DNA from: Candidatus Thalassarchaeaceae archaeon
GTDB taxonomy: Archaea > Thermoplasmatota > Poseidoniia > Poseidoniales > Thalassarchaeaceae
Assembly: GCA_030747675.1 (NCBI GenBank)
Contig: JASLKH010000056.1
Coordinates: 1 to 48,521 of the forward strand
Length of the DNA stretch: 48,521 nucleotides
Reading direction: 5' to 3'
In this document: positions 1 to 48,521 of the stretch, piece after piece
Layout of the letters: the number at the start of each line of letters is the position of its first letter
Numbering within the stretch: the first letter of the stretch is position 1
Program-made: the position numbers and the translations under genes
Notes under the pieces: generated by a model
Database searches by the model: none
Told to the model about the DNA's origin: nothing
The model's input: only the letters and a program-made list of their open reading frames with translations

Positions 1-2054
1 TCAGGTTCCTCTGGGCAAGAGCAGTTGATGGGATCTCTACTTGAGCCATCCCAACACAAATCTGTAGTACAAACAACAGGTTCAGGTTCAGGTCCAACAT
101 ATTCACCACTAACACCTCGTACAGCTAAAGAGAAACCAACCATATCACCATCGCTCCCGAGAACATCCGTGTGATTCCCCACACCAACCAATTTGGCATA
201 CACCTCAATTGTTATATTTTCAAACCCTACTAACTCAGAAGCATTAACTCTCAAATTTTCAGTCCCCTCTAAACTTTCATTTGAAGACACAACAACCCCA
301 TTAGGCAATCTTAAAATCAAATCTAAATCATCAGAAACAGAACCAAACGGTCGTTGGTTAAATGATAAAAATACATCTAAATCGTTACCTGGAACTAGTG
401 ATAAATTCCAAGAAAAAACATCACCCTGCTTGAGAAAAGGGCCTGCGGCCCCAGACCCATTCCATCGAGACCCAATCATTTGCTCAAGGGGGCGACTACC
501 ATCCCCCATCAACCATTCATTCACCAATTCCAATCGTTGAATTTCATCCATCATATAGGAGTCATGAATCCAAATGTTACGGGATGTATTATTTTGAAAG
601 TCAATTAAGTTAGCCAAATCAGGCCTCCCCCAACCCTGTAAAGAATCAGGTGCGGGACCCACATTTTCTCCCCCCTGTTGCCCCCCATACATTGATTCAG
701 AGGAAAGCGCCAACAAACTTCGAAGTAGACTTCCAGAGGGAACAAACCCCCCACTTCCATTCGTGAACCACCCATCTTGCACTGCTTGTTGGATAACTGC
801 AGTGATGGAGGCACCCAATGGTGTAGACATACTTGTGCCCGTACTTGATCTCATATCATCATTAAAAGAAGAAATATTTCCATCCGCAGCAGCAGATACA
901 ATTCCCATTGCGGGTGCGACAATAAAATTCCCCCTCAACCCTTCTTCAGAAGGACCATGTGATGAAGATGAATACAAATTTGAAGAATTATCATGCAAAG
1001 CCCCACCGACCGAAACCACGTTCCTTGCATTGGCCGGCTCGTAGAATTTAGAAGGATTGTTCCCTGGTGCAATAAACGCTAATGACCAAGGAACCTCCCG
1101 ATGCCATAAGTCAAATTCCGCACTACGCAAAGTGTAAGCCTCAGTTGCATCACCCCAACTATCTGAATGAATCACAGCCCCAACACCCAATGCTTCAGCA
1201 AGCAACCAATCTACAGTCGGCTCTGACCAACCTGACTCATTAACAACATCTTGGAACAAAACACGAGCGCCGTGTGAGGGACTGGTTCCATTTGTGATAT
1301 TTCCATCCCACATTTCACAAACCAAGGTACCTGCAATATGTGTTCCATGCCTATAATCGGCTTGTCCAGAAAGGTCACCGTCTCCAATAGAAGTGTTCAC
1401 CAAAACCACCTTTCTATGATTAATTCCAATTTCCCCAACAGTTGCCCCACTATCTCTGAAACACCCATGATCCAACTCAATTCCTGAATCAGCAACACCG
1501 ATAATAACCCCTGACCCATTCAACCCAACATCCCATGCAGGATGCCCAGTTGTAGAACCATGCTCCATTATACTGGAAGCCAACTCATTTCTTCCTGATG
1601 TTTCAAGCAAAGGCTCCACCCACCAAACTCCAGGAATTAAATCAAATATTGAAGGATCCACACCCTGTACATCGAATGATGTTGGCAAAGAACTCCCTTC
1701 ATCAGCTAATTGCAGATTTTCAAATATAAAGGAGGACAAAATATCCCATTGAATGTTTGAAGGAAGTCGCGGCTCCAACACCACCCGATAACCCTCTGCT
1801 ATTGGTCCCCGCAAAAGAACATCCTGATCTAATTGAAAATCCCCATGGGTTCCCCACACCAAAAGATCAGTCCGAGAAAGTTGCCTCAAAGGCTCTAACC
1901 CATCATTTCGTAATTCAACCCAATCTTCATAGATCCAACCATCCTGATTAACTACCACCCATTCTCCATCTCTTTCAGAGAAATTTTGGGGGACCCATTG
2001 CCCTGAAACAGGGGCTAAAAGAAGTAAAAAAAACACCACTAAACAACGGCGCAT
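1..2054 (-). CDS. Secreted subtilisin-like serine protease (S8 family), 3' end off the window
   Basis: The reading frame is open from the ATG at 2054 to the left edge, at least 684 codons. It starts with a signal peptide (MRRC followed by a Phe/Leu/Val stretch, then APVSG). The subtilase triad is visible: Asp189 in GVADSG, His236 in HGTHIAGT and Ser408 in GTSMSTP, with a plausible oxyanion Asn in APGNN near residue 330. After the catalytic domain comes a beta-rich region resembling a P/pre-peptidase C-terminal domain, with several N-glycosylation-type sequons. The visible end is a Pro-Glu linker and a Cys-bearing stretch ending in DGSSRDPINCSCPEEP, which looks like the start of a repeated surface or attachment tail. 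The protein is probably exported and degrades extracellular protein. The family call is secure; substrate and exact C-terminus are unknown. Confidence 0.93.
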   Translation of the reverse strand, partial: MRRCLVVFFLLLLAPVSGQWVPQNFSERDGEWVVVNQDGWIYEDWVELRNDGLEPLRQLSRTDLLVWGTHGDFQLDQDVLLRGPIAEGYRVVLEPRLPSNIQWDILSSFIFENLQLADEGSSLPTSFDVQGVDPSIFDLIPGVWWVEPLLETSGRNELASSIMEHGSTTGHPAWDVGLNGSGVIIGVADSGIELDHGCFRDSGATVGEIGINHRKVVLVNTSIGDGDLSGQADYRHGTHIAGTLVCEMWDGNITNGTSPSHGARVLFQDVVNESGWSEPTVDWLLAEALGVGAVIHSDSWGDATEAYTLRSAEFDLWHREVPWSLAFIAPGNNPSKFYEPANARNVVSVGGALHDNSSNLYSSSSHGPSEEGLRGNFIVAPAMGIVSAAADGNISSFNDDMRSSTGTSMSTPLGASITAVIQQAVQDGWFTNGSGGFVPSGSLLRSLLALSSESMYGGQQGGENVGPAPDSLQGWGRPDLANLIDFQNNTSRNIWIHDSYMMDEIQRLELVNEWLMGDGSRPLEQMIGSRWNGSGAAGPFLKQGDVFSWNLSLVPGNDLDVFLSFNQRPFGSVSDDLDLILRLPNGVVVSSNESLEGTENLRVNASELVGFENITIEVYAKLVGVGNHTDVLGSDGDMVGFSLAVRGVSGEYVGPEPEPVVCTTDLCWDGSSRDPINCSCPEEP

Positions 2055-2141
2055 ACCAACCGGAAATCCCCCATCCACATCAATCATCGCCCGTCGTGCA
2101 CAGACGGTGCGCTTAAACGAGAAAGGCGGGTGGCCCGCTCG

Positions 2142-2405
2142 ATGCAGGCCTTTCGAGTAACCGGGACTTTCCCAAACGGGAAGGTAAAACAGCCCTTCAC
2201 AAAAGACATAGTCGCGACCGACGATGTAGACGCACGTCACCGAATATACTCATTTTTCGGCAGCCACCACGGTATTAATCGACGTTTCGTAAACATCGAC
2301 ACATTAGCAAAGATTGAACCAACCGAATCAAAAGATCCGTATGTTATCTCTGCTTTTCGAGACACACATGACTTTTCTTCAACAACAAACACCGAAGAAG
2401 AATGA
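2142..2405 (+). CDS. rpl18a: 50S ribosomal protein L18Ae (LX / L20a)
   Basis: A short basic protein of 87 residues from the ATG at 2142 (MQAFRVTGTF). It matches the archaeal L18Ae/LX pattern: an N-terminal AFRVTGTF strand, a middle segment with DDVDARHRIYSFFGS, and a NRRFVNIDTLAKIEP strand. The family is a large-subunit protein found in archaea and eukaryotes. An in-frame GTG at 2130 would add four residues, but the family normally starts directly with MKAFRV-like residues, and a GGCGGGTGG element about 8 bases upstream suits the ATG. The acidic C-terminal tail (TNTEEE) is slightly longer than usual. It stands alone here, away from prefoldin or eIF6, which often neighbour it in other archaea. 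The stop is one base from the convergent SAP-domain gene. Confidence 0.9.
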   Translation: MQAFRVTGTFPNGKVKQPFTKDIVATDDVDARHRIYSFFGSHHGINRRFVNIDTLAKIEPTESKDPYVISAFRDTHDFSSTTNTEEE

Positions 2406-2406
2406 A

Positions 2407-3135
2407 TTACCATTCCTCCCCAAAATTAAATTTGAGATTCCCCGTTCGAATTTCAGAAGCCACTATTGAAAGTGGAGTGATTACTAACATTAGGTAAAAT
2501 GCCAAACCCCAACTCATTTCACTCATAACAATAAGAGTCCCTATACCCCAAATTATAGTGCCAAGTAGCATAGTACCCCCTCCAACACGAATCAACAGAT
2601 CAACAACATCATTTTTCTCATTAGTGAAGTGAGATTTGAAACCGAGAACAAGTGCCACCACACCAGCAACCCATCCACCCCATATCAACAACCTTGTCAC
2701 AATTGAAGCATAATAGAGGCCACACATTGAACCACCATCATCATCCCCACTATCAACTTCATCTTCGTAATCACAAAGGTCTCCAAAAGACACCGAAATC
2801 GGCCCTGCCGATAACTCACTTAGGGAGACATCTATCTCCATCATTGTACCCCAAGTTCCCCCTGCTGCAAAAATAAAAGTAAAGAAAAGAACACCAGATA
2901 GAATTACAAGAGAAACTAAATTTCGAAATTCTTCTTGCCCACCATTCACTCGAAGGCGATTGAGAAAACGTCCCCAAAGGTCACCATCATCACTTTTAGT
3001 AGAAAATTTTTCATTTACACCCACAGATAAAGCATTAATCCTAGCAATTAAATCCGATTTATTCCCTGAAACAGGCTCGCCCATTTCTCGTAACATTTGC
3101 TTTAATTCAGCAACAGTTTTTCTTTCAATATCCAT
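2407..3135 (-). CDS. SAP-domain membrane protein
   Basis: A 242-residue protein. Residues 1-36 form a SAP-like helix-extended-helix motif (TVAELKQMLREMGEPVSGNK then SDLIARI), a fold usually used to bind nucleic acids or as a small adaptor. The rest has about four hydrophobic segments near residues 72-92, 143-163, 178-200 and 207-222, with an acidic extracellular-type loop (YEDEVDSGDDDGG) between the first two. The ATG is preceded by GGTGGTG, a good archaeal ribosome binding site. SAP modules fused to membrane segments recur in archaeal hypothetical proteins, but I do not know a function. It is convergent with the L18Ae gene and lies downstream of the DUF454 gene on the same strand. Confidence 0.78.
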   Translation of the reverse strand: MDIERKTVAELKQMLREMGEPVSGNKSDLIARINALSVGVNEKFSTKSDDGDLWGRFLNRLRVNGGQEEFRNLVSLVILSGVLFFTFIFAAGGTWGTMMEIDVSLSELSAGPISVSFGDLCDYEDEVDSGDDDGGSMCGLYYASIVTRLLIWGGWVAGVVALVLGFKSHFTNEKNDVVDLLIRVGGGTMLLGTIIWGIGTLIVMSEMSWGLAFYLMLVITPLSIVASEIRTGNLKFNFGEEW

Positions 3136-3159
3136 TCCAACACCACCTTCTCTGAAACT

Positions 3160-3279
3160 CTAGACTGCCCCACAGATTGGACACAATACATCCAGCATAT
3201 CAGAACTTACCTTGAACTTTTGGCCATCCATAAACCAAAAACGGCGTGAGTAGAAACCTGCATTAGACTTAAGAAACAC
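3160..3279 (-). CDS. Possible 39-residue small protein with a CPIC motif
   Basis: A short frame starts at a GTG that overlaps the 3' end of the DUF454 gene by 11 bases and ends at 3160. The product is basic and aromatic in the middle (SRRFWFMDGQKFKVSS) and ends in DVLCPICGAV, a half zinc-knuckle. It fills the otherwise empty gap between the DUF454 and SAP-domain genes on the same strand. There is no recognised homologue, the start is not ATG, and the length allows a chance frame, so this is only a candidate. Confidence 0.25.
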   Translation of the reverse strand: MFLKSNAGFYSRRFWFMDGQKFKVSSDMLDVLCPICGAV

Positions 3280-3760
3280 GAGTTCTAACTTTAGAAGCAA
3301 CATACCAGATTCCAATAATCCCAACGACAAGAATGGTTGCGGAACCATAACCAGGATCAGCTCCATTCCAAGAAGAAGGATCCATCAAAACCCCATCTCC
3401 TTTAGTGGAAACAGCCCAAACAAAATACGTTGAAATCGAAGTCATAAAACTAATCATAATCATGATGATAACTTTCACATGTTTAGGCAAAGATTTCCCA
3501 GTAGCATAGTAATCAAACAAAGTGTCACCAAAATATCGATTGGTCAAAGTCCATCTAAACAACCTTTCATTCGACATTGAGAATAAAAAAGCAGCTGGAA
3601 CCGCCCACGATACAGTCGGCCATCCAGGGACCCAAATGCCAATTATTGCAAAAACAACGAAAAGACAACCAAAACCGACATAGATCTTACTTTTTAGAGG
3701 GCTACTGGCCACAGAATACTGCTCGACAACCTCGTCGACAGACTGTAAACGGACACCCAT
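3269..3760 (-). CDS. DUF454 (YbaN-like) inner-membrane protein
   Basis: A 163-residue membrane protein. Residues 25-70 fit the DUF454 pattern: a hydrophobic segment with GIWVPGWPTVSWAVPAAFLFS, followed by a conserved-type turn in which small-residue helices lead to NERLFRWTLTNRYFGDTLFDY. In YbaN-like proteins this block reads roughly G-LP-LPTTPF-L-A---F--S-------W---H--FG. Two more hydrophobic segments lie near residues 93-117 and 139-157. The family's role is not established. Start at the ATG at 3760; the gene is divergent from purN with an 81-bp shared upstream region. Confidence 0.75.
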   Translation of the reverse strand: MGVRLQSVDEVVEQYSVASSPLKSKIYVGFGCLFVVFAIIGIWVPGWPTVSWAVPAAFLFSMSNERLFRWTLTNRYFGDTLFDYYATGKSLPKHVKVIIMIMISFMTSISTYFVWAVSTKGDGVLMDPSSWNGADPGYGSATILVVGIIGIWYVASKVRTRVS

Positions 3761-3841
3761 ATTTAATCGGTTGAAGGGGCGCCTATGAGCATACCTATTC
3801 GAGCCTAACCCTCATCAGTAAGTGACCCATGCCACAAAGAC

Positions 3842-4480
3842 ATGGGTACCCCAAAACCCCCCCGGATTGGAACCCAGGAACAACCTCTCCGCCTTGCAGT
3901 ATTCATTTCTGGATCCGGTTCTGGAATGGAAGCCCTTCTACATCACCAAAAAGCGAATGAATGCTGCCATACCACTTCACTAGTTCTCTCAAACACACCG
4001 AATATATCTGGGTTAGAGAAAGCAACGGCACACAACATATGTACTGAAGTGGTGGAAATAGACTCCAACATCCCAAACCCACAGGAACAAAGAGAGTCCC
4101 ATGAAAAAAACATCATAGACACTTTACAAAAATACAACATTGAGGCAGTGATATTATCAGGTTACATGAGAATATTATCACCATTCTTTGTTAGGAAATG
4201 GACGGGCCGCCTTTTGAACATCCACCCCTCTCTTTTACCTAAATACCCCGGTGCACATGCGCACCGCGATGCATTAGCCGATGGAGCAACAGTATCAGGG
4301 TGCACAGTCCACTTAGTCGATGAAGGAGTCGACACAGGCCAAATATTAGCTCAGAAGAAATTACAAATTGATATTTTAGAGACTGAAGAAACTCTATCTG
4401 AACGTGTTAAAAAATTGGAACACCAACTGTACCCTGAAGTCATTGATGCCTATGCAAAAGGCGAACTCTATCTAGGCTAA
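3842..4480 (+). CDS. purN: Phosphoribosylglycinamide formyltransferase (GART)
   Basis: The enzyme transfers a formyl group from 10-formyl-THF to GAR in de novo purine synthesis. The 212-residue product has the N-terminal GAR-binding strand and loop (RLAVFISGSGSGMEALL), the formyl-transferase signature around NIHPSLLPKYPG with catalytic Asn126 and His128, and the VDEGVDTGQIL segment containing the conserved Asp164. The C-terminal helices end in KLEHQLYPEVI, as usual for PurN. Length is normal for the family. The loop AHAHRDALADGATVSGCTVH is the usual GLHTHQRAL region with small changes. Start at the ATG at 3842 (MGTPKPP). Its last 9 bases overlap the convergent MobA-like gene. Confidence 0.93.
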   Translation: MGTPKPPRIGTQEQPLRLAVFISGSGSGMEALLHHQKANECCHTTSLVLSNTPNISGLEKATAHNICTEVVEIDSNIPNPQEQRESHEKNIIDTLQKYNIEAVILSGYMRILSPFFVRKWTGRLLNIHPSLLPKYPGAHAHRDALADGATVSGCTVHLVDEGVDTGQILAQKKLQIDILETEETLSERVKKLEHQLYPEVIDAYAKGELYLG

Positions 4481-5044
4481 ATCACTAGGTCGATTGATAT
4501 TTTTGAACGATAATGCCTCCAAATCCCCCATCATTATTACACGGTGCGGGACACTACACATAATATTTTGAAGTGAAGAGTTGGGTGGCCTAGATTCAAT
4601 CGCTTGCAACAATCGTTGAACATCAGTAAGAGCCAGTAAAGGCTCAAGCCGAGTTGATCGAGGGATAACTATCGGGCAATCTTTTTCTCTTTTCAATCGT
4701 TTTATAATATTGGAATCAACCCAAGGTATGTCGCACGGCGCCAATTGAATTTCATCAATTCCACGCTCCAAACACACCCTTAATGCTGACTGAAGTGCTG
4801 AAACAACCCCTCTTTCAGCACCCCTATCCAAAACAAATTCAATCTCTGTTAAATGACTCAACAACCCCCATATTTCTTGGCGTTGATACCCATTACGCAC
4901 TGCGACTATTATTGGACTACAGCCCGCCCCCCTCAATGAATGGGCAACACGCACAATCATTGGAAGTCCACCCACTATCATGGATGCCTTGTCTTGCCCC
5001 ATCCGGCTAGAAGCCCCTCCAGCCAAAATCAATGCAGGATACAT
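4472..5044 (-). CDS. mobA: MobA-like NTP transferase (putative molybdenum cofactor guanylyltransferase)
   Basis: A 190-residue nucleotidyltransferase with a Rossmann-like fold. The N-terminal signature ALILAGGASSRMGQDKA is the GT-A-like NTP-binding loop of MobA-type enzymes (LAGG-S-RMG-DK). A later PCDIPWVD segment matches the metal-binding PCD-P motif. The family attaches GMP to molybdopterin, but related enzymes (MocA, CofC/FbiD, MobA-like transferases of unknown substrate) share these motifs, and no other Mo-cofactor gene is in the window. It is the last gene of a three-gene minus-strand run (spacer 8 bp from the upstream small gene). The symbol is tentative. Confidence 0.72.
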   Translation of the reverse strand: MYPALILAGGASSRMGQDKASMIVGGLPMIVRVAHSLRGAGCSPIIVAVRNGYQRQEIWGLLSHLTEIEFVLDRGAERGVVSALQSALRVCLERGIDEIQLAPCDIPWVDSNIIKRLKREKDCPIVIPRSTRLEPLLALTDVQRLLQAIESRPPNSSLQNIMCSVPHRVIMMGDLEALSFKNINRPSDLA

Positions 5045-5052
5045 TTTGCCAC

Positions 5053-5286
5053 CTATTGCATTTTAACCAACTCATCCAAAGCCCCTTCAAGCTCTAAAAT
5101 CAGTGACTGAGCACGCCCTAACAACGCACGTTGATCTCTTCGAGAAGCAGCCACAGGCAACCATTCCATCAATTGTTTGACATCCGCAGCATCCCTTGCC
5201 ACAGTCCATTCTAGAACCCGTTCTAAAACAGGGTCATCGGCCTCAAGAAACTTTTCAACCATATCAACTCGAAACCACAGCATCAC
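5053..5286 (-). CDS. Small helical protein of unknown function
   Basis: A 77-residue, mostly helical, moderately acidic protein with no recognised motif. The start codon overlaps the stop of the upstream gene in an ATGA arrangement (5283-5286), and it ends 8 bp before the MobA-like gene, so the three are probably co-transcribed and translationally coupled. The pattern of Leu/Val heptads suggests two or three packed helices or a partner for the upstream 219-residue protein. No function is proposed. Confidence 0.65.
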   Translation of the reverse strand: MMLWFRVDMVEKFLEADDPVLERVLEWTVARDAADVKQLMEWLPVAASRRDQRALLGRAQSLILELEGALDELVKMQ

Positions 5287-5942
5287 ATGATTGCTTCGGA
5301 ACCTTCCAACAATTGCCCCCTAATTCTACCCACAAGGGAATCTTCCTCAGGACATTTAATCGTATTAAAAGCGTGAACGAGATCATTTTCAATATCCTCC
5401 CTCTGATTCCTTATCCACCAGGCGTGGTAGACAATTAATGCAAATTGGGAGTGGATCCCCCCGCTTTCACACCACTGTAAAACAACCTCAGAAGTAGGCC
5501 TCTCTCGTTTTGCACGAAACATTTCTTCAATTACTAATAACAACCCCTCCACCGCCTCAGAAGAACTCAAAACCCCATTGAATATTTCCCACGCCTTTGA
5601 ATCATCTATCGTGTGTATATTGGCGAGAATTAGTGCAAATAATGCCACATCCTCTCTACCGTGCCTTTTCCATAAATCAGAAATTAGCATTTCCAAAACA
5701 CCTTCGATTTGATTCGTGAGCAACCACGAGCAGATCCGACGTAGTATAGAATCTGGTGTGCCGAGATGGAATTGATATCTGCCAGCAATAGCAAGCCGAT
5801 CAGTATGAGATTTTAGAATTAAAGCTGGAACACCAATTGGGTAGGCCTCTCTAACCACTTTCAATAGTAATTTGGGTTTTTTATGGACATGGGCAGGTTG
5901 TACTGATAACAAATCATCAAGTGGATCAACCCCTTTGTCCAT
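5283..5942 (-). CDS. Helical protein of unknown function, first gene of the MobA-like operon
   Basis: A 219-residue protein from the ATG at 5942 (MDKGVDPLDD); a TTG two codons upstream is the alternative start. Predicted to be almost entirely alpha-helical, with a hydrophobic pattern like HEAT or ARM-type repeats (for example LRRICSWLLTNQIEGVLEML, then DVALFALILANI). No catalytic motif seen. The stop overlaps the next gene by 4 bases. The unusually long upstream non-coding stretch (5943-6372) presumably contains its promoter. I do not recognise the family. Confidence 0.65.
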   Translation of the reverse strand: MDKGVDPLDDLLSVQPAHVHKKPKLLLKVVREAYPIGVPALILKSHTDRLAIAGRYQFHLGTPDSILRRICSWLLTNQIEGVLEMLISDLWKRHGREDVALFALILANIHTIDDSKAWEIFNGVLSSSEAVEGLLLVIEEMFRAKRERPTSEVVLQWCESGGIHSQFALIVYHAWWIRNQREDIENDLVHAFNTIKCPEEDSLVGRIRGQLLEGSEAIM

Positions 5943-5997
5943 ACCCAACCGAATCCCCCTGAGGTTTTGGTTCCTTCTTCCACACTACTTTACTTTC

Positions 5998-6067
5998 TGT
6001 TCATTATACGTATAAATCTGGAGAGGGAGGTCCCCCTGAAGGGGGGACTCCCTACGGATAATGAACA
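5998..6067. repeat. Compound inverted repeat / stem-loop
   Basis: Outer arms TGTTCATTATACG (5998-6010) and its complement at 6055-6067 pair at 12 of 13 positions. Inside, 6024-6036 and 6042-6053 form a second G/C-rich stem of 12 pairs with one bulged G (6030) and a small TGAAG-type loop. Both parts together make one long hairpin. It could be a structured RNA, a terminator, a protein site or a remnant of a small mobile element. Confidence 0.75.
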
Positions 6068-6275
6068 TAAAGCGAGAAATAACCTATTTATTCATGAATT
6101 TTGAATAAAAAAAAGACTTTTGAGATAAAATCTTGATTTCAGAGCCTATTACCGCCTTTTTGCACAGTTTTTCAAAAACCCCTAAAATTATCTAAAAACG
6201 AACATTTCAAGCAACTTCTACCAATGTAAGAGGATATTTAAGGAAGATTATAGAAAAATTTCTGATTCCCGAACC

Positions 6276-6350
6276 TAAAACAGTAATTATGTCTTAAAAT
6301 ATTTTTTTCCTTTTTTTCCTTTTTTCAAACTTAAAACAGTAATTACGTCT
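6276..6350. repeat. Two copies of a 19-bp direct repeat
   Basis: TAAAACAGTAATTAYGTCT occurs at 6276-6294 and 6332-6350, differing at one base (T/C) and offset by 56 bp. Flanking bases are also partly shared (C[CT] before, AAA after). The spacing is close to five helical turns, compatible with a regulatory protein binding on one DNA face. No function is known. Confidence 0.75.
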
Positions 6351-6372
6351 AAAGGAAATGGATATAAAACCC

Positions 6373-6882
6373 TCATCGCCCACTTTCTGGAAGTATCGAT
6401 CGGATTTTGAGGAAAAGCCCATTCACCTTTTCTAGGGCCTGATCAAATCCTTTCTCTACGAGATGGAAAACATTCTTTTCCACATGTTCTTCTAAGTTGT
6501 CAAGGAGGCTAGTTACAATTTGCTCATGCTCATCATCAGTTATTGCAAAGAAAAACCTAAGATATGCAACAACTAAGTATTCATCTTCAGAAATACTTGC
6601 ATTTAGAAAAGCAGTCTCAAAAATATCGGAATAAATACCCAAACGCTCGCTAGCATCTAATTCCCTTCCCGATATTACATCATCTCCTTTTAATATAGAA
6701 TCATAAATTTTTTTCGGCACATCATCCCCAAGATTCAACAAACCAGCTAATTTAATCACCAATCTTTTTTCTTCTCGTGTGATAACACCATCCCGCAGTA
6801 CAAGGGAAACCACGCCATGAAAGGCACCAGTATCGGTTGGAGATGCCTCAGCCACGACCCGCGAGACAACCTCATTCCTCAT
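6373..6882 (-). CDS. TerB-like helical protein
   Basis: A 169-residue protein from the ATG at 6882 (MRNEVVSRVV); a GTG at 6894 would add four residues. Residues 20-60 (GVVSLVLRDGVITREEKRLV) show the TerB-like/DjlA N-terminal pattern, in which an acidic-turn helix pair reads DG-I-x-x-E. A second similar turn, NASISEDEYLVVAYL, occurs near residues 107-121. TerB-like modules are small helical bundles, often membrane- or metal-linked, and are fused to many unrelated proteins. The gene stands alone with a large non-coding stretch downstream and a GC-rich palindrome just upstream. Function unknown. Confidence 0.62.
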   Translation of the reverse strand: MRNEVVSRVVAEASPTDTGAFHGVVSLVLRDGVITREEKRLVIKLAGLLNLGDDVPKKIYDSILKGDDVISGRELDASERLGIYSDIFETAFLNASISEDEYLVVAYLRFFFAITDDEHEQIVTSLLDNLEEHVEKNVFHLVEKGFDQALEKVNGLFLKIRSILPESGR

Positions 6883-6900
6883 AGCGGTTCGCACGCTCTG

Positions 6901-6922
6901 GCGCGCTTACACACGTGCGCGC
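6901..6922. repeat. GC-rich inverted repeat upstream of the TerB-like gene
   Basis: GCGCGC (6901-6906) and GCGCGC (6917-6922) flank ten bases that include the palindrome CACGTG. It sits in the 217-bp divergent region between the TerB-like gene and dnaG. In an otherwise AT-leaning sequence it stands out and may be an operator or an mRNA leader hairpin. Confidence 0.5.
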
Positions 6923-7099
6923 GCTAGAACCCCAAATTTAGCCACAGCCTTCATGTAGGCGACCATTGTCGGCGGAACTGCAGGAATCTCCTGTCACGCT
7001 CCAGGGCGCTTGCGCCCATCCCGTGAACCGCATGGTGAACCCCCCCTCAAAGGCGAGGCGAATGCGAGAAGAAACCTGCGAAAGCAAGGAAGTGAAAAA

Positions 7100-8266
7100 A
7101 TGAGTGAACATAAATCAAAATATATGATCCACGCTAAAATAAAAGCGGAAGGAACAATTCAAAGAAAGGACGTAGTCGGTGCCATTTTTGGTCAGACAGA
7201 AGGCCTCTTAGGAGAAGAACTGCAACTACGGAAACTGCAAAGAACGGGTCGAATAGGACATGTAGATGTAAATTTACAATCCAATAAAGGAAAAGTATCA
7301 GGTGAAATATTACTACCATCAAGCTTGGACCAAGTGTCTACCGCAGTTATTGGTGCAGCACTTGAGACCATTGACAGAATTGGACCATGTAAAGCAAAGA
7401 TTTCGGTGAGCCGAATAGAAAACGTACATAGCGTAAAGCGAGACACAGTTATTGACCGAGCTAAGGATCTACTACTCAACATTGTAAATCAAGGTTCAGA
7501 GGATAGTAAAAGTATTCTTGACGAAGTACGCAGTGTACTTACATCAGGTACAGAAACAGCACATGCAGGCATGACTTGTGGGCCAAACGCCCTAAAGGCC
7601 GACGCGTTGATTATTGTAGAAGGCCGTAATGATGTTAAAAATCTCCTAAAATATGGAATTAAAAATGCAATAGCCACAATGGGTGCTAATGTTAAAGATG
7701 AATTGATTGAATTAGCGAAATCAAAAACATCAGTAACAGCATTTTGTGATGGAGACAGGGGCGGTAAGTTGCTATTAATGGAAATATCAGGAGCCCTCGG
7801 TAAATCTCTAACCCATGTAGCATTAGCACCAGAATCACGAGAAGTCGAACATCTTGAAGGTAAAGTGATTACAAAATGCTTGGGCCAGAAAGAAGCCGCA
7901 ACAAAGGCCATGTCTAAGATTCGAAAAATCATGGAATCAGATGATGAATTAGTCGCTGGTGCAAAAAACGGAGCGAGAGAAGTTCCGGAAAATATACAGG
8001 GCTGGGCATCCCACATGGCTGATCTGAAGAAAAATCACGCATTACTAATTCTTGAAGATGGAACCCCAAGTGAACCAATTGCAGCAAGCAAACTGGCAAA
8101 ATATGCAGAAGACGTTGAAGGCGCCCAATGCCTTATTTTCAATGCAAAAGTATCGACCCGCATCATGGAAATTGCAGAGATGGGAGCAATACCAAATGTG
8201 CTAGGGAGCACAGTTGATGCACAGGCAGAAGGTATTGAGACATATTCAATGGCCGAAATTGAATGA
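7100..8266 (+). CDS. dnaG: Archaeal DnaG-type primase (exosome-associated)
   Basis: A 388-residue protein with the archaeal DnaG layout: a conserved N-terminal domain (YMIHAKIKAEGTIQRKDVVG, then GQTEGLLGEELQLRKLQ), a TOPRIM domain with Glu174 in IIVEGRNDV and Asp217/Asp219 in CDGDRGG, and a C-terminal region ending in a segment with SMAEIE. In archaea this protein is a stable part of the RNA exosome, involved in poly(A)-rich RNA degradation, and has weak primase activity. The start is the ATG at 7100, 6 bases after an AGGAAGTG ribosome binding site; the 30 codons upstream that stay open in frame lack family features. It has its own 5' region, divergent from the TerB-like gene. Confidence 0.95.
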   Translation: MSEHKSKYMIHAKIKAEGTIQRKDVVGAIFGQTEGLLGEELQLRKLQRTGRIGHVDVNLQSNKGKVSGEILLPSSLDQVSTAVIGAALETIDRIGPCKAKISVSRIENVHSVKRDTVIDRAKDLLLNIVNQGSEDSKSILDEVRSVLTSGTETAHAGMTCGPNALKADALIIVEGRNDVKNLLKYGIKNAIATMGANVKDELIELAKSKTSVTAFCDGDRGGKLLLMEISGALGKSLTHVALAPESREVEHLEGKVITKCLGQKEAATKAMSKIRKIMESDDELVAGAKNGAREVPENIQGWASHMADLKKNHALLILEDGTPSEPIAASKLAKYAEDVEGAQCLIFNAKVSTRIMEIAEMGAIPNVLGSTVDAQAEGIETYSMAEIE

Positions 8267-8319
8267 TTTTGAAATCACCATAAGGGTAATCAAAAAACCC
8301 CCCTGCCTCTGCGCAGAGT

Positions 8320-9594
8320 ATGCAACCCGCTCTTACCCCTCCCTCTGATGAGCCTTCTACTACTGAGGTACTTGCAAGTGAGGTGGATAAAACCCCTCAT
8401 CCCATCCCCCCTCACAGTTCTCAGTTTGGAGAACTTCCTCTCATACTACCACCAGTTAGAGCCATACCCCATGAAGTGGATGAAGAATCAGAAGAGTTAG
8501 TAGAGCAGCCGACTGATGACGATGACGATGACGACGACGAAACAATTTGGCCCATGGATTCAAACATACAAGAATTTGTAATTCATCAGGCAAAAGATGG
8601 AAATAAAACCAAATCAATACTTTTCGGAGATCACCAAATAACCAGTGTTACAGCAATTCGCACAATAGAAGGGGATGACTTAAAAATCCATTTTTCTATT
8701 GAAAGAGATGCGGTGATAGGGTTTCAACACGATGATTATTCATGGCCAAACCCCCTCTTTGCAACCACACTTATACTGGCTGTATTTTCATTTATTGCAT
8801 TCATTGTAACATATACATCCCCACTATCAATTATTATTGGCATAATTCTTTTCCTCGGCGCCCTAATCGGTCTAACAGCCACATATCCTGCTATGCATAG
8901 AATTAGATTATTTTCTAATTGTGGTAAGCACGAAATATGGTTCCAGGAAGGGAGTGCAAACCCCCACGTAATGCATACTACTTTGGCCCACATTGATGGC
9001 GCATTACTTTCTTTAATTTCTACAGGTGGCTTAGATCTTTCTACAGTAGATTTCGACAGTCCCCCTCCAGTAGTAACCCCTCAAATCATGGTCAATTCCC
9101 AACCACCTTCTCAAGTAACATACAACACCACTCAAAACATCCAAGATAGTGTCATTCAAGGCGATACTGGAACTACAACCATAGAAACTAATACTTCTCC
9201 CCAAGTACCGATAGAAGATATTCCGGCCCCCCCAAACTTTTCTGAAAATCCGGTAATAACACCACCAGAACCGGCACCAGTAGCACCACCTGAACCGGCA
9301 CCAGTAGCACCACCTATGCCTGCACCAGCTGCACCACCTATGCCTGCACCAGCTGCACCACCTATGCCTGCACCAGCTATGCCTGCACCAGCTGCACCAC
9401 CTATGCCTGCACCAGCTATGCCTGCACCAGCTGCACCAGCTATGCCTGCACCAGCCTTTTCCCCGAACCCATTAGATACAGATTTCTTTGCCGCCCCGAA
9501 AGAGTCACCAATAGTCCCAACAGCAGCAGCCCCACGCTCAGACTCCCTAAGCGAACTTGAGAAGGAAGATATTCTGAGTGATCTTGAGGACTGA
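8320..9594 (+). CDS. Membrane protein with acidic N-terminus and Pro/Ala repeat tail
   Basis: A 424-residue protein of unknown function. Residues 1-80 are disordered, Pro-rich, with an Asp run near residue 70. A beta-rich domain follows ([19 protein letters not shown] and onward), interrupted by two transmembrane helices around 145-190, then a further strand region ([17 protein letters not shown]). This PH-like arrangement around a helical hairpin resembles bacterial YdbS-type or photosystem-style membrane PH domains, but that is only a guess. The C-terminal third is low complexity with PAP-repeat residues 317-379, ending in an acidic helix ([14 protein letters not shown]). The stop directly abuts that of the convergent gene. 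Confidence 0.75.
9268..9456 (+). repeat. In-frame Pro/Ala minisatellite
   Basis: 63 codons built from 24-bp units (EPAPVAPP twice, then MPAPAAPP variants) and interspersed 15-bp MPAPA units. The DNA copies are nearly identical, so the array is probably length-variable between strains by slippage. It encodes a rigid extended polyproline-like linker. Confidence 0.9.
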
Positions 9595-12123
9595 TTAATC
9601 TTCAATCATATCACTTCGATTTACCATTGCCGAAGGTAATCGAACTGCCATTTCCAACTTGTTTACAACCGCCGTTAAACCCTCTAAGTCATTGATAGAG
9701 GGGAGAGGAAAAACATCTTTTTCCATAGGTATGGGTGCACCCAGACTTGGAGTTTCTGCTAACTTTTTTGCCAACTCAAAAGCATCTTTAAGCATCCCCT
9801 GTCCACTTGAAAGATGTCTATTTGTCAACCGTTCAATAATCCATTTATGAAGAACCTTTGAAATTCCTTCAAGCCGTGGAAACAACACATCTTGTACAAT
9901 CTTTTCAGACCGCGCAACAATTGATGAAATCCTCAATAACCTTTGTACACGAATATCCAATGGCTTTTCTTGGTAGTATGATAGAACCGATATAAAATCC
10001 TCAATACCAAACATTTGTGAAAACCTTTCATTATCCAACTCTGGAACATCAGAACTCACTTCAATGTCAGTAACAACATTTTCTTCAAAATCTTCCCCAT
10101 TATGGTTGTAGCCTTCATCATCCTTGAAATTAGGTAACACCCCTTCAATTTCCTTTTTTGTAAGGAACTTAGATCGGGGTTCAGACTCGTTTTCTCTCCC
10201 TCCAAATCGCTCCTCAACAACCTTCGCCACAGGCCTTCGTTTTGGTAACACGTTTTCGATTTTCGGTATTAAAATAGGCAAACGGCGCTTTAGTACAGCC
10301 CTTGCAGGTGTGGGAACAAATGGTTCAAATCCACCACCATCACCCTCAGGAAGGCTAGCCAATCTATGGACAATATGGTGCAAATCTTCATCTAAACCAA
10401 TTAACGCCTCGGGCCTTTGCAAATCGAATAAAACACGTTCTGCGAGATCAGAATCTCGATTCCATGGTAGCCGCTTAAATTTCTCTACTCTAGCCGATTG
10501 CCCCTCCATCGCCTTTCGAATAAGGGGCAAATCTAAACCCAATTGAACGGGATCACTTGCAAGTAAAACCCTCAATCCATCAACAATCCACCCATCATCA
10601 CTCCATGAATCCAATTCATCCTCAAAACTCCGAGTGACTTTATCAAGCAACTGCGCTGCATCATATCCCGACCCAAACTCTAAAACCAATGCTTCGTATT
10701 TAGCTAAATTTACTTCTTCAGAATTTATCTCAGATAGCCAAAGGCCCCCGAGATCATCCCGAGCTTTATCCAAATATTCTCTATGTAAACGCACCCTTTC
10801 CGCTGCAATTTTGTACCAAGTAGTGGCACCACCAATATCCTCCACTCCCACTTGAGAACCCCTCAACACATCTAACCAATTTTGGACCTCATTAGATCCT
10901 TGAACTGAAGTATCTAACGATTCTAATTTTTCAATCAACGGAAGCACTAAATCAATTATTTTTTGATGTATTATCAATTCTTCTAAAATGCCTCGAGGCT
11001 CTTTTTCAACCAGACCAATCCATGCACTGATATCTATTCCATACTGTGTCCACACCGCTAAGCGGGAATGACATTCCGATATCGTTCCTTCAGTTTTTGA
11101 CTCTAAGCCTTGGCGAAGCACATCTAGTGATTCAATAGCATTCAGGTGCCCCTTCGTTCTTTCTGCTAATTGTCGATATTCTGGCCATTGTATGAGTTGA
11201 ACATCAATAAGGCTCCATATTGCCATAATTTTCTCAATTTTGTTGCTAATTTCTGGTAATTCCATTTCCCATTTGAGTAATTCTCCTGGTAGCAAAGGTA
11301 TGGATGCATTAATTTTGAAACCTTCTAAACCCCACTGGGCAATCCTCCCTTCAACTTTCAACAACCGCTCAGATAAACTAGTAGAGACCCTATCAATCTC
11401 ATTTTTCAAATCCAATAAACGCCCTTCATTTACATCATGTTGGGCAAGTCCAGCAGCATGCCAAAACTTCTCGGCCAATGAATGATCAAACGGTCTAATA
11501 TCAACTTCAATTTGCCGCTGTATTAATACTAGTAAAGAATCCATTTTATGTAAAAAATTAGCACGGGAAAAACGATCATGCAATGCCCCTGACTGTAATT
11601 TAGTAACATCCCATCCCCTATTTTCTAGCATTGAAATCATTCCATCAATAGCCCCCATTCTCTTTTCCAACCGCAAATCTAACTCATCTAACACAGGTCC
11701 TATTTTTCGCCATGGAGCCACATTTTCAATTAATTCTGTTATTCGGGGTGCAGATAATAGCAACACATCATCAATTAAATCCAACCGACTCATCAAGCGT
11801 TGCAATTCAACCGATCGCCCTTCATCCGACCATTTCATCCGACATTTTTCCGCCACTAGTATCCATGGGCGATTTTGTCGTAGAAATTTACGAAACTCCA
11901 AATCAACAGAATTCACATTATCGGGGTTTTTCAATTTATCAAGAAAAATATCACGTTGATCGGACCATTGAGGGGGCAATTCAAGAATTTTAACCCGCAA
12001 CTCAGCAGCACGGTCTGCCAAAGATTCTAGTTGAATCATACGCTGACTAGCAAACTCACCTTCTGGGTTTAGGACAACAAAACCCCTGTTTTTTAAAGCA
12101 TCCACACGCTTTTGAAATGACAC
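9595..12123 (-). CDS. Large helical-repeat protein of unknown function
   Basis: An 842-residue protein from the GTG at 12123 (MSFQKRVDAL), which has GGTGG just upstream; an in-frame TTG at 12136-12138 is less likely. It is nearly all alpha-helix. I see about five divergent copies of a 75-100-residue unit that begins with a helix ending in W or R, then x-x-G-hydrophobic-x-hydrophobic (KNRGFVVL, ENRGWDVTKL, QWGLEGFKI, WTQYGIDISAW, SDDGWIVDGL), then two or three long helices. An Arg/Lys-rich linker near 600-650 leads to an acidic stretch and a final helical domain. No ATPase, nuclease or membrane segment is seen. Structural or scaffolding role possible; function unknown. Confidence 0.75.
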   Translation of the reverse strand: MSFQKRVDALKNRGFVVLNPEGEFASQRMIQLESLADRAAELRVKILELPPQWSDQRDIFLDKLKNPDNVNSVDLEFRKFLRQNRPWILVAEKCRMKWSDEGRSVELQRLMSRLDLIDDVLLLSAPRITELIENVAPWRKIGPVLDELDLRLEKRMGAIDGMISMLENRGWDVTKLQSGALHDRFSRANFLHKMDSLLVLIQRQIEVDIRPFDHSLAEKFWHAAGLAQHDVNEGRLLDLKNEIDRVSTSLSERLLKVEGRIAQWGLEGFKINASIPLLPGELLKWEMELPEISNKIEKIMAIWSLIDVQLIQWPEYRQLAERTKGHLNAIESLDVLRQGLESKTEGTISECHSRLAVWTQYGIDISAWIGLVEKEPRGILEELIIHQKIIDLVLPLIEKLESLDTSVQGSNEVQNWLDVLRGSQVGVEDIGGATTWYKIAAERVRLHREYLDKARDDLGGLWLSEINSEEVNLAKYEALVLEFGSGYDAAQLLDKVTRSFEDELDSWSDDGWIVDGLRVLLASDPVQLGLDLPLIRKAMEGQSARVEKFKRLPWNRDSDLAERVLFDLQRPEALIGLDEDLHHIVHRLASLPEGDGGGFEPFVPTPARAVLKRRLPILIPKIENVLPKRRPVAKVVEERFGGRENESEPRSKFLTKKEIEGVLPNFKDDEGYNHNGEDFEENVVTDIEVSSDVPELDNERFSQMFGIEDFISVLSYYQEKPLDIRVQRLLRISSIVARSEKIVQDVLFPRLEGISKVLHKWIIERLTNRHLSSGQGMLKDAFELAKKLAETPSLGAPIPMEKDVFPLPSINDLEGLTAVVNKLEMAVRLPSAMVNRSDMIED

Positions 12124-12228
12124 AACTCCACCCCCCAACGCCTCGCCCCACTACCCGCACAACACCTTCGGCACTTCAATCCACACATTATTAACGGCTC
12201 TTTGGAAAAGGTCTCAAAACCGTTCTTC

Positions 12229-12244
12229 CACCCCTTAAGGGGTG
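12229..12244. promoter_or_regulatory. Perfect 16-bp palindrome (candidate operator)
   Basis: CACCCCTTAAGGGGTG reads identically on both strands. It lies in the 158-bp divergent region between the helical-repeat gene and the TPR gene, 38 bases before the TPR start, a place where a dimeric regulator could control one or both. Not found elsewhere in the window by eye. Confidence 0.55.
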
Positions 12245-12281
12245 CGAACCACTCAAAAGGTACAGGAGCCGGCTGGGGCCG

Positions 12282-14996
12282 ATGGACCCCGTATTAATTG
12301 GATTGACACTATTCTTTTCAACAGCAACCGGCGCCGTAATTTGGTGGCTTGTACAAGCAGAGGTAGGTCTCCGCCGTCTTCGAGAAGATCTTGAATCGGC
12401 ACACTCTGAAACCTGTACATCCCTCAAGGTGTTAAATTCGAGAACTTCTGACCTTGCCGATAGTGCATTGGCACTTCAACGCGCATATCCCGGACTTTCG
12501 GGGGTCATTGATGCACACCGAACCCTTGACAGACTCCAATCAACTTTGTCAGGAGCAGGCGAAGCAGAAGAAGTCCGAACTGCTGCGACAGCCGCTTTAT
12601 CCACCGTTAGAAGCCTCTTGGCCTCCCGCACCGGACCTGCAGATTTAGAATCCCCAACTTCAGCAGATCAAGGCCTCTTACAATTAGTCACAAGAATAAT
12701 TCAAACATTAGATCAACTGGAACTATCTGCTGCTGATTTGGGATTATCGGGATTAGAATCTCGTAGGTTTGGTGAAGTAGCATTCTTATCAGGAGATAGA
12801 AAGTGGGCACTATCATGTTATCAAGAATCAGCAAGACTTGTTCCTAGAGACACAGCAACTCTTCGTAGCCTGTGCCGATTAGCGCGCGAATCGGGCGATG
12901 AAACCCAATTAAGAGATAGACTTGAAAACTTACTCACAGTAACACCCGACGAACCCCAATTATTGAGAGAGCACGCTAGAATATTGACAAAAATGGGAGA
13001 TCTCTCCGCTGAAAAGGATTTGCGACGTCTCGAAGCCATGGGCGTCCAAAATGCAGAAGACAAGTCAATGCTAGCTAATTTAGCAGTACGAGCTGGCGAT
13101 TCAGATGTTGCTTTAGAATCAATTGAAGCAGCAATAGCAGACAATCCAACTGGTGAAGATTGGCTACGTAAAGCCAAGATACATTTGGAAAGAAATGAGC
13201 GAGGCCTAGGTATCACCGCCGTTGATGAGGCGATTGCACTGAATCGCCAATCAGGCGAAGCATGGGCAGTTAGATCTCAACTTTTATTGGGCGAAGCAGG
13301 TAGAATTGAGGAGGCATTGAAAGCATGTATTCATGCAGTTGCACTAGGTGAACCATTAGAACTACTCAAAGCAGAACTGTTGGAGCGTTTGGACCGCACA
13401 AGTGAAGCACACGAATCTCTAACATCATCATTAACTAAAAACCCAGGAAATGCAAATGTACGGGCCCAATTGGCATTAATGCGCCACCAATCTGGAAATG
13501 TTGAGGGTGCATTTGAGTTACTTGCAGATGCCCCAGCAGAAGCATGGAAAACATCCCCATTACACATCCAAAAAGGCAGACTTATCCTTCAAGAAGCAGA
13601 TAGATGTAGGGATGGAACAGGTGAAAGAGACCAGGAATTACTATCAGAGGCAGACATCTGTTTCGATGCCGCATTGTCTATTGATAGAGAAAATGGTATT
13701 GCTTGGTTAGGAAAGGCACGCATACAACGAATGTTGGGGGATTTACCAGAAGCACAAATTTCACTTGCTAGGGCACGTAGATTATTGCCTAACGAACCAC
13801 TTATTGCTGCAGAAGAAGCACTTTTGGCTTTGGATGGGAATGATGTTGAAGCAGCGGGCCGCCTAATTTCAGAAGCCCATGTGCTTGAACGAGATTCCGA
13901 CGTGATTGACTATGTGAAAGGGGTTGTAGCTGCCCGCCGAGGCGAGTTCGAAGAAGCGAGACGCCTTTTTGATACAGTGCTGAGAGCAAACCCAAATCAT
14001 GTCAGGGCGAGATTAAATCGCTGCTCTACTCTGATGCTCCAACAAGATTACCACACTGCTCTAGATGATGTCGAAGCACTACTTACAGCTCACCCAAATT
14101 TGGACCTAGCACGACTTAAGCGTGGAGAAATAATGATGGCTTTGGGTGAATTTGTCGAAGCAGAAGGAGAATTTAGAGATATATTGTCCAGACGTAAATC
14201 TAACCCATATGCATTAACTCAATTGGGAGCCAGCCTCATCGCCCAGGAAAGACTCACTGAGGCAGAACAACCGCTCAACGAAACAATCCGACTCGATCCA
14301 ACGGGTGCAGAGGGATGGTATCAGCGGGGCCTTCTTTACCTAGAATTTGGCCAAATTGAAAGCGCCCTTTCAGACTTTGATACAGCAGCATCACGCGATA
14401 AATTTCACATGAATGCTTTATTACGAATTGCTGCAATACACCACGAAAGCAAACATTGGGAACAAGCAGAGGAGGCATGGAGAAATGTGCTTAATGTTGA
14501 ACCAGATAATCGCATTGCTAGACGCCGAATACAAGATGCATTTGATGGACAAACTGAGGTAAAAAAGGTGGCAGTACTTTCATCGATCAGTGGTACTGCC
14601 ATTGGAGAACTTGAAATGCCAACACAAGAACTTGAAATGCCAACACAAGAACTTGAAATGCCAACACAAGAACTTGAAATGCCAACACAAGAACTTGCTG
14701 ATAAGCCCAGGGGGACAGCAATGGATTGGGTGGATGAAATTGAAGCATACATTAAGAAACACGGAGGAGTTGTCAATCAGGATTTCAAACGACTGGGACT
14801 GATCCCAAACGATATTACCTCTGGAGAACGAGCCCGTTTGAATGAAGAATTAGCAGATTGCTTCACAAAACACAAAGTGAATAATTTCCGCATATTCTAC
14901 TGTTCACCTAGTATCATTGAGCCCAATGAAGTTCAAGCCCAATATGAAAAAAATGTGGAACAAGAAGATTTTGAATTTGGATTTGGCACACTTTGA
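12282..14996 (+). CDS. Membrane-anchored TPR-repeat protein
   Basis: A 904-residue protein. Residues 4-25 are a transmembrane anchor (VLIGLTLFFSTATGAVIWWL), followed by a coiled-coil-like region to about 150. From about 160 to 760 there are roughly 15 TPR or TPR-like units, with the typical A--LG----A---Y--A----P pattern (GDRKWALSCYQESARLVPRD, later GEFEEARRLFDTVLRANPNH and GQIESALSDFDTAASRDKFH). A linker with four identical ELEMPTQ heptads (776-803) joins a final domain of about 95 residues (MDWVDEIEAYIKKHGGVVNQ) that may be a small winged helix. TPR arrays bind partner proteins, so it is probably an envelope scaffold or assembly factor. Related neighbour genes on both sides are also large and unrecognised. 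Confidence 0.85.
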   Translation: MDPVLIGLTLFFSTATGAVIWWLVQAEVGLRRLREDLESAHSETCTSLKVLNSRTSDLADSALALQRAYPGLSGVIDAHRTLDRLQSTLSGAGEAEEVRTAATAALSTVRSLLASRTGPADLESPTSADQGLLQLVTRIIQTLDQLELSAADLGLSGLESRRFGEVAFLSGDRKWALSCYQESARLVPRDTATLRSLCRLARESGDETQLRDRLENLLTVTPDEPQLLREHARILTKMGDLSAEKDLRRLEAMGVQNAEDKSMLANLAVRAGDSDVALESIEAAIADNPTGEDWLRKAKIHLERNERGLGITAVDEAIALNRQSGEAWAVRSQLLLGEAGRIEEALKACIHAVALGEPLELLKAELLERLDRTSEAHESLTSSLTKNPGNANVRAQLALMRHQSGNVEGAFELLADAPAEAWKTSPLHIQKGRLILQEADRCRDGTGERDQELLSEADICFDAALSIDRENGIAWLGKARIQRMLGDLPEAQISLARARRLLPNEPLIAAEEALLALDGNDVEAAGRLISEAHVLERDSDVIDYVKGVVAARRGEFEEARRLFDTVLRANPNHVRARLNRCSTLMLQQDYHTALDDVEALLTAHPNLDLARLKRGEIMMALGEFVEAEGEFRDILSRRKSNPYALTQLGASLIAQERLTEAEQPLNETIRLDPTGAEGWYQRGLLYLEFGQIESALSDFDTAASRDKFHMNALLRIAAIHHESKHWEQAEEAWRNVLNVEPDNRIARRRIQDAFDGQTEVKKVAVLSSISGTAIGELEMPTQELEMPTQELEMPTQELEMPTQELADKPRGTAMDWVDEIEAYIKKHGGVVNQDFKRLGLIPNDITSGERARLNEELADCFTKHKVNNFRIFYCSPSIIEPNEVQAQYEKNVEQEDFEFGFGTL
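14607..14690 (+). repeat. Four exact copies of a 21-bp tandem repeat
   Basis: GAACTTGAAATGCCAACACAA occurs four times without a mismatch and encodes ELEMPTQ; a partial fifth copy follows. Perfect identity indicates a recent expansion. It is a coding linker repeat, not a CRISPR array, as there are no spacers. Confidence 0.95.
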
Positions 14997-15002
14997 CTTT
15001 GG

Positions 15003-15584
15003 GTGAAGTTCAAGCAACGTATCGCACCGCCCACACCCATGAGCCGAGGATTTGAGCCCGGAGACAAAGTTTCATCATTTGAATTACCAAACGCCAACTC
15101 TCAAGTAATTCAAGCCACAATTTCGTTAGAGAGTATAGTTACAGATGTAGGGGCAATCATTGTTTTCACTTGCAACCATTGCCCGTATGTGATTGGAAAC
15201 GAATCGAGAATTGAATCCATCGCTCACAAAGCACGATTAAATGGAATCGGTTTTGTTGGAATAAACTCGAACGATCCAATCAACTACCCCACAGATAATT
15301 GGGATTCAATGACAATTAGAGCAGAGAAAATGTCGTATGCGTATTTACACGACGCAAGTCAACAAATAGCAAAAAACTGGGGGGCAGAAAGAACCCCTGA
15401 GTTTTATCTCATAGACCATAACAACATTTTACGATATAGGGGGCGACTAGACGACTCACCGAAGGACCCATCATTAGCTACAACTAATGAATTGAATGAT
15501 GCAATAGATGCCATACTAAATGGGGAAACACCCAGTGTTCAACGCACGGACAGCATCGGGTGTTCCGTGAAGTGGAAGGTGTAA
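15003..15584 (+). CDS. Thioredoxin-fold redoxin (AhpC/TSA-like, CNHC motif)
   Basis: A 193-residue thioredoxin-fold protein. It carries the FTCNHCPYV motif with Cys57 and Cys60 as a CxxC pair, followed by FVGINSNDPINYPTDN and the cis-Pro region ERTPEFYLID near 131-141, as in the widespread peroxiredoxin/thioredoxin-like family with a CNHCPYV signature. It probably acts as a thiol-disulfide reductase or peroxidase; the exact substrate is unknown. The start is a GTG 6 bases after the TPR stop; an ATG at 15039 (MSRGFEPGDKV) is the alternative and would remove a basic extension. The last 25 bases overlap the methyltransferase gene, which suggests coupled translation. Confidence 0.87.
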   Translation: MKFKQRIAPPTPMSRGFEPGDKVSSFELPNANSQVIQATISLESIVTDVGAIIVFTCNHCPYVIGNESRIESIAHKARLNGIGFVGINSNDPINYPTDNWDSMTIRAEKMSYAYLHDASQQIAKNWGAERTPEFYLIDHNNILRYRGRLDDSPKDPSLATTNELNDAIDAILNGETPSVQRTDSIGCSVKWKV

Positions 15585-16402
15585 TTTTGCGCCTGGGATT
15601 ACCCGCCCGCATCTTTGCCACCATGCTTAAATTGCTACCAGGTCGTATTGGTGACCGTATGTGGCGGTGGTGGTATCAACGTCTAGCCAAAGCCAAAGCA
15701 TGGGGTGAATTTGGCTTCATGAATTATGGCTACATCGATGACCACCCCCCATACCTTTCCTCTGAAGATGAATCCGACCGCTTATTCATTCAATTGTACC
15801 ACATGAACATCCGTGATGTTGAATTGGATGAAAAGCAAGTCCTTGAAGTCGGCTCAGGTAGGGGCGGAGGTGCACATTGGATCGCTCGAACCTACACCCC
15901 AGGATCACTGGTTGCATTGGATTATTCTGCTGCTGCTGTCAAATTGTGCTCAAGGATGTATGGGCGGCAGGAGAATCTAAGTTTCATAGAAGGAAATGCG
16001 ATGAAGTTGCCTTTTGAAGAAAATTCATTCGATGTCGTGTACAATGTAGAGTCCAGTCATTGTTACAGCGATATGGACGCATTCATCGATGAAGCCTATC
16101 GGGTATTGAAACCTGGTGGCTATTTTGCTTGGACAGATTTCCGTGACGCAAAAACAATCCAACAAATTCAAAAATCATTTTCTTCATCCAACTTTGAAGT
16201 TATCAAGGACATCAACATCACCAAAGAGGTTCTCGCAGCCTTAGATGAGATTAGTGATGATAAACAAGCACGCATTGAGAAAGGCACAGGACGCATCATA
16301 CGCCGTAGTTTTGAGACATTCGCTGGTGTACGTGGGACACCAGTTTATGACGCATTCACCAAGGGTGAATTGGGCTATTACAGATACCTTCTCAAGAAAT
16401 AA
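15560..16402 (+). CDS. Class I SAM-dependent methyltransferase
   Basis: A 280-residue methyltransferase with SAM-binding motif I at residues 94-103 (VLEVGSGRGG), an acidic motif-II residue in LVALDYSA, motif post-II GNAMKLPFEENSFDVVYNVE and the beta-strand 5 region VLKPGGYFAWTDF. This layout resembles small-molecule C- or O-methyltransferases (the phthiotriol or quinone methyltransferase-like group). The N-terminal 50 residues are amphipathic and Trp/Arg-rich (RMWRWWYQRLAKA), a likely membrane-facing helix, so a lipid or isoprenoid substrate is plausible but unproven. Start GTG at 15560 or GTG at 15572. It abuts the Lrp-type regulator with no gap. Confidence 0.88.
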   Translation: MFREVEGVILRLGLPARIFATMLKLLPGRIGDRMWRWWYQRLAKAKAWGEFGFMNYGYIDDHPPYLSSEDESDRLFIQLYHMNIRDVELDEKQVLEVGSGRGGGAHWIARTYTPGSLVALDYSAAAVKLCSRMYGRQENLSFIEGNAMKLPFEENSFDVVYNVESSHCYSDMDAFIDEAYRVLKPGGYFAWTDFRDAKTIQQIQKSFSSSNFEVIKDINITKEVLAALDEISDDKQARIEKGTGRIIRRSFETFAGVRGTPVYDAFTKGELGYYRYLLKK

Positions 16403-16825
16403 TCAATATTGCTCAAGCACCAGTTCGGTCGTTGTACTTGCGATTTCAGCTGGTGCAGCCAACCACATTCGATCTAACAACTCCCGTAATTTTACTGTGT
16501 CATCAACATGTACAACTGCAACAAGATCTGCATCACCACTAATTTCGTAAACACATTCTACACCATCCCAATTTGAAAACTCACCCGCCAAGGAACCAAT
16601 CTCAGCACCAGGCCCAACTTTCATACGCACTAATGCAGTTAATCCAATACCAGTTTCGCGAATTGTATATCCTCTAATAATCCCAATTTCTTCTAACCGA
16701 CGAACACGATTCCGAATCGTCCGTTCGGACACACCCACTACTTTTGCTAACTCAACAAATGATTGTCTACTGTTATTTCTTAATGCTGTCAAAATTGACC
16801 GATCTGTCTCATCCACGCCCGCCAT
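16403..16825 (-). CDS. Lrp/AsnC-family transcriptional regulator
   Basis: A 140-residue feast/famine regulator. Residues 5-50 form the helix-turn-helix (DETDRSILTALRNNSRQSFV, then ELAKVVGVSERTIRNRVRRL), followed by a wing and a RAM/ligand-binding domain with the GDADLVAVVHVDD and TTTELVLEQY strands. The family forms dimers or octamers and senses amino acids or similar small molecules. ATG at 16825; a GTG one codon upstream is possible. Convergent to the methyltransferase with zero spacer. Its targets cannot be read from the sequence; the divergent unknown gene at 16958 shares its promoter region. Confidence 0.92.
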   Translation of the reverse strand: MAGVDETDRSILTALRNNSRQSFVELAKVVGVSERTIRNRVRRLEEIGIIRGYTIRETGIGLTALVRMKVGPGAEIGSLAGEFSNWDGVECVYEISGDADLVAVVHVDDTVKLRELLDRMWLAAPAEIASTTTELVLEQY

Positions 16826-16957
16826 CACTACGCCCGAGGGTTATCCAGTTATGAACCTCTCTATACAAAAAAACAACCCCATCCAGGTAAATTATTTCCA
16901 GAACACGGAAATTTTTTTTTAATTTCAAAGATAATAGCAAAAGCGTTCCATTCAAAG

Positions 16958-17416
16958 GTGACGGACTTGTCGAGAGGACTGATGACTCACCCTGCAGCAG
17001 TCACAGATTTACGTTTCCAGGAATTTTTGGATAGCGTTTCATCACTTTCATTGAAGAATGGTGAGAAAGATTGGTACAATATTGAAGTCACTGCTGCAAT
17101 AGATGGTTGTAGTATTTTAGGGCATGAAGTAGATCCTCATTCTGGCTCATCTCTAATTTTTTTGAAAAATAGTTTGATGCTCTGTGTCCCATCTAAAGGT
17201 CACCTTGCACACTATCCTCGACATTTAGTCCATTGTTTCGTTGACGATTTCCGCCGAAACGGAAAGGAAGAAAACGGGATGGTAATGAGGGCTGAATTGT
17301 TTAGCATATCGCCTAGCGAAGAACAACTCGCATGGGAAAAGAAGTGTTTTTCAGAACACGAAGTCCCTACAATCCAAGCCAGCGTATCAAGATGGCTTAG
17401 ATGGCTGAATGAATAA
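16958..17416 (+). CDS. Hypothetical protein divergent from the Lrp-type regulator
   Basis: A 152-residue protein from GTG 16958; an ATG at 16982 (MTHPAAVTDL) is an equally plausible start. It is compact and mixed alpha/beta (DWYNIEVTAAIDGCSILGHE, then SSLIFLKNSLMLCVPSKGHL). A near-C-terminal Trp/Arg segment (SRWLRWLNE) ends the protein. No recognised motif or membrane segment. The 130-bp divergent region with the Lrp-type gene contains T-rich and TATA-like runs at about 16911-16925. Confidence 0.55.
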   Translation: MTDLSRGLMTHPAAVTDLRFQEFLDSVSSLSLKNGEKDWYNIEVTAAIDGCSILGHEVDPHSGSSLIFLKNSLMLCVPSKGHLAHYPRHLVHCFVDDFRRNGKEENGMVMRAELFSISPSEEQLAWEKKCFSEHEVPTIQASVSRWLRWLNE

Positions 17417-17484
17417 TTCCGACCTACCCCCTCCGTCGGCACATTGACAGACGGGCCACACTTCGAAGCAATAGAGGGTGCACA

Positions 17485-18738
17485 GTGTCACATTACATCA
17501 GTGGTCTCGAAGCTAGAATGATTCTTGACAGTCGTGGCAACCCAACAGTAGAGGTCGATTGTTACGTAGACGGCTCTCTTAGAGGCCGCGCAGCGGTACC
17601 CAGTGGAGCTAGTACAGGCAGTCACGAGGCAGTTGAACTTCGAGATGGCGACATGGCCCGTTGGATGGGTAAAGGAGTCGAGCACGCAGTAACGAATGTA
17701 GTTGAACGAATTCAGGATGCACTTGTTGGGTTACCGGTCGATAACCAAAGGGTGATCGACGAAGTCATGATAGAAATGGATGAATCCGGTAACAAGGCAA
17801 ACTTAGGAGCAAATGCAACACTAGGTACTAGCCTATCTTGTCTTCATGCCGCCTCAAATGTACATCAATTACCACTGTGGAGATACTTGGGCGGTATATC
17901 AGGAGGAAGTTTACCAGTTCCAATGATGAATATCCTCAACGGTGGTGCACACGCATCTTCAAATGTTGATGTCCAAGAATTTATGGTAATCCCCCATGGG
18001 TTCGACCATTTCCCCGAAGCTCTCCGTGCAGGTGTTGAAACATATCATTCATTAAAAGCCGTTCTCAAAGAAAAAAATCTCCTTGGTGGCGTCGGCGACG
18101 AGGGAGGATTCGCTCCAAACCTTCCTAAAAATGAGGAAGGATTGACACTACTCGTTCAAGCGATTGAACGCGCAGGATATTCACCGGGTGACCAAATGTC
18201 AATCGCTCTCGATGTTGCCGCGCAAGAATTTCATCATTCAGATGGATACCATATCGATGGCCGTATAATCAATGGTGAAGAGTTGGGTGAAATGTATTCT
18301 GGCTGGCTCGATCAATATCCGATTGTATCAATGGAAGATGCTTTTGGAGAGGATGATTGGGCTAGCTGGTCTAGATTCACAAAAACCGAAGGCCATCGAG
18401 TCCAGGTTGTTGGAGACGACCTCTTCGTGACCAACATTAATCGGTTGGCCAAAGGTATTGACATTAGTGCTGCTAACGCAATCCTGATCAAACCAAATCA
18501 AATTGGAACGGTTACAGAGACCCTTGAATGTATTGAGATGGCCAAAGAACATGGATTTGGCACAGTAATCTCTCATAGATCCGGTGAAACTAGTGATGAT
18601 ACAATTGCAGACATTGCCGTGGGAACCCGAGCGGGCCAAATCAAAACAGGAGCCCCCGCAAGAAGCGATCGTACAGCAAAGTACAATCAACTGCTTCGAA
18701 TATCAGAAGAATGTGAAGAATATGGAAGAATTTATTGA
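17485..18738 (+). CDS. eno: Enolase (2-phosphoglycerate hydratase)
   Basis: Converts 2-phosphoglycerate to phosphoenolpyruvate in glycolysis/gluconeogenesis. The 417-residue product begins ISGLEARMILDSRGNPTVEV and carries the standard enolase landmarks: the mobile loop PSGASTGSHEAVELRD, NGGAHASSNVDVQEFMVIP, the metal-binding Asp in SIALDVAAQEF, the Glu in SMEDAFGEDDW, the Asp in VVGDDLFVTN, Lys in ILIKPNQIGT, the SHRSGETSD loop and the C-terminal TGAPARSDRTAKYNQLLRI with the second active-site Lys. Length is normal. GTG start (MSHYISGLEARM). Overlaps the convergent aminotransferase by 7 bases. Confidence 0.97.
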   Translation: MSHYISGLEARMILDSRGNPTVEVDCYVDGSLRGRAAVPSGASTGSHEAVELRDGDMARWMGKGVEHAVTNVVERIQDALVGLPVDNQRVIDEVMIEMDESGNKANLGANATLGTSLSCLHAASNVHQLPLWRYLGGISGGSLPVPMMNILNGGAHASSNVDVQEFMVIPHGFDHFPEALRAGVETYHSLKAVLKEKNLLGGVGDEGGFAPNLPKNEEGLTLLVQAIERAGYSPGDQMSIALDVAAQEFHHSDGYHIDGRIINGEELGEMYSGWLDQYPIVSMEDAFGEDDWASWSRFTKTEGHRVQVVGDDLFVTNINRLAKGIDISAANAILIKPNQIGTVTETLECIEMAKEHGFGTVISHRSGETSDDTIADIAVGTRAGQIKTGAPARSDRTAKYNQLLRISEECEEYGRIY

Positions 18739-19871
18739 TTACCCAACCATTCCCCTAACCGTTTCAAACCTTCTTCTATGACATCGTCATCAGCAGCATA
18801 TGAGAGTCGAATATACCCCTCTCCCCCTGGAATCCCCTCAAGAGGAATCACTTGAACACAAGCTTCCTCCATCGCCCGAGCAGCAAATGTAATTGCATCC
18901 ATTCCTGTATTTCGAACGTCCACCATAAGATAGAATGCCCCCTCGGGCTCACCAGCATTCAGCAAGGGAATTTGTTCAATCAAATCCATCATTCTTTTTC
19001 GTTTTTGAATATAATCTCCTCTAAATTCACCCACTGAATCCCATTCTTTAGCAGCAACCTCTGCGGCAGGCATAATGAAAGACGGAATGTGTGAACAAGT
19101 ATTCCCTTGTATTCTCCCCACCAGATTCGCCACCTCATTTGTGGCTGCTAGGACCCCCACTCTCCATCCAGTCATTGCATGTGTCTTTGAAGGCCCCATT
19201 ACAGTGAGAGTCCGCTCAAATCCACCCGGCAGAGACGCAGGTGAAATGTGGGGAGTCCCATTCCAAATTAATTCCGCGTATATTTCGTCCGAGATTATCC
19301 ACAAATCGTGCCGAATAGCAAAATCTACCATATTTTGAATTTCTTCAGGAGTATAAACTGCACCTGTTGGGTTATTTGGACTATTGATCAATAGAGCCTT
19401 TGTTCGGTGACTAATTGCATTTTCCAAGGCCACCATGTCAGGGCGAAAAGAAGGTTGTATGCAAGGTACAGAAATTGGCTTTGCTCCGACAAGAACAGCC
19501 TGCTCAGCATACGTAGGCCAAGCAGGATCTAGTAGCAATATCTCATCATCTCTGTCGAGAGCCACCATCATTGCGTAGAGAAGCGCTTGCTTCGCACCGG
19601 GCGTCATTACTATCCCTTCACCAGTCACAGGGATGTTCCAACGATGTTGTAAGTATTCAGCCCAGGTTGCACATAAAGATTCACGACCTTCTCCGCGAGT
19701 ATAATGGGTATCTCCTGATTTAACGGCGTCAATCATAGCATTAGTGACATTACTGGGTGTATCAAATCCTGGCTCCCCAACAGTGAGGCGAGTTACACCT
19801 TCGGGTGGGGGTGCAAAGAAAGCCTTGAATCCCCCTCGTAGGGCTTCAAACCTAGTTGGAATATTCGGCAT
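18732..19871 (-). CDS. Class I/II PLP aminotransferase (aspartate/aromatic type)
   Basis: A 379-residue aminotransferase from the ATG at 19871 (MPNIPTRFEALRGG); an upstream ATG would add 27 atypical residues. It has the family signatures: GEPGFDTPSNV near the N-terminus, a MTPGAKQALLYAM cofactor helix, NSPNNPTGAVYTPEE, ISDEIYAELIW and the PLP-binding Lys229 in MGPSKTHAMTGWRVG. Fold type I, subfamily I gamma-like. The substrate could be aspartate, alanine or aromatic amino acids; this cannot be fixed by motifs. Overlaps the enolase end by 7 bases and starts about 150 bp from tRNA-Cys. Confidence 0.93.
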   Translation of the reverse strand: MPNIPTRFEALRGGFKAFFAPPPEGVTRLTVGEPGFDTPSNVTNAMIDAVKSGDTHYTRGEGRESLCATWAEYLQHRWNIPVTGEGIVMTPGAKQALLYAMMVALDRDDEILLLDPAWPTYAEQAVLVGAKPISVPCIQPSFRPDMVALENAISHRTKALLINSPNNPTGAVYTPEEIQNMVDFAIRHDLWIISDEIYAELIWNGTPHISPASLPGGFERTLTVMGPSKTHAMTGWRVGVLAATNEVANLVGRIQGNTCSHIPSFIMPAAEVAAKEWDSVGEFRGDYIQKRKRMMDLIEQIPLLNAGEPEGAFYLMVDVRNTGMDAITFAARAMEEACVQVIPLEGIPGGEGYIRLSYAADDDVIEEGLKRLGEWLGNQ

Positions 19872-20018
19872 GGAACCCCTCTGAATCACCCTTACGGATA
19901 TGCCGTGCAAATGCAATTCTGACTTGAAGGTGTGGGCAAAGTTAAGATTCATTCAATCAATAATGACAATTTTGCTGTGCGTGAGACTTGAATAGCCATT
20001 GCTTGTCGGCGGGTTGCT

Positions 20019-20095
20019 GCACAGATAGCAAAGCCCGGTTACGCGATGGACTGCAAATCCATTTTACAGGGGTTCGAATCCCCTTCTGTGCTCCA
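20019..20095 (+). tRNA. tRNA-Cys (anticodon GCA, CCA encoded)
   Basis: Acceptor GCACAGA (20019-20025) pairs with TCTGTGC (20085-20091). The anticodon arm is ATGGA, loop CTGCAAA, TCCAT, so the anticodon is GCA at 20053-20055. The T arm is AGGGG, TTCGAAT, CCCCT. The discriminator is T (20092), as expected for Cys tRNA, and CCA is encoded at 20093-20095. The short D stem (GCA against CGC) has one A-C mismatch. No intron. Confidence 0.97.
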
Positions 20096-20126
20096 TTTAA
20101 TAGCTGAAAATACAACCATAGCATGC

Positions 20127-20148
20127 GGTGGTTTCATTTCATACCACC
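20127..20148 (+). other. Hairpin between tRNA-Cys and the decarboxylase gene
   Basis: GGTGGT (20127-20132) and ACCACC (20143-20148) form a 6-bp stem with a ten-base loop. It lies in the 68-bp space between the tRNA end and the next start. It may help terminate or process the tRNA transcript; no U-run follows, so a standard terminator is not shown. Confidence 0.35.
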
Positions 20149-20163
20149 TCATCATAGCAATTG

Positions 20164-21573
20164 ATGGAGCCCATTGATCAAGCCACCTTACTCGAAGGTG
20201 TATTTGAACGAATACGCACTCATTTTGCTTGCAATGGTTACCGTGAAGAAAAGGTACGTGAATGGCTGACACCAGAGCAAATATCAGAATCTCTAGATAT
20301 TGCTGTGAAAGATGATGCAATTGATGCGGATGAATTATTGAAATTGGTTGATCAATATATTTCAATGTCAGTAAATACTCAACACCCCAATTTTTTGCAA
20401 CCGTTATGGGGCGGGCTATCCGCTGCAGGATTAGTTGGAGAAATTGTCACAGTGTTGACTAATACTAGCGTATACACTTGGGAATTAGCCCCAGTAGCAA
20501 CACTTGTAGAACAGGAAATGGTTGCAACACTTGGTGCAATGGCTGGTTGGGAATCGGTAGAAGGAACATTCACAACAGGGGGTTCTAATGCCAACATGCT
20601 AGCAATGATATTGGCCCGAGATCAAGCATTTCCAAACGCAATTACATCGGGTATCAATGGCTCGGAACTAGCCGTTTTCGTATCTGAAGACTCTCACTAT
20701 TCTCTCTTGATGTCGGCCCATGTTTTAGGCATTGGATCCGAAGGCGTCATCAAAATCGAAACCGATATTGATGGAAGAATGAAACCATCAGCTTTACAGC
20801 AAGCCATCACTGAATGCCGGAAAACATCCCGTACACCAGTTTGTGTTATTGCAACTAGTGGAACGACAGTTCGAGGGGCCTTCGACCCCTTGGAAGAAAT
20901 ATCATCTATTTGTAAATCTGAAAATATTTGGTTACACGTGGATGCAGCACTCGGCGGCGCTTGCCTATTTTCCTCTAAACACAGCCATTTAATGAAAGGA
21001 GTTGAAAGAGCCGACAGTCTAACTTGGGACCCTCACAAAGTAATGGGAGTTCCAATTACTTGCTCGACACTTTTAACACCCCACGCGGGGGCCCTCATGA
21101 ATACATGTTCTTATGTCGAATCGGCTCATTATTTGTTCCATGAACCTGGAATAGAATACGATTTGGGTCGCACAAGTCTTCAATGTGGAAGGCGTGTTGA
21201 TGCACTTAAATTATGGATATCATGGAAGGCTGAAGGAAATACAGGGTGGAAAAAACAAATTGAACACTATTTGGAATTGGCAGAATATCTAGAGGATGAA
21301 GTCAACAAAGATTCGATGTTGGAATTAATGTCGTCCAGAACGTTCACCAACGTTTGTTTAAGGTACCGTCCACAAAACCTTGATGTCACCGAATTAAATA
21401 ATCTCAATGAGGCAATTCGGCAAAAAATGATTTTCGATGGTAACTTTATGACAAGCCTCACTCAGATAAAAGGACAAACAATTCTACGACCTGTTATTTG
21501 CAACTCTGCGGTTGATAAGAAAAGCATTGATGACTTTTTGAGCGAAATCCACCGAATTGCAAAAGATGTCTAA
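20164..21573 (+). CDS. PLP-dependent group II decarboxylase, glutamate/cysteine-sulfinate-like
   Basis: A 469-residue fold-type I decarboxylase from ATG 20164 (MEPIDQATL; a TTG immediately before is unnecessary). Motifs: HPNFLQPLWGGLSAAGLVGE, NTSVYTWELAPVATLVE, the cofactor loop TTGGSNANMLAM, VDAALGGACLFS, and the PLP Lys292 in TWDPHKVMGVPITCS. This order and the DPHK-MGVP form are typical of the GAD65/CSAD/BADC-type branch rather than the archaeal MfnA branch, so the substrate may be glutamate, aspartate or cysteine sulfinate. Aspartate decarboxylation would give beta-alanine for CoA. It overlaps the convergent RlmH gene by 4 bases. Confidence 0.88.
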   Translation: MEPIDQATLLEGVFERIRTHFACNGYREEKVREWLTPEQISESLDIAVKDDAIDADELLKLVDQYISMSVNTQHPNFLQPLWGGLSAAGLVGEIVTVLTNTSVYTWELAPVATLVEQEMVATLGAMAGWESVEGTFTTGGSNANMLAMILARDQAFPNAITSGINGSELAVFVSEDSHYSLLMSAHVLGIGSEGVIKIETDIDGRMKPSALQQAITECRKTSRTPVCVIATSGTTVRGAFDPLEEISSICKSENIWLHVDAALGGACLFSSKHSHLMKGVERADSLTWDPHKVMGVPITCSTLLTPHAGALMNTCSYVESAHYLFHEPGIEYDLGRTSLQCGRRVDALKLWISWKAEGNTGWKKQIEHYLELAEYLEDEVNKDSMLELMSSRTFTNVCLRYRPQNLDVTELNNLNEAIRQKMIFDGNFMTSLTQIKGQTILRPVICNSAVDKKSIDDFLSEIHRIAKDV

Positions 21574-22007
21574 CTTCTATGATAGGGAGAACCCCTTTCA
21601 ATTTCACTTGCTCTGTATAATTGTTCTAATAAAACAACAGCCGCCATTTCGTATGTCATCGTCAATGGACCCAATGATATTAAGGGGAATTTAGAAGAAA
21701 TATCCTCACAGTACCCGTCGACTGGCCCTACAGCCAAGTGGATTGATTTTGAAGACAATTTCCACCTTTTCCAATTATCCACCATCCATTCGGTGGTCCC
21801 CGCCTCCCCATTTTCATCGAGTAATATCAAAGTAGAACCCCCCACCATCCCTTTGATTTTTTCTAAGTATTCATCGTGATCTAATTTATCAGAATGAGCA
21901 ACTAAAGAGACGCCCCGGCCACCCAACCTTTCTGAATATTTTTGAATAAGGTGGGAATATCCCTTTTCCCTAGTTTTCCCATGAGTATGAACAAAGATTC
22001 TCCCCAT
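21570..22007 (-). CDS. rlmH: 23S rRNA pseudouridine-1915 N3-methyltransferase (RlmH, SPOUT)
   Basis: A 145-residue SPOUT methyltransferase. The C-terminal part shows the RlmH pattern: LILLDENGEAGTTEWMVDNW, then HLAVGPVDGYC (usual FVIGGPDG), ISLGPLTMTYEMAAVVLLEQ and LYRASEIERGSPYHRS (usual EQ-YRA--I--G-PYH). It methylates Psi1915 in helix 69 of the large-subunit rRNA. The start is taken at ATG 22007 (MGRIFVHTHGKTREKGY), which gives the usual short length and the usual N-terminal strand; the longer frame to 22139 runs into the divergent gene's start. GGP is replaced by VGP, and H at the conserved -T--H- site is Y, both mild deviations. Confidence 0.88.
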   Translation of the reverse strand: MGRIFVHTHGKTREKGYSHLIQKYSERLGGRGVSLVAHSDKLDHDEYLEKIKGMVGGSTLILLDENGEAGTTEWMVDNWKRWKLSSKSIHLAVGPVDGYCEDISSKFPLISLGPLTMTYEMAAVVLLEQLYRASEIERGSPYHRS

Positions 22008-22085
22008 GAAATGTCGTAGCAGCCACGCCACCATCATAGTTGGGGCCGTGCGAAGTCTCAAGGACATTGACCGAAAGGACGAATT

Positions 22086-22418
22086 ATGGGTTGGTGGCCA
22101 TTCTCCCGTCGAAAGAAAACATTTTCTGATAATCCACACATGAAGGGCACACGCGCATGGCTCACTGAATTACGTGAATTGGCCGAGCGAAATTTCAACA
22201 ACCACATCGAAGGTCAACGATTAATTCATCAATTGAAAGTTGAATGGAAAGAAGCGTTATCGGAGAATGAAATGTCTTTGGAACTTCACGAAGGCCTCCA
22301 TAGACGAGCATTCCGGCTATTGAATGCAGACGCTCAAGACTGGCTTGCATGGCTCGACGATGATGATTTTTGGCAACCAGGATGGAAGGGAGATGACGGA
22401 GTTCCTACGAGTCATTAG
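22086..22418 (+). CDS. Small hypothetical protein
   Basis: A 110-residue soluble protein. A Trp/Arg-rich start (MGWWPFSRRKKTF) precedes about 60 residues of amphipathic helix and an acidic, Trp-rich end (DAQDWLAWLDDDDFWQPGW). The N-terminal motif could sit on the membrane surface. It heads a run with the next membrane protein (35-bp gap). Not recognised. Confidence 0.6.
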   Translation: MGWWPFSRRKKTFSDNPHMKGTRAWLTELRELAERNFNNHIEGQRLIHQLKVEWKEALSENEMSLELHEGLHRRAFRLLNADAQDWLAWLDDDDFWQPGWKGDDGVPTSH

Positions 22419-22453
22419 CATGGATTCAAATCTGAAAACCCAACCCCCTAATT

Positions 22454-23170
22454 ATGTGGGCATGGATTGCATTTCTGGCAACTACATCCTCAACCCTGCT
22501 CTGGATGAGCAGAGATCAACCATTTCCCGAAATTAGTGCACGTTGGGGATGGATAATTCTTCTCATTTCAGGAATATTAGCAATTGCCACTCAGTCACCA
22601 AGAGCAACAAATGAGTACCTTGCCCCCATTTTATCAGCAGCGATCGGAGGCCTAGGGGTGGTCATAGGAGTAAGGCACAGCTCGATTACAAAACGCGATG
22701 TTTTAGTGGCCCCATTTGCGGGATTATGGCTTGCCGTGGGTACAATCACCCTACTCACCAAAACATGGCCCGATTACAATCAAACCGAGCAAATTACAGG
22801 CTTCATCTTAGCAACGCTTGTTGTAGCATTAGAGACTTTTTTGTTTTGGAAAGGCCTCATCATAGGGATACAAGGTGTGACTTGGTCCCAAGCAGCCCTC
22901 CGCCAACTTGACAGAGGTTTGATAGTAGGTGATCGCGGTTCTATATCCATGTTTGAAAAGTCATGGGATGTAGAAGAATCATGGTTAGATGCGATGAGTC
23001 ACGCAGCCCTCTATCGAATACATGAACATCAAAATAACCCAAAACTAGCAGCAAAACACGCCCAGTTGCTAGAACGTTTGGGTGGAGAAGAAGTAGTTGA
23101 TTCTGCGTGGTTAGAAACAATAGATAAATGTATAAAACGACTAAAAAAACCGATTTTAGAAGAAGAGTGA
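22454..23170 (+). CDS. Polytopic membrane protein of unknown function
   Basis: A 238-residue protein with five hydrophobic segments at roughly residues 3-19, 30-46, 54-74, 80-102 and 112-134. A soluble C-terminal helical half follows (LRQLDRGLIVGDRGSISMFE onwards) that is rich in paired helices, with ALYRIHEHQNNPKLAAKHAQ resembling a TPR-like hairpin. No motif recognised. Same strand and close to the preceding small gene, so probably in one transcript. Confidence 0.68.
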   Translation: MWAWIAFLATTSSTLLWMSRDQPFPEISARWGWIILLISGILAIATQSPRATNEYLAPILSAAIGGLGVVIGVRHSSITKRDVLVAPFAGLWLAVGTITLLTKTWPDYNQTEQITGFILATLVVALETFLFWKGLIIGIQGVTWSQAALRQLDRGLIVGDRGSISMFEKSWDVEESWLDAMSHAALYRIHEHQNNPKLAAKHAQLLERLGGEEVVDSAWLETIDKCIKRLKKPILEEE

Positions 23171-23235
23171 AACAATCTTGGGGGATGTGGAGCATGCTCA
23201 GCAAGGGCTTAAATGATACAATGACCAATTAACTA

Positions 23236-23571
23236 ATGACTAACGTGAAAATCTACAAAGGAATAAAGATCAATAGCGCAAAAATTGGTTGGGCCATAGT
23301 TGTAATCTGGTTCAGTGCCAACCTACTCTCCCAGGCACTATACATGGGACTCCATGGCACACCCTACAATGCTTCAGCAATGCTATCGTCGGTAGGGGTG
23401 TGGTATTGGGGCCTACTCGTACTGGAATTGGTTGTATGGGTACTCTTCGGTATGTTGGTTGTTAGCCGAGTCCGTTTACGAATAGCTGTTCGTCAGCGAC
23501 ATTTAGAAAACACCATTTCATCATTACATATACCACCGATGGTTATCCCAACAATAGACCCAAAACCTTAG
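23236..23571 (+). CDS. Small two-helix membrane protein
   Basis: A 111-residue protein with two transmembrane helices, about residues 17-35 and 54-76, joined by a short loop (MGLHGTPYNASAMLSS). The C-terminal tail starts with basic residues (VSRVRLRIAVRQRH), giving a cytoplasmic orientation, and ends in a Pro-rich stretch. A TATA-like element (TTAAATGA, 23209-23216) lies about 24 bases before the ATG, suggesting a leaderless start. Function unknown; next to, but separate from, the adenosyltransferase gene. Confidence 0.62.
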   Translation: MTNVKIYKGIKINSAKIGWAIVVIWFSANLLSQALYMGLHGTPYNASAMLSSVGVWYWGLLVLELVVWVLFGMLVVSRVRLRIAVRQRHLENTISSLHIPPMVIPTIDPKP

Positions 23572-23617
23572 GCGAAAGTGCCATGAAAGGAAACCATCTC
23601 CAAGGGGTGGGGCAGAG

Positions 23618-24265
23618 ATGGTACGAATCACAAAAGTTCACACTGGGGGTGGCGATAAGGGAAACACCTCATTGCTCTCAGGAAACAGAGTATCTAAATC
23701 TCATCCAAGAATAGAATTAGTTGGAACGATTGACGAGTTGAACTCGGTTGTAGGCTTAGTACGTGCTGAATTAAATCGACAGAGTGCAACACATTCAGAC
23801 GGGGGCCCCCGGGCAACAGTTCGGAAAGTGACCAACTCAATATCCTCAAAATTAGAACTAATTCAGCAGGAATTATTTGATATTGGAGCTGAATGTGCAT
23901 GCCATCCCTCAGATTTACCAGAAGCCATGGGTGTTATTGGGATGGCCCAAGCAGATCGTATTTGCGAAGAAATGAATGAGATGCTGCTTGAATTAGAGCC
24001 CCTCGAATCATTTGTTTTACCAACAGGATCTCCACTGGTTGCATCCATTCATCTTGCCCGAACTGTAACCCGTAGAACAGAAAGAACCGTGATAAAGGTC
24101 CGAGAAAGTGAGGGAAAAGACTCTGTTAGGGCTGAAACCATTGCATACCTCAACCGACTATCAGATTGGTTTTTCGTATCAAGTAGGTGGATTACAACCA
24201 CACTTGGCGATGAAGAAATTCTTTGGGTCCCAATTGGTAAAAGAGGAATGGAAGAGATTGAGTAA
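23618..24265 (+). CDS. pduO: ATP:cob(I)alamin adenosyltransferase, PduO type
   Basis: A 215-residue helical-bundle enzyme that transfers the 5'-deoxyadenosyl group of ATP to cob(I)alamin to make coenzyme B12. The nucleotide-binding N-terminus (THTGGGDKGNTSLL-like; here VHTGGGDKGNTSLLSGNRV) is followed by VGTIDELNSVVGLVRAEL, the central QQELFDIGAE, LPTGSPLVASIHLARTVTRR (usual G----A-LH-AR---RRAE) and AYLNRLSDWFFVSSRW near the C-terminus. Length is normal. A GGGGTGGGG ribosome binding site lies 7 bases before the ATG. Its presence implies use of B12-dependent enzymes, which are not in the window. Confidence 0.94.
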   Translation: MVRITKVHTGGGDKGNTSLLSGNRVSKSHPRIELVGTIDELNSVVGLVRAELNRQSATHSDGGPRATVRKVTNSISSKLELIQQELFDIGAECACHPSDLPEAMGVIGMAQADRICEEMNEMLLELEPLESFVLPTGSPLVASIHLARTVTRRTERTVIKVRESEGKDSVRAETIAYLNRLSDWFFVSSRWITTTLGDEEILWVPIGKRGMEEIE

Positions 24266-24282
24266 TTCACAATCTAAATTTC

Positions 24283-24693
24283 TTAATCCCTACCTAGGGA
24301 TTGAAGTTGAGCCCTCGCCCCTTTCAACACTCTTTTACTTTGATCAAAAGTCAATTGGGCTTCAGCTCCATCCCAATCAACCCACATGTAATTCCGATGC
24401 TCGTGGCTAAGTGAAATATCATATTCATCAGTTTCCCCGATGTACCAATAAACTTGTTTGACAACAACCTTCCCTTTACGAGTAAAATCATATTCAGTCC
24501 GCATTCGCCAATCTTCAATTAGCTCCACACTCGAAATACCCGTTTCTTCTTTTAATTCCCTTAGTGCAGTATGGTGAAAGTCTTCATCAGTTGGTTCATA
24601 GTGACCTTTTGGAAATCCCCAGTGACCTTGTGGGTATTGCAATAGTAGAACACTACCGAAATTGACCAAAACGACTCCACAGGAGGTCTCCAT
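24283..24693 (-). CDS. Nudix hydrolase (Ap4A/NUDT2-like)
   Basis: A 136-residue Nudix protein. The Nudix box reads GHYEPTDEDFHHTALRELKE followed by ETGI, with the REL-EE core and one extra residue before the box's first Glu relative to the canonical spacing. The W-FPKGH start (HWGFPKGHYEP) and the VYWYIGETDE strand are typical of dinucleoside tetraphosphate hydrolases of the NUDT2 group. It probably removes Ap4A or related stress nucleotides. ATG start 24693 in METSCGVVLV. Convergent with the adenosyltransferase; divergent from the DHH gene. Confidence 0.9.
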   Translation of the reverse strand: METSCGVVLVNFGSVLLLQYPQGHWGFPKGHYEPTDEDFHHTALRELKEETGISSVELIEDWRMRTEYDFTRKGKVVVKQVYWYIGETDEYDISLSHEHRNYMWVDWDGAEAQLTFDQSKRVLKGARAQLQSLGRD

Positions 24694-24799
24694 GACACGG
24701 TATCAACGCACAATACTAATTCATTTCGGATAGCCAGCATCAACATACATCAATGCTAAGAGCAAGATTCAGAGAGGAGCAACGCTAGGGGGCAATTGA

Positions 24800-25807
24800 A
24801 TGGACGCAATAGTGGATACTAAAATCACAAAAATTGTTGCTGATGGTGATTTGGACGGACTCCTTTCCGCTGCTATTTTGCATAGAATTTGGCCCGATGC
24901 AACAATACATTTCACTCACCCAGCTGAGGTGAGGAGCGGTGGAGTTGACAATCACATTGGAAGAGAAACTGCGATGGTAGATCTACCATTCCATCCTAAT
25001 TGCGGCCTTCATATAGATCATCACCTAACGAATAAACCAACTTATGAGCAGGAACAAATAGCTGCCGAACAAGGATGTAAAATTATTTGGAACGACGCTT
25101 TAAGCGCGGCAAGAGTTTGTTTTGACACATTTCGAAAACATGTTGATATTTCAGACTTTGAAATGTGGATGCCAATGGTTGACAAACTAGATGGCGGCAA
25201 GATATCAGCTACTGAATTCCTTTCTGATAACCCCATCATGTGGATTGGAAGAACAATCGACACCACAGATTTACCTTATTGTCGATTATTACTCGAACAA
25301 CTTGCATTGGGACACTCCCCAAAAGAAATAATTGAAATTGAAGAGGTGGGGGCAAAGGTTTCTGAAGCCAGAATAAATTTTGAAAACCTTCGGAAAACAC
25401 TTTCTGATCATTTATACATCGTAGACAGACTCGCAATCGTCCGTTTAGAAGAAAAGGGTTTCCGGACAAATGGATACCTCGTCACGGCACACGCCGGCAA
25501 ATCGTGTGATGCATGTATGATTATCCATGGGTACACTGATGGAGAAATTAGTGACAAATCAAAATGGCCTCTTTCCGCCTCTTTTTATTCCAACTCATTT
25601 TTGCATAAACAAAGTCCAATATTCGATTTAACCAGATTAGCTACCGCATTCGACGTTGATGGTGGTGGACATGCAGGGGCTTGCGGCTGCCGAATTCAGC
25701 CATTGTCTGAATCAGGAACCATAGAAAATAGGCCAATAACGAGTTCCGATATTGAACGAAATATCAATGCATGGCAGCGGCTGTGGAGTCAGCGGAAATC
25801 ACGTTAA
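24800..25807 (+). CDS. DHH-family phosphoesterase
   Basis: A 335-residue protein. The N-terminal DHH domain has DGDLDGLLSAAIL (motif I/II), VDLPFHPNCGLHIDHH (the DHH motif itself near residues 73-75), and a metal-binding Asp in DKLDG. The C-terminal DHHA1-like domain carries DVDGGGHAGACGCR (the GGGH--A-G substrate motif). Members cleave phosphodiester bonds in oligoRNA (NrnA, RecJ-like), cyclic dinucleotides or pyrophosphate; the substrate is not defined here. A GGGGG element lies 7 bases before the ATG. The last 9 bases overlap the convergent membrane gene. Confidence 0.9.
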   Translation: MDAIVDTKITKIVADGDLDGLLSAAILHRIWPDATIHFTHPAEVRSGGVDNHIGRETAMVDLPFHPNCGLHIDHHLTNKPTYEQEQIAAEQGCKIIWNDALSAARVCFDTFRKHVDISDFEMWMPMVDKLDGGKISATEFLSDNPIMWIGRTIDTTDLPYCRLLLEQLALGHSPKEIIEIEEVGAKVSEARINFENLRKTLSDHLYIVDRLAIVRLEEKGFRTNGYLVTAHAGKSCDACMIIHGYTDGEISDKSKWPLSASFYSNSFLHKQSPIFDLTRLATAFDVDGGGHAGACGCRIQPLSESGTIENRPITSSDIERNINAWQRLWSQRKSR

Positions 25808-26284
25808 CAATTGCATTAACCATAGAAATCCCAGAAATGCATGAATAACAATTAGGGCAATAATAACATCAGACGCCCTCCCATGTTGCAATTTTTCTCG
25901 AGCGGAAGAAACACCCTGTTCACGAAGCGATTTTACTTTCCGACCTTTGTACCACAACATAGTAACGAGTCCCAGTCCGAGAACTCCCCCTGCAGCATGA
26001 AGTGCACCTGCACTAGGTGGCAACAGGGCTTGGAAAAAGCCCACACCATCTAAATTTCGAGATTGATGTAATGCATTTCCTACAAATCCAGTAATTACAA
26101 CTAACCATGATAGCTTGTACAGCCTTTCCCCCAAACGTTCGTGCTTTGAAACTGCAACGACTCGATCATCACCTTTGAGTAATTTCCCCCTTTCCCTCCA
26201 CTGGTGCTGCTTCACCATCCATGCAATGACTGCTAAAGCGATCAAAGGATGAAGGAGAATAATAACGAGGTCAACACTCTCCAT
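25799..26284 (-). CDS. DUF4079-like four-helix membrane protein
   Basis: A 161-residue membrane protein from the ATG at 26284 (MESVDLVIILLHPLIAL); a longer frame from 26308 is less likely. Four hydrophobic helices occur at about residues 4-24, 59-76, 91-111 and 138-158, with conserved-looking His residues on three of them (ILLHPL, ALHAAGG, VIHAFLG), compatible with heme or quinone contact as in four-helix cytochrome-like proteins and DUF4079. The basic loop between helices 1 and 2 is cytoplasmic. Function unknown; family assignment moderately confident. Confidence 0.65.
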   Translation of the reverse strand: MESVDLVIILLHPLIALAVIAWMVKQHQWRERGKLLKGDDRVVAVSKHERLGERLYKLSWLVVITGFVGNALHQSRNLDGVGFFQALLPPSAGALHAAGGVLGLGLVTMLWYKGRKVKSLREQGVSSAREKLQHGRASDVIIALIVIHAFLGFLWLMQLLT

Positions 26285-26385
26285 GTTAACCCGAACCCCT
26301 TCGAACACTTCAGCGCAGCGGCTCCGGCGATGTGTTCATTAGGGTCTGTTAACGGCACGACTTTGTACAGATAGGAGATAGCCCA

Positions 26386-29300
26386 TTGGAAGACAAATTA
26401 CAAGAGTGCCTCAACATGGTTACTAACAAAGCGGATTTAAGCAAATTGCGCAAATCCGCAGCATATGATTTGTTGGATAAACCATGGGTCGGTTTACTTG
26501 AATTTGTATTATCTAAAGACGCCCAACTGGAAACTTCAGGGGACAAGAAATCATCTCAACGACCCAGGGGTCCACGTGGTCGGGGGCGAAGTGGAAACCG
26601 CAATCCATTCGTTGCTTTACTTGAACCCACGAGTGCATTAATTACATCCGATGCACCACCAGGATACCGTTTAACTGCTCTACTTGTCCAACGCTCATTG
26701 TCTTCTAACCGGTGGAAACCAGAATGGGATAACGACATTGAAAAACTTCGAGATACTTGTAAATCAGGTATTCACCCCGTCTGGTCAGAAATGGCACAAA
26801 AAAGCCACATTATTTCGGAATTAATGTCATACCCAACAAAGAAACCCAAGGCGAGGCAAGGCAACATCAAAAGTTGGGTCGAAGGAGCAAAAATAGATCC
26901 CAATAACAACGAAGCGGTAATCGGTTGGTTGAATGCACCAAACCCATTCAATCTCAACTCAGAAGTAGAGCAAGCAATTCAACGGATAGCAAAAGATATT
27001 ATGAAAAATCGCGCATCGGAAAAACATCTTCTCGCCCTGGAAAAATTAGAAGGAAACCCAAGTCTAATACGAGCAATCATTCACACCAATATTTCCAAGG
27101 AAGCAGCCATTCCCGAACTTGAAAAAATCGTGGCAGAAGACAACGATGTGCAAAGCGTGGCTCAGAATATACTTGAAATAACCCAATTAAGAAATGGAAA
27201 TACTTCATACTGGAAAGCATGCTATTCAGTCAAGGGCGACGACCCTCTTTCCGTGGCCATGCGAAACCAATCATGGAAAAATATCCCTGATAATGCATCA
27301 TTATCTGTTTTAGAATTACAAGAAGGCATCGAGGCCCAAGAAGGTCCAATCGACCCGGCTCTAGAATGGGCACTTTTTGTGGCTCTAATTGGCGATAAAT
27401 TGTTTAAAGAAGCCGATGAATTGGTGTCGGGAATTTCTGTAATTGACAAATCAAGATTACCTCATATTCTCAAATTTTTATCAAATTACAACTCACCTAA
27501 ACTAGTAGAGAGGTTGACCGAAGAAATACACAAATTTAACCATGAAGAAATCATAGAAATCATGAATTCAGATGTTAGAAACACACTTCGAGTATCTGCT
27601 GCTTTAGAATTACAAAAAGAAGGAGGGGATCCATGGGTTGAACACCAAAACTTGGCTTTAGATATAGTTGGCCAAGCAGGCAATGCCTCCCAAATAGGCA
27701 CAATTTTGAGGAAAATAGACAACTCGGCAGAAAAACATCCATATCTAACTTTACTTGTTTACCATTTATTAGATGCAAGTGCCAAAGAAGATCTGCGAGA
27801 ATGGGCAACATCTTCACGTGTTATTTCAATTACAACTTTAGCAAAAGGTTCAGTAAATGACCCTAATACAGCATCTAATAATTTGATTAAAATTCTTGAA
27901 GGCGCCCCTTCGGAAATAGCACCCATACACGCATGCCTTGATCCAAGCGGAATCAAGGCGTTCAATCAATGCCGCCGGGCATTAATGGACGAAGGCGACG
28001 GACTTGTTGCTAAAAATTTACTAGACGAACTTGAAAATTCGGTGAAGAACTCGGGCATGAAACCAATTGAGGAGAATTTATTCATTGCAGTAATTACCGA
28101 CTTACGATTTAACCGAGTGCTCAACCTTCTTGAAAATGGTAAAAAAGAAGATGTAGCAGTGGCGGAAACCTCCCTAAATACGCTAATTGGTAAGACGCCC
28201 CGAATGCGAATAATGGGTGAAGCAAGACAAGCAATCCTCGAATATGGACTATCAATTCCTGCACTTTCTGATTGGCACCGCGAAAATATTCCTTCTTCAC
28301 CGTGGCACCGTCTTATTTTGGCATTTATTGATGTTAGAGATGACAAGCAACTGTCAGCTGCCCGAGGGTTGCGGGATTCGAGTCGAATAGATATTTTCAG
28401 TTACGAAGAAAGGGTTAGATTAGCCAGACGTGCACTAATATTATTTGCACACGCAGGTGAATGGCGTTTGGCTGTTGAAATGCTCGAGAATCCGCATCAA
28501 AGTGCATTAAAGTCTGCTCTAACAAATCAATTCCAATTGTACCTCCACGTTTGTAATGAACAGTCAAAAGGACGCTCCGGCCCCGCTTTAGAACACATTC
28601 TACGTTCCATCAAAAGAGAAGAGGAGTATGACTATGAAAACCCAGAAGGAGAAACAGAGAAACGGACACGTACCACTTACCCTTCTGACGAATTGGATAG
28701 CATGTTCAATTACCCTAACATCCATGGTTTGCCCAAGGAACCATGGCAAGGTCGCATTAGGGCCGCATTGAACGGATTAACAGACAACCGAAGAAGCCCA
28801 ATGAGCCTACTCCAATCTCGCTTCAGAAATATCCTTACAGATAAAGGAACAGTTTCTGAAATTGAAGCGATCGCTAAAGAAGCTGCAGAACTCGACCCAA
28901 TTACTGGGCTAATGATGTTTGAAAGAGCAATAAATTCTGGACAATACTTGAATGAAAAGAAACCATTACTTCGCAGTCAAAAAGCAGTATATTCATTGCA
29001 CCAAGAACAAATCCCAATCAAATCAAGAATGAAATTTAGACATTTACAATTGAAACCAATGGTTTTGATAGACACAAATTTACTTATTGATGCCATAAAA
29101 GAGGAAATTCATCGAGAACTAGGCAACGAAACAGGATCCATCACTTATCAAGGAGGAAGCACATTTCATAGAAAGTTGTATTCTAAAGCAACCAAAAAAG
29201 AAATTGAGTGCTACATCCCATCAATCGTCATCAGTGAATTGATTGCTAGAACCAAGTCACCTCAAAAACTCCGAGAATTATTCACTCAAGATTTGATTGA

Positions 29301-29742
29301 AGATGATAATTGGGAAAAAGCAATTTCAAACCAAGTAGTTTCTGAAAAACGAGCAAAAGTTCTTCGAAATTACAACACATGGTCCCCTGGAGATGTAGAA
29401 CAACTTTCCACTGAGGCAAGTGCTTACAATAAATGTGTAGAAGAATTTCTTGTATCCCAATCGCCTATGTACCAGCGGATCACAGATTACAAATCTAGTA
29501 TGAATAAGAATACATCCAAGAATAGAACATCTATTCAGCGGCAGAAAATATACCCTGAGAGTGGAGACAGAGAAATTATGCGGGTAGGGCGCGCACTCTC
29601 TAATCAATCTATATGGGGCATAGGGTCGATACTTGTTGCCACGCGTGATTCGGACTTCACAGTAGGTTCAAAGATGCTAGAAGATAAGCTAGGATTTGGT
29701 GTGATACGAAAACTGGATGACCTGAATCAGAGGCTTAGGTAA
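26386..29742 (+). CDS. Giant helical-solenoid protein with C-terminal PIN nuclease domain
   Basis: An 1118-residue protein with a TTG start preceded by AGGAGA. Residues 1-50 are helical; 58-75 is an RGG-like basic linker (RPRGPRGRGRSGNRN). About 100-870 is a long alpha-solenoid of HEAT/TPR-like helix pairs with no obvious motif. Residues 890-1118 are a PIN domain: Asp896 in VLIDTNLLIDAI, Glu951 in IVISELIART, Asp1061 in SGDREIMRVGRAL and Asp1088/Asp1090 in VATRDSDF, so all four acidic metal-ligand positions appear filled. This suggests a Mg/Mn-dependent endoribonuclease held by a large binding scaffold. Substrate and context are unknown. It is not a standard toxin-size VapC; no antitoxin gene is adjacent. 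Confidence 0.85.
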   Translation: MEDKLQECLNMVTNKADLSKLRKSAAYDLLDKPWVGLLEFVLSKDAQLETSGDKKSSQRPRGPRGRGRSGNRNPFVALLEPTSALITSDAPPGYRLTALLVQRSLSSNRWKPEWDNDIEKLRDTCKSGIHPVWSEMAQKSHIISELMSYPTKKPKARQGNIKSWVEGAKIDPNNNEAVIGWLNAPNPFNLNSEVEQAIQRIAKDIMKNRASEKHLLALEKLEGNPSLIRAIIHTNISKEAAIPELEKIVAEDNDVQSVAQNILEITQLRNGNTSYWKACYSVKGDDPLSVAMRNQSWKNIPDNASLSVLELQEGIEAQEGPIDPALEWALFVALIGDKLFKEADELVSGISVIDKSRLPHILKFLSNYNSPKLVERLTEEIHKFNHEEIIEIMNSDVRNTLRVSAALELQKEGGDPWVEHQNLALDIVGQAGNASQIGTILRKIDNSAEKHPYLTLLVYHLLDASAKEDLREWATSSRVISITTLAKGSVNDPNTASNNLIKILEGAPSEIAPIHACLDPSGIKAFNQCRRALMDEGDGLVAKNLLDELENSVKNSGMKPIEENLFIAVITDLRFNRVLNLLENGKKEDVAVAETSLNTLIGKTPRMRIMGEARQAILEYGLSIPALSDWHRENIPSSPWHRLILAFIDVRDDKQLSAARGLRDSSRIDIFSYEERVRLARRALILFAHAGEWRLAVEMLENPHQSALKSALTNQFQLYLHVCNEQSKGRSGPALEHILRSIKREEEYDYENPEGETEKRTRTTYPSDELDSMFNYPNIHGLPKEPWQGRIRAALNGLTDNRRSPMSLLQSRFRNILTDKGTVSEIEAIAKEAAELDPITGLMMFERAINSGQYLNEKKPLLRSQKAVYSLHQEQIPIKSRMKFRHLQLKPMVLIDTNLLIDAIKEEIHRELGNETGSITYQGGSTFHRKLYSKATKKEIECYIPSIVISELIARTKSPQKLRELFTQDLIEDDNWEKAISNQVVSEKRAKVLRNYNTWSPGDVEQLSTEASAYNKCVEEFLVSQSPMYQRITDYKSSMNKNTSKNRTSIQRQKIYPESGDREIMRVGRALSNQSIWGIGSILVATRDSDFTVGSKMLEDKLGFGVIRKLDDLNQRLR

Positions 29743-30041
29743 GCCAATAAACTAAAACTGTTAAAATCAATTAATTACAGTTAATTAAAAAAAAAAGTAA
29801 TTAATTTCAATTAATTTAATTATGGTGGAATATATCTCCAAAACCCGACACCCTGGTCGACTAAGCCGAATTGATTGATTCTAGAGGGTTTTTCCAAATG
29901 GACTCTAAAAACCCGATCCAAACGAGTGGGTCAACAGCTACACCGAAACTATCTCAAAATATGTAATTAATTGAAATTAATTCAATTATTCCGAATAATA
30001 TCCGAATTAAATATAAGATGTGCCTTGTACGCACACATTGT
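29743..30041 (+). promoter_or_regulatory. AT-rich control region with three near-palindromic elements and a TATA box
   Basis: Element A is at 29769-29788, B at 29797-29822, C at 29963-29988; all share the core AATTAATTNNANTTAATT. B and C agree at 23 of 26 positions. C lies just upstream of a clear TATA box (TTAAATATAA, 30007-30016). The TATA position places transcription start close to the ATG at 30042 and so decides that start over the ATG at 30018. No credible gene lies in the 275 bases. An A-run at 29787-29796 may belong to the upstream gene's 3' end. Confidence 0.7.
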
Positions 30042-31016
30042 ATGGAGACAGCCAAACCAATCCCATCTTCATTTGTCACACGCTTGATGGATGAGGCAAA
30101 ACAAGTAGGTTTGAGCACAGACGAATACTGCAGACTCTTGTTGAACAACGAATCCTTTTACAAACAAAACACCACAACATTTGAAACCGGATCAAACCCG
30201 TTTAAACAACTCAAAGGAAAACAACTCAATCCATCAATCCTAAGCGAAACTATTGACGCCCACCCCTTTACAGAAAATGCATTGGCCGGACATATCAACC
30301 GACTCCTACCTCTCAAAGTAGGGTGCAGGATATTATGGTCAATGATTGATGATTCAGGCATAGGACCAACTCCACGCCAATTTCGTTCAACCATTGCATC
30401 AAAAGCCCATGCATTCAGAATTTTTCTGAAAGGAACGGATGAAAACCAAGCCCGCCCTAGAGGGGATCGCTTACACTCTTCATTCCCAACAAGTAGTGAT
30501 GCTGCTGTGAATAGATTCCTCAACCAATACATGCTTCGAAGAACAGGTACAGGAAACAAATACCCGACAGGAGCGTTGCACGACTTCGGACTTATTGCAA
30601 TATCAGATTCGGGAACGGTACAATTCACAGAGACAGGTCGTAAATTCACTCTTCTTCTGAACCCAGTTATTGATGAAGGAAATTTCCGAGGCGCATCATT
30701 TTCTGCTGATGAACAAGTTCTAATTTTGTCTCAAGTGCGAAGTGAAATGAATCGGGAATGGAAATTTATGCGCCATATCCTAGATGGAATACATCTTGGT
30801 TCAAACACTCCAACATCGCTTCTTTCTAGAATATCTCGCCGTTATGGCCCCGGTACAAAGGCCGATTGGAGCAACTCCGTAATGCCCCACATGCGCAGCG
30901 GTGTATTGGGTAGAATGCAAGCACTTGGTCTAATCAAACGCACATTCACAGAAAACCGAGTTGAGTACAGAGTAACACCTCTTGCACTCGTAATTCTTGA
31001 AGAGGACATGGCTTAA
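30042..31016 (+). CDS. Putative winged-helix DNA-binding regulator heading the archaellum-linked cluster
   Basis: A 324-residue soluble protein (METAKPIPSS). An amphipathic N-terminal helix pair (SSFVTRLMDEAKQVGLSTDE) is followed by a mixed domain with two winged-helix-like ends: ALHDFGLIAISDSGTVQFTE (about residues 180-205) and GRMQALGLIKRTFTENRVEY (about 285-305), each of the form L--LGLI-R------Y-VT/T--G. Tandem wings of this kind are common in archaeal transcription factors. It is the first gene after the operator-like repeats and the TATA box, and starts the long same-strand cluster. A role as a regulator is inferred, not proven. The start is chosen from the TATA spacing. Confidence 0.6.
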   Translation: METAKPIPSSFVTRLMDEAKQVGLSTDEYCRLLLNNESFYKQNTTTFETGSNPFKQLKGKQLNPSILSETIDAHPFTENALAGHINRLLPLKVGCRILWSMIDDSGIGPTPRQFRSTIASKAHAFRIFLKGTDENQARPRGDRLHSSFPTSSDAAVNRFLNQYMLRRTGTGNKYPTGALHDFGLIAISDSGTVQFTETGRKFTLLLNPVIDEGNFRGASFSADEQVLILSQVRSEMNREWKFMRHILDGIHLGSNTPTSLLSRISRRYGPGTKADWSNSVMPHMRSGVLGRMQALGLIKRTFTENRVEYRVTPLALVILEEDMA

Positions 31017-31028
31017 GGGGGTGGGAAT

Positions 31029-31919
31029 TTGATTGCAATACCATGGTCCGCCGCAATATTATTTTCCATATTAGCTGCAATGATCACCTTCGGCCTCTAT
31101 GCAATTCTTTCTGCTGAATCAAATCCCGCTCATGCGGCACGCCTCACCAATGTTCGCGCCTCACCGGTTGCAGCTCCAGCATCCCGTCCTCAGCGATTTG
31201 CATTGGAGGACGAAATGGTTAGAATGAGCAAACCCAAAATTGAGACGCGAGAGTCCGACACCCTTTCTGATCACGATTCTGCTGAGTTGGTCGAAGAAGC
31301 CTCTGTCGAATATGAGGATGAAGATTCCCAACCAATCGAGGATATTCCAGAAATAGAGGAAGAAGCAGAATCCGAGGAAACCCCTGGCACCAATTCCCTT
31401 GATAGTGAATTTTTACTTGAAGAAATTGGGAAGGAATGGCAAATTAAAGCCGGAAGCGGACAATCAGCAACAACATTGGATGAGGCGACCGGAGAGGCAG
31501 TACGAGAATCCGACACATCCGAATTCGAAGAACGCCTTAACCGAGAAGGAGCTCAAACAGGAAAGGTCCAAGTGAGCCTTATTTGGGATAATACGAATGA
31601 TTTGGACCTCAGTGTAGTTTGCCCTTCAGGTGAAAGAATATCTTTTGATCACAAAACGTCACGTTGCGGAGGTAGGTTGGACATTGATATGAACGAATCC
31701 CCCACTAGTGAACAACCCGTTGAGAATATTTATTGGTCAAAGGATTCCGCTCCGAAAGGAGATTACAAGGTCTTTGTCGAACACTTTGAACATCATGCTG
31801 AAGAGGATTTAACAAATTTCCGAATTCTTGTAAACGATGGGGACAATAATAAGGAATTCAAGGGCGAAATTACTAACGACGAACCACCACAATTAGTGTG
31901 TGTTTTTTCTGTTGAATGA
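31029..31919 (+). CDS. Membrane-anchored protein with C-terminal YfaP/DUF2135-like domain
   Basis: A 296-residue protein with a TTG start 4-5 bases after a GGGGGTGGG ribosome binding site. Residues 5-27 are a transmembrane helix (WSAAILFSILAAMITFGLYA), followed by a long acidic disordered linker (about 60-165). Residues 175-296 are a beta domain of the YfaP/DUF2135 type: VSLIWDNTNDLDLSVVCPSG, then SRCGGRLDIDMNESP, ENIYWSKDSAPKGDYKVFVE and a His pair. It looks like an exported adhesion or recognition domain held on a flexible stalk. The same domain occurs twice in the gene after next. Gap to the upstream gene is 12 bp, so co-transcription is likely. Confidence 0.75.
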   Translation: MIAIPWSAAILFSILAAMITFGLYAILSAESNPAHAARLTNVRASPVAAPASRPQRFALEDEMVRMSKPKIETRESDTLSDHDSAELVEEASVEYEDEDSQPIEDIPEIEEEAESEETPGTNSLDSEFLLEEIGKEWQIKAGSGQSATTLDEATGEAVRESDTSEFEERLNREGAQTGKVQVSLIWDNTNDLDLSVVCPSGERISFDHKTSRCGGRLDIDMNESPTSEQPVENIYWSKDSAPKGDYKVFVEHFEHHAEEDLTNFRILVNDGDNNKEFKGEITNDEPPQLVCVFSVE

Positions 31920-31928
31920 GGGGTATAA

Positions 31929-32375
31929 ATGCGTTTGACTCGAAAATCACGCCGCAGACAGCGGCTAATTAATCGGGCAAAAACCATCGAGGCGTTGCAA
32001 ACAATAGCCAACGACATTCAAGCTGCATTTGATAACCGTGAAATCACTCACAACGAGGCCGTGATTTTAGGTAATCAAATTCAAAGATGCGCTGATTTGA
32101 TAGATGGCACACAACTGGTGTACGCAATTTCAGATCGCGACGCATACCGCCGATTAATTGAAGTATATCTCGATGACGGAATTCTATCAAGAACAGAACA
32201 AATATTACTTTGGGACGAACGCAGGAAACTGGGTATTTCAGAGGACGCCCACACCCGATTACTTGTGGCATTAATCGCTCGTTACCAGCGGCAAGGCCGA
32301 CCAGTTCATGTTCAAAATGCACCCCGCTCTATCCCAAAATCGGGCGCCGATGAAAATACAGGAGGGAGCAATTAG
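31929..32375 (+). CDS. Small basic helical protein, TerB-like
   Basis: A 148-residue protein, strongly basic at both ends (MRLTRKSRRRQRLINRAK). Two helix pairs with acidic-turn connections (NREITHNEAVILGNQIQRC and DDGILSRTEQILLWDERRKL) fit a TerB-like or EF-hand-like helical unit and resemble the repeat units of the next gene. GAGGGG lies 5 bases before the ATG. It ends directly at the following start (0 bp). Function unknown; the position inside the archaellum-linked cluster suggests it partners with the repeat protein. Confidence 0.6.
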   Translation: MRLTRKSRRRQRLINRAKTIEALQTIANDIQAAFDNREITHNEAVILGNQIQRCADLIDGTQLVYAISDRDAYRRLIEVYLDDGILSRTEQILLWDERRKLGISEDAHTRLLVALIARYQRQGRPVHVQNAPRSIPKSGADENTGGSN

Positions 32376-35300
32376 TTGGCAATTGAAGTAGGGTATATCG
32401 TTGCAGCCTTAATTGCAGGTGTACTAATATGGCAAGCCACATCACAATTGGGGTCAAAGCGCCGCACCCGCACATCGTTATTGGAAACCTTCGCGATAGA
32501 AGACATTGCGGTTGCCGATGAACCATTCACGCCACGTAAAGATTCAAACGCATCTTTACTCACACCCCGAATTGAATATCAAGAAGAATTAATCCCATTC
32601 GGATCAACACATTCTTTGGAAAAAGCACCAGATATAAAGAACGAAAAAGAAAGTAACTTAGAGGGAGAGGTAACCACACTAAAAGAAGTCGCCATCGAAC
32701 GTTATTCAGTTAGAGAGAGATCGAATGAGAAAGTTTCTGAATGTAAGGAACTTATCCAATTAATCAAAGATTTACGAGAGCAATACAATGTAGAAATAGA
32801 TGATGAATTCTTAGAAGGGCCATTAGAAGGACTAACATTAGCAGAGTTGGACATTCGCCAATCATCTCTCTTGGAAGTTTATGATAAATTATACCAACAT
32901 TCCTTCCAAGAGCAAGTTCAAAAAGTTCGTCGGGAGCAGCTTGAATTCGAATCAAAAGTTGGTGAAAAAGAAAACCAAACAGCGGCTGGAAAACTGGCAA
33001 ACCTCGCCGATGAATTATCCAATTTACGTCGCGAAGAAGAATTGTATCGCCAAATTCAATCTTCAAAAACAACCAAAACTCTTGAATCATTAGATATGTC
33101 TAACCTCGATGTAGATACAACAAAACGCATCACGGCACACTACGACTTTTACTATTCTAGATTAAGTGAAATAGAACGACTACGCACAGAATCCGAAAGA
33201 TACGAATTCCATACCAACGCCATTCTAGATTGTGATGAAAAAGAGAAGTTACTGACAATGGTCTTTGACGGCGTCAACACTAGGATGCGAGTTGAATTGG
33301 AAGAGCGGAGAGAAAAACGGGCAATAGCACTTGATTTACGCGATAAGATGGAGCAACAAAATGCCAACGCGGCAGAACTTCGCCTAGAAATCGAAACAGC
33401 AGTAAGCACAACAGCAATCGATCAAATACAAATCACAGGAGTTAGCCCCCTGCAAGAAAATGAACTCACCGAATTACTCCATGTTACGCGTCAGCAACTG
33501 GCATATTCAGAACTTGAAACTATAATACAGAATTGCGAATATGTTTTGGAACTAGATGCAATACACTTTGAAGGGGTGAATGAAGAACAACTCACAGCCC
33601 TCATTGAGATAAGAGCCAACAAAAGAGCCGAACTGGTCGAGTTTGCTAAACTGGAGAAATTTGAGGAACAATACACTGCATATCTCGACTCAATGCCTGG
33701 GATAGATGACATTGAGGAACTTTTAGGGATAGAAATTGAAAACGTGTCAGAATCTCAAGCCCAGGAATTAGAGAATCTCCGACTTTCTAGATTGGATCAT
33801 TTAGAAGAAATTGAGAGGATACGAATTGAACAAGAACAAGCAGAAAACTTTGAAAATCTCAGGAAACAACTTGAATCAGCGAAGACCTCTAATGAGGTTG
33901 AAGCAATTGTAATCGAAGGGGTCAACGAAGATCAAGAATTAGCGCTGACCGAGATTAAATCAGAAGTATTCGAGATTCTGTTAGAAGATGAAAAGGTAAC
34001 AGAATATGTTGAAAAGGCAGAAAAAGCAAGCAAATCCCCTCCCTCTCCGGATAATTTTGATTTCGACACCGAGTCAACATTTAGGACACGCGTTAAAACA
34101 TTAGGTGCAAAGGATGGCCTCCTTCGCCTTAGTTTACTCTGGAACAATAAGAATGATTTGGACCTAATTGTTCGAACTTCAAAAGGAGAAATTATTCACA
34201 GAGGTTCTCGAAATTCATCTTGTGGTGGAATATTGGATTTAGAAATGAATGCCAAACCAGAGATGAGTTCAGCGATGGAGAACATTGTGTGGCCCAACGG
34301 AAAGATCCCCCCCGAAGGAACATACAACATTTTCATTTGGCATCGGAACCGCCACCAAAAATTGCGAAGAACAGATCCAACAGAATATACACTACGAGCA
34401 AAAGTCGGTGCAGAGTATTTCCAATATGAGGGAAAAATTAGTTATGGGGACAATTTACGATTAATCGCCTCAATTGAAGTCCCCGAATCGAATACAATGC
34501 AAAATAGAATGGTCACTGAAGGCAATTTGTATCAAGAATTACGAAGTACTGCAAAATCAGCAAAGAAGTTGAAAGAATTTCCAGAAATAGACGATGAACT
34601 CTCATCATTACACAAAGTGATGTTAGAGCGAATCATTGAGAAAAAGACATCAGAAATCAAAGAAAAAGCGGAAAGACGCCGTGCAGAAAAACAAGCAGCA
34701 GAATATTCACGCATAATACTGGAAATCGAATCATCAATGAATTTGGATGAATTATCAGCAGTTCGATATGACAAGGCTTCCGATGAAGAAATAGTCACTA
34801 TTGAAAAATTGATTACTAAGCGAAGTAAAGCAATCGAATCAGGCTTAAAGAAGCAAGAAATTATGGAGATGAAACAAAGAATCCAGGATTTCAAAACCCA
34901 AATTAATGAAGCCAAAACACTCGTTGATCTTTCATCAATAATTTTCGATGACATCGAAAAAAGAGACGCCATTACTCTACAAAGACTACGTACAGCTAGA
35001 CGAAAAACTCTCCAAAAGAAACTTTCAACAGACGATGTCGAGAAAGATAAACAAGATCGCTTACACAAGGCTTTGAATGAAGCCTACAGTCGTGGAGGCC
35101 TGCAACCATTACCTGCCGATGAGGGCCGACCATCGGCATTCAATGAGCGCCTAGAGGACGCCAATGCAGGCATCGGAGATGTCCAAATATCACTCTTGTG
35201 GGACAACAAAAATGACTTCAATGTTCTAGTGATTACCCCCTCACAAGAAATTATTCATCCTCGGAATCGAAAGTCATCAGATGGAGGATATCAGGATATT

Positions 35301-35543
35301 GAAATGAATCAGAAAGGCGAATCAAAGGAACCTATTGAGAATATTTTCTGGCCTGAAGGCAAGGCCCCAAAAGGCCTTTATTACATCTACATACATTTCT
35401 ATAAAGAGCATCAATTATTCAGAAAAATTGACATTTCTGAATGCCGAGTCCAAATCTTATATCAAGGACAACGGACAGAATATGCTGCACAGATGTCACT
35501 TTCTAATAAATTACAATTCATTACAATGCTTAAGGTGGAATAA
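32376..35543 (+). CDS. Large helical-repeat protein with two YfaP/DUF2135-like domains
   Basis: A 1055-residue protein starting with TTG, preceded by GGAGGGAG at 7 bases. An N-terminal transmembrane helix (about 4-20) is followed by acidic linker and about 450 residues of repeated helical units with a recurring I-x-I/F-x-GV turn (IQITGVSPLQENELTELL, IHFEGVNEEQLTALIEIR, IVIEGVNEDQELALTEIK). A first YfaP-like domain lies at about 575-705 (LSLLWNNKNDLDLIV, SSCGGILDLEM). A second helical block of three units follows, and a second YfaP-like domain at about 930-1055 (ISLLWDNKNDFNVLV, SSDGGYQDIEM), which has lost the LDL and Cys features. Probable membrane-attached, exported scaffold. Confidence 0.75.
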   Translation: MAIEVGYIVAALIAGVLIWQATSQLGSKRRTRTSLLETFAIEDIAVADEPFTPRKDSNASLLTPRIEYQEELIPFGSTHSLEKAPDIKNEKESNLEGEVTTLKEVAIERYSVRERSNEKVSECKELIQLIKDLREQYNVEIDDEFLEGPLEGLTLAELDIRQSSLLEVYDKLYQHSFQEQVQKVRREQLEFESKVGEKENQTAAGKLANLADELSNLRREEELYRQIQSSKTTKTLESLDMSNLDVDTTKRITAHYDFYYSRLSEIERLRTESERYEFHTNAILDCDEKEKLLTMVFDGVNTRMRVELEERREKRAIALDLRDKMEQQNANAAELRLEIETAVSTTAIDQIQITGVSPLQENELTELLHVTRQQLAYSELETIIQNCEYVLELDAIHFEGVNEEQLTALIEIRANKRAELVEFAKLEKFEEQYTAYLDSMPGIDDIEELLGIEIENVSESQAQELENLRLSRLDHLEEIERIRIEQEQAENFENLRKQLESAKTSNEVEAIVIEGVNEDQELALTEIKSEVFEILLEDEKVTEYVEKAEKASKSPPSPDNFDFDTESTFRTRVKTLGAKDGLLRLSLLWNNKNDLDLIVRTSKGEIIHRGSRNSSCGGILDLEMNAKPEMSSAMENIVWPNGKIPPEGTYNIFIWHRNRHQKLRRTDPTEYTLRAKVGAEYFQYEGKISYGDNLRLIASIEVPESNTMQNRMVTEGNLYQELRSTAKSAKKLKEFPEIDDELSSLHKVMLERIIEKKTSEIKEKAERRRAEKQAAEYSRIILEIESSMNLDELSAVRYDKASDEEIVTIEKLITKRSKAIESGLKKQEIMEMKQRIQDFKTQINEAKTLVDLSSIIFDDIEKRDAITLQRLRTARRKTLQKKLSTDDVEKDKQDRLHKALNEAYSRGGLQPLPADEGRPSAFNERLEDANAGIGDVQISLLWDNKNDFNVLVITPSQEIIHPRNRKSSDGGYQDIEMNQKGESKEPIENIFWPEGKAPKGLYYIYIHFYKEHQLFRKIDISECRVQILYQGQRTEYAAQMSLSNKLQFITMLKVE

Positions 35544-35545
35544 CA

Positions 35546-38500
35546 ATGACAGGAAACACAGAAAAAACGTCGAAAGTGGCACCCACCCTCCTTATTTTGA
35601 TTATGCTAATCCAAATTTTATCCCCATTCCAAATCCCCAATAATTTGCAATCCGAGCAAGAAATATCAGATTCTACATTAGGGCGAACAGCCTACCCTGA
35701 CATCAATATTACAGCAATTATTTGGATTGGACCCTCATATTATTGCATTCTATGTGTTATTGATGTGCTGGCACCTGTTGAACAAGAAGTCATGATAAAA
35801 TTCCGCAACGATGGTTTACTGAAGGCTGACAGCACTCATTTCCGATTCGATGTTAATTCAGTAGAAATAGCCAATCATACATTTTTCAATGTCATGCCTG
35901 GGGAGGAACAAAACTACATTTTCACATGGACCCCAACTTTAGGTAATGGCCAAACATTCCAAGCATATGCAGCAATAACACCCGTGGGCGCAGACCCAGA
36001 TATGTCCAATAATCAAAAAATCAAGGGTTTCAACTCTTACTTTGATCAAAACGATGGAGATATTTACTCCGATACATTACCACCGGGAGGAACCAGGTTA
36101 CCAGGGGAACCATCAAGTGTTTCTGTTGGTGTTAGAAATGCAGGAAACACAGAAAGTGAAGTTACGACATTAATCTCCCTCACCCCCAGTGGGGGGGGGC
36201 CACCGACTGAATTTTTCTCACAACCGATCAATTTGTCTGCTGGAAGTGTGGCAGAACCAGCTCAAGTAACGTTATCCTCAGTGATGATTGATGGTACAAA
36301 TCTCTCAGGTAGTTATATGATGGCAGGCAATGTTTACTTCAATAGTACACTAGCCCCTCAGGCAGTCGTATCAATTGTCCCGAGAATAGTCACCTTTAGT
36401 CCATATCGGGCCACCATAGTGTCCCCAAGTGACCGTGCAGTCGAACCAGGAAACTCAGCCACCCTGACATTCATAGTTCAAAACATAGGCGAATCTGCAG
36501 ACCGATTCAATATTTCAGTACACTCAGTGCAAGGCTGGTTTGACTCTTCATCCCCGTCCGCACCCGCTTCACAAACTCCAATTATATCACCGGGCTCTTC
36601 AGCCGTAATCCTAGTCCCTGTATCAGTCCCATTAAACACAAATCGTTCAGAATCAGATCTAATTACTGTGGAAATTGAGAGTGAAGGCGCAGTACCATCG
36701 TACAATGTTTCAGGATCCTCTGCTGTTATGGCAGGAGACATATTACAAGGAACTCTAAACACATCAGCGTGGAATGTGCAAATAATTCCGGGTCAAACAG
36801 AATCGATACAATATACGTTAAACAACACAGGAACATCTCCATCATTCTTTGAACTTGATACAGGCTTTGCTCAGGTTGCACCCGGTTGGTCAGCCACAAT
36901 TGAACCTGAAACAACACCCTACATGACTGTTGGAGCATCCATTGTAGTTACAGTCACAGTATCCCCTCCTGCTCTTTCATTACCATTTGATCCAACAACG
37001 AAACTCGCTGAAGGCAATTCCTTGACATTGTGGACAACTGTCCAACCCACATTACAAGACCAAACTGCAGGCGCCCCAAATGTTCAGGAAACAATTCTTG
37101 AAGTCCAACCTGCAGTTATGATTGAATTTATCACAGATGAAACAGATCTAATAGTTGACATATCTGAATTAAATTCAGGTGCGATTGGAAAGCACATCTA
37201 TTTCGATATGGAACTTCGTCATAATTTAATGAGTAATTTAAGCTCTTTAGTTGACATAGAATTGCGAACAGCCCCTAGTGCTTTTGACCCCTCGAGAAGC
37301 GGAGTAGGCTCACAAGAAATTTTGAGATGGAATAGTTCTGTGACACCGAATAATGCAACAATGAATCCAGGTGATACACAGGCCCTCTTGGCTTCAGCAC
37401 TGGGGCCATTCGAAAGTCCCCTTGCCGGAATCATAAGCATCGATGTTATTGCCAATTTGACATTATCTGGAGCCTTAAGTGGTATTCAGGCCCCAGAAAC
37501 AACTCTAACATGGAGTATTTCCATTCCTGAATTAACTGAGGTGGAAATCGGAATCCCAGAACCCACAATAGTTGTCCCTGGAATCTCCGGCACAGCATCA
37601 GTAAACATCAACAATACAGGGAACCACAAGACAAATCTGTCATACACAGTAGAAGGTCCGGCAGGTTGGACAGTTTCAACTTCTCCAACGGAAGTTACAG
37701 GGTTGGGCTCAACATTCGATACATACCCTTCTATTGGAACCGATAATACAACTGTTTCAGTGACAGCAATAGCCCCTGCTCTTTGGCGTGCCGATGATGT
37801 ACCAGACATAACCCTGACAGTTTTGGATGAAAATGGTGAAAATGTCACCCAAGAAAATATACCTTTCTTGGTCCAAGAATTGATCGAAGCCGTACTTTTA
37901 CCCGATGAAGCAGCAGCCTATCTCCCAGTTAATGAAACAGAAATTATCCTGTTGAAAGTAACAAATTCAGGTAATAGTCATCAAGAATTTTCTATGATGG
38001 TTGAGGATACCTTAGCAGACATAAACTTACGAGTCCTCTCAAATTCAACGATGTCACTAGATCCCGGTGAAGATGCCTTCGTTGATATCGAAGTTGAATC
38101 AGGCCAATTCGCACGAGCCGATGAAAACCATAGTTCAGTTGCAACTCTATATCACAACGGTGTCGGCATCGCTCAAACCTCAATCTTTGTAGAAGTATTA
38201 CCTAATCACGACATCGTATTCGAACACCATCCTGATTACTCAGTTACGCCCGGCAAGGAAGCACCAATCGCATTCAATATTACAAACAACGGAAATCTCG
38301 ATGAGAATATCAATTTCTCAGCAATTCTTCCAGAAGGTTGGAGTGCAGAAATAAGCCCTGAAAACATGACAATATCAGCCGGCACCCAGGAAGTAAAAAC
38401 AGTCAATGTAGTCGTTAATGTACCACCAATGTCAAGTGGTTCAGGCCCTGAAGCTGACAGTACTCATGAAATGCTTTTCACTGCTACAAACGCTACCGAC

Positions 38501-40330
38501 AATGTAATTGCTGGAACTACAGTAGTGAATTTTACGACAGTCCCCATTTTCGATATTGAAGCTGAGAACTTCCCCGATTTAATTGAGATGTTACCAGGTG
38601 AGCAACGAACGTTCGAGGTCGAGATTTCAAACGCAGGAAACCAAAATGTGTCCTTAGACATTGATTGCACAGCAGGACCCCCCTTCGATCGCTGGTTAGT
38701 TTCAAATTGTGATCAAAGCAATTATTCTCTCGACATTGGCGAAACACGAAGGATCAACTTTACAGTTGAAAATTCTGCATTGGTGCCCTACAATGGCGAT
38801 GAGGCCGATTTAACTTTGACATTTTCACCACAAGACAACCAATCAGGAGATAGAACAATATCTTCAGAATTAGAAGTCAAAAGAATGTGGACGGAAGAAG
38901 AGTACATGGTCACAGGAGACGGAGATTCTGGAGGGTATCCAATAGATGTCAATTGGATGCATGTCCAATCCATCGGACAAACAGCCGACGTACGTCCGAT
39001 TGATTACGAATTAAAACTCATTAATTCAACCCGTTTGATTAACACCTCATTGTATAATGGAAACCTCAATTGGGGCTTTGAATTGATTACCAGTAATGGC
39101 GCCCAAACATTCAATCCAAATTCTATTCCAACAAATTTCTCCCTAGGTGCGGCCCAGCCATTACAATTGAACAATTTACAATTTAGGCTAGACCTCCCAC
39201 CATCGGCAATTACCCCACCTGGAGATGGCTGGGTTTTGGAATTTGAACTCATCCACGCAGAAGAAGGAAATGCCACCTCAACCACAGTATTTCTTAACGT
39301 GACAGTTGATAATTGGGCAGACCCATCTATTGTATCAATTTTAATCAATGATGAATCCTTTTTCGAAGAATCTAATTCGGGGACAATAATTGCCACGATT
39401 GAAAATAATGGCAACGCTCCAACAGTCTCCAATCTGACTGCAGAACTAACTTGCGATCCAGGGATTACAATTCTCAGCCCCCCAGTTAAATCAAACATCA
39501 ATCTAACAGCCCATCAAAGCAACTATCCATTGGAATGGAGCATCAAATCAGATGCATTAAATTGGTGGCAATCGAGTCAAAATGTGGATTGCAAAGTAAC
39601 ACTTTCTTCGAATGGGGAAATGATAGGGGATCTTGAATCAAACAATGTACTCGAATCACCAATCGAATTGAATTCATGGTCCCTTCCTCTATACATATTG
39701 GTTCCATTAATTAGCGCCCTCTTCATACTGTCTAGCCGCCTCTTAAGAAAGGCAAAAGAGGACGAAAGATCATTGATGTTGAGTGCATACTCGGGTTCAA
39801 TATTACTTGGGTGCGCAACCCAATTCGGACTGGGTTCCGGACCAAACCTTGCCCTTGCAGCAACATCGCTAATTTGGACCGCTTTGATAACTTTGCATTC
39901 AGCAGGATTTGAATTCCCTGCCGTCTTATCCGATCGGCAAAACCATCTTCGAGGAAGCGAATCAATTATTGAAGATCACGATGCTGAAATTGATCGAATC
40001 ATCAATCAACTCAGAGTAAAAATATCATTCGCCCCAATTGGTTTCATCCTCATTGCACTCTTGATGCCTTCTGACATCGCATGGACACTTGAGAATATAG
40101 GATCCAGCGCCCTATATTTGTTCATGAGTGCCTTGATTGTTGAATTGACAATTCGTAGAACATTAGCAACATGGCTTTCTATCTTCGATCAATTAACAGT
40201 AGTAGAAATTGAGTCCCAAGATCTTCTCCAGCTACTAGGAACACCATCTACAGATTTACGTAGAATTACAATAGGACAACGATGGGGACAATCCCATGAT
40301 GTCAATGTGGAGGTGGAAGGCAATGTCTGA
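35546..40330 (+). CDS. Giant exported Ig-like-repeat protein with polytopic C-terminus
   Basis: A 1594-residue protein. Residues 13-31 form a signal or anchor helix (PTLLILIMLIQILSPFQIP). The long extracellular part consists of beta-sandwich units of the CARDB/NEW3-like type, with recurring patterns such as VGVRNAGNTESEVTTLISL, NNTGTSPSFFELDTGFAQ and NNGNLDENINFSAILPEGWS, many N-x-S/T sites and GW-turns before a proline. Near residue 1378 five hydrophobic segments begin (LPLYILVPLISALFILSSRL onwards) and the C-terminal end is cytoplasmic. Possible surface filament base, adhesin or membrane anchor. It overlaps the next gene by 8 bases. The link to the archaellum is only positional. Confidence 0.75.
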   Translation: MTGNTEKTSKVAPTLLILIMLIQILSPFQIPNNLQSEQEISDSTLGRTAYPDINITAIIWIGPSYYCILCVIDVLAPVEQEVMIKFRNDGLLKADSTHFRFDVNSVEIANHTFFNVMPGEEQNYIFTWTPTLGNGQTFQAYAAITPVGADPDMSNNQKIKGFNSYFDQNDGDIYSDTLPPGGTRLPGEPSSVSVGVRNAGNTESEVTTLISLTPSGGGPPTEFFSQPINLSAGSVAEPAQVTLSSVMIDGTNLSGSYMMAGNVYFNSTLAPQAVVSIVPRIVTFSPYRATIVSPSDRAVEPGNSATLTFIVQNIGESADRFNISVHSVQGWFDSSSPSAPASQTPIISPGSSAVILVPVSVPLNTNRSESDLITVEIESEGAVPSYNVSGSSAVMAGDILQGTLNTSAWNVQIIPGQTESIQYTLNNTGTSPSFFELDTGFAQVAPGWSATIEPETTPYMTVGASIVVTVTVSPPALSLPFDPTTKLAEGNSLTLWTTVQPTLQDQTAGAPNVQETILEVQPAVMIEFITDETDLIVDISELNSGAIGKHIYFDMELRHNLMSNLSSLVDIELRTAPSAFDPSRSGVGSQEILRWNSSVTPNNATMNPGDTQALLASALGPFESPLAGIISIDVIANLTLSGALSGIQAPETTLTWSISIPELTEVEIGIPEPTIVVPGISGTASVNINNTGNHKTNLSYTVEGPAGWTVSTSPTEVTGLGSTFDTYPSIGTDNTTVSVTAIAPALWRADDVPDITLTVLDENGENVTQENIPFLVQELIEAVLLPDEAAAYLPVNETEIILLKVTNSGNSHQEFSMMVEDTLADINLRVLSNSTMSLDPGEDAFVDIEVESGQFARADENHSSVATLYHNGVGIAQTSIFVEVLPNHDIVFEHHPDYSVTPGKEAPIAFNITNNGNLDENINFSAILPEGWSAEISPENMTISAGTQEVKTVNVVVNVPPMSSGSGPEADSTHEMLFTATNATDNVIAGTTVVNFTTVPIFDIEAENFPDLIEMLPGEQRTFEVEISNAGNQNVSLDIDCTAGPPFDRWLVSNCDQSNYSLDIGETRRINFTVENSALVPYNGDEADLTLTFSPQDNQSGDRTISSELEVKRMWTEEEYMVTGDGDSGGYPIDVNWMHVQSIGQTADVRPIDYELKLINSTRLINTSLYNGNLNWGFELITSNGAQTFNPNSIPTNFSLGAAQPLQLNNLQFRLDLPPSAITPPGDGWVLEFELIHAEEGNATSTTVFLNVTVDNWADPSIVSILINDESFFEESNSGTIIATIENNGNAPTVSNLTAELTCDPGITILSPPVKSNINLTAHQSNYPLEWSIKSDALNWWQSSQNVDCKVTLSSNGEMIGDLESNNVLESPIELNSWSLPLYILVPLISALFILSSRLLRKAKEDERSLMLSAYSGSILLGCATQFGLGSGPNLALAATSLIWTALITLHSAGFEFPAVLSDRQNHLRGSESIIEDHDAEIDRIINQLRVKISFAPIGFILIALLMPSDIAWTLENIGSSALYLFMSALIVELTIRRTLATWLSIFDQLTVVEIESQDLLQLLGTPSTDLRRITIGQRWGQSHDVNVEVEGNV

Positions 40331-41186
40331 ACAGGTTTTACCTCCAACTCAAGAGAGTTACAGAGCCCAAGTTACGAGATTAAATTTAATTCTTGACGAG
40401 CACATTAGAATGGTCCAAGAATCAATTGTAGACAAAGATGCTAGGGATGCTAGGAAGAGTATTCAGCAAGCGCGTTTAGACATTGATAACCTACGTTTGC
40501 AAGTCGGTAGAATGCATCGGGCGATTGGAATGTTGCACACACTTATGCGAGACCGCTCAACAACTGAAACTGAATTGGTTGACATATTGTTGACAATGAA
40601 AACAGCTGAAACCCTAATCATGCGAGGTGCCTTTGATGAATCTGCATTACAACTCGAACGACTAGCAGAACATCTATTGGCAAACAGTGCTGCTTTGAAT
40701 CCCTTTATTTTCTATGAATTTTGGATGGGAGTTGAAGCAAGGTGGAGTTCAGATTCAGAAAGTGGAAATTTATTGGTGAGGATAGAAAACACAAGCGAAA
40801 ACATCATTCCTGGATTCAATATTAAAGCCCCAGTTCCTCCAAATTGGAGAGCATCCCCAGACTCTCAATTTACAGGCACATTGAATCCTGGAGACATTTC
40901 GGATTTGGCATTTGAAATAACCCCGTCTGCAATGGCAGCAATTAGAGAAGTAGGCGCCCCAGGGAGCCTCCAAAAAAGTCTAACAATACAAACAGGATAT
41001 ACACTTTCAAACCATGGACTAACCATGGATTGTAGAGTAAAAAATACATCACAAGAGACCCTATATGACACATTATTAATGCCTTGGATTCCACCTGGTT
41101 GGAAAACACCTTCATGGCCATTTATCCGTAATTTAGATCCGAGTTCCACCGAATTGGTATCAATTTCATTGGAGTTGATCAATTGA
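40323..41186 (+). CDS. Helical plus NEW3-like protein ahead of the archaellin
   Basis: A 287-residue protein from ATG 40323 (MSEQVLPPTQESY), 5 bases after GGAGGTGG; the frame open to 40296 lies inside the previous gene. Residues 1-130 are a long helical hairpin or coiled coil (LDEHIRMVQESIVDKDARDA and onward). Residues 150-287 form a beta-sandwich like the Ig repeats of the giant protein upstream (LLVRIENTSENIIPGFNIKA, then PPGWKTPSWPF). No signal peptide, so the helical part may be cytoplasmic and bind the giant protein's tail. Unknown function; immediately precedes the archaellin. Confidence 0.65.
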   Translation: MSEQVLPPTQESYRAQVTRLNLILDEHIRMVQESIVDKDARDARKSIQQARLDIDNLRLQVGRMHRAIGMLHTLMRDRSTTETELVDILLTMKTAETLIMRGAFDESALQLERLAEHLLANSAALNPFIFYEFWMGVEARWSSDSESGNLLVRIENTSENIIPGFNIKAPVPPNWRASPDSQFTGTLNPGDISDLAFEITPSAMAAIREVGAPGSLQKSLTIQTGYTLSNHGLTMDCRVKNTSQETLYDTLLMPWIPPGWKTPSWPFIRNLDPSSTELVSISLELIN

Positions 41187-41222
41187 TAATTTGGTTGGGG
41201 CAGGATAGGGCTTGTGGGACTA

Positions 41223-41271
41223 CAATAATATACCTCATGGGACCTAATTGAAAACACAAGGAGTTGAGTAA
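41223..41271 (+). promoter_or_regulatory. Archaellin promoter and ribosome binding site
   Basis: A TATA-like element (CAATAATATA, 41223-41232) is about 40 bases before the ATG, giving a start of transcription near 41252. AAGGAG lies at 41258-41263, 8 bases before the ATG. The archaellin therefore likely has its own strong promoter inside the cluster, with a short 5' UTR of about 20 bases. Confidence 0.55.
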
Positions 41272-41850
41272 ATGAGACAAAAAGAACAAGCCCTGAAAGA
41301 GAATGGAATGGCCGCGATCGGAATCGGTGCAATGATCATATTCATTGCCCTGATTTTAGTAGCCGCAGTAGCATCGACAATTATCATCAAAACAGCTGAA
41401 GAACTTCAACAGAGAGCTGAAGCAACCGGCGACGATACACGTGACGAAATTAGTGGTAAAATCCAACTGGTTGGCGCATATGTTAGTGATGATAACGCTG
41501 CAGGAAACGCTGCAGATGAAATCACACTAATCGTGCAACTCAGTGCCGGTTCAGATACAACACTTCTTTCTAATATGGATTGGTTCATCGTTTGTGATGG
41601 TGGTGCAGGTACTTCAGATGTCAACACCGATGACTTTGACGGCGTTGCAACTGATCTTGACGGTACACTACTCACGGTCGGTTCGTCAGTCAATGCCGGT
41701 GAAACATTCCTAGTTCCAATTGACACCTCAACAAACTGTCAACCCGGTGTTGGTGACGAACAAGAACTTCGTGTAATCATCGATGGTGGTGGCGAAACTT
41801 ACGCCCAACTACATTACAATAGCGTAGACAACGGCGACACAATCGTCTGA
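41272..41850 (+). CDS. flaB: Archaellin (archaellum filament subunit)
   Basis: A 192-residue archaellin. It has the class III signal peptide (KENG followed by MAAIGIGAMIIFIALILVAA, cleaved by an FlaK/PibD-type peptidase after the Gly), then the filament-core helix and an Asp/Gly-rich globular domain (DDNAAGNAADEITLIVQLSA). The signature is direct; the family is part of the archaeal type-IV-pilin-like motility filament. Only one archaellin gene is seen. The peptidase gene is not in the window. The downstream stem-loop and its own promoter point to separate, strong expression. Confidence 0.93.
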   Translation: MRQKEQALKENGMAAIGIGAMIIFIALILVAAVASTIIIKTAEELQQRAEATGDDTRDEISGKIQLVGAYVSDDNAAGNAADEITLIVQLSAGSDTTLLSNMDWFIVCDGGAGTSDVNTDDFDGVATDLDGTLLTVGSSVNAGETFLVPIDTSTNCQPGVGDEQELRVIIDGGGETYAQLHYNSVDNGDTIV

Positions 41851-41865
41851 GCACATCATTCTCCT

Positions 41866-41885
41866 CCCCCTGTTTATTCAGGGGG
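41866..41885 (+). terminator. Stem-loop after the archaellin gene
   Basis: CCCCCTG (41866-41872) and CAGGGGG (41879-41885) pair perfectly around a TTTATT loop, 15 bases after the archaellin stop. No long T-run follows, so it may be a partial terminator or an mRNA 3'-end stabiliser that makes the archaellin transcript more abundant than those of the motor genes. Confidence 0.6.
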
Positions 41886-41909
41886 TGTGAGATATGTAGA
41901 GTGGATAGT

Positions 41910-42722
41910 ATGGGTATATTCAGCAAACTTTTCGGCGGGAAATCCGAAACAGAACTCGTTGAGTCTGAATCATCTCGTCGATTAGAGGCATTGTCAGGAC
42001 ATTACATAGATTCAACTTTAATTCCCGATGAAGCAGTCCCCATCGAAGAGGACGCTTGGACATTAGCACCATCTCCTACTCGTGCAAGAGTGGGTACAAC
42101 TGGCGCAGAACCAATGATTAAAGAGGAACCAGCACCCCAAGGGGTTGCTGCAATTGACACAAAAGAGATTGAACAAAAAATGGACAACCGCTTCGATAGA
42201 ATAGAAGCGACCATGGCAATGATGGATGCCAGATTAACCCAGATTCGTGAAACTACAGAAACATCCCACATATTGCCTACAGACACATTAGTTACTGCAG
42301 AAGAAGACTCAGAAGAAGACTCAGAAGGGCAACAATCTGACTCAGACGAGGGAGAATCGACATCCATCAGTCAAACAGTGAGTCTATTGGATTTGTATGA
42401 AGACCGAGTGGCAGACCTCAATCCCTTTCTTGAACGAAGACCAGGTGATCAAGATGCAGGACTATCGGTAACTACGAGCGAAATTGCCGCGTTATTATTG
42501 GATAATTTGTCTGGACCAGCCACCACTACATTTCTTGTCAAAGCGAAGGAAAGTGGAACAATTAGTGCCGCTGAAACCAAAGAATTGGGAGGCCTCATCC
42601 AACTCGCCGATCCCGCCGTTAACAACAACGGTGGTGAGCATTTACCACATAGAGAATTACTAATGTTCAATGCAATGATTGAAGCTTGGCGCGTTGCTAA
42701 AACCAATGATGAGGGGGCCTGA
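41910..42722 (+). CDS. Archaellum-locus protein in the ArlCDE position
   Basis: A 270-residue soluble protein from ATG 41910 (MGIFSKLFGGKSETEL); an in-frame GTG three codons earlier is possible. Residues 1-80 are a basic-to-acidic linker; about 80-115 is a helical coiled segment (KEIEQKMDNRFDRIEATMAM); 130-160 is an acidic Glu/Ser stretch; 160-260 is a helical domain (DLYEDRVADLNPFLERRPGD onwards, then SEIAALLLDNLSGPA). It takes the place of ArlC/D/E between archaellin and FlaF, but I do not see the standard ArlD/E domain. It may be a divergent cytosolic scaffold. Confidence 0.55.
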   Translation: MGIFSKLFGGKSETELVESESSRRLEALSGHYIDSTLIPDEAVPIEEDAWTLAPSPTRARVGTTGAEPMIKEEPAPQGVAAIDTKEIEQKMDNRFDRIEATMAMMDARLTQIRETTETSHILPTDTLVTAEEDSEEDSEGQQSDSDEGESTSISQTVSLLDLYEDRVADLNPFLERRPGDQDAGLSVTTSEIAALLLDNLSGPATTTFLVKAKESGTISAAETKELGGLIQLADPAVNNNGGEHLPHRELLMFNAMIEAWRVAKTNDEGA

Positions 42723-42725
42723 AAT

Positions 42726-43127
42726 GTGGGTGGCTCCGTTAGTATCGCAGCATTGATTGTTGGAACCACTCTGCTAGGGATTTTTGCCCTAGCGTCACTA
42801 TCACTTTCAGAAAGTACAAAACAGGCAGCGGAAGCAGGAAGCGAGTCAATCCATGAACCTGAAATTAGATTGATTAATGCTTCAGAGAGTAGTGGTATTG
42901 TGAATGTAAATATCACAAACACAGGGTCTGAAACAATTTCTTTCGATCACCTTTGGCTCAGCATTGATGGGGATGCCCCCATTCGTACAAGCAGCCATTA
43001 CAACCTCACTCTGTCTTTATTCCCTGGTGAAACTCAACATCTTACACTGACTGGAACAGGAGCCAACTCCCCTTCTAGAATTTCAGCAGCTTGTTTCGGG
43101 GCCCATTCAGCGGTTGCATTCACATGA
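42726..43127 (+). CDS. flaF: Archaellum protein FlaF (stator/S-layer-facing)
   Basis: A 133-residue protein starting at GTG 42726. One N-terminal helix (IAALIVGTTLLGIFALASLS) is followed by a beta-sandwich (IRLINASESSGIVNVNITNT, then TISFDHLWLSIDG), which is the FlaF layout of a membrane anchor with an extracellular domain that contacts the cell surface. Length, position and partner FlaG fit. GAGGGGG is upstream of the GTG. FlaF/FlaG form the stator-like complex of the archaellum. Confidence 0.85.
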   Translation: MGGSVSIAALIVGTTLLGIFALASLSLSESTKQAAEAGSESIHEPEIRLINASESSGIVNVNITNTGSETISFDHLWLSIDGDAPIRTSSHYNLTLSLFPGETQHLTLTGTGANSPSRISAACFGAHSAVAFT

Positions 43128-43136
43128 GGTGTTATG

Positions 43137-43622
43137 ATGGCTGATGGTGGTGCCAGTGAATTGGTGATGTTGGTAACGGGTTTACTGACGGCAGGAATTG
43201 TTGCGAGTTTACTAGTAGCATCATGGGGTAGTTTAGCAGAGATTGTTGGCGATACTCAAACCCAAATCCAAGTCGACTCCAAGACCCGGGCATCATTAGC
43301 CAGTGACCCAATGCAGATTGCATGGGATCAGGCGACATGCAATCTCACAATCCATATCCAAAATTCAGGGGAACTCCGCTTGAAGATGGATAATATTGGT
43401 GCAATCGTCAATGGGACACCAACATCTGTTTCAGGTTCCCAATTAATTGGTTCTGCAATTGCATGGACAAGTGGTGAAGTAGCAGAATTCTATCTATGCC
43501 CTACAGGTTTGAATTTGGCAACAGGACAGGAGACACCCTTGATTATCATTGTTCAAAGTGAGGAATATAGTGGAGATATTTCCGGCAAGCATTCCTTTTC
43601 AGAGGTGATTAGAATTGCCTGA
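43137..43622 (+). CDS. flaG: Archaellum protein FlaG
   Basis: A 161-residue protein (MADGGASELVMLVTG); the ATG at 43137 is 5 bases after GAGGTG, whereas the ATG at 43134 is too close. One transmembrane helix (about 8-30) precedes a beta-rich domain (CNLTIHIQNSGELRLKMDNI). This architecture, the position after FlaF and the overlap with FlaH support FlaG, the partner of FlaF in the stator-like complex. Sequence conservation is low, as usual. Confidence 0.83.
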   Translation: MADGGASELVMLVTGLLTAGIVASLLVASWGSLAEIVGDTQTQIQVDSKTRASLASDPMQIAWDQATCNLTIHIQNSGELRLKMDNIGAIVNGTPTSVSGSQLIGSAIAWTSGEVAEFYLCPTGLNLATGQETPLIIIVQSEEYSGDISGKHSFSEVIRIA

Positions 43623-44310
43623 AGATATTGGTTTTGATTTTGAGTTAGAAACGGATAGCCTTTCGGATAGTTTGGGAAGATATCTCCCAAGAAGATCATT
43701 GTATGTGGTATCAGGAGCAATTGGTGCCGGTAAGAGTTTAATTTCTCAGCGATTAGCTTACGGTTTAGTTGCACATGGTGCGAAGTTGGCTTTAGTTACA
43801 ACCGAACTAACAACCAGAGGATGGCTTGAACAAGTAGCCAGCCTTGGATACCCACTAAGCGACGCAGCTGAATCCGGACAATTCACATTATTATCCCGAT
43901 TTGGAGTTATTTCCGACGAAGTTGAAGAGCAAGTGGGAATCGAAGAAATACTCGAGTCAAAACCCCTTCAATCTGCGGATATTTCAATCATAGATTGCGC
44001 CTCAACAATCTTACAAAACTCAGAAGTATCAGCAGATGAATTACTGAGTAAGTTACGAAACTTTTGTTCGAAGAACCGGTCATTGATGTTACTCATAGAC
44101 CCCGATGAAATGGCCCCTGAAGTCACGCGTGCTTTGACATCATCAGCCGAAGTAGTCATTGAAATGAGAACTTCTGAAATCGGAGGGGGGTTGAATCGCA
44201 CAGTCGCAGTCACCCGATTCCTTCGTGCTGCAGGCCCAGTCCAACCTCGCATCGGCTGGAGAGTAGAACCAGGGATGGGCTTCATCGTAGACATCACTGC
44301 GGTCAGTTAG
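43615..44310 (+). CDS. flaH: Archaellum ATPase-regulator FlaH (KaiC-like)
   Basis: A 231-residue RecA/KaiC-like protein. Start TTG at 43615 with an excellent GAGGTGATT element 4 bases upstream, overlapping FlaG by 8 bases. Walker A is GAIGAGKSLI (residues 36-45), and the Walker B-like strand is ADISIIDCAST. The protein binds ATP, forms a ring under the FlaI motor and helps switch between assembly and rotation. Length normal. Confidence 0.9.
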   Translation: MPEDIGFDFELETDSLSDSLGRYLPRRSLYVVSGAIGAGKSLISQRLAYGLVAHGAKLALVTTELTTRGWLEQVASLGYPLSDAAESGQFTLLSRFGVISDEVEEQVGIEEILESKPLQSADISIIDCASTILQNSEVSADELLSKLRNFCSKNRSLMLLIDPDEMAPEVTRALTSSAEVVIEMRTSEIGGGLNRTVAVTRFLRAAGPVQPRIGWRVEPGMGFIVDITAVS

Positions 44311-44320
44311 GGTGAGATAA

Positions 44321-46048
44321 ATGGAAGTCGAGGAAGAGGGCGAAGACGGCATATTTGCCAGAGGCGATCTTGACGGAGTTATGAATCGGTATGATCACGT
44401 ACGAACATGGGTTGAGGATTTTGAAGGGAAGCATGGGGCACGCCCATTCTATTATGGAGATCTAGATAGGGATGCAAGAAAGGATCCAATCAATTTAATC
44501 TATCATCTAAGGGGCCCATTATTCGCTCATGTTTACCGGCCACCCGATGACCAAGAGGGTGCAGGAAGCACCCTTTGGTTTGCGATCGAACCACATTTGA
44601 CCGAAGAAGAGGAAAATATGAAGCAAGAAATTGTTGAAAGGTTACTGAGAGAGGCCCCTAGTGCCCCATCATTCTCCTCAGATGCCGAATTTGAATCGAT
44701 GCTTGAAGGCATGATTGCCAAACATACCATAGTTTCAAGCGAATCAGCATCACTCACGGATGCTACAACATCAGTTCGCAGATTTTTGGGTTTTGGTGAA
44801 CCAAAAATTTCTGTAAATGAAAAGCAGTTAGAGCGTCTGACTTACACAATTATCCGCGATCTTGTTCGATCAGGTCCTTTAGAGTCCCTTCTCTCAGATG
44901 AAATGCTTGAAGATATTCACGCAATCGGTTTGAGATATATCAGCATGGATCACAAAGTGTTTGGAATGGTAACATCAAATATACGATTTCGAGATAGAGA
45001 AATGCTTGAAAGATATCTCCGAGCAATGTCGGAACGAATTGGACGACCTGTGTCCGACAGTAAACCAATTATCGATGGGGCACTTTTGGATGGTAGCAGA
45101 ATCAATATTGTTTATTCCGATGACGTATCGATGTTGGGATCCTCTTTTACCATTCGTAAATTCGCAGAAGAGACAATTTCAATCACTCAATTGATTCAAT
45201 GGGGAACAATGTCTGCAGAAGTTGCTGCATATGTGTGGCTGTGCTTGGAGAACGGAATGTCCTTACTGGTGTCTGGAGAGACAGCATCTGGTAAAACAAC
45301 CACTTTGAATGCCATTCTCCCTTTCATTGACCACAATGTCAAAATTTACTCGGCTGAAGACACACCTGAAGTTAAAGTTCGACATAGATTATGGCAACGT
45401 TTAGTGACGAGAGATTCAAAAAACGAGGACTCCCGAGTAGAAATGTTCGATCTCCTGAAAGCAGCTTTGAGAAGTCGACCCAGATACATCATTATTGGTG
45501 AGATTCGAGGAGCAGAAGGCGCCACAGCATTCCAAGCGATGCAAACAGGTCACCCAGTGATAGCTACTTTCCACGCATCATCAATTGTGAAAATGATTCA
45601 ACGTTTCACTGGCGACCCCATCAATGTACCAATGAGATTCTTTGACAATCTAAACTTTGCAATTTTCCAAGAAGTGGTTGAAGCACCAGGTGGAGGAATT
45701 GCTCGTAGAATTACTGGAATTGATGAGGTGATTGGTTACAACAAGCATGCAGACGGTGTCCTAACCAGAGGCATGTTTGACTGGGACCCAGTTAGAGATA
45801 AGCACTATTTCCGTGGGATGTTCCAATCACATTTGATGGAAAATAAGATGGCTGCTTTGATGGGATTCGAGAATAAGCGTGATATTTACGAAGAGATGGC
45901 AAGAAGAAAAGAAGCCCTCCAAAGAATGGTTGATCGCAACCTTACTCACTATGATGATGTGTTCGATTTGCTTGATGTTTATTACCAGCAGGATTGGGAA
46001 GCCTTCTCCAAGGCAATCGATATTTGGACACCAATTGGAAGCGAATGA
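44321..46048 (+). CDS. flaI: Archaellum motor ATPase FlaI
   Basis: A 575-residue secretion/rotation ATPase of the type IV pilus/archaellum family. An N-terminal domain (about 1-200) is followed by the core with Walker A SGETASGKTTTLNAIL (around residue 325), the Asp box (IYSAEDTPEVKV), Walker B PRYIIIGEIRGAEG and the His box HPVIATFHASSIVKM. GGGTGAG lies 6 bases before the ATG. The enzyme drives both filament assembly and rotation with FlaJ. The stop overlaps or nearly touches the FlaJ start. Confidence 0.97.
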   Translation: MEVEEEGEDGIFARGDLDGVMNRYDHVRTWVEDFEGKHGARPFYYGDLDRDARKDPINLIYHLRGPLFAHVYRPPDDQEGAGSTLWFAIEPHLTEEEENMKQEIVERLLREAPSAPSFSSDAEFESMLEGMIAKHTIVSSESASLTDATTSVRRFLGFGEPKISVNEKQLERLTYTIIRDLVRSGPLESLLSDEMLEDIHAIGLRYISMDHKVFGMVTSNIRFRDREMLERYLRAMSERIGRPVSDSKPIIDGALLDGSRINIVYSDDVSMLGSSFTIRKFAEETISITQLIQWGTMSAEVAAYVWLCLENGMSLLVSGETASGKTTTLNAILPFIDHNVKIYSAEDTPEVKVRHRLWQRLVTRDSKNEDSRVEMFDLLKAALRSRPRYIIIGEIRGAEGATAFQAMQTGHPVIATFHASSIVKMIQRFTGDPINVPMRFFDNLNFAIFQEVVEAPGGGIARRITGIDEVIGYNKHADGVLTRGMFDWDPVRDKHYFRGMFQSHLMENKMAALMGFENKRDIYEEMARRKEALQRMVDRNLTHYDDVFDLLDVYYQQDWEAFSKAIDIWTPIGSE

Positions 46049-46056
46049 GGGATTAT

Positions 46057-47850
46057 ATGAAACGTCTCCCATTATACAAAATCGCAATTAAAAGGTTAGA
46101 AATGCCAATTAGCACATATCTACTAACTTATGTCTTGCCTGCTGGGATGACTGGCCTTCTTCTTTCCCTTTTTCTTTTCTTTACATTAGGCTCAATGTTC
46201 GTCGGGGCTTCAGGAATATTCCTGCTGGTAATGTTCCCAACACTTGCTCTTACAGCAACTTTAGTTTGGCCCCTAATTCAAGCCGCCCGGCACGCGGTTT
46301 TGATTGAGAAAGAAATGCACATGTTCATCACTCGAATGGGAATTCTGAGTATAGGCGAAGTGAACGCACAATCGATGTTCGATATTTTACGACAAATGGG
46401 CGATTATGGGGCACTTGCAGAAGAAGTAAAATCCATTGAAACTCTTGTTGAAAAATGGCACACTAGCCTTCCGGAGGCCGCCCGGATTATTGGGCGCCAG
46501 AGCGCCTCCCCAATTTGGGGTGATTTTTTGGATCGAATGGCCTTTTCAGTAGAAGCAGGCCAACCAATTGATGAATTCATGAAGGCTGAGCAAAAGACAT
46601 TTGCAAAGGAATTTGACACACTTTATGATACAAGATTAGAATCCATTGACATGCTTAAGGAAATTTATATCTCATTAACAACAACTGGAATATTTGCAAT
46701 TGTAGTTTCGGGTATTCACTTGGTATTGTTCGTTACAGATGATTACGGCTCCTCGATTATTGGTATTATGACACGGATTAGATGGGTTTTATTGGCAGCA
46801 GTAGTATTCGTCTCTATTCAAGTTGCAATGTTAGCCGCATTCAGGGCAATAGTGCCCGACGACCCAATTTTTGGGCGACATGACTTTGATACAGAATACA
46901 TCTCGACATTACGACAAATGTGGGTTGCTGCAGGGAGTGCAGCATTACCCATTCTTATTTCTGCAATAGCAGTAATTGTGCTGTATTTTGAAACAATATC
47001 GAAATCTTGGGATCAGTATGGATTAGTTCTTGCAGCCTTAATTTTCACACCATTTTTGATTCCAGGTATTACAGCATCTCGTGAAGAAAAGGGAGTAGTC
47101 CGAAGAGACGATTCTTACCCAGGTTTCATTCGTGCATTAGGGGGAACAGCACAAGCTAGGGCAGCAGAACCTTCGGCCACAATCAAGGCATTGCGAGGTA
47201 TTGATTTCGGCTCTTTGAACCAACCAATAGCAGGATTAGAAAGTCGGTTGATGCTTAGAATTGATTCGGAACGCAGTTGGGATTGGTTCTCTGCAGAAGT
47301 GAATTCTGCTATGGTTTCAAGATTCAACAGAATTTATCTTGAGGGTGCTCAGTCAAGTGGTGAACCTGCTGCAGTTGCAGATTTGGTCAGTCAAAATACG
47401 ACAAACCTCCTCTCACTTCGTCGTCGAAGATCACTATCGGCTAGTACGATGCGAGGAGTTGCGTATGGACTTTTAGTGGCAACAATAGTTTCATTCAATA
47501 TTGCAATCGCAGTAGTCTTCCGCCTTGGAACCGACGTTGCTGGTGTGGCCCAAGGAATGGGCGACATGGACTTCGGCGAAATCACATCAAATGCAGGAGG
47601 TCTTGGTTTACCAGTTCTTGAAGAATCTGGTGCAGTTGAACAAAATATTGTTTTGTTCAAAATAATTACATCGATTTTGATTATATTGATGGTTTTGATT
47701 TTATCAGCAATTGCAACAAGACTTAGAGGAGGTGGCATTTCATTAGCCTTGGGTCAAATAGCCACGATGATGTGGATTGCTGCAATTGCAAGTTGGCTTA
47801 CAGTATCCCTTTTGGATGCTACTTTAGGTGCATTTTTCGCTTCTGGATAA
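46057..47850 (+). CDS. flaJ: Archaellum membrane platform protein FlaJ
   Basis: A 597-residue polytopic protein (MKRLPLYKIAIKRLEMPIST) at the base of the archaellum, which anchors FlaI. It has a hydrophobic pair at about 20-70, a long cytoplasmic helical domain with the TadC/GspF-like pattern (MGDYGALAEEVKSIETLVEK, then FLDRMAFSVEAGQPIDEFMK) and about seven later membrane helices. The start is ATG 46057, 5 bases after GAGGG; an ATG at 46045 that overlaps the FlaI stop (ATGA) is the alternative, and the frame open to 45994 is inside FlaI. Length is typical. Confidence 0.93.
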   Translation: MKRLPLYKIAIKRLEMPISTYLLTYVLPAGMTGLLLSLFLFFTLGSMFVGASGIFLLVMFPTLALTATLVWPLIQAARHAVLIEKEMHMFITRMGILSIGEVNAQSMFDILRQMGDYGALAEEVKSIETLVEKWHTSLPEAARIIGRQSASPIWGDFLDRMAFSVEAGQPIDEFMKAEQKTFAKEFDTLYDTRLESIDMLKEIYISLTTTGIFAIVVSGIHLVLFVTDDYGSSIIGIMTRIRWVLLAAVVFVSIQVAMLAAFRAIVPDDPIFGRHDFDTEYISTLRQMWVAAGSAALPILISAIAVIVLYFETISKSWDQYGLVLAALIFTPFLIPGITASREEKGVVRRDDSYPGFIRALGGTAQARAAEPSATIKALRGIDFGSLNQPIAGLESRLMLRIDSERSWDWFSAEVNSAMVSRFNRIYLEGAQSSGEPAAVADLVSQNTTNLLSLRRRRSLSASTMRGVAYGLLVATIVSFNIAIAVVFRLGTDVAGVAQGMGDMDFGEITSNAGGLGLPVLEESGAVEQNIVLFKIITSILIILMVLILSAIATRLRGGGISLALGQIATMMWIAAIASWLTVSLLDATLGAFFASG

Positions 47851-47904
47851 AATCACAACTGATTTGAATGATTCCCTCGCCCGACAATCTAAGGAGGAGT
47901 GCCT

Positions 47905-48521
47905 ATGTCGCAAATTACCGATGAACTTTCAAGAGTGAGTGATTGGGCAAATGACCTTCCGTATTATGGAAAAATAGGCCTTTGTTTTGGCTTAAGTATC
48001 CTTGCCCTCTCTTTTACCAAATACATCGTTATCAAGAAACTAGGTGATTTAGTAAACAAAACTGAAATCGGGTGGGACAATGATTTGTTCAGACCCATAT
48101 CGATTAGAGCTCTAGCATTTGTCCTCCTTTTCTGTGTGAATGCATCACTAGCATGGATTGACCCTACAAGACTAGAATCCATCATACATTTACTGAATAT
48201 TTTGTATATTTTCATTCTAACCAGCATGCTTAGCATTACAGTGGGCGTCATAATTCACCCCATTCTAGCATACTTTCATTCTGTTGAAACTGGAGTTGCA
48301 GTTACTGGTAGGAACATATTCTTACAGGGCTTTTTGCAACTTATCATTTGGATTGTCGGATTCTTCCTCATTATGAATGAAACAAATGTCGACCTCGGCG
48401 GTTTGTTGGCATCATTTGCAGTATTCTCCCTGATTGTCGGTATAGCATTACAACAAACTCTTGGTAACATCCTTAATTCCTTCATGTTGGCTATGGATCG
48501 CCCATTCGATGTAGGGGATCG
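47905..48521 (+). CDS. MscS-family mechanosensitive channel, 3' end off the window
   Basis: A frame open from ATG 47905 to the right edge (205 codons), with AAGGAGGAG 6 bases upstream. The N-terminus has three to four hydrophobic helices (GLCFGLSILALSFTKYIVIK, ALAFVLLFCVNASLAWI, LNILYIFILTSMLSITVGVI). The MscS pore-helix pattern follows (DLGGLLASFAVFSLIVGIAL then QQTLGNILNSFMLAMDRPFD), and the last residues MDRPFDVGD match the start of the MscS beta domain. The family opens under membrane tension and protects against osmotic downshock. The C-terminus is missing here. Confidence 0.93.
   Translation, partial: MSQITDELSRVSDWANDLPYYGKIGLCFGLSILALSFTKYIVIKKLGDLVNKTEIGWDNDLFRPISIRALAFVLLFCVNASLAWIDPTRLESIIHLLNILYIFILTSMLSITVGVIIHPILAYFHSVETGVAVTGRNIFLQGFLQLIIWIVGFFLIMNETNVDLGGLLASFAVFSLIVGIALQQTLGNILNSFMLAMDRPFDVGD

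Follow-up and report, generated by a model that had tools for sequence, protein, structure and literature searches.

The archaellum is the archaeal motor for swimming and attachment. Reviews assign the scaffold of this motor either to ArlX, a membrane protein that forms a cytosolic ring, or to ArlCDE (PMC8978795). ArlX belongs to the Thermoproteota and ArlCDE to the Euryarchaeota, and both are encoded together with the archaellum motor, as are the two proteins described here, protein A and protein B. We came across no publication that describes YfaP-like domains in ArlX or ArlCDE. The E. coli protein YfaP starts with a signal-like sequence and contains one such domain without an anchor and rod, whereas a membrane anchor and a cytosolic C-terminus are predicted for proteins A and B. 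A published motility operon of Marine Group II (MGII) holds several conserved unannotated proteins (PMC6336850).

Genomic context of proteins A and B

The window, meaning the whole 48,521-nucleotide stretch of DNA analysed, comes from a Candidatus Thalassarchaeaceae archaeon, an uncultured ocean archaeon of MGII. Its genes for proteins A and B share one tight operon with arlB, arlF, arlG, arlH, arlI and arlJ. All of the cluster genes lie on the forward strand. The first encodes a conserved cluster member of 332 residues, a possible regulator (30018..31016). It is followed by the protein A gene (31029..31919, 296 residues, TTG start), a gene for a 148-residue protein of no known family that shows 55-75% identity in relatives (31929..32375), and the protein B gene (32376..35543, 1055 residues, TTG start). 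Next come genes for a 1594-residue surface protein (35546..40330), to which profile scans and hydropathy assign a signal-like helix, Ig-like repeats (NPCBM_assoc, CARDB) and C-terminal membrane helices, and for a 296-residue protein conserved in the cluster among relatives (40296..41186). The remaining genes encode the archaellin ArlB/FlaB (41272..41850; Pfam Arch_flagellin, 1e-24), a 273-residue protein at the arlCDE position (41901..42722), ArlF-like and ArlG-like stator proteins (42726..43127 and 43134..43622; NCBIfam ArlF, 5e-8, and ArlG, 8e-14), the KaiC-like ArlH (43615..44310; NCBIfam ArlH, 1e-46), the motor ATPase ArlI (44321..46048; NCBIfam, 1e-202) and the platform protein ArlJ (45994..47850; NCBIfam, 1e-111). 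Of the NCBIfam matches, that of ArlI alone lies above the equivalog cut-off; the ArlF, ArlG, ArlH and ArlJ matches are clear but fall below theirs, and ArlB passes the Pfam cut-off. By these scans the core genes of the arl locus, arlB, arlF, arlG, arlH, arlI and arlJ, occur together. Most junctions in the cluster are gaps of 0-12 bases or overlaps, and the gene order given above, from the 332-residue protein to ArlJ, is conserved in the genus. The archaellum operon context was absent from the first-pass annotation of this DNA.

Profile scans recognised no ArlCDE in the archaellum cluster of the window, and the 273-residue protein was rejected as a candidate, its FlaC match being sub-threshold only. 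Neither protein A nor protein B matched FlaC, FlaDE or ArlX in the profile libraries, which perhaps contain no ArlX model, and PADLOC gave no defence link for either protein. To our knowledge no chemotaxis genes have been identified in MGII.

Three homologous domains

Protein A carries one YfaP-like domain, A1 (31560..31916), and protein B carries two, B2 (34116..34481) and B3 (35175..35540), all three found by profile search and all modelled, A1 as an all-beta fold with an AlphaFold2 pLDDT of 87.7. End-to-end alignment of A1, B2 and B3 gave 33-41% identity, 37-41 standard deviations over shuffled sequence. Judged by these alignments the three are homologous, genuine domains, in agreement with the first-pass annotation, which had picked out three related domains by eye in these two open reading frames. 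The motifs it had named are present: WDN-TNDLDL, WNN-KNDLDL and WDN-KNDFNV in A1, B2 and B3, respectively, followed by SRCGGRLDIDM, SSCGGILDLEM and SSDGGYQDIEM and then by ENIYW, ENIVW and ENIFW. The His-rich strand that it took to be the final one is followed by three further strands in the AlphaFold2 model.

In a phylogenetic tree B2 and B3 are sisters (support 99/94), and on this topology the pair is an intragenic duplication. A1 clusters with single-domain and bacterial relatives, apart from the protein B domains. Therefore, of the gene duplication that had been proposed for the cluster, the step within the protein B gene stands, whereas the idea that the 31029 gene was simply copied locally into the 32376 gene is not supported.

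B3 had been described as degenerate, with the aspartate pair and the cysteine lost and the fold kept. The cysteine is indeed replaced by aspartate (SxCGG to SxDGG) and the second aspartate of the ND-x-D motif by asparagine (NDLD to NDFN), but the first aspartate is present in B3 as it is in A1 and B2, and the AlphaFold2 model retains the fold. This paired change is fixed in every sampled ortholog of the genus, and B3 itself is conserved in 14/14 of these orthologs with an identical spacing of 486 residues. Mean identity within the genus is 75% for B3 versus 77% for B2, and dN/dS of B3 is about 0.02-0.2, like that of A1 and B2. We therefore rejected degeneration of the third domain on conservation and dN/dS; to judge by their sequences, the three copies are all apparently intact and subject to selection. 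The associated proposal of one active domain and one degenerate structural copy draws on the deviation of B3 at two otherwise nearly invariant positions. Given the strong purifying selection and the fixation of both changes in the genus, we consider it quite improbable, and the split between active and structural copies is unsupported, as none of A1, B2 and B3 has a known catalytic or ligand function.

Architecture and predicted topology

Protein A consists of an N-terminal membrane helix (residues 9-27, 31053..31109, predicted from hydropathy), an acidic linker and its YfaP-like domain. Protein B begins with a predicted membrane helix (residues 1-19, 32376..32432) and a basic KRR motif within the sequence GSKRRTRTS, and continues with a long helical region and the domains B2 and B3. 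Repeat analysis found seven degenerate helical repeats in protein B, five of them at residues 291-537 (33246..33986) and two more between B2 and B3 at residues 789-880 (34740..35015), and in the model the stretch from B2 to B3 forms long helices, each of some 40 residues. Most homologs of A and B likewise have a predicted membrane helix close to the N-terminus, and basic residues often follow it. According to the positive-inside rule the basic flank of a membrane helix marks its cytosolic side, and because basic residues follow the helix, hydropathy and charge predict that the YfaP-like domains of A and B lie on the cytosolic side. The topology of both proteins is taken from a hydropathy rule, and in protein A the charges within 15 residues on either side of the helix do not settle the orientation.

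Family placement and known relatives

The YfaP/DUF2135 assignment of the first-pass annotation survived at the level of profile comparison but not in a direct profile match. Direct Pfam and NCBIfam scans of proteins A and B gave only noise; PF09906 (DUF2135) matched neither protein even at E 10, and there was no PF09906 match in the genome. However, hhalign aligned the domains to E. coli YfaP over 108 columns with a probability of 97.4% (E 1.2e-11), and a close relative from Poseidoniaceae (MGIIa; L034:9542-10435) scored 25.8 bits against the PF09906 cut-off of 22 bits. PF09906 matched 9/16 relatives at E<=1, the best at 3.8e-6. When a two-domain fragment was compared with YfaP by profile, the aligned part was B3 (E 3.2e-6). 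E. coli YfaP and the window domains have a common core of W, DLDL, P-x-GE, G-x-LD-x-D and G-x-Y-x-V. Phage families of undescribed function, PHROG 1735 and 23228, matched 16/16 sampled domains (best E 1.5e-24; A1 versus PHROG 1735, E 1.1e-21), and the best viral fold match was a protein of Cellulophaga phage phi4:1 (TM 0.77). The two phage proteins examined, of 676 residues each, have no other recognised domain, and their whole-protein architecture is unlike that of A or B. A sequence search of the PDB found no relative of the window domains, and a Foldseek search of the PDB with A1 gave nothing below E 0.001, the top match being TTHA1873 (TM 0.45).

Bacterial homologs with 50-56% identity and shared NDLDL and SxC motifs are inserted in TerY-like vWA proteins of Herpetosiphon and Coprothermobacterota, with no archaellum genes nearby. 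These relatives bear on whether the domains could lie outside the cell, as exported E. coli YfaP does, and take part in adhesion or in anchoring the archaellum to the envelope, together with the adjoining 1594-residue protein. The signal-like sequence of YfaP, the Ig-like repeats of that neighbour and the attachment role proposed for MGII archaella (PMC6461757) fit such a location, but the nearest bacterial homologs are vWA-fused, one of them beside kinase and PP2C genes, the basic residues downstream of the helix in protein B and many homologs place the domains inside by the positive-inside rule, and the conserved cysteine and the Lys/Glu-rich helical rod suit the cytosol better. We regard an extracellular location as unlikely.

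The same relatives raise the alternative that A and B work as a sensory or signalling unit anchored in the membrane (for metal or stress, Ter-style), which regulates the archaellum operon and is not part of the motor. Of the bacterial relatives found, the Herpetosiphon domain is the closest (56% identity); its vWA host is flanked by a kinase and a PP2C phosphatase, and vWA-kinase-PP2C triads are hypothesised to be metal-sensing phospho-switches (PMC11090510). The TerD structures 2qng, 2kxt and 2qz7 are among the top Foldseek matches of the protein B model (E 0.009-0.04; for 2qng and 2kxt, probability 0.99-1.00 but E 0.009-0.02), and TerD binds Ca2+ (PMC8123226). However, TerD was absent from the best 50 Foldseek matches of the single-domain A1 model and, although hhalign brings the W-D and DLD motifs into register, the TerD profile comparison was not significant (probability 0.6%, E 0.1). 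The cluster proteins scanned included no kinase, phosphatase or vWA protein, and the long helical rod of protein B with its rigid 486-residue spacing suggests an architectural part. A sensory module is conceivable, yet we doubt it.

Co-occurrence with the archaellum

Among 39 related genomes, 32 have both ArlI and a YfaP-like domain and seven have neither; these seven also lack archaellin. Across the order the two mark an identical 16 of 22 genera, and in one family (f1) they are mismatched in 10 genomes, most of them incomplete. The link of the YfaP-like domain to the archaellum is thus well supported, although within Thalassarchaeaceae physical linkage alone could explain the joint loss. Protein B is dispensable for some archaella of the group, because in the genus g7 genome examined the archaellum locus carries only protein A.

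In MGIIa the YfaP-like genes lie away from the archaellum locus (in genome G024, ArlI maps to 1649 kb, the domains to 583 and 658 kb), a separation from the motor that counts against a scaffold role and favours the sensory alternative. They adjoin metabolic genes for 2-oxoacid:ferredoxin oxidoreductase, aconitase, DUF1246/DUF1297 and tryptophan dioxygenase, a mix that suggests no shared function. The unlinked MGIIa copies would also be expected if the YfaP-like genes were chance neighbours that do unrelated work and only share the locus. The tight operon, the kept gene order and the near-perfect co-occurrence, which holds inside genera g1 and g4 as well, make chance very hard to credit.

Discussion

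Proteins A and B are probably undescribed parts of the archaellum machine. Our best explanation, with about an even chance of being correct, is that they are anchored in the membrane and scaffold the motor from the cytosol, where other archaea have ArlX or ArlCDE. In such a scaffold each protein would have a short N-terminus outside, a single membrane helix as its anchor and a cytosolic part ending in YfaP-like beta-sandwich domains, and the two would surround the ArlH/ArlI/ArlJ motor as a collar or scaffold. The repeated-helix rod of protein B would set the distance between domains, and the three beta domains would dock to motor parts or to one another, possibly with bound metal. B3 would then be a specialised docking face derived from the intragenic duplication and not a dead copy. 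More tentatively, MGII, with no recognisable ArlCDE in this cluster, may have built a third type of archaellum scaffold from YfaP-like domains of a bacterial/phage-type family, the paired changes having made one copy a distinct docking or metal site.

The Thaumarchaeota counterpart of ArlX is unidentified (PMC8978795), and proteins A and B are now named candidates for archaellum motor scaffolds beyond the well-studied groups. An identifiable and widespread domain family has been placed in the MGII archaellum operon, and from this operon the uncharacterised YfaP/DUF2135 family gains a cellular context.

Three YfaP-like domains in two proteins

Protein A (296 aa; 31029-31919, plus strand) carries one copy of the domain, A1 (31560-31916), and protein B (1055 aa; 32376-35543, plus strand) carries two, B2 (34116-34481) and B3 (35175-35540), with limits taken from the profile. 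Pairwise identities among the three are 33-41%, and alignment scores lie 37-41 SD over those of shuffles. The window is an entire contig of a 1.68-Mb assembly that is 78% complete, and the named relatives nearest to it are Ca. Thalassarchaeaceae archaea of Marine Group IIb.

The first-pass annotation had called the domains YfaP/DUF2135-like by eye. Homology to E. coli YfaP stood, but hmmscan versus Pfam gave no usable DUF2135 match for A or B. When 16 domains, taken from the window and from relatives, were aligned, the alignment matched YfaP (hhalign 97.4%, E 1.2e-11); 9 of these domains matched DUF2135 individually, all 16 matched PHROG 1735, and one MGIIa (Poseidoniaceae) relative lay above the curated DUF2135 cut-off. 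By these results the domains are YfaP-like, with the window copies beyond what the Pfam model can reach. The motifs read by eye were correct save two details: the first Asp of the pair said to be lost from B3 is still present, and the His-rich strand described as final is not the last of the domain.

The AlphaFold2 model of A1 is all-beta with eight strands (pLDDT 87.7), and PDB sequence and fold searches returned no close solved structure for it. Tellurite-resistance-type TerD proteins were among the best PDB matches of the larger B model, but given their weak E-values and disagreeing sequence profiles this likeness is only a lead. An F-x-x-R-L-x-x-x-x-A-x-x-G motif (31506-31560) immediately precedes A1 and recurs in the same place in the relatives from Herpetosiphon and Verrucomicrobia (L077, L133), so the true domain start may lie about 15 residues earlier; B3 has a looser version.

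B3 is a specialised copy under maintenance

By maximum likelihood, B2 and B3 each form a single clade, and the two clades are sisters (support 99/94). Hence, for B2/B3 the proposed gene duplication is borne out as one within the gene. Their nearest neighbors are MGIIa domains, with weaker support (84/81), and A1 clusters with a single-domain protein of another genus (g7) and bacterial sequences (97/94). The rooting is unsure because two rows, E. coli YfaP and the one from Verrucomicrobia, sit on very long branches.

B3 had been considered degenerate, a description that does not hold. It reads NDFN[LIV] and S-x-DGG in 14 of 14 sampled genus copies, in which the two-domain fragment of B (485-486 residues) aligns nearly without gaps, and dN/dS is about 0.02-0.2 in A1, B2, and B3 alike (Nei-Gojobori; synonymous sites near saturation in some pairs). 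Nearly all family members other than B3 have NDLD and S-x-CGG; in the wider family, E. coli YfaP and one relative from Verrucomicrobia have no such cysteine. As the annotation had supposed, the fold appears kept: AlphaFold2 gave B3 the strand order of B2.

The genes lie in an archaellum operon and co-occur with ArlI

Archaellin, ArlF-like, ArlG-like, ArlH, ArlI, and ArlJ genes lie 3' of A and B, with junctions mostly of 12 bases or fewer or overlapping. From the 332-aa gene through arlJ, genus members share one gene order over the stretch that their contigs cover. A 148-aa protein (31929-32375; 55-75% identity across relatives, no family match) is encoded between both YfaP-like genes in genus g1. 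The 1594-aa protein (35546-40330), with Ig-like repeats (NPCBM_assoc, CARDB), C-terminal membrane helices, and a choice-of-anchor T match under cut-off, is conserved in almost every archaellated relative searched and may be what anchors the archaellum stator at the surface. At the arlCDE position a 273-aa protein (41901-42722) combines an RFDRIEATM coil with a C-terminal domain that is conserved; it gave no convincing ArlCDE match, and its FlaC match was sub-threshold. An 1118-aa ORF upstream (26386-29742), without significant family match, is conserved at that place in just part of the genus.

The domain and ArlI orthologs were both present in 32 of 39 relatives (two resting on ArlI fragments at contig edges) and both absent from seven, which also lack archaellin and, weak local matches aside, the 1594-aa protein. 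Across the order (293 genomes) the domain-positive genera are the ArlI-positive genera (16 of 22). In family f1, 46 genomes had both, seven the domain only, three ArlI only, and up to 93 neither, a figure that assumes unlisted negatives are f1, with counts uncorrected for relatedness. Genera g1 and g4 each mix genomes having both with genomes having neither. Phylum-wide (293 genomes), all matches among those listed fall in Thalassarchaeaceae and MGIIa. In MGIIa the genes for the domain are not linked to the archaellum locus: MGIIa genomes (L033, L034) encode elsewhere two distinct YfaP-like proteins, each with a predicted membrane anchor, and one of these genes adjoins 2-oxoacid:ferredoxin oxidoreductase and aconitase genes.

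A possible motor scaffold

Both A and B have a predicted N-terminal membrane helix, followed in B and many homologs by basic residues, from which a cytosolic C-terminus is predicted. B also contains seven degenerate helical repeats, each some 35 residues long and set about 43-58 apart within a run. They score 20-41 bits, whereas shuffled controls do not exceed 1.6 bits; six of them had served as seeds of the model and one had not. This anatomy would be compatible with a membrane-anchored cytosolic scaffold.

The main rival is that the domains belong to a Ter-like sensing module instead, since the closest homolog from bacteria, in Herpetosiphon giganteus (L077:4948-10282), is inserted in a TerY-like vWA protein whose gene lies between genes for a protein kinase and a PP2C-type phosphatase. 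Among viruses, Brevibacillus phage Sundance and Klebsiella phage KpS11 (L155:1723-3753, L156:1723-3753) each encode a 676-aa YfaP-like protein, after which comes a small overlapping ORF.

The MGII motility operon and its conserved unannotated genes were already published (PMC6336850). As a full-text search of an open-access library for DUF2135 or YfaP gave no paper on archaella by title or abstract, the YfaP-like proteins in this operon appear, within that library, to be a new identification. In reviews, ArlX is a membrane-anchored cytosolic scaffold ring in Thermoproteota and is replaced in euryarchaea by ArlCDE, which is linked to chemotaxis (PMC8978795, PMC12448462). MGII archaea have no identified chemotaxis genes (PMC6461757), and at the arlCDE position of this cluster stands the 273-aa protein with its sub-threshold FlaC match. 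On the scaffold reading, we infer that A and B could take this place.
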